From a bacterium (GTDB lineage Bacteria; UBP7; UBA6624): a stretch of 20,522 nucleotides of DNA. The stretch covers positions 1 through 20,522 of the forward strand of contig JACNFQ010000091.1 in the NCBI GenBank assembly GCA_014384545.1. Reading direction: 5' to 3'. The notes beneath the pieces were generated by a model. The model did no database searches. It was not told the origin of the DNA and saw nothing but the letters and a program-made list of their open reading frames with translations. The translations under genes and the position numbers were made by a program. Position 1 is the stretch's first letter. Each line of letters starts with the position of its first letter. Positions 1 through 20,522 of this stretch are shown here, one piece after another.

Positions 1-165
1 TTAGATATGCCCAAATCGATGCGCTCAGCGACCCCAGGAATGGATGCACAATCGGTAGGACATGTCGTTATTCTGCTCTTGATTGTTCTGGGGAATCTGG
101 GACATTTCTTGGGGGGCAAACGGGACGATAGTAGCCGGCTCCGTGCATTAAAGGAGGAGAGATGA
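1..165 (+). CDS. Uncharacterised membrane protein, family 'D', first copy (3' end only)
   Basis: Partial gene entering from the left edge, read in frame from base 1 to the TGA at 163-165; 54 residues are visible. They contain a GMDAQS motif, one hydrophobic segment (VVILLLIVLGNLGHFLGG) and a basic tail ending RLRALKEER. The same layout ends the complete gene at 2373-3245 (GMDAQS, IVLGNLGHFFGKKK, RLSALKVKK), so the two are clear paralogues. The stop overlaps the next gene's ATG (ATGA), and the end of this gene carries that gene's strong ribosome binding site. I see the C-terminal membrane anchor and a probably cytoplasmic basic tail. The function is unknown and I know of no characterised homologue. 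Confidence 0.85.
   Translation, partial: LDMPKSMRSATPGMDAQSVGHVVILLLIVLGNLGHFLGGKRDDSSRLRALKEER
152..158 (+). promoter_or_regulatory. Strong ribosome binding site for the first A gene
   Basis: AAGGAGG lies 3 to 10 bases upstream of the ATG at 162, inside the last codons of the preceding D gene. It is one of the best Shine-Dalgarno matches in the window, whereas most neighbouring genes rely on weak sites plus stop/start overlap. Confidence 0.7.
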
Positions 166-944
166 CCTTTCCTTATGGTGTCGTTTCACCTCTTACTTCT
201 GAGGGGGTTGGGATTTGGGTTGCGGCGATACTCACTTTAGCGATATTCTCTTTCTTGTGGAAGGACAACCCTTTTTACCGATTTGCAGAACATCTTTTTG
301 TGGGGGTTTCCAGTGGTTATTTCCTTTCAGTTTACTGGTGGACCGTTCTCAAACCCAACTTGTATGAGCCGTTGGTAAATGGATTTGAGGCTTTGGGTGC
401 TAGGGATGTTTCGGGCGCTTTTGGGTTTGTAGAGAACCCGAATGGTGGATTGATGGTGGGCGAGGAACCCCAACTTAGAGTTCTTGTTCCTCTCGCTTTG
501 GGGCTGTTCATTCTTCTCATATTTGTGGCCCCTAAATATGCATGGCTCTCAAAGATCTCTTTTGCATGGTATATCGGTGTAGCGAGTGGATTTGCGATTC
601 CTACGGCTTTGGCGACTCGAGTCCTTCTCCAAATGGAAGGTGCCTATTCAGATTTTTGTGGATTGAACGCCACGTGCGCTGCCGCTACGGGCATCGATCC
701 CATTTCCGCCACATCAGGGTTCTGGATCAATGCCGTTGTTATGTTGGTGGGCACTTTGTGTGCGCTTGCCTACTTCTTTTTCTCATTACCCACAAAAGGA
801 GCCTTGCGGGTAATGAATCGTGTGGGCATAGGGTTTTTGATGGTCTCTTTTGGAGCCTCTTTTGGGTATACCGTGATGGCTCGCATCTCACTCTTGATAG
901 GTCGTTTTCAGTTCCTTATCCGTGAGTGGCTGGAGATTGCATGA
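162..944 (+). CDS. Uncharacterised polytopic membrane protein, family 'A', first copy
   Basis: 260 residues with about six hydrophobic segments (roughly 16-34, 43-60, 106-124, 133-152, 187-208 and 220-247). A block near the N-terminus reads GIWVAAILTLAIFSFLW, then DNPF and FAEHLFVG. The C-terminal end reads FGASFGYTVMARISLLIGR. Both blocks recur in the paralogue at 3242-3982. A loop before the fifth segment has Cys166 and Cys172 (C-x5-C), also kept in the paralogue. The ATG follows an AAGGAGG ribosome binding site at 152-158 and overlaps the upstream stop by 4 bp, so the start is firm. I do not recognise a characterised family. The position between D and B suggests a subunit of a membrane complex, which is inference. 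Confidence 0.85.
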   Translation: MTFPYGVVSPLTSEGVGIWVAAILTLAIFSFLWKDNPFYRFAEHLFVGVSSGYFLSVYWWTVLKPNLYEPLVNGFEALGARDVSGAFGFVENPNGGLMVGEEPQLRVLVPLALGLFILLIFVAPKYAWLSKISFAWYIGVASGFAIPTALATRVLLQMEGAYSDFCGLNATCAAATGIDPISATSGFWINAVVMLVGTLCALAYFFFSLPTKGALRVMNRVGIGFLMVSFGASFGYTVMARISLLIGRFQFLIREWLEIA

Positions 945-1720
945 TTGCTGTAAAGGAAGGTGTGGGGCCAGAGTTTGTTCTCTTGATGCTTTTCGTCGTT
1001 TCTCTCCTTTACTTCTTGGGGCAAGCACGGAAAGGTGTCCACTTCAAAATCAGAAAGATTGCTGGCTTGGATGCTGTGAATGAAGCGATCGGTCGTGCCA
1101 CGGAGATGGGGCGAAGTATACTCTACTCAACAGGTCTGGAAGTAGCAAGCCATATCGCTACGATAGCCAGCCTGACGATTCTATCCCGTGTCGCTCGTCG
1201 GGCAGCTCGGTATGGGACAAGGCTCCAAGTCCCCTCCTTTGACCCTGTGGTGATGACATTAGCTCAAGAAATGGTGCGTGATTCTTTTCTCCAAGAGGGT
1301 CGTATCGAGGAGTTTAGTCCCACAGATATCTTCTATCTCTCGGGGGAACAGTTTGCCTACACAGCAGCCGTGGAGGGCATTATGGTCCGAGAGAAACCCT
1401 CTACAGTTTTCTTGATGGGATACTTCTATGCTGAGAGTCTCCTCTTAGCAGAGACAGGGAATGCGATTGGAGCGATTCAGATTGCGGGTAGTGATGCTGT
1501 AACCCAACTCCCCTTCTTTATCGTTTCTTGCGACTATACACTTATTGGTGAGGAACTTTATGCGGCAAGTGCTTACCTTTCGGGCGACCCCATCATCATG
1601 TCTAGTCTCAAGGCACAGGACATGAGCAAAGCAGTGATTTGGGTCTTGATGATTGTGGGTGGAGTCGCCGCCTTTGCAGGCTCACCTTTCTTCCTTGCGT
1701 GGATGGGGGGGATTTCGTGA
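941..1720 (+). CDS. Uncharacterised bitopic membrane protein, gene 'B' (DUF6754-like)
   Basis: 259 residues from ATG 941, which overlaps the previous TGA (ATGA) and has GGAG 5 bases upstream; an upstream in-frame GTG at 926 is less likely. One hydrophobic segment lies at about 10-28, followed by a basic stretch (GQARKGVHFKIRK), a globular middle of about 200 residues, and a second segment at about 235-256. Middle motifs include GLDAVNEAIGRATEMGR, QVPSFDP, GEELYAASAYLS and SLKAQDMSKA. Positive charges after the first segment suggest the middle lies in the cytoplasm. From memory these motifs resemble the uncharacterised DUF6754 family, which I could not verify. It is single copy here and flanked by A and C in overlapping frames. 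No enzymatic motif is evident. Confidence 0.8.
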   Translation: MIAVKEGVGPEFVLLMLFVVSLLYFLGQARKGVHFKIRKIAGLDAVNEAIGRATEMGRSILYSTGLEVASHIATIASLTILSRVARRAARYGTRLQVPSFDPVVMTLAQEMVRDSFLQEGRIEEFSPTDIFYLSGEQFAYTAAVEGIMVREKPSTVFLMGYFYAESLLLAETGNAIGAIQIAGSDAVTQLPFFIVSCDYTLIGEELYAASAYLSGDPIIMSSLKAQDMSKAVIWVLMIVGGVAAFAGSPFFLAWMGGIS

Positions 1721-2376
1721 AAACCAAGGGACCTGTCCTCGTTGCATTCTTGGCTGGAATGTTGATGATTTCAGAGTATTTTCTGGATGTGGATTGGCTT
1801 GGGAAGATGGCGACTTGGATTCAGAAGTACTACATCATTATCGCTGCGTTTGCGTTGGTCATTGGTGTCACGAGCTTGGTGCGACTCCATGCGACGAAGA
1901 TTCGAGACAAAAACAAGGGATGGGGTTTCTCTTTGGTCACAATCATAGGGCTATTGGCGATGATGATTACAGGTCTAGGCTTAGTTTCCCAAGATCCGGA
2001 GAGCAATCTTCCTTTACGGGGTACAGACCATCCTGCCAATCTTTGGTTGTATGACCACATCCAAGTCCCTTTGGGAGCCACAATGTTCTCTTTGTTGGCG
2101 TTTTTTATTGCGAGTGCGGCGTACCGTGCCTTTAGAGCCCGCAGTCCCGAGGCTACCCTATTGCTTCTCTCTGCCATCATTGTCATGTTGGGGCAAGTTC
2201 CTGTAGGTGAAGCGATCTGGGACGGACTTCCTCAGGTTAAGGATTGGTTGTTGGACAACATCAATACAGCGAGCAAGAGGGCGATCATGATGGGCGTGGG
2301 TCTTGGGATGGTCAGCACGGCTCTTAAGATCATCTTTGGGATTGAAAAGACCTATTTGGGCGGGGGGGATGGATGA
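1717..2376 (+). CDS. Uncharacterised polytopic membrane protein, gene 'C'
   Basis: 219 residues starting at GTG 1717, which overlaps the TGA of gene B (GTGA). An open frame extends further upstream, but only inside gene B. About six hydrophobic segments are visible (roughly 5-23, 38-58, 69-90, 120-140, 150-168, 187-207). Between segments three and four is a polar stretch containing LPLRGTDHPANLWLYDH. The protein ends in a glycine-rich tail (YLGGGDG) encoded by a run of seven G bases. No known family is recognised. Tight coupling to B upstream and D downstream suggests it is an integral subunit of the same complex; that is inference from layout only. Confidence 0.8.
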   Translation: MKTKGPVLVAFLAGMLMISEYFLDVDWLGKMATWIQKYYIIIAAFALVIGVTSLVRLHATKIRDKNKGWGFSLVTIIGLLAMMITGLGLVSQDPESNLPLRGTDHPANLWLYDHIQVPLGATMFSLLAFFIASAAYRAFRARSPEATLLLLSAIIVMLGQVPVGEAIWDGLPQVKDWLLDNINTASKRAIMMGVGLGMVSTALKIIFGIEKTYLGGGDG

Positions 2377-3245
2377 ACGCTTGGGATCGTTTTCAAGCGA
2401 TAGATCGCCGTTGGATCTTCTTGCTCCTTCTGTTGACTACCGCATACCCTTTGCTAAATCCAGTTGGATTACCGATTAGCCCTGGAAAGTACACCACGGC
2501 AGCTTACGAGAGGATTAGCGAGCTAGAGGAGGGTGATGCGGTCTTCCTGTCCTGGGATTTTGATCCATCAAGCCAAGCTGAGTTGTTGCCTACGGCGGAT
2601 ATGGTCTTGCACCATCTCTTTGGCAAAGGGGTCAAGGTCGTCGTCGTTTCTTTGTGGCCTGCAGCACCTTCTCTAGCCCAAAATACGCTCCAACGCATCT
2701 CTTCTGAATACCCTCAAATTCAAGAAGGGGAAGATTGGGTCAATTTGGGATTCAAGCCTGGTGGGGATGTCGTCGTCAAGGCACTAGGCGATGATATTGC
2801 CTCGATTTTCCCTGCCGACCAAAAGGGGCGCAATCTGGCCGACATTCCAGTTATGTCGGGGCTAACCTCGTTGACAGAATTTGACCTACTGATTGATTTG
2901 GCTGCCGGGGGAACTGTTGAAATCTATGTGCAACAAGCTGTAGAGAGATTGTCAACGCGTGGGGAATCATTAGATTTAGTAGCTGCCGTAACCGGGGTCA
3001 TGATTGCCGACTATTATCCCTTCTTGGATTCAGGGCAGTTGAAGGGATTGGTGGGTGGGTTGCGTGGTGCTGCTGAGTATGAGTTGGCTATGGGACGCAA
3101 GGGAGACGGAACGAAAGGGATGGATGCCCAGTCTTTTGCTCATATGGCGATTATTTTCTTTATCGTTTTGGGCAACTTGGGACATTTCTTTGGAAAAAAG
3201 AAAGAGGGTGAATCAAGGTTGAGCGCCCTAAAGGTGAAGAAATGA
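2373..3245 (+). CDS. Uncharacterised membrane-anchored protein, family 'D', complete second copy
   Basis: 290 residues from ATG 2373, overlapping the previous TGA (ATGA) with a G-rich ribosome binding site just upstream. Layout: a short charged N-terminus (DRFQAIDRRW), a hydrophobic segment at about 15-32, a globular domain of about 210 residues, a second hydrophobic segment at about 252-271, and a basic tail. Positive charges at both ends suggest that the termini are cytoplasmic and the middle domain periplasmic. The middle has alternating hydrophobic strands (GDAVFLSWDF, VKVVVVSLWP, DVVVKALGDD, EFDLLIDLAAGG) suggestive of an alpha/beta fold. There is no catalytic motif I can name. The C-terminal 45 residues match the partial gene at 1-165, so this family is duplicated locally. 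Confidence 0.85.
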   Translation: MNAWDRFQAIDRRWIFLLLLLTTAYPLLNPVGLPISPGKYTTAAYERISELEEGDAVFLSWDFDPSSQAELLPTADMVLHHLFGKGVKVVVVSLWPAAPSLAQNTLQRISSEYPQIQEGEDWVNLGFKPGGDVVVKALGDDIASIFPADQKGRNLADIPVMSGLTSLTEFDLLIDLAAGGTVEIYVQQAVERLSTRGESLDLVAAVTGVMIADYYPFLDSGQLKGLVGGLRGAAEYELAMGRKGDGTKGMDAQSFAHMAIIFFIVLGNLGHFFGKKKEGESRLSALKVKK

Positions 3246-3982
3246 ACTTTATCTTTGGTATCGCTTCTTTTGAGGGTGCAGAGGGCATTGGCATCTGGTT
3301 GGCTGCGTTCTTGACCCTAGCTATCCTCTCTTTTCTATGGGGGGATAACCCCTTCTTCAAGTTTGCCGAACATCTCTATGTAGGGATCGGTGCGGGCTAT
3401 TTGGTGGTCGTCGCTTGGCATAATGATATCGCCACAAATGTCGTTGCTCCTGTTAGAGAGGGGTACGCTCTCGTTCAGGGGGGGGATGGTGCGGGTTGGT
3501 CAAACATCTTGAACCCTATCTTGGCGTGTGTGGTGGGTTCGTTCCTCTTCTTTCCTGTGGTCGCACCTAAACTCCGTTGGCTAACGAGATACGCATTCGC
3601 TTTTATTCTGGGATCATTCTCGGGAATCAAAGCAGCGGTGGTGGTCAAAGCAAACTTGGTGGTACAAGCCGAAGCAACGATACGGAAAGCGTGTGCCGTT
3701 TCCAAGCGGTGTGCCGAAGATGCTGGGTTGGTCCATACGCCAGAGATTGGTGCCATTGTCAGTGCGGTGGTGATCCTCGTTCTCGTGCTGTGTGGACTCG
3801 TCTATTTCTTCTTTTCCTTAGAGCATAAGGGTCCGGTCCGTGTCGTTGCTCGCATTGGGATTTATGGCTTGATGGTTGGGTTTGGTGCCTCTTTTGGGCT
3901 TACGGTGATGGGGAGGGTCTCCCTCTTGATAGGGCGGCTCCAATTCCTTTTTGAAGATTGGTTGGGGATTTTGGGCGGGTGA
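3242..3982 (+). CDS. Uncharacterised polytopic membrane protein, family 'A', second copy
   Basis: 246 residues, a paralogue of the protein at 162-944. The N-terminal block (GIGIWLAAFLTLAILSFLW, DNPF, FAEHLYVG) and the C-terminal block (GASFGLTVMGRVSLLIGRLQ) align without gaps, while the loop after the second membrane segment is shorter and unrelated. Cys151 and Cys157 keep the C-x5-C spacing of the first copy. The ATG overlaps the D stop (ATGA) with AAGGTG a few bases upstream. A run of eight G bases (3478-3485) lies inside the gene. The D-A order repeats the D-A order at the left edge, so the pair was probably duplicated as a unit. Function unknown. Confidence 0.85.
   Translation: MNFIFGIASFEGAEGIGIWLAAFLTLAILSFLWGDNPFFKFAEHLYVGIGAGYLVVVAWHNDIATNVVAPVREGYALVQGGDGAGWSNILNPILACVVGSFLFFPVVAPKLRWLTRYAFAFILGSFSGIKAAVVVKANLVVQAEATIRKACAVSKRCAEDAGLVHTPEIGAIVSAVVILVLVLCGLVYFFFSLEHKGPVRVVARIGIYGLMVGFGASFGLTVMGRVSLLIGRLQFLFEDWLGILGG
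3478..3485 (+). repeat. Homopolymeric G8 tract inside gene A2
   Basis: Eight consecutive G bases within the coding frame, in the loop after the second membrane segment. Similar G8 tracts occur at 12132-12139 (GspI-like) and 19805-19812 (GspK-like). They follow partly from heavy use of the GGG glycine codon. Slippage here would truncate the protein. Confidence 0.6.
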
Positions 3983-4029
3983 AAGACCTCCCTTGGGGAC
4001 AATTCCGTCTCTTTGTTTCTAGCCCGTGA
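3979..4029 (+). CDS. Possible 16-codon leader/coupling ORF between gene A2 and phoH
   Basis: GTG at 3979 overlaps the A2 stop as GTGA. It opens a frame encoding MKDLPWGQFRLFVSSP that stops at TGA 4027-4029, and that stop overlaps the phoH start (GTG 4026), again as GTGA. It fills exactly the 43-base gap that otherwise breaks the chain of overlapping genes. phoH has no good Shine-Dalgarno sequence of its own, so a ribosome ending here could restart on phoH. This is inference; a short ORF of this kind can arise by chance. There is no recognisable peptide family. Confidence 0.35.
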   Translation: MKDLPWGQFRLFVSSP

Positions 4030-4946
4030 CCGAGACCCTTGTGCGTGTAGAACTTCAGGGTGAGGACGAGATAATCTCCCTCTTGGGTGTGGGTCATTCC
4101 CATGCCCGAACGATCCGAAAGGAGATGGGGCTTTCGTTGGGGGGTGATAAGGACGGGGTAACGATTCAAGGGGAAGAGGGTAAGGTTTTCCAACTCCGAA
4201 CGAGGTTGGTGGAAGTCTTAGAGAGTATTCGATCCGCTTCTCCCCCCGGTCCAAAGGGTGTCCTGAGGGCGCTTTTAGGTCCCCCTCTCCTAGAGAAAGG
4301 AATCGTCATTCGTGGGCGGAGTTTCTCTCCGGTTAGTGGAGGACAATGGGACTATCTCCGTGCGATGCAAGAGCATCCTCTCACTCTTGTGACGGGACCA
4401 GCGGGTACAGGAAAAACGTTCTTGGCGGCTGCATGGGGGTGTCAACAACTCCACGAAGGGCGGGTAGATCGGCTCATTCTTTGTCGTCCCGTCGTTGAAG
4501 CAGGAGAGAACTTAGGGTATCTTCCGGGTGATGTAGAGGCTAAAGTTGCCCCCTATTTTCGCCCTCTCCATGACGCATTGGTAAAGACACTCGGACACCC
4601 TAGGACCCGTAGACTGACCCAAGGAGGGCAGATTGAGATTGCCCCCCTAGCTTATATGCGTGGTCGAACGCTTGAAAACGCTTTTCTGATTCTAGACGAA
4701 GCGCAGAATACGACTGTGGGGCAGATGAAAATGGTCCTTACTCGTATGGGGCAAGGGGCTATCGTTGTCGTTACAGGGGATCCTTCTCAGTGTGATTTGC
4801 CCAAGTCTGAAGAGAACGGATTGAGGGTAGCGTTATCTCGGCTAAAGGGCGTAGAGGGGGTTGCTTCATTGACATTAGGAAGAAGGGATATCGTGAGACA
4901 TCCTTTGGTGGCGAGAATAGACCGCGCTTTTGAGGATCGGGCTTAG
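4026..4946 (+). CDS. phoH: PhoH-family ATPase (PhoH/PhoL type)
   Basis: 306 residues, close to the usual length of this family. An N-terminal KH-like domain (about 1-70) precedes a P-loop NTPase domain. Walker A is GPAGTGKT (124-131), Walker B is LILDEAQN (221-228) and a TGDPSQCDLP motif lies at 250-259. Other family signatures are RPVVEAGENLGYLPGD (154-169), RGRT (212-215) and RHPLVARI (291-298). Members are cytoplasmic ATPases linked to RNA metabolism, and their genes typically sit next to ybeY, as here (two genes downstream). The start is GTG 4026 because an in-frame stop lies just upstream at 4020-4022; GTG 4041 is an alternative. There is no clear ribosome binding site, and the start overlaps the stop of a 16-codon ORF. 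Confidence 0.95.
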   Translation: MTETLVRVELQGEDEIISLLGVGHSHARTIRKEMGLSLGGDKDGVTIQGEEGKVFQLRTRLVEVLESIRSASPPGPKGVLRALLGPPLLEKGIVIRGRSFSPVSGGQWDYLRAMQEHPLTLVTGPAGTGKTFLAAAWGCQQLHEGRVDRLILCRPVVEAGENLGYLPGDVEAKVAPYFRPLHDALVKTLGHPRTRRLTQGGQIEIAPLAYMRGRTLENAFLILDEAQNTTVGQMKMVLTRMGQGAIVVVTGDPSQCDLPKSEENGLRVALSRLKGVEGVASLTLGRRDIVRHPLVARIDRAFEDRA

Positions 4947-4950
4947 GGGC

Positions 4951-6546
4951 ATGAACAAGAAGTACTTGTTGTTCGCCTTGGGGCTCCTCTTCGCATCAGC
5001 TACAACAGCGCGTATCGTTCTCGCACTCCATTATCCCGTGGATGGTCGCTTGGGCGAGTCTCTCACTGTGGATGTGGTTGCGGATCGAGCGATGGTCTTG
5101 CGTTCCGAAGATGGATGGCGTCGTGTGGTGCCTGGAGAGGTCATTATCCCCAAGGGAATCGCTTTGGAGGAGGAGGACCTCCGTATCTTGGACGAAGCGG
5201 GGCGAGTACGCAGAAAGGATGAGAGTGTTCGAGCCTTCGCAGACATCATCTATTTCTTGTTGCTCTTGATCTTGGTGGGACTAGCTGTCTTCCGGATTGG
5301 TGATAGGAGCGTCAAGCATATCAACTTGCTTTTCTTGGGAGTCTTTGGCTCCTCCCTCATATTCTTGGAGCTAGCTTTGGTCTTTTGGGGGTATGGTTTT
5401 CCCCCCATTCATAGGTTGGCGTTGCCCTTGGCGACGTCTCTGCTCGTTCTTATTGTGATTCATCCTTTCCGATTTGCAGTTTTATTCACGCTCCTGCTTC
5501 TCTTTCTTCTAGCTCCCCTATTGCCCAACTTAGGTATCGGAGAGATTGTCGGGCTTTTGGGTGCGCTAGGGGCGGTCGTTGGGATTCGTGATAGGAGTCG
5601 GGTGAAATACGCTGAAGCGGTCGGCCATTTCACGCTTTTTCTTTACCTATTAGCAACGCTAGTTGCTCTCTCCAATCAAGGAATGGATACCCCAATCAAA
5701 GAGATTCTCTTAAAGGGTGTCGTCTTTGCGGTTATGACCGGTGCTCTTGTCTTTGCGTCTACGGCATCGTTATTGGCGGCTGCCCGTCACTGGTTCGGAA
5801 TCCTGACACCTGATTACCTTATTGAAGTAGCCGCACCCGATCACCCTCTGTTACGAGACCTGGCTAAGAGGGCACCTGGTACGATGTCCCATGTCCACGC
5901 TGTTCAGGAAATAGCTGAAGTGGGAGCAGGAGCATTGCTCTCTTTGGGCGGAATGACGCCTGCTACGCTAAACCCTTGGCTGGTGCGTGTAGGTGCTTTG
6001 TACCACGATGTGGGAAAGATGACACGCCCCCACTTTTTTAGCGAGAATCAGATTGAAGGTGAAAACCCTCACGAAGATCTCTCCCCCAAGATGAGTGCTC
6101 GCCTCCTTATTTCACATGTCAATTCTGGCGTAGAGATAGGGAAGAAGTACAAGTTGCCCGAAGTTATTTTAGGCATTATTCGGTCCCACCACGGAACGAC
6201 TTTGGCTGGTCACTTTCATCTCTTGGCGACAGAAATCGCTGAGAAACGAGGAGAAGAGCATCCATCAGAGGAGGATTTCCGTTATTCAGGTCCATTACCC
6301 AAGACAGTGGAAGAAGTCGTCATTATGGTAGCCGATTCGGTCGAAGCGACGAGTCGTGCCTTGAGAGATGAAGACCCCGAAGATATCCGTGCGAAACTCC
6401 TAGAGGTACTTGAAGCACGTTGGGAAGAAGAGCAGTTGGCAGAAGCGGAAATTACGATTGCTCAGTTCAGCGTTCTTCGCGATGCTGTGGTGGAGGAAGG
6501 TGTCACCAGGCACCATCGTCGCGCGGGCTACAAATCCAAGGCGTGA
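4951..6546 (+). CDS. 7TM-HD family cyclic dinucleotide phosphodiesterase (PgpH-like), short outer domain
   Basis: 531 residues from ATG 4951; an in-frame TTG at 4930 inside phoH lacks support. A signal anchor (about 4-22) is followed by only about 70 extracytoplasmic residues, about seven membrane segments (about 99-285), and a cytoplasmic HD domain. Metal ligands visible are His314, HD at 352-353 (YHDVGK), His389, His413/414 (SHHGTT) and Asp462 (VADSVEA). NPHEDLSP is the family's NPH motif. Characterised PgpH proteins hydrolyse c-di-AMP and are about 700 residues long, with a large 7TMR-HDED domain. Here the middle of that domain is missing, while its last part (VVPGEVIIPKG, then EEDLRILDEAG) remains. 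The catalytic side looks intact. Position between phoH and ybeY is the common arrangement. Confidence 0.9.
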   Translation: MNKKYLLFALGLLFASATTARIVLALHYPVDGRLGESLTVDVVADRAMVLRSEDGWRRVVPGEVIIPKGIALEEEDLRILDEAGRVRRKDESVRAFADIIYFLLLLILVGLAVFRIGDRSVKHINLLFLGVFGSSLIFLELALVFWGYGFPPIHRLALPLATSLLVLIVIHPFRFAVLFTLLLLFLLAPLLPNLGIGEIVGLLGALGAVVGIRDRSRVKYAEAVGHFTLFLYLLATLVALSNQGMDTPIKEILLKGVVFAVMTGALVFASTASLLAAARHWFGILTPDYLIEVAAPDHPLLRDLAKRAPGTMSHVHAVQEIAEVGAGALLSLGGMTPATLNPWLVRVGALYHDVGKMTRPHFFSENQIEGENPHEDLSPKMSARLLISHVNSGVEIGKKYKLPEVILGIIRSHHGTTLAGHFHLLATEIAEKRGEEHPSEEDFRYSGPLPKTVEEVVIMVADSVEATSRALRDEDPEDIRAKLLEVLEARWEEEQLAEAEITIAQFSVLRDAVVEEGVTRHHRRAGYKSKA

Positions 6547-6920
6547 CGATGACCGTTCTTGGGGGAGAAAAGCGCGTTGTATTATGGTGTGAACGGCTCT
6601 ATTCCTCTCTCTGTCCTTGTAGGGAAGAGATCGTTATCTCCTTCCTTGAGAAAGAAGAGATGGCAAGAGCGAATCGGGAGTTTCGGGGAGGAGAGGGGCC
6701 TACCGATGTCTTGACGTTTTCTATGGGGGATGGGATGGAGGGGGAGATCCTTATCTGGTTGGGAGCGAACGAGGAAGGTGAAGAACCCGATTTCTGGGCA
6801 CTAGACCGCATTATTCATGGTTTTCTCCATTTGAAGGGTATCCATCATGATACAGAGCTAGAGTGGGAAATAAATGGTGAAGAGCATAAGAAACTCTTGG
6901 CGATTGCCCTAACTCCATGA
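6543..6920 (+). CDS. ybeY: Endoribonuclease YbeY (16S rRNA maturation)
   Basis: About 125 residues from GTG 6543 (GTGA overlap with the previous stop); ATG 6549, with AAGG 7 bases upstream, is an equally good start giving 123 residues. The zinc-binding motif H-x3-H-x5-H is visible at 90, 94 and 100 of the 123-residue form (HGFLHLKGIHH). The upstream signature NREFRGGEGPTDVLTF is typical of the family. YbeY is a single-strand-specific metallo-endoribonuclease acting in 16S rRNA 3'-end processing and ribosome quality control. It is shorter than the common 150-160 residues, the shortfall lying in the N-terminal part. It is the third gene of the usual phoH, HD, ybeY set. Confidence 0.95.
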   Translation: MTMTVLGGEKRVVLWCERLYSSLCPCREEIVISFLEKEEMARANREFRGGEGPTDVLTFSMGDGMEGEILIWLGANEEGEEPDFWALDRIIHGFLHLKGIHHDTELEWEINGEEHKKLLAIALTP

Positions 6921-8173
6921 CCCTGTGGAAAGGTCTTATTGCGGGCACCTGCCTATTGCTATCGGCACTCTTCTCCTATGCAGAAGTGAGTGTATTGGGG
7001 TCCTCCCGTAGAGAGATTGCTTCAGGGAAGGGGAGAGATGCCGAAAACCTAAGGAAGTTAATGGTGGAGGCAGAGCGTCTTTTGATGGTCATCATGAGCG
7101 GCTATATCCTTGCTAATCTGGGATTTGCTCTCCTTATGGCTCAGGGAGTCTTGGACTCCAAGGATGAACTTTTCCCCACTTGGTCCGAAAGTTGGGTCTT
7201 GGTGGCAGTGACGGCTTTTGACTTCGTATTGGTAACGCTATTTGGTGAGATTCTCCCCCGTGTCTTTGCGGTTCGAGAACCGTACAAGACAGCAAAGAAA
7301 CTCACACCGTTTCTTTCGGGGGCAACGCTATTCTTGAGTTGGCCTTCATACCTATTATCTGTAGCAAACCATCAGATACTCTCTCGTTTCGGTGTCAATC
7401 CTCTTAGCCGGGGAGAGAGGTTAGAGAAAGAAGTGGAAGCGCTGGGGCAAGCAGGCGTCTTGGGAGAGGGTGTCGGCATAGAAGAGGGAAGGATGATTCG
7501 ACGTGCTTTGCGTTTTGAAGAGCTCACCTTAAGGGATGTGATGACACCACGTGTTGAAGTGGATGGCTTTGAAGCGAAGTTGACGCTTGCCCAAGCAGCT
7601 CGTTCATTGGAGAATGGACGGAGTCGATACCCCATATTTGAAGGTTCAATTGACCATACAGTAGGGGTTCTCCATGCTAAGGATATCTTGGGCGGGGAAG
7701 AGTCTGAAGCGTCTTTGGGCTCGCTATGTCGTCAAGTGATTGCCCTCCCTGCTGAAACTGCGTTGGGGGCTGCGTTTGGAATGATGCGCGGTCAACGAAA
7801 ACATATCGTTGTCGTTCTAGATGAGTTCGGGGGGATGGATGGGATTGTTACGATGGATGATATCTTAGAAGAGGTGGTAGGAGAGATAGAAGATGAGCAT
7901 TCGGGTGAGGACCCCGGTTTGGTTCATGGAGGACCGGGCGAGGTAATCCTTCGACCTGCTCAGCGAGTCGATGAGGCTATGGAGGCTTTGGGGCTGTTCC
8001 CGGGTTCTCCGCCCGATGATTTGGTGGGACCTCTTTTCTACCGTTTGCATGGACAGATTCCCAAGGAAGGAGAGCGTGTGTCGTGGGAGGGTGCGAGGAT
8101 TGAAGTCCTAGCGATGGAGGGTACCCGAATCAAGAGATTGAAGATGGTTGTAGAGGATTCAGAGCAATCGTGA
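6917..8173 (+). CDS. CNNM/CorC-family transporter-like protein with CBS pair and CorC domain (hemolysin C-like)
   Basis: 418 residues from ATG 6917, overlapping the ybeY stop (ATGA). The N-terminal DUF21/CNNM membrane domain (about 1-160) contains the GEILPR motif (110-115). It is followed by a CBS pair, opening with MTPR (209-212) and continuing through RYPIFEGSIDHTVGVLHAKDIL and VVVLDEFGGMDGIVTMDDILEE, and by a C-terminal CorC/HlyC domain (about 335-412) with LVGPLFYRLHGQIPKEGE. Family members act in the inner membrane, in magnesium or cobalt efflux or related ion homeostasis, and are often loosely called hemolysins. The architecture is complete. A second, shorter CNNM gene overlaps its end, so the two may work as a pair. 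Confidence 0.92.
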   Translation: MTLWKGLIAGTCLLLSALFSYAEVSVLGSSRREIASGKGRDAENLRKLMVEAERLLMVIMSGYILANLGFALLMAQGVLDSKDELFPTWSESWVLVAVTAFDFVLVTLFGEILPRVFAVREPYKTAKKLTPFLSGATLFLSWPSYLLSVANHQILSRFGVNPLSRGERLEKEVEALGQAGVLGEGVGIEEGRMIRRALRFEELTLRDVMTPRVEVDGFEAKLTLAQAARSLENGRSRYPIFEGSIDHTVGVLHAKDILGGEESEASLGSLCRQVIALPAETALGAAFGMMRGQRKHIVVVLDEFGGMDGIVTMDDILEEVVGEIEDEHSGEDPGLVHGGPGEVILRPAQRVDEAMEALGLFPGSPPDDLVGPLFYRLHGQIPKEGERVSWEGARIEVLAMEGTRIKRLKMVVEDSEQS

Positions 8174-9135
8174 TTCTCTTTTCGGTTTTCCTCTTGGCTG
8201 CACTATCTGGTCTCTATACAGCGTTGGAGGTTGCCTTGCTCCAAACGGATAGGCAACAACTTGGTGAGAGGGCAAGGCGAGGCGAGATCATCGCTAAGCG
8301 TATTGAGGGGTGGTTGGGAAAACCAACTGTTCTCTTTGCAACGGTATTGGTTTCCATTAACCTCTTTAACCAAGCTTCGGCATCCCTTGTTTCATATTGG
8401 ATTCACCATGGTGGTTTCACTTCGTGGCAGATGGGGATTTCTGATGTGGGGTTTACTCTCTTTATCCTCGTTTTTGCTGAGGGGGTGCCAAAAGCTCTTG
8501 CATTGAGGCGTCCCGATATGTTGGCACGATTAGCTCCGAGTTGGTTAGATGGTGCGGGTTGGGTTTTGAGACCTCTCATTTCTTTCTTCTCCTGGTTGCC
8601 TCGTGTTTTGGGTGGTGGGGGAGAAGGTCTGTCGAAAGTCTATCGCATGCGTAGGGACGAGGTTAGGTCTGTCTTGGGTCAAGCGCTAAGTGCTCGTGTA
8701 CGAGCTCCAGAATCGACACGCATATTGGGATTGCTCTCACTAAGAGAGATACCCCTAAGTGCGTGTATGGTCGGTACCGAAAAAGTGATAACAGTGGGTC
8801 CAAACCTCTCTAGAGACGAGGTCATTGCTCGGATAAAAGAGACGGGGCATTCTCGCTTACCCTTTATCTTTGAGTCCTTAGATGATTCTCGAACGTATCT
8901 CCATGCCAAGAGCCTCCTCAAGGCTGAGGGTGACTGGAAAGCGATGCTACAACCCTTAGAGACTTTGCCCTATGATACGCCCCTATCTGAGGCACTTGAG
9001 ATGATGAGGGTGGGCCCCGCGCTCGTCTTGGTCGAAAAAGAAGGAGAGAGGGTTGGCGCTGCTTTTCTTGAGGATATTCTAGAGAGGGCTTTGGGCACGA
9101 TGGGGGATGAGTATGACGGTGTGGAGTCGATTTGA
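8170..9135 (+). CDS. Second CNNM/DUF21 membrane protein, degenerate CBS region, no CorC domain
   Basis: 321 residues from GTG 8170, overlapping the previous stop (GTGA). The membrane domain occupies about 1-150, with AEGVPKALALRRP (103-115) in place of the usual GE-x-x-PK. Downstream is a CBS-like region where the usual MTPR entry is replaced by MVGT (200-203). Two half-recognisable CBS motifs follow (SRLPFIFESLDDSRTYLHAK and ALVLVEKEGERVGAAFLEDIL). The protein ends shortly after the second CBS motif, so the CorC/HlyC domain of its neighbour is missing. Loss of canonical residues suggests a regulatory or heterodimer partner of the upstream CNNM protein; this is inference. Its own ion transport activity is uncertain. 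Confidence 0.85.
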   Translation: MILFSVFLLAALSGLYTALEVALLQTDRQQLGERARRGEIIAKRIEGWLGKPTVLFATVLVSINLFNQASASLVSYWIHHGGFTSWQMGISDVGFTLFILVFAEGVPKALALRRPDMLARLAPSWLDGAGWVLRPLISFFSWLPRVLGGGGEGLSKVYRMRRDEVRSVLGQALSARVRAPESTRILGLLSLREIPLSACMVGTEKVITVGPNLSRDEVIARIKETGHSRLPFIFESLDDSRTYLHAKSLLKAEGDWKAMLQPLETLPYDTPLSEALEMMRVGPALVLVEKEGERVGAAFLEDILERALGTMGDEYDGVESI

Positions 9136-9938
9136 AAGGATCGATTCTCGTCCATGGGGGAGCGGGTCGCTATCGTTCTTCACCAGAGAAGATTCAGGAA
9201 TTGCTCAACCGATCGGTAGAAGCGGGTTTGGCAGCGTTTGAACGAGGAGCACTAGAGAGTGCTGTTGTCGCTGTTGAAGTGATGGAAAGCTCGGGTTTGC
9301 TAAATGCGGGCAAAGGAGGAAGCAGGCAGGCTGATGGGACCATAAGGATGGATGCCTCTGCTGCGACAGGGCAGTTGTTTGGATCGGTCATAGCGATGCC
9401 GGGGTGTTGGCCTGCTTCACGGTGTGCGGCTCGTTTGTTGGCGACACCTTATCCCATACGGGCTGGTGAGAGCGTGGTGCGATGGGCCCGGCAAGAAGGA
9501 TTCACTCAATGGGAGCCCGATGCGGATGCGTATGCTCATTGGGAGAAAAAATCAGCACCGTCACCAGGAACAGTTGGCGCTGTGGTCGTTGTGGATGGTG
9601 TCCCTGCAGTGGTCACTTCCACAGGGGGGCGAGAGCGGGCAGCAGAGGGGCGCGTGGGTGATACAGCTCTTCCTGGTTGTGGGAGCTCGGCTGGGAAGAG
9701 TGGAGCTGTTTCATGGACCGGGATTGGAGAGGCAATACTCCGAATGCGAATGGCAGATTGGACGCGGGGTCAGTTGAAAGACTGCAGCCCACAAGAAGCC
9801 GCGGAACGTGCTGTTGAAAAGTTAGAAAGTGACGAGCTCAACGAAGGAGAGGGGGGCGTCATCATCATCTCTAGCGAGGGTGAGATGGGTTGGGCATTCA
9901 ACACGGAAGCGATGGCTGTAGCATGGGGGAAGAAGTGA
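9132..9938 (+). CDS. Isoaspartyl peptidase / L-asparaginase-type Ntn-hydrolase (threonine nucleophile)
   Basis: 268 residues from TTG 9132 (TTGA overlap with the previous stop), beginning MKGSILVHGGAG, the family's opening motif. Others are NAGKGG (59-64), MDAS (73-76), SPGTVGA with the expected autocleavage site before Thr147, STGG (163-166), RVGDT (174-178) and TGIGEA (196-201). Family members autoprocess into alpha and beta chains and hydrolyse beta-aspartyl peptides or asparagine. The usual length is about 310-330 residues; this one is shorter, mostly before the nucleophile, where the variable linker lies, and at the C-terminus. There is no signal peptide, so it should be cytoplasmic. Its place between a CNNM gene and a prepilin peptidase is unusual. 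Confidence 0.9.
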   Translation: MKGSILVHGGAGRYRSSPEKIQELLNRSVEAGLAAFERGALESAVVAVEVMESSGLLNAGKGGSRQADGTIRMDASAATGQLFGSVIAMPGCWPASRCAARLLATPYPIRAGESVVRWARQEGFTQWEPDADAYAHWEKKSAPSPGTVGAVVVVDGVPAVVTSTGGRERAAEGRVGDTALPGCGSSAGKSGAVSWTGIGEAILRMRMADWTRGQLKDCSPQEAAERAVEKLESDELNEGEGGVIIISSEGEMGWAFNTEAMAVAWGKK

Positions 9939-10819
9939 TCGTTTACCCTCTAGAGGTTGTCGCTGCCCTTTTCGGCTCTTTGGTGGGGAGTTTTCTGAAT
10001 GTGGTGGCGCTTCGAACGATAACGGGGGAGAGTCTCTCTCATCCACCGTCTCACTGTCCAAGATGCCTTCATCCTATTCGGTGGTTTGATAATATTCCTC
10101 TCTTTTCATGGCTCCTTTTGGTAGGAAAGTGTCGAGATTGTCGGGGTCGTATCTCACCCGCTTACCCCATCACCGAAGCGGTTACAGCCCTTTGGGCAGG
10201 TGCAGTCGTTTCGCTTGGGTTGCCTTTCGTCCCTTCTCTTCTCCACTTCGGTGCTGGGGCATCTCTCATCGCTGCCGCTCGTGTTGACTTTGCAACGACA
10301 TTATTGCCCCGAAAACTCCTCCTCTTTTCGCTGGGGTCCCTTCTCCTTCTGGCTCTCGCTGAAGCGGACTCTCTATCTTCTTTGGGGTGGCGTCTGCAAG
10401 GTGTTTTGGTCGTTGCAGGTGCATTGGCTTTGGTCCGCTTTCTCTTTTCACGATGGATGGGGAGAGAAGCGATGGGAGGTGGTGATGTGGAGTTGGGTGT
10501 TGTGATTGGGTTTTGGCTGGGCGCTGCTGGCGGTGGTCTCGCTTTGGGGGTCGCTGTCGTTACGGGGGCAGGTGCGGGAGCGATTTGGGCTTGGATAAGC
10601 CACAAAGAGAAGGATGGGGGCGTGGGATTGGAGCTTCCGTGGGGACCATTCTTGGTGGGAGGCGCTTTCCTCTCTCTTTTGGGAGGTGAAACGCTTCAAA
10701 CAATCTTTGAAACGGGACGAGATACTTTATTAGACCATCGACAGATCGTTCTACCTATATCACTCCTTCTTCTTTTCTGGATGGGACGGCGTTTGGTGGC
10801 GATAAAGAACCGGACTTGA
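9935..10819 (+). CDS. gspO: Prepilin peptidase / N-methyltransferase (type IV leader peptidase, GspO/PilD)
   Basis: 294 residues from GTG 9935 (GTGA overlap with the previous stop, GGAAG just upstream); ATG 9923 is an alternative. The N-terminal motif GSLVGSFLNVVALR and two zinc-type cysteine pairs (Cys41/44 and Cys66/69) mark the cytoplasmic methylase-side domain. The A24 aspartic peptidase residues are Asp118 (VDFATTLLP) and Asp184 (GGGDVELG), equivalent to the two catalytic aspartates of PilD and TcpJ. About seven to eight membrane segments follow the cysteine domain. The enzyme cleaves prepilin leaders after glycine and methylates the new N-terminus in the inner membrane. Its substrates are presumably the five pseudopilins encoded directly downstream. 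Confidence 0.93.
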   Translation: MIVYPLEVVAALFGSLVGSFLNVVALRTITGESLSHPPSHCPRCLHPIRWFDNIPLFSWLLLVGKCRDCRGRISPAYPITEAVTALWAGAVVSLGLPFVPSLLHFGAGASLIAAARVDFATTLLPRKLLLFSLGSLLLLALAEADSLSSLGWRLQGVLVVAGALALVRFLFSRWMGREAMGGGDVELGVVIGFWLGAAGGGLALGVAVVTGAGAGAIWAWISHKEKDGGVGLELPWGPFLVGGAFLSLLGGETLQTIFETGRDTLLDHRQIVLPISLLLLFWMGRRLVAIKNRT

Positions 10820-10846
10820 CGTCTTTAAAGGTTTTTCGTGTATACT
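10816..10846 (+). promoter_or_regulatory. Possible sigma70-type promoter at the head of the pseudopilin genes
   Basis: TTGACG at 10816-10821 and TATACT at 10841-10846, separated by 19 bases (longer than the ideal 17). It overlaps the end of the prepilin peptidase gene. A transcript from here would start around 10853, excluding the TTG at 10816 as a start but keeping the AGAGGAGAAG ribosome binding site at 10861-10870. It is the only promoter-like pair I noticed inside the gene chain. Confidence 0.35.
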
Positions 10847-11874
10847 CGTCAGGTTTGAAAAGAGGAGAAGCAAAGATAATCCGACCATCCAACAGGGGTT
10901 TTACTCTGACAGAGATGCTGGTTGTGGTGGGGATAATGGGCATCCTTTTGGCTCTTTCGGTGCCTGTCCTAACTAAGAATGCTCCTCGTCGACAACTTGA
11001 TGGGTATGCCCTTAGAGCGTTGGGGGATTTGCGATGGGCGTTCCAAAAAGCAACTTCTGAGGGTGAAGACTTGGTTCTTGAGGTGATTGGGCATTACGAC
11101 AACGGTAGAACGACCCATCCTTGGCCTTTGGAGGACACGATTCGGGTTTGGAGGCGAAAGGATTGGAATCAATACCGAAAGTGCTCCAACCATTTACTGA
11201 ACACCACCTGCGGAAATGTGACACAGACGGTAGGTGCCTACGATACACTTCCTCCTTACTTAGTTTTTGATCTGTCCCCAAGTAGCCCTCTGGATAGTGA
11301 TGGGGATGGGTTGATTAGTGATGATGAACTCCCTGTACCCTTACGGGAGTATGTGCGAGAGGATTATAGGGATCCCCCTGCCTTGTTGAGCATCCCTGAA
11401 TATCAAGCAGTTATCAACCATCCCAAGTTCAACCGTATTCGGACGATTCCCCGTGAGATTGACCTGATTGCTCCCAAGGTGGATGTGACCAACTACGATG
11501 GAACGAACTATAGAGATGTGGTGACATATGCTTTTATTCGTCCCACTGGTTCGGGTATTCGTTCCGTGGGCATTTTGGAGTTTGCTTTTATGTTGCGCCC
11601 CAAACATTTCAATCAACTCTCTTGGGACCAAACGACGAACGAATGTGGCCTAAAGGCTCAGATTTATAGCCAATCTAATGGGCGGACCGTTCAACTCCTC
11701 TTGGCAACAGGAAGTTTGCGCATGGTTTCGGCTGCCCCTACCCAGTACATGAGTCTTTGGGACAACCAAGGGCAACCCACACCCGTCAAGCTTTATCTAG
11801 ATTCTATCTGTGACGGCTCATCGATTCCTGTCGGTGCACCTTACGAATATAACAGGGGTGGCGGTTGGCAATGA
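10816..11874 (+). CDS. gspH: Pseudopilin, GspH/FimT-like (enlarged, calcium-type loop)
   Basis: Up to 352 residues. The class III prepilin signal RG/FTLTEM, with Glu5, is followed by a hydrophobic helix (LVVVGIMGILLALSVPVLT) and the FimT/GspH-like QLDGYALRALGDLRWAFQKA. The usual length is 150-200 residues; the extra sequence is C-terminal and includes an EF-hand-like loop, DSDGDGLISDDE, from residue 160. There are four cysteines. The start is uncertain. TTG 10816 (TTGA overlap) gives a 28-residue leader and TTG 10855 gives 15. A good Shine-Dalgarno (AGAGGAGAAG, 10861-10870) is instead positioned for the ATA codon at 10876, which would give an 8-residue leader. It is a minor pseudopilin of a type II secretion-like tip complex, processed by the upstream peptidase. 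Confidence 0.82.
   Translation: MTSLKVFRVYSSGLKRGEAKIIRPSNRGFTLTEMLVVVGIMGILLALSVPVLTKNAPRRQLDGYALRALGDLRWAFQKATSEGEDLVLEVIGHYDNGRTTHPWPLEDTIRVWRRKDWNQYRKCSNHLLNTTCGNVTQTVGAYDTLPPYLVFDLSPSSPLDSDGDGLISDDELPVPLREYVREDYRDPPALLSIPEYQAVINHPKFNRIRTIPREIDLIAPKVDVTNYDGTNYRDVVTYAFIRPTGSGIRSVGILEFAFMLRPKHFNQLSWDQTTNECGLKAQIYSQSNGRTVQLLLATGSLRMVSAAPTQYMSLWDNQGQPTPVKLYLDSICDGSSIPVGAPYEYNRGGGWQ
10861..10870 (+). promoter_or_regulatory. Ribosome binding site pointing to a non-standard ATA start of the GspH-like gene
   Basis: AGAGGAGAAG is a strong Shine-Dalgarno match. The next in-frame codon at normal spacing (8 bases after GGAG) is ATA at 10876-10878; there is no ATG, GTG or TTG at that place. Translation from there would give a leader of typical length ahead of the cleavage glycine. 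Confidence 0.35.
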
Positions 11875-13391
11875 GGGGTAGGGTCGCGATGTTCCATAGC
11901 CGAGGGTATACTTTGGTAGAGATATTGGTCGCTATTGCGATTCTGGCAATCGTTTTACTCCCCATTCTCAGTGCGATTGGTCAAGCCGTCCGTGGCACTC
12001 AAGAAAGTAGGAATGTCACCGAAGCACTCCATTTGGCCGAAGAGAGGATGAATACATTGTGGGACCTATTTGGTCCCCAATCGGAGTTTTATGGGGGTGG
12101 TGTCCCCTTTGATTTTGAAGGGGGATCTGCAGGGGGGGGCGTCTTTTATCCTGGGAGCAATCCTGACCCCGCCCTAGAGGATAGATTGAACACCATTTAT
12201 GGTTCTTCAGGTCAGTGGGCAGGGGGTCAGTTTGTTGATATTGCCCAACCACTGAACAACGACCCCGATTGGCGCGAGCCGGCAATGGCTGTCAGTCCTT
12301 CGGTCTATGGTTGTCTCGCTTCTGAGAGTGCAGACTGGCTTTTCAACGACAATGTGCATATCTGTATAGACCCCAACGACCCGAACAATCTCATTGCTGG
12401 TTTGGGGCGTGACCTGAGTGGAGAGAAATACCGCGTAGCTATGGCGGTTCTTGCAGCCCGACTGGATTCTCTAGATGCAGTAGCGCATTATCTCCCTGGT
12501 CTCCATCCAGATGGTGCGCGTTGGGTCCCTCTAGCTTCAAGTGGTACACCTTGTTCTTCGGTGGTTGATGGGGATTGCCCCAAGATAGATGGGGTGGAGG
12601 ATTTTGGTGAGATTGTGGACAACGCTTCTCTCCAAGAGCGTACGCAGTTTTCTTGTGCTGGAAAGAGCGCGGGAGTGGATGGAAGGGTGAACTATCCGTG
12701 GTGGGATTTCGGTTATGTCGCCGACAATTGGGACAGTCGTGATAGCGACTGGTTGCAAACTTCTGGGTATACTTTTGCGGGAGACGGCTCTGCACCGAAT
12801 AGGTCGTGGCGGATGTTTGTGGTGGGAGGTGGTACAGTTCACCCCAATCACACACCCCAAACGACCCAAGACAATCAGGAAGAGTGTACTTTCTTGGGTA
12901 ACATTCCTGCAACGCAGATTGATATTGCCCGTGCGCTCCAACCTTTTTCTCGGTTCCGCCGAGAGACTTCAATGGCAACGGTCTATTGGCCTATGGATGC
13001 GCATGACCCTACCCAAGACCCCTATGGTCAAGGGGCGATTTCTCCAGATGATGCTCGGTATTACCGTTCTGGTTCGTTGACATTGGGGCGAGCGGTGCGC
13101 GTCGTCGTAGCTTGGCGGGCAGGAGATGGATGTCCGATGACACGCGGTCTCGTAACGACCTCTCGTTGCGGTGATCCCACCAATCCCTTGAGAATCTCTT
13201 TGGGTTTGACTCAGAGAATTATCCCCTTGAACAAGAGCGTGGAACTAAGGGCTTTTATTCCTGATGTGGACCAAGACCCCTGCGACCTAGAGCCCCATGC
13301 CAACGACCGTACAAACCGCCTCTCTAACGGCAATTGGGATCTAGACCCCAACTTTCAGCACGAGGAGTGCTGGCACATTTCAGGACTATAG
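11871..13391 (+). CDS. gspI: Pseudopilin, GspI/PilV-like (greatly enlarged)
   Basis: 506 residues from ATG 11871, overlapping the previous stop (ATGA). ATG 11889, with an upstream AGGG, would give a more typical 6-residue leader (MFHSRG). The cleavage motif is RG/YTLVEI with Glu5, followed by LVAIAILAIVLLPILSAIGQA and the GspI-type ALHLAEERMNTLW. Usual GspI proteins are about 120-150 residues; here more than 350 extra residues follow, rich in Trp, Asp and Gly, with ten cysteines. Near the C-terminus is a partial calcium-type motif, DVDQDPCD. A run of eight G bases (12132-12139) lies in a Gly-rich stretch. It should be a minor pseudopilin of the tip complex, partnering with the GspJ- and GspK-like proteins downstream. 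Confidence 0.82.
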   Translation: MRGRVAMFHSRGYTLVEILVAIAILAIVLLPILSAIGQAVRGTQESRNVTEALHLAEERMNTLWDLFGPQSEFYGGGVPFDFEGGSAGGGVFYPGSNPDPALEDRLNTIYGSSGQWAGGQFVDIAQPLNNDPDWREPAMAVSPSVYGCLASESADWLFNDNVHICIDPNDPNNLIAGLGRDLSGEKYRVAMAVLAARLDSLDAVAHYLPGLHPDGARWVPLASSGTPCSSVVDGDCPKIDGVEDFGEIVDNASLQERTQFSCAGKSAGVDGRVNYPWWDFGYVADNWDSRDSDWLQTSGYTFAGDGSAPNRSWRMFVVGGGTVHPNHTPQTTQDNQEECTFLGNIPATQIDIARALQPFSRFRRETSMATVYWPMDAHDPTQDPYGQGAISPDDARYYRSGSLTLGRAVRVVVAWRAGDGCPMTRGLVTTSRCGDPTNPLRISLGLTQRIIPLNKSVELRAFIPDVDQDPCDLEPHANDRTNRLSNGNWDLDPNFQHEECWHISGL

Positions 13392-13395
13392 GAGG
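13390..13395 (+). promoter_or_regulatory. Ribosome binding site of the GspG-like gene
   Basis: AGGAGG, starting inside the stop codon of the GspI-like gene and 4 bases before the ATG at 13400. It marks one of the few junctions here without gene overlap, and may allow this gene to be translated more strongly than its neighbours. Confidence 0.6.
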
Positions 13396-13399
13396 ATTT

Positions 13400-14542
13400 A
13401 TGAAGAATCGTGGATTTACATTAACGGAGTTGTTGGTAGTGATTGTCATTATCGGCATTCTGATTACTCTCGTTGTCCCCAATGCAGTCAGGGCGCGTGA
13501 AAAAGCTAAAGAAGCTGCTGTAAAGACGGGGATTGGTCTTATTGAGACCGCTCTTGAGGGCTTTGCTCAAGGCAACTCGGGCTTTTACCCGGGCGTTGCA
13601 TACGACAGCCAGGGTGTTTACACCATTCCTAATAACGACAATGGTCTGCAGCGGTCAGGTTCAACGGATTACGCCACGGGGTTGGGTCCACAGGCTTCGA
13701 ATGGTGTGATTGGTGGTCGGATGGATTGTATGAAAGACCCCCAAAAGTGTGGTGGTACGACGCCCGCCAATGATGCGGCTTGCCAAGCCCAATATGTGCC
13801 TCCTACGGCTACATGTTATTTCAACGATGTCCATCGTTGGGACAGGTTGGTTTTAGAGGGAACGATTTCGGAATACCCAAAGAACCCTTTCATGGGGACA
13901 AAAGAGAGACCCCGTGCGATGTTTAATGTGTTCTCGACCACTTTGCGCCGAGCTGCAGCAGGTACAGACTTTGTGGGAACATGTCTTTCTACCATGAACC
14001 CCGATCCGGCAAATGGCTGGAACACTTACCTTTACTACAACAGTCAGTCGGCAGATGGCACAGCGGATGGGCGGTTGGGCTACCCGCTATCAGTTCAGGG
14101 CGGTACACCATGTGATGTTGTCGATGCGAACGATGCCAACCATTGGATGTCCAATCCCGATGATTATCCCGTGGGAGACTTTGCCTACATTCCTTTGGAC
14201 CCGGTAGAACCACCCAGAGATTTTGATGGGGATGGAGTCTTGGACGAATCAGCCTACATGGCGTTCGTTCAGGGGTATTGGTTGATTGGGTATGGGGCCG
14301 CTTCCTCTTGGCGCGCTGAAATCTATGATGTCGATTTGATTCAGGCGAATGGTGGTTTGAGATTCCAGGCACCTTTGGGACGAATCCAAGCCGCCAATAC
14401 AGCAACTTGGCAAAGTAATTGCACAGAGGTAGAACGGCGTGCTATGCGAGCCCTTTTTGGGGCGATTGTTCTGAAAGGAACTGATTACACAGAACAAGCA
14501 ACACCCGGTGATATCCAAGTACAGAGTAACAACTGCCCTTGA
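13400..14542 (+). CDS. gspG: Pseudopilin, GspG-like (enlarged, calcium-type loop)
   Basis: 380 residues from ATG 13400, preceded by AGGAGG (13390-13395), after an 8-base gap. The leader is the minimal MKNRG, then FTLTELLVVIVIIGILITLV with Glu5, followed by VPNAVRAREKAKEAAVKTGI, which is the GspG/PilE-type helix. GspG proteins are usually about 140 residues and bind calcium in a C-terminal loop. Here a large extension contains DFDGDGVLDE from residue 274 and a YPKNPFMG motif reminiscent of the GspG DPWG region. There are eight cysteines. It is the best candidate in this cluster for a major, shaft-forming subunit, but the size is odd for that role, so a minor-pilin role is possible. Confidence 0.8.
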   Translation: MKNRGFTLTELLVVIVIIGILITLVVPNAVRAREKAKEAAVKTGIGLIETALEGFAQGNSGFYPGVAYDSQGVYTIPNNDNGLQRSGSTDYATGLGPQASNGVIGGRMDCMKDPQKCGGTTPANDAACQAQYVPPTATCYFNDVHRWDRLVLEGTISEYPKNPFMGTKERPRAMFNVFSTTLRRAAAGTDFVGTCLSTMNPDPANGWNTYLYYNSQSADGTADGRLGYPLSVQGGTPCDVVDANDANHWMSNPDDYPVGDFAYIPLDPVEPPRDFDGDGVLDESAYMAFVQGYWLIGYGAASSWRAEIYDVDLIQANGGLRFQAPLGRIQAANTATWQSNCTEVERRAMRALFGAIVLKGTDYTEQATPGDIQVQSNNCP

Positions 14543-16044
14543 CAGATAGCAGGGCTTTTCCAACGCCTCATCAGGGGCGAGGATTCACGATGACCGAGGT
14601 CTTGGTTTCAATCGCCATTTTGATGGTGGTCATGACCGTTCTCTTAGCTGTCTTGGATGCGACATTCCGAACATTGCGGATTGTGGGTGGAGAAACGAAT
14701 GCTCAAGAAAGGGCAAGATTAGCTTTAGCCTACACAACTCAAGCGTTAGACGAAGCGACGAGTTTGACCGATGTCATGCACCCTGCGATGAAGCGGAGAG
14801 GTACTCGGGGGGATTATGAAGCGGAGTTGGTTTCGAATGGGAACTGCGACGATGCTGTCGAGGTGGATCCCACAACAGCCCCCTATCCCAATGGGGATTG
14901 GTGGAGACAAGATATTGATGCCTCCTGTTTTATTGAACCTGGAGAAGTGGTGGACCCAGACCTGACTTGGTCAAATGCCTTTTCAACGGGGTCTTTTCCT
15001 ACCCCGGGAGGATGTGCATTACAGGTTGGAGGTATCTTGACCGAACCTGGACAGCCCCAATCGGGCATTCCAGCAGCCTTAGCAGATAGCAATCAAAACC
15101 CCGATCAATCCCAGTCGGGAGTCTTCTCCCAGTTGATTGGGGACAGTGATGTGACCCTTCCTTCGTGGTTATCGGATGTCACGTGTGGATATCAGCCCTA
15201 CATGACTGCTTTAGAAGATCAGAACGGTAATGGGAATTACGCACGGGCCGAAACGGACTTGAGAACGATTGTATTCTCGGTCAATACACCTGTCTACACG
15301 GCACAAGATGGTTCCCATGTGCCCCAGTCAAAGGATGACTTCCCGGGTCTGGGAGATCAACGTGATCAGGTCGAAACGAGGATTGTGACACTCGCCCATA
15401 CATGGCGAGAGAAGGGATTCTTGATACCCTATTCAGAGAACATGTCCGATGCTTGCGACCCCGAGGCCTACAACCATCTATCGGGAGACTTCGTTCTTTA
15501 CCAACGGATTACTCGGTTCTTTAACGATCCTTGGATTGATAGGGATATTGACCAAGATGGGGTGATTGACGATCCCGCGTTGGGTAGGGATTTGGAAGAT
15601 GAATGTTTGCGAACCGTTGAGACCCCCTTAGTCTTGGGGGTTGCTGATATTAGGTTCAAGCTTTATGGGGGGCAAGGTCATGCCGTTTTGCCCTGTACGG
15701 GGGGGTGTTTGACATCTATGCAGGGGGCTCCTTTAGAAGGGACCTTCTACTGGAGCACCGATGGAACCCCGACCGTTCCTCAAGGTTTCCCGTTTACCAG
15801 TTTGGGCAGTGTCAGGAAGATCGAGGTCTCTGTTTGGGCGGCGAGTGATGATGTGCTGGGTGTTTTACGGCGCACGAGGGACAGCAATGGGTTGATCTTC
15901 CAGATTTTTCAGGGTGATTCAGAGGCATTAGGACGGCTGGATTTTATGGGTATTTTGGCACAGCAGGGAGTTCCAGATCTCTACAACCCCTCTAACTTTG
16001 TTCAGTTGCGCGAAACGGTCGATATGAGGTTTGGTGGTGGCTAA
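14539..16044 (+). CDS. gspJ: Pseudopilin, GspJ/PilW-like (enlarged, calcium-type loop)
   Basis: 501 residues from TTG 14539 (TTGA overlap with the previous stop), giving a 15-residue leader ending HQGRG, then FTMTEVLVSIAILMVVMTVL with Glu5. The GspJ/PilW-type segment NAQERARLALAYTTQALDEA follows the helix. Usual GspJ length is about 200 residues. The extension contains DRDIDQDGVIDD from residue 334, a second Asp/Asn-rich stretch DQNGNGNYARAE, and eight cysteines. No other start is possible between the stop and the cleavage site except weak ones, because the only nearby ATG lies inside the pilin motif. It is a predicted minor pseudopilin acting with the I- and K-like proteins at the pseudopilus tip. 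Confidence 0.82.
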   Translation: MTDSRAFPTPHQGRGFTMTEVLVSIAILMVVMTVLLAVLDATFRTLRIVGGETNAQERARLALAYTTQALDEATSLTDVMHPAMKRRGTRGDYEAELVSNGNCDDAVEVDPTTAPYPNGDWWRQDIDASCFIEPGEVVDPDLTWSNAFSTGSFPTPGGCALQVGGILTEPGQPQSGIPAALADSNQNPDQSQSGVFSQLIGDSDVTLPSWLSDVTCGYQPYMTALEDQNGNGNYARAETDLRTIVFSVNTPVYTAQDGSHVPQSKDDFPGLGDQRDQVETRIVTLAHTWREKGFLIPYSENMSDACDPEAYNHLSGDFVLYQRITRFFNDPWIDRDIDQDGVIDDPALGRDLEDECLRTVETPLVLGVADIRFKLYGGQGHAVLPCTGGCLTSMQGAPLEGTFYWSTDGTPTVPQGFPFTSLGSVRKIEVSVWAASDDVLGVLRRTRDSNGLIFQIFQGDSEALGRLDFMGILAQQGVPDLYNPSNFVQLRETVDMRFGGG

Positions 16045-19000
16045 GAGCAATATCAGGGCAAAGAGGGGGGTCGCCTTAGTCAGCGTGCTGGTGTTCTTAG
16101 CTTTGGCGTTGCCCGCCATGGTGATTATTCTGGCATTCGTTCGGGGAGAAGCTCAGTTTCCCGTGCGTGAATGGGAGATGAGAGAAGCAGAAGAGATGGC
16201 ATCGGCGGGGCATGCTGAAGCACAGACTCTTCTTTTGGGGCCTTGGGTGGCTATGTTGACGGCAGGGAAGGCGCCTAGAAACCGATTCCCCTTTGATTTG
16301 GATGATGATGGATGGGAGGATTTTGATGGGGATGGGCGATTTGATGAAGAGGGAACCCTCTTTCCCTTTATGGGGTTGGACCATCTTGCAAGTCCTTGGA
16401 TGGCCTACCCTGTGCTCCGAGAGCCTGATAGCAACTTGGTGGTGGGTAGACCTGGTGGAAGCCTACCTGTTATTCCCACATACGGTGATGCTAACCGAGA
16501 TGGAGTGATTGATTACATTCAAGGGGTGGCGGAGGTCTACAACCCCAAGAACGGGTGCGCCTTGGGCACGATGAACAATCCTTCAAGTGAGCCTTGCTTG
16601 AATATGCCCTTTCTCCCCTTGGGTAGCCAAAGGATGGCCTATCCTTCTGCTCTTGGGGGTGCGGCACTGGAGGGTGGAGATTATCTTTGGGATGGTGCTT
16701 TGTATTCAGCCCAGAGGCAATATAGTGTCGAGCGTTTGGTAGATAGTCCCTTCGTTTCGGATTGGCATGGTGCTTTCCATATTGAAGGGGATGGATCAAC
16801 GGATATTGGTTGGAACAACGACGCCTTCTTAGGGCGCCCTTCACCCAATCCCTATTCGGACCGTATCAAGGGATTGAGTGTTGGAGATGGGAACAATAAC
16901 GGTGTTCTGGATGCGTGCGAGCCCAATTTAGACCAGATTGTTTCCCGAGATTTGCTCCTTGGCACAGAGGGTCTCTCTTTTGCTCCCACTCTTCAGGAGC
17001 CTTACGAAAGGGAGTCTGATAGTGCCTTGGGTGGAATGCCTGATACTTACGGTTTGATTGACCCAGATACATGTGTCCATTGGATGCGCGAGCAAGGGGT
17101 TGAAAGGACAGGAGGCTATGGGGTGGTAATCTCGGATGAAGGGGCACGATTTCCCCTCTATGGTTTTGTTCACAATCCAGACGACCCCTTTTTCACCAAC
17201 CCCGCCGTCCTCGAAAACTGGGCTGGTACGAATGGTTCACCTACTGTCGCTCCTGAATCCACCTTTTGGTTGAACGCCCACACTTCTGGTTCTATCACCT
17301 CTATGCAAGATATGCACTACGCTCAGAGGTCGGCACTCGCTCTACTCGCTCCGGGAGTGGGTCCTGCTAAGTCTGCTGCTCTCCTTTCATATATCTGGGC
17401 CCATGGCGTTGGAGATACGAGCAGTGATCTCCAAACACCAGCCCATTCCCCTGACGAGTTTAGGAGCGATTTTGAGGGTGATGGTCGTATTGACGAAATC
17501 CCAGCGGTTTGGCCTTCCAGACTTGTAGAGATTCTGGACGTAGACCTTTTGAAGTTGCGGGATGGAGGACAAGCAGGGGGATTGGAGATTAGCAACGAGG
17601 ACTGGAAGCCGTTAGAGGCGTGGATTAGTTTGTGGTCGGCACGGGGAGAAGGTCGCACAACGGGATTGCTCGTACCTACCGATACCACGCACCCATTACG
17701 ACCTACACTACCCCTGTGGGCTTGGCCCCAAATCACCGACCCCATTCTTAGGTGTATTGAGACGACCAATGGGACGACACTCTCTTCAGTTTTCTTGAAT
17801 CAGTTCCCTCTTTGGCGAACAGATGCTCCTGATTGTTTGGGGCTTTTCTTGAAGTTGGATTTGTGGCAAACCCCGGCAGAGTGGCCTACAGGGGTAGATA
17901 CGGGTGGAGGTGCCGGCGATGAGCCCGTTAGCGACCTTCTTCTGTCGGATGTAGATGTAGGGAGTTGGGCGTCGGAATGTGATATCTTGACGCCCAATAG
18001 CGGTTCAGAATTAGATGATTTGGAGAGTTGGGTATTGGGGTTGGACGACAGGAGGGTTTGGCCTGAAGAGTTTTGGCTTTTTGTTCGTTGTTTCTGGGAT
18101 ACGACATTAGTAGGGTCCTTAGAGGAACGGAGAGAGGATGTCCAGACGGTTGTGGAGGTTCTCTTCGATGATGGAGTTGTTGGAACTGCCCTTTATCCCG
18201 ACATAATGGGGGATGATTTCCCCTTGGTCCTTTCGCGCAAGGTGGTGGGACATTGGACGGGGTGGCAGTATCTCTATCGTTATCTGGATGACAGCGGTGA
18301 TTGTCGAGACTTGGCTCCTACGCAGTCTCTGGCTGATTCGGTGGAGGGGCTCGTTCAGTCCCAACTGGCAGAGAGGCACGCTCGATACCACGGTCCAGGA
18401 GACCTCCTGTTTCCTGTGGGAGATACAGATGTTCAGACATTATCGGGGGGGTATGTGGACTTACGAGGACCCTATTGGGACCCAGGGAATGTGAGTGTCG
18501 CTACCGACCCATCTTGTAGGTCCAATGCGGTTCGGGCGGATTGGCCCGATTTGGTGGGTGATATTGATCTATACGCACCCGGGTTTGATTCAGGAAGTTG
18601 TACTATAGGTGTTGATCCAACAGATGATTGTCGTACGATCTCACTCAGTCTGGTCTCTCTGGGAATCCAGCCGGCATTGGTCGTTCCGGATCGACTCCCT
18701 AATGTGGATGCTTCGCCCCCTTATTCGGGCTTTAGGTGGGATCGCGTCACAAGCACGAGTGCAAGTGACCCTTTGGGCATTAATGATGCGAACAACGGTC
18801 AGAATGATTCCATCTTGGATCGGGACGACACGCTCCTCCTCCATTTCTTGGGTCTTGTCGCTTTCTTTGATAGCCCCTATGCGACTTATTTTGATGATCC
18901 TGACCTCCATGAGCCCTGTCGCTTCGATCCGGGAAAGCCCCCTCATTTTTTGGCAACTGATGGGGTAGGGCTGACTTTTGCTCCTTACGATACAAACCCT

Positions 19001-19948
19001 TGGAATGGGGTCGTTACGGGTTTAGGAGATACTGAGTTTCTTGGTTTGGTAGGAGCGGGGGGTGGAGGCGGGTTTGCCGGAGGGTGGTTTGAGGCTGATG
19101 GAAGAAACGAGAGTGGCTCTGATTGCGACACGCTCCCAGTCGCTGGCAATGACCCTTCCTTGTGGCGTCCTTTACGCTTTAGAGGCCGCGTGAATCTCAA
19201 CACGGCGACATTCCCTGTCCTCAAGGCGACTTTGGCAAAGTCATGCCACCCGACTGCGGGAGACATCAACCAGAATGGCACCTTGGGTGGTGAGTGCAGA
19301 CATACGGGGTTAGAGAGGGCAGCCCGGTCGGTTCTTCGGTATCGAGAGTGGTTTCATCTTGTTCCCTATACTTCAGTGGATGACCTAGTCCAGGGTACGT
19401 TATGGGGTTGGACAGGGGTTGATTCTCATGTAGCAGGGTCCTTTCTAGAGCAATACTATTGGGACTCGGGTCTTTTTGATTTGGCTCGGGGAAACCATGC
19501 TTTTCTCCCCACTCCCCAAGATGGTGTCGCCGATTTCCGCCTCACATTTGGAGCGGGGGGTGGAATCCTCCAACCCCCATTCAGGACCGTGACTCAACTT
19601 ATGGATGTGGGGTACGAGTATTCGGGAACGAGTGGTGGTGATGACCCTCGAGATTTGTTGTGGTCTGGGGGAAATGATCGTGTGCTTGCAGCCCAGTTTG
19701 TGGCTGCTGAGGATGATTTAGGAGCGGTCGCCGTGTTTGCTCGGATTGATCAGGACTTGGGAGTGGGTAGCGAAGGCTACCGTATTGAGGCAATGGGACA
19801 TTTTGGGGGGGGAGCAGCTGCTAGATTCTCCCTCTTTGCCCTTGCCGATTCAGGTCCTGGCTCGTTTGCTCCCGTTGTGATGGAAGAAGAGGTGAGTCGA
19901 GGAATTGATGACTTGGTCGGTCTGTTTTATGGAAGCTACTACCGGTAG
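16031..19948 (+). CDS. gspK: Giant GspK-like pseudopilin (tip subunit)
   Basis: 1305 residues from TTG 16031, a 14-bp overlap with the previous gene; GTG 16034 and 16037 are alternatives. The signal is KRG/VALVSVLVFLALALPAM. It lacks Glu5, as GspK proteins do, and is followed by REWEMREAEEMASAGHAEAQ. A GspK-type NLNTA motif lies at 1055-1059, with VLRYREWFHLVPYTSVDDL after it. A helix-hairpin-helix motif, LLAPGVGPAKSAALL, begins at 438. Calcium-type loops include DLDDDGWEDFDGDGRFDEEG (from 89), DANRDGVID (153), DGNNNGVLD (286) and DFEGDGRIDE (480). There are sixteen cysteines. Usual GspK is about 300-350 residues. K, I and J form the tip in known type II systems; here the tip would be very large. 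Confidence 0.85.
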   Translation: MVVAKSNIRAKRGVALVSVLVFLALALPAMVIILAFVRGEAQFPVREWEMREAEEMASAGHAEAQTLLLGPWVAMLTAGKAPRNRFPFDLDDDGWEDFDGDGRFDEEGTLFPFMGLDHLASPWMAYPVLREPDSNLVVGRPGGSLPVIPTYGDANRDGVIDYIQGVAEVYNPKNGCALGTMNNPSSEPCLNMPFLPLGSQRMAYPSALGGAALEGGDYLWDGALYSAQRQYSVERLVDSPFVSDWHGAFHIEGDGSTDIGWNNDAFLGRPSPNPYSDRIKGLSVGDGNNNGVLDACEPNLDQIVSRDLLLGTEGLSFAPTLQEPYERESDSALGGMPDTYGLIDPDTCVHWMREQGVERTGGYGVVISDEGARFPLYGFVHNPDDPFFTNPAVLENWAGTNGSPTVAPESTFWLNAHTSGSITSMQDMHYAQRSALALLAPGVGPAKSAALLSYIWAHGVGDTSSDLQTPAHSPDEFRSDFEGDGRIDEIPAVWPSRLVEILDVDLLKLRDGGQAGGLEISNEDWKPLEAWISLWSARGEGRTTGLLVPTDTTHPLRPTLPLWAWPQITDPILRCIETTNGTTLSSVFLNQFPLWRTDAPDCLGLFLKLDLWQTPAEWPTGVDTGGGAGDEPVSDLLLSDVDVGSWASECDILTPNSGSELDDLESWVLGLDDRRVWPEEFWLFVRCFWDTTLVGSLEERREDVQTVVEVLFDDGVVGTALYPDIMGDDFPLVLSRKVVGHWTGWQYLYRYLDDSGDCRDLAPTQSLADSVEGLVQSQLAERHARYHGPGDLLFPVGDTDVQTLSGGYVDLRGPYWDPGNVSVATDPSCRSNAVRADWPDLVGDIDLYAPGFDSGSCTIGVDPTDDCRTISLSLVSLGIQPALVVPDRLPNVDASPPYSGFRWDRVTSTSASDPLGINDANNGQNDSILDRDDTLLLHFLGLVAFFDSPYATYFDDPDLHEPCRFDPGKPPHFLATDGVGLTFAPYDTNPWNGVVTGLGDTEFLGLVGAGGGGGFAGGWFEADGRNESGSDCDTLPVAGNDPSLWRPLRFRGRVNLNTATFPVLKATLAKSCHPTAGDINQNGTLGGECRHTGLERAARSVLRYREWFHLVPYTSVDDLVQGTLWGWTGVDSHVAGSFLEQYYWDSGLFDLARGNHAFLPTPQDGVADFRLTFGAGGGILQPPFRTVTQLMDVGYEYSGTSGGDDPRDLLWSGGNDRVLAAQFVAAEDDLGAVAVFARIDQDLGVGSEGYRIEAMGHFGGGAAARFSLFALADSGPGSFAPVVMEEEVSRGIDDLVGLFYGSYYR
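16295..16354 (+). other. Double EF-hand-like calcium loop coding region in the GspK-like gene
   Basis: Encodes DLDDDGWEDFDGDGRFDEEG, two overlapping D-x-D-x-D-G loops shortly after the N-terminal helix. It is the densest of a series of similar loops in this gene (16487-16513, 16886-16912, 17468-17497; weaker at 18785-18829 and 19262-19291). Known GspK has two calcium sites; more are seen here. Confidence 0.6.
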
Positions 19949-19976
19949 CCAACCATTTGACAGACAGCTGTTGGCT
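19947..19976 (+). repeat. 7-bp perfect inverted repeat around the -35 box
   Basis: AGCCAAC (19947-19953) and GTTGGCT (19970-19976) are perfect inverted copies separated by 16 bases, and the arms enclose the TTGACA of the downstream promoter. No T run follows, so it does not look like an intrinsic terminator. It could be an operator, or chance. Confidence 0.4.
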
Positions 19977-19985
19977 GTGTAGGAT
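19957..19985 (+). promoter_or_regulatory. Sigma70-type promoter for the terminal secreted-protein gene
   Basis: A perfect TTGACA (19957-19962), a 17-base spacer and TAGGAT (19980-19985). This is the best promoter in the window and sits in its only clear intergenic region. Predicted start of transcription is near 19992, leaving a leader of about 60 bases before the ATG at 20054. Confidence 0.6.
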
Positions 19986-20040
19986 GGGGGGGTTGTAGTT
20001 ATGCAATGCAAGAACTATCATATATTTTGTTTGCGACAAA

Positions 20041-20048
20041 AAGGAGGT
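20041..20048 (+). promoter_or_regulatory. Strong ribosome binding site of the terminal gene
   Basis: AAGGAGGT, a full Shine-Dalgarno match preceded by several A bases and 5 bases before the ATG at 20054. It decides that start. GTG 20051, immediately upstream in the same frame, is too close to the site. Confidence 0.7.
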
Positions 20049-20053
20049 CAGTG

Positions 20054-20522
20054 ATGAACTGGCGAATAAACATACTCTTGGTTTTGGGTCTTTTCCTGGG
20101 GGGGTCTCACCTCTCTGGTGCTGGCTCAACGACCGTTTCGTGGGAAATCAACGAAAGCGAGTCTCGCGTGACCCTCTTTTTGACCTTCCCCGTACCAGTA
20201 ACACACCGTAATGAGGCTTTTCCCACTCGATTGGTTTTCAATGTGCCTGGGGGACAACTTGAACAGGATGCTCCCACAAAGGTAAAGAGAGAGTCTGGTT
20301 TTGTGCGAGAAGTCAAGGCGATTTCTATTGAAGACCCCGATGAGTTCCTTCGCCTCGTCTTTACTTTTTCGTTGCGCGTCCCTATTGAGGATTCGGATTA
20401 CCGGTATGTACGCCTTTCACCGACCCGGTATGCCTTTATTTTGGACAAGTCTCGCCTTTTGTGTCGGCACGACAACTACCTAAGAGAACAACGGGGCGAA
20501 GAAGAGATTGATTGCCCCACAA
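20054..20522 (+). CDS. Secreted protein with an AMIN-like N-terminal domain (5' part only)
   Basis: 156 codons are visible before the window ends, with no stop. A signal peptide (MNWRINILLVLGLFLGGSHLSGAGS) has a charged start, a hydrophobic core and a plausible cleavage site near SGA. The following 100 or so residues show the alternating pattern of AMIN domains: VSWEINESESRVTLFLTF, then TRLVFNVPGG, then VREVKAISIEDPDEFLRLVFTF and RYAFILDK. AMIN domains target periplasmic proteins to septal peptidoglycan and occur in AmiC-type amidases and in PilQ secretins. Either would fit, and the second would suit the pseudopilin genes upstream. The family call is tentative because no C-terminal domain is visible. 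It has its own promoter and ribosome binding site, so it probably begins a new transcription unit. Confidence 0.6.
   Translation, partial: MNWRINILLVLGLFLGGSHLSGAGSTTVSWEINESESRVTLFLTFPVPVTHRNEAFPTRLVFNVPGGQLEQDAPTKVKRESGFVREVKAISIEDPDEFLRLVFTFSLRVPIEDSDYRYVRLSPTRYAFILDKSRLLCRHDNYLREQRGEEEIDCPT

Follow-up and report, generated by a model that had tools for sequence, protein, structure and literature searches.

A DUF6754-containing membrane protein module, duplicated as a unit and co-inherited with a GlmL-clade ATPase, in little-studied bacterial phyla

Gene content of the locus

We identified six adjacent genes, all read in the same direction and all encoding membrane proteins, at positions 1-3982 of the window, the whole 20,522-nucleotide stretch of DNA analysed here. 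Their products fall into four families, which we refer to as A, B, C and D, and the genes follow one another as the 3' end of D1, A1, B2, C2, D2 and A2:

1-165, plus strand: 3' end of D1, encoding a C-terminal transmembrane (TM) helix; its residues, GMDAQSVGHVVILLLIVLGNLGHF, match the tail of the D family
162-944, plus strand: A1, polytopic, with five or six predicted TM helices and no Pfam or NCBIfam match over the cut-off
941-1720, plus strand: B2, DUF6754 (PF20539, E 4e-105), predicted to hold a cytosolic Rossmann-like domain between two TM helices (AF2 pLDDT 91.8)
1717-2376, plus strand: C2, six-TM protein with both termini inside; its GTG at 1717 overlaps the B2 stop codon
2373-3245, plus strand: D2, predicted to hold a periplasmic Rossmann-like domain between two TM helices (AF2 pLDDT 96.6, pTM 0.90; topology from charge)
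3242-3982, plus strand: A2, the second polytopic A protein and final gene of the module, with phoH 44 nt downstream

At all five module junctions in the window, the stop codon of one gene and the start codon of the next overlap by 4 nt (ATGA at 162, 941, 2373 and 3242, GTGA at 1717). Since every junction takes this form, the likely starts of the B and C genes are 941 and 1717; the listed reading frame of B2 begins with a GTG at 926, and the ATG at 941 overlaps the A1 stop codon by 4 nt. The overlaps and the list of reading frames agree with the original prediction of six consecutive, overlapping membrane-protein genes. A1 and A2 are 43% identical.

The region 3' of A2 (window 4026-9135) contains phoH (4026), a 7TM-HD yqfF-like gene (4930), a ybeY-like gene and two CNNM/CBS genes. 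The order phoH-yqfF-ybeY also occurs in a relative from the same family (genome G001).

A duplicated B-C-D-A unit

The repeat unit is B-C-D-A, duplicated as a whole. The earlier description of the locus, a D-A pair duplicated around single B and C genes, is an artefact of where the window starts, which is mid-operon and near the 3' end of D1. The accompanying guess that further copies lie to the left proved right, as a profile search of the same genome located a second DUF6754 gene (367 bits) on contig C100, within the gene order TPR-DnaJ protein, 146-aa ORF, Y, GlmL, X, B1, C1 and D1. The window genes are the second BCDA copy together with the end of the first. Although the ends of the window and of C100 have just TTAG in common, in frame, we infer that the two adjoin in the genome, and this is supported by the operon of the family relative, in which Y-GlmL-X-B1-C1-D1-A1-B2-C2-D2-A2-phoH lie on one contig. 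Features outside the window are as follows:

L021:2-724, minus strand (contig C100, same genome): the rest of D1, cut at the contig end
L021:5097-5378, minus strand: Y of the window genome, assigned by position and resemblance
L048:3750-4133: Y at a further locus

Both family members encode, 5' of Y, a long TPR protein whose C-terminal part is a DnaJ-like domain (L021:5812-9024, minus strand, and L022:2442-5513).

Family assignments

B is a clear member of PF20539 (DUF6754), scoring 351 bits against a cut-off of 27. The Pfam model describes a domain of unknown function and omits C, D, A, X and their co-inheritance. Pfam and NCBIfam profile searches with A, C and D returned nothing over the cut-off, and no credible Pfam family was found for D across 74 homologues. 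The label 'unassigned' given earlier to these membrane proteins thus holds for A, C and D but not wholly for B; as had been expected of an undescribed system, no characterised complex was matched by the profile searches. Profile comparison gave no homology between A and C. An in-frame TGA in two copies, a possible selenocysteine codon, is the stop codon at the gene end, as read in L130.

The open-access literature searched here (as distinct from subscription papers) contains no mention of DUF6754, PF20539 or PF13941, the last being the family matched by the GlmL-like protein discussed below, and literature searches on GlmL returned nothing about this module. Overall, some of the component domains are already catalogued, and the whole system appears to be undescribed.

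Distribution and co-inheritance

The module occurs in many little-studied phyla. We detected DUF6754 in 81 (more than a quarter) of 290 genomes drawn from across bacteria, and in none of the 14 well-known genomes included as controls. A scan of a genome collection confirmed DUF6754 in at least 578 stretches; the best 80 of these loci belong to Poribacteria, Zixibacteria, WOR-3, Eisenbacteria, Planctomycetota (including anammox bacteria), Armatimonadota and others. Searches of viral contigs and of plasmids found no DUF6754. Omp85 is present in 271 of the 290 genomes and 79 of the 81 carriers, and is uninformative as a diderm marker.

C, D and A follow B in that order at 101 of the 109 B loci with room downstream, and several of the eight exceptions involve a neighbour that is split or undetected. 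This order is not due to chance, and it upholds the proposal that the genes travel together. Across the surveyed B-C-D-A loci, 41% of module junctions overlap. One to three tandem BCDA copies occur per locus, and a carrier may have up to seven B genes. A concatenated tree tends to group copies of equivalent position across species and not within a locus, with L107 and L096 as partial exceptions, indicating that the tandem subtypes are old. Evolutionary distances covary among B, C, D and A (r 0.68-0.81), at a level reached in none of 500 trials in which paralogues were swapped within tandem loci. The covariation demonstrates that the four are inherited as one unit; it does not demonstrate contact. 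Clustering of gene neighbourhoods recovered Y and lineage-specific synteny, with no pathway and no conserved neighbour that hints at a substrate.

Soluble partners encoded outside the window

The original prediction concerned the membrane genes alone; a GlmL-clade ATPase and the proteins X and Y are encoded outside the window and hence were missed. With these three, the module comprises seven families. X was found in 77 of the 81 DUF6754 carriers and in none of the 209 non-carriers, counting copies encoded away from BCDA, and the GlmL clade (E 1e-60) in 73 carriers and two non-carriers, although these genomes are related by descent and the counts are not independent. The partners are sometimes encoded elsewhere on the carrier genome (for example in G011, G036 and G006). 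In a Neomarinimicrobiota locus (L088), GlmL and X form a single fused protein directly 5' of B-C-D-A. Nearly all carriers encode one full-length X, although B reaches seven copies, which fits a shared cytosolic component. Four carriers have no strong X match. A divergent GlmL-X pair (L132:2113-5027) was observed in G032, a carrier that lacks a standard X.

The GlmL-clade protein matches PF13941 of the ASKHA/MutL superfamily (E 6e-130) and contains the conserved ATPase motifs DCGSTTTKA, GVDIGGATTD and GSGG. It therefore shares the ASKHA ATPase superfamily and intact nucleotide motifs with GlmL/MutL (PF13941; NF040745, NF040744, TIGR01319), but differs in being longer (~600 aa), in falling below all three NCBIfam cut-offs and in its link to X and DUF6754. 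GlmL has a proposed role in assembling or reactivating glutamate mutase as its chaperone, and the superfamily membership would be consistent with a protein that works for glutamate mutase or ornithine aminomutase, encoded beside unrelated membrane genes by chance. Its scores argue otherwise: the GlmL of the family relative (L022) reaches 231.8 bits against a cut-off of 475 for NF040745 and 177.9 against 204 for TIGR01319 (glmL_fam), and the Or-4 NCBIfam model gives 218 against 600. Glutamate mutase (PF06368) exceeds the cut-off in six of the 290 genomes, of which G117 is the single carrier; the window's own genome (79% complete) gave no match. Given the low scores and the mutase in one carrier, a mutase accessory is unlikely; with the strong co-occurrence with DUF6754 and X and the GlmL-X fusion also against it, we consider a chance neighbourhood very improbable.

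X is a barrel-sandwich/KOW-like protein. A role for X as a biotin or lipoyl carrier was considered (PF00364, E 4e-5) and rejected, as the hairpin lysine is not invariant (ENVGLFGWFRS in L033). Y is a small protein encoded mostly 5' of GlmL and clustered in 13 loci; profile searches assigned it to no Pfam family. Mean column identity is 57% for X, 46-53% for B, 38% for D, 37% for C and 33% for A, so that conservation is highest in the predicted cytosolic parts, X and B.

Predicted topology and folds

Confident AlphaFold models of B and D each contain a TM helix, six strands alternating with helices, and a second TM helix, and helices and strands follow one another identically in the two domains. 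The positive-inside charge profile places the B domain inside and the D domain outside. Some B homologues carry fn3 domains N-terminal to the first TM helix, on the outer side, in agreement with the charge-based topology. Six TM helices are predicted for C and five or six for A. The models, charge profile and fn3 domains thus support the earlier assignment of a cytoplasmic domain to B and a periplasmic one to D, with A and C as polytopic partners. The common helix and strand order raised the question of whether B and D are homologous; profile comparison detected no sequence homology, either at full length or after trimming to the domains.

This topology may reflect a signalling relay, in which D, together with the fn3 domains of B where these occur, would sense the outside, A and C would transmit, and B would alter GlmL-X as the output and not the engine. 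Folded domains on both membrane faces, the outer-side fn3 domains, several divergent BCDA copies beside one common cytosolic partner, and the position of the conserved charges in A and C, mostly close to predicted cytosolic loops, are all consistent with such a relay. However, no kinase, cyclase or DNA-binding output domain recurs beside the module, and two polytopic subunits exceed what a relay needs. We regard signalling as possible, and as the second choice among the functions considered.

Fold searches with B and D gave generic Rossmann/DHS-like matches with no family standing out. B aligned with the Sir2 fold at Z 11.2 (B only), and SDR and other folds scored nearly as high. Both domains align with the CODH/ACDS epsilon subunit, a DHS-like NAD/FAD fold (Z 9.4-9.7, near the level of unrelated Rossmann folds), from which they differ in showing no detected sequence relation and in being membrane-anchored on opposite faces. 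B also resembles RCK-gated transport systems (TrkA/KtrA/MthK), whose membrane complexes likewise carry a Rossmann-like domain on the cytosolic face, and aligns with the MthK RCK domain at Z 10.2 (113 residues, rmsd 2.8), although many unrelated Rossmann folds match as well. The resemblance is generic: B had no TrkA_N Pfam match up to E 5, the B alignment contains no GxGxxG, and A and C do not match Trk or Ktr.

Alternatively, GlmL-X may be an assembly or reactivation chaperone of BCDA or of its cofactor, with BCDA acting as a membrane enzyme or redox complex. The ATPase is after all a relative of GlmL, the barrel-sandwich of X weakly resembles the N-termini of NqrA and RnfC, and the domains of B and D are similar to the CODH epsilon fold (Z about 9.5). 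Against this, the fold matches are at the generic Rossmann level, B and D are not homologous by sequence, inspection by eye revealed no conserved motif for binding a metal or a flavin, and just one of the 81 carriers has glutamate mutase over the cut-off. Chaperoning of a membrane enzyme seems doubtful to us and ranks third, behind signalling and our preferred reading, ATP-dependent transport.

Proposed function

The architecture of the module is well supported; its function we infer. A single GlmL-X beside several BCDA paralogues, together with the stronger conservation of the cytosolic parts, suggests that the paralogues share one ATPase/adaptor, which acts on B. We propose that GlmL-X is the common cytosolic ATPase/adaptor for several BCDA complexes, most likely in ATP-dependent transport (probability roughly 0.35). 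A and C would form the membrane core, of about 12 TM helices, of a heteromeric inner-membrane B-C-D-A complex, to which D would add a periplasmic and B a cytosolic Rossmann-like domain, each anchored between two TM helices. The GlmL-clade ASKHA ATPase and X, plus the small protein Y, would be common to every BCDA complex in a cell, and GlmL-X would act on the strongly conserved cytosolic domain of B. ATP turnover by GlmL-X may then drive or reset a conformational change that passes through A and C to D, resulting in movement of a substrate, with the A and D parts setting specificity.

Several observations weigh against transport. A and C match no characterised transporter, and few conserved charged residues lie inside predicted TM helices. 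The covariation and gene order would also be expected from duplication of the whole unit without physical contact. Four carriers have no strong X match, and neighbours beyond the module give no hint of a substrate.

If the transport reading is true, the module would represent a new way to couple ATP to membrane work. The bolder proposal of a new class of membrane machine, in which paralogous BCDA complexes with Rossmann-like domains on both faces are served by one ASKHA-type ATPase via the adaptor X in a new form of ATP-driven transport, is one that we hold to be rather unlikely. The module ties a GlmL-clade ATPase to a setting outside B12 enzymes, and co-inheritance makes the role of the ATPase and X for a membrane complex testable.

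Other genes in the window

A prepilin peptidase gene (PF06750/PF01478) heads a cluster at 9890-16044. It is followed by genes with N-methylation motifs at 10816, 13334 and 14539, with a pilin-like reading frame at 11865 between them, and we interpret the region as a gene cluster resembling those for type II secretion or type IV pili. An unusually large reading frame (1305 aa, 16031-19948), which has no Pfam match, occupies the position of a GspK-like minor pseudopilin.
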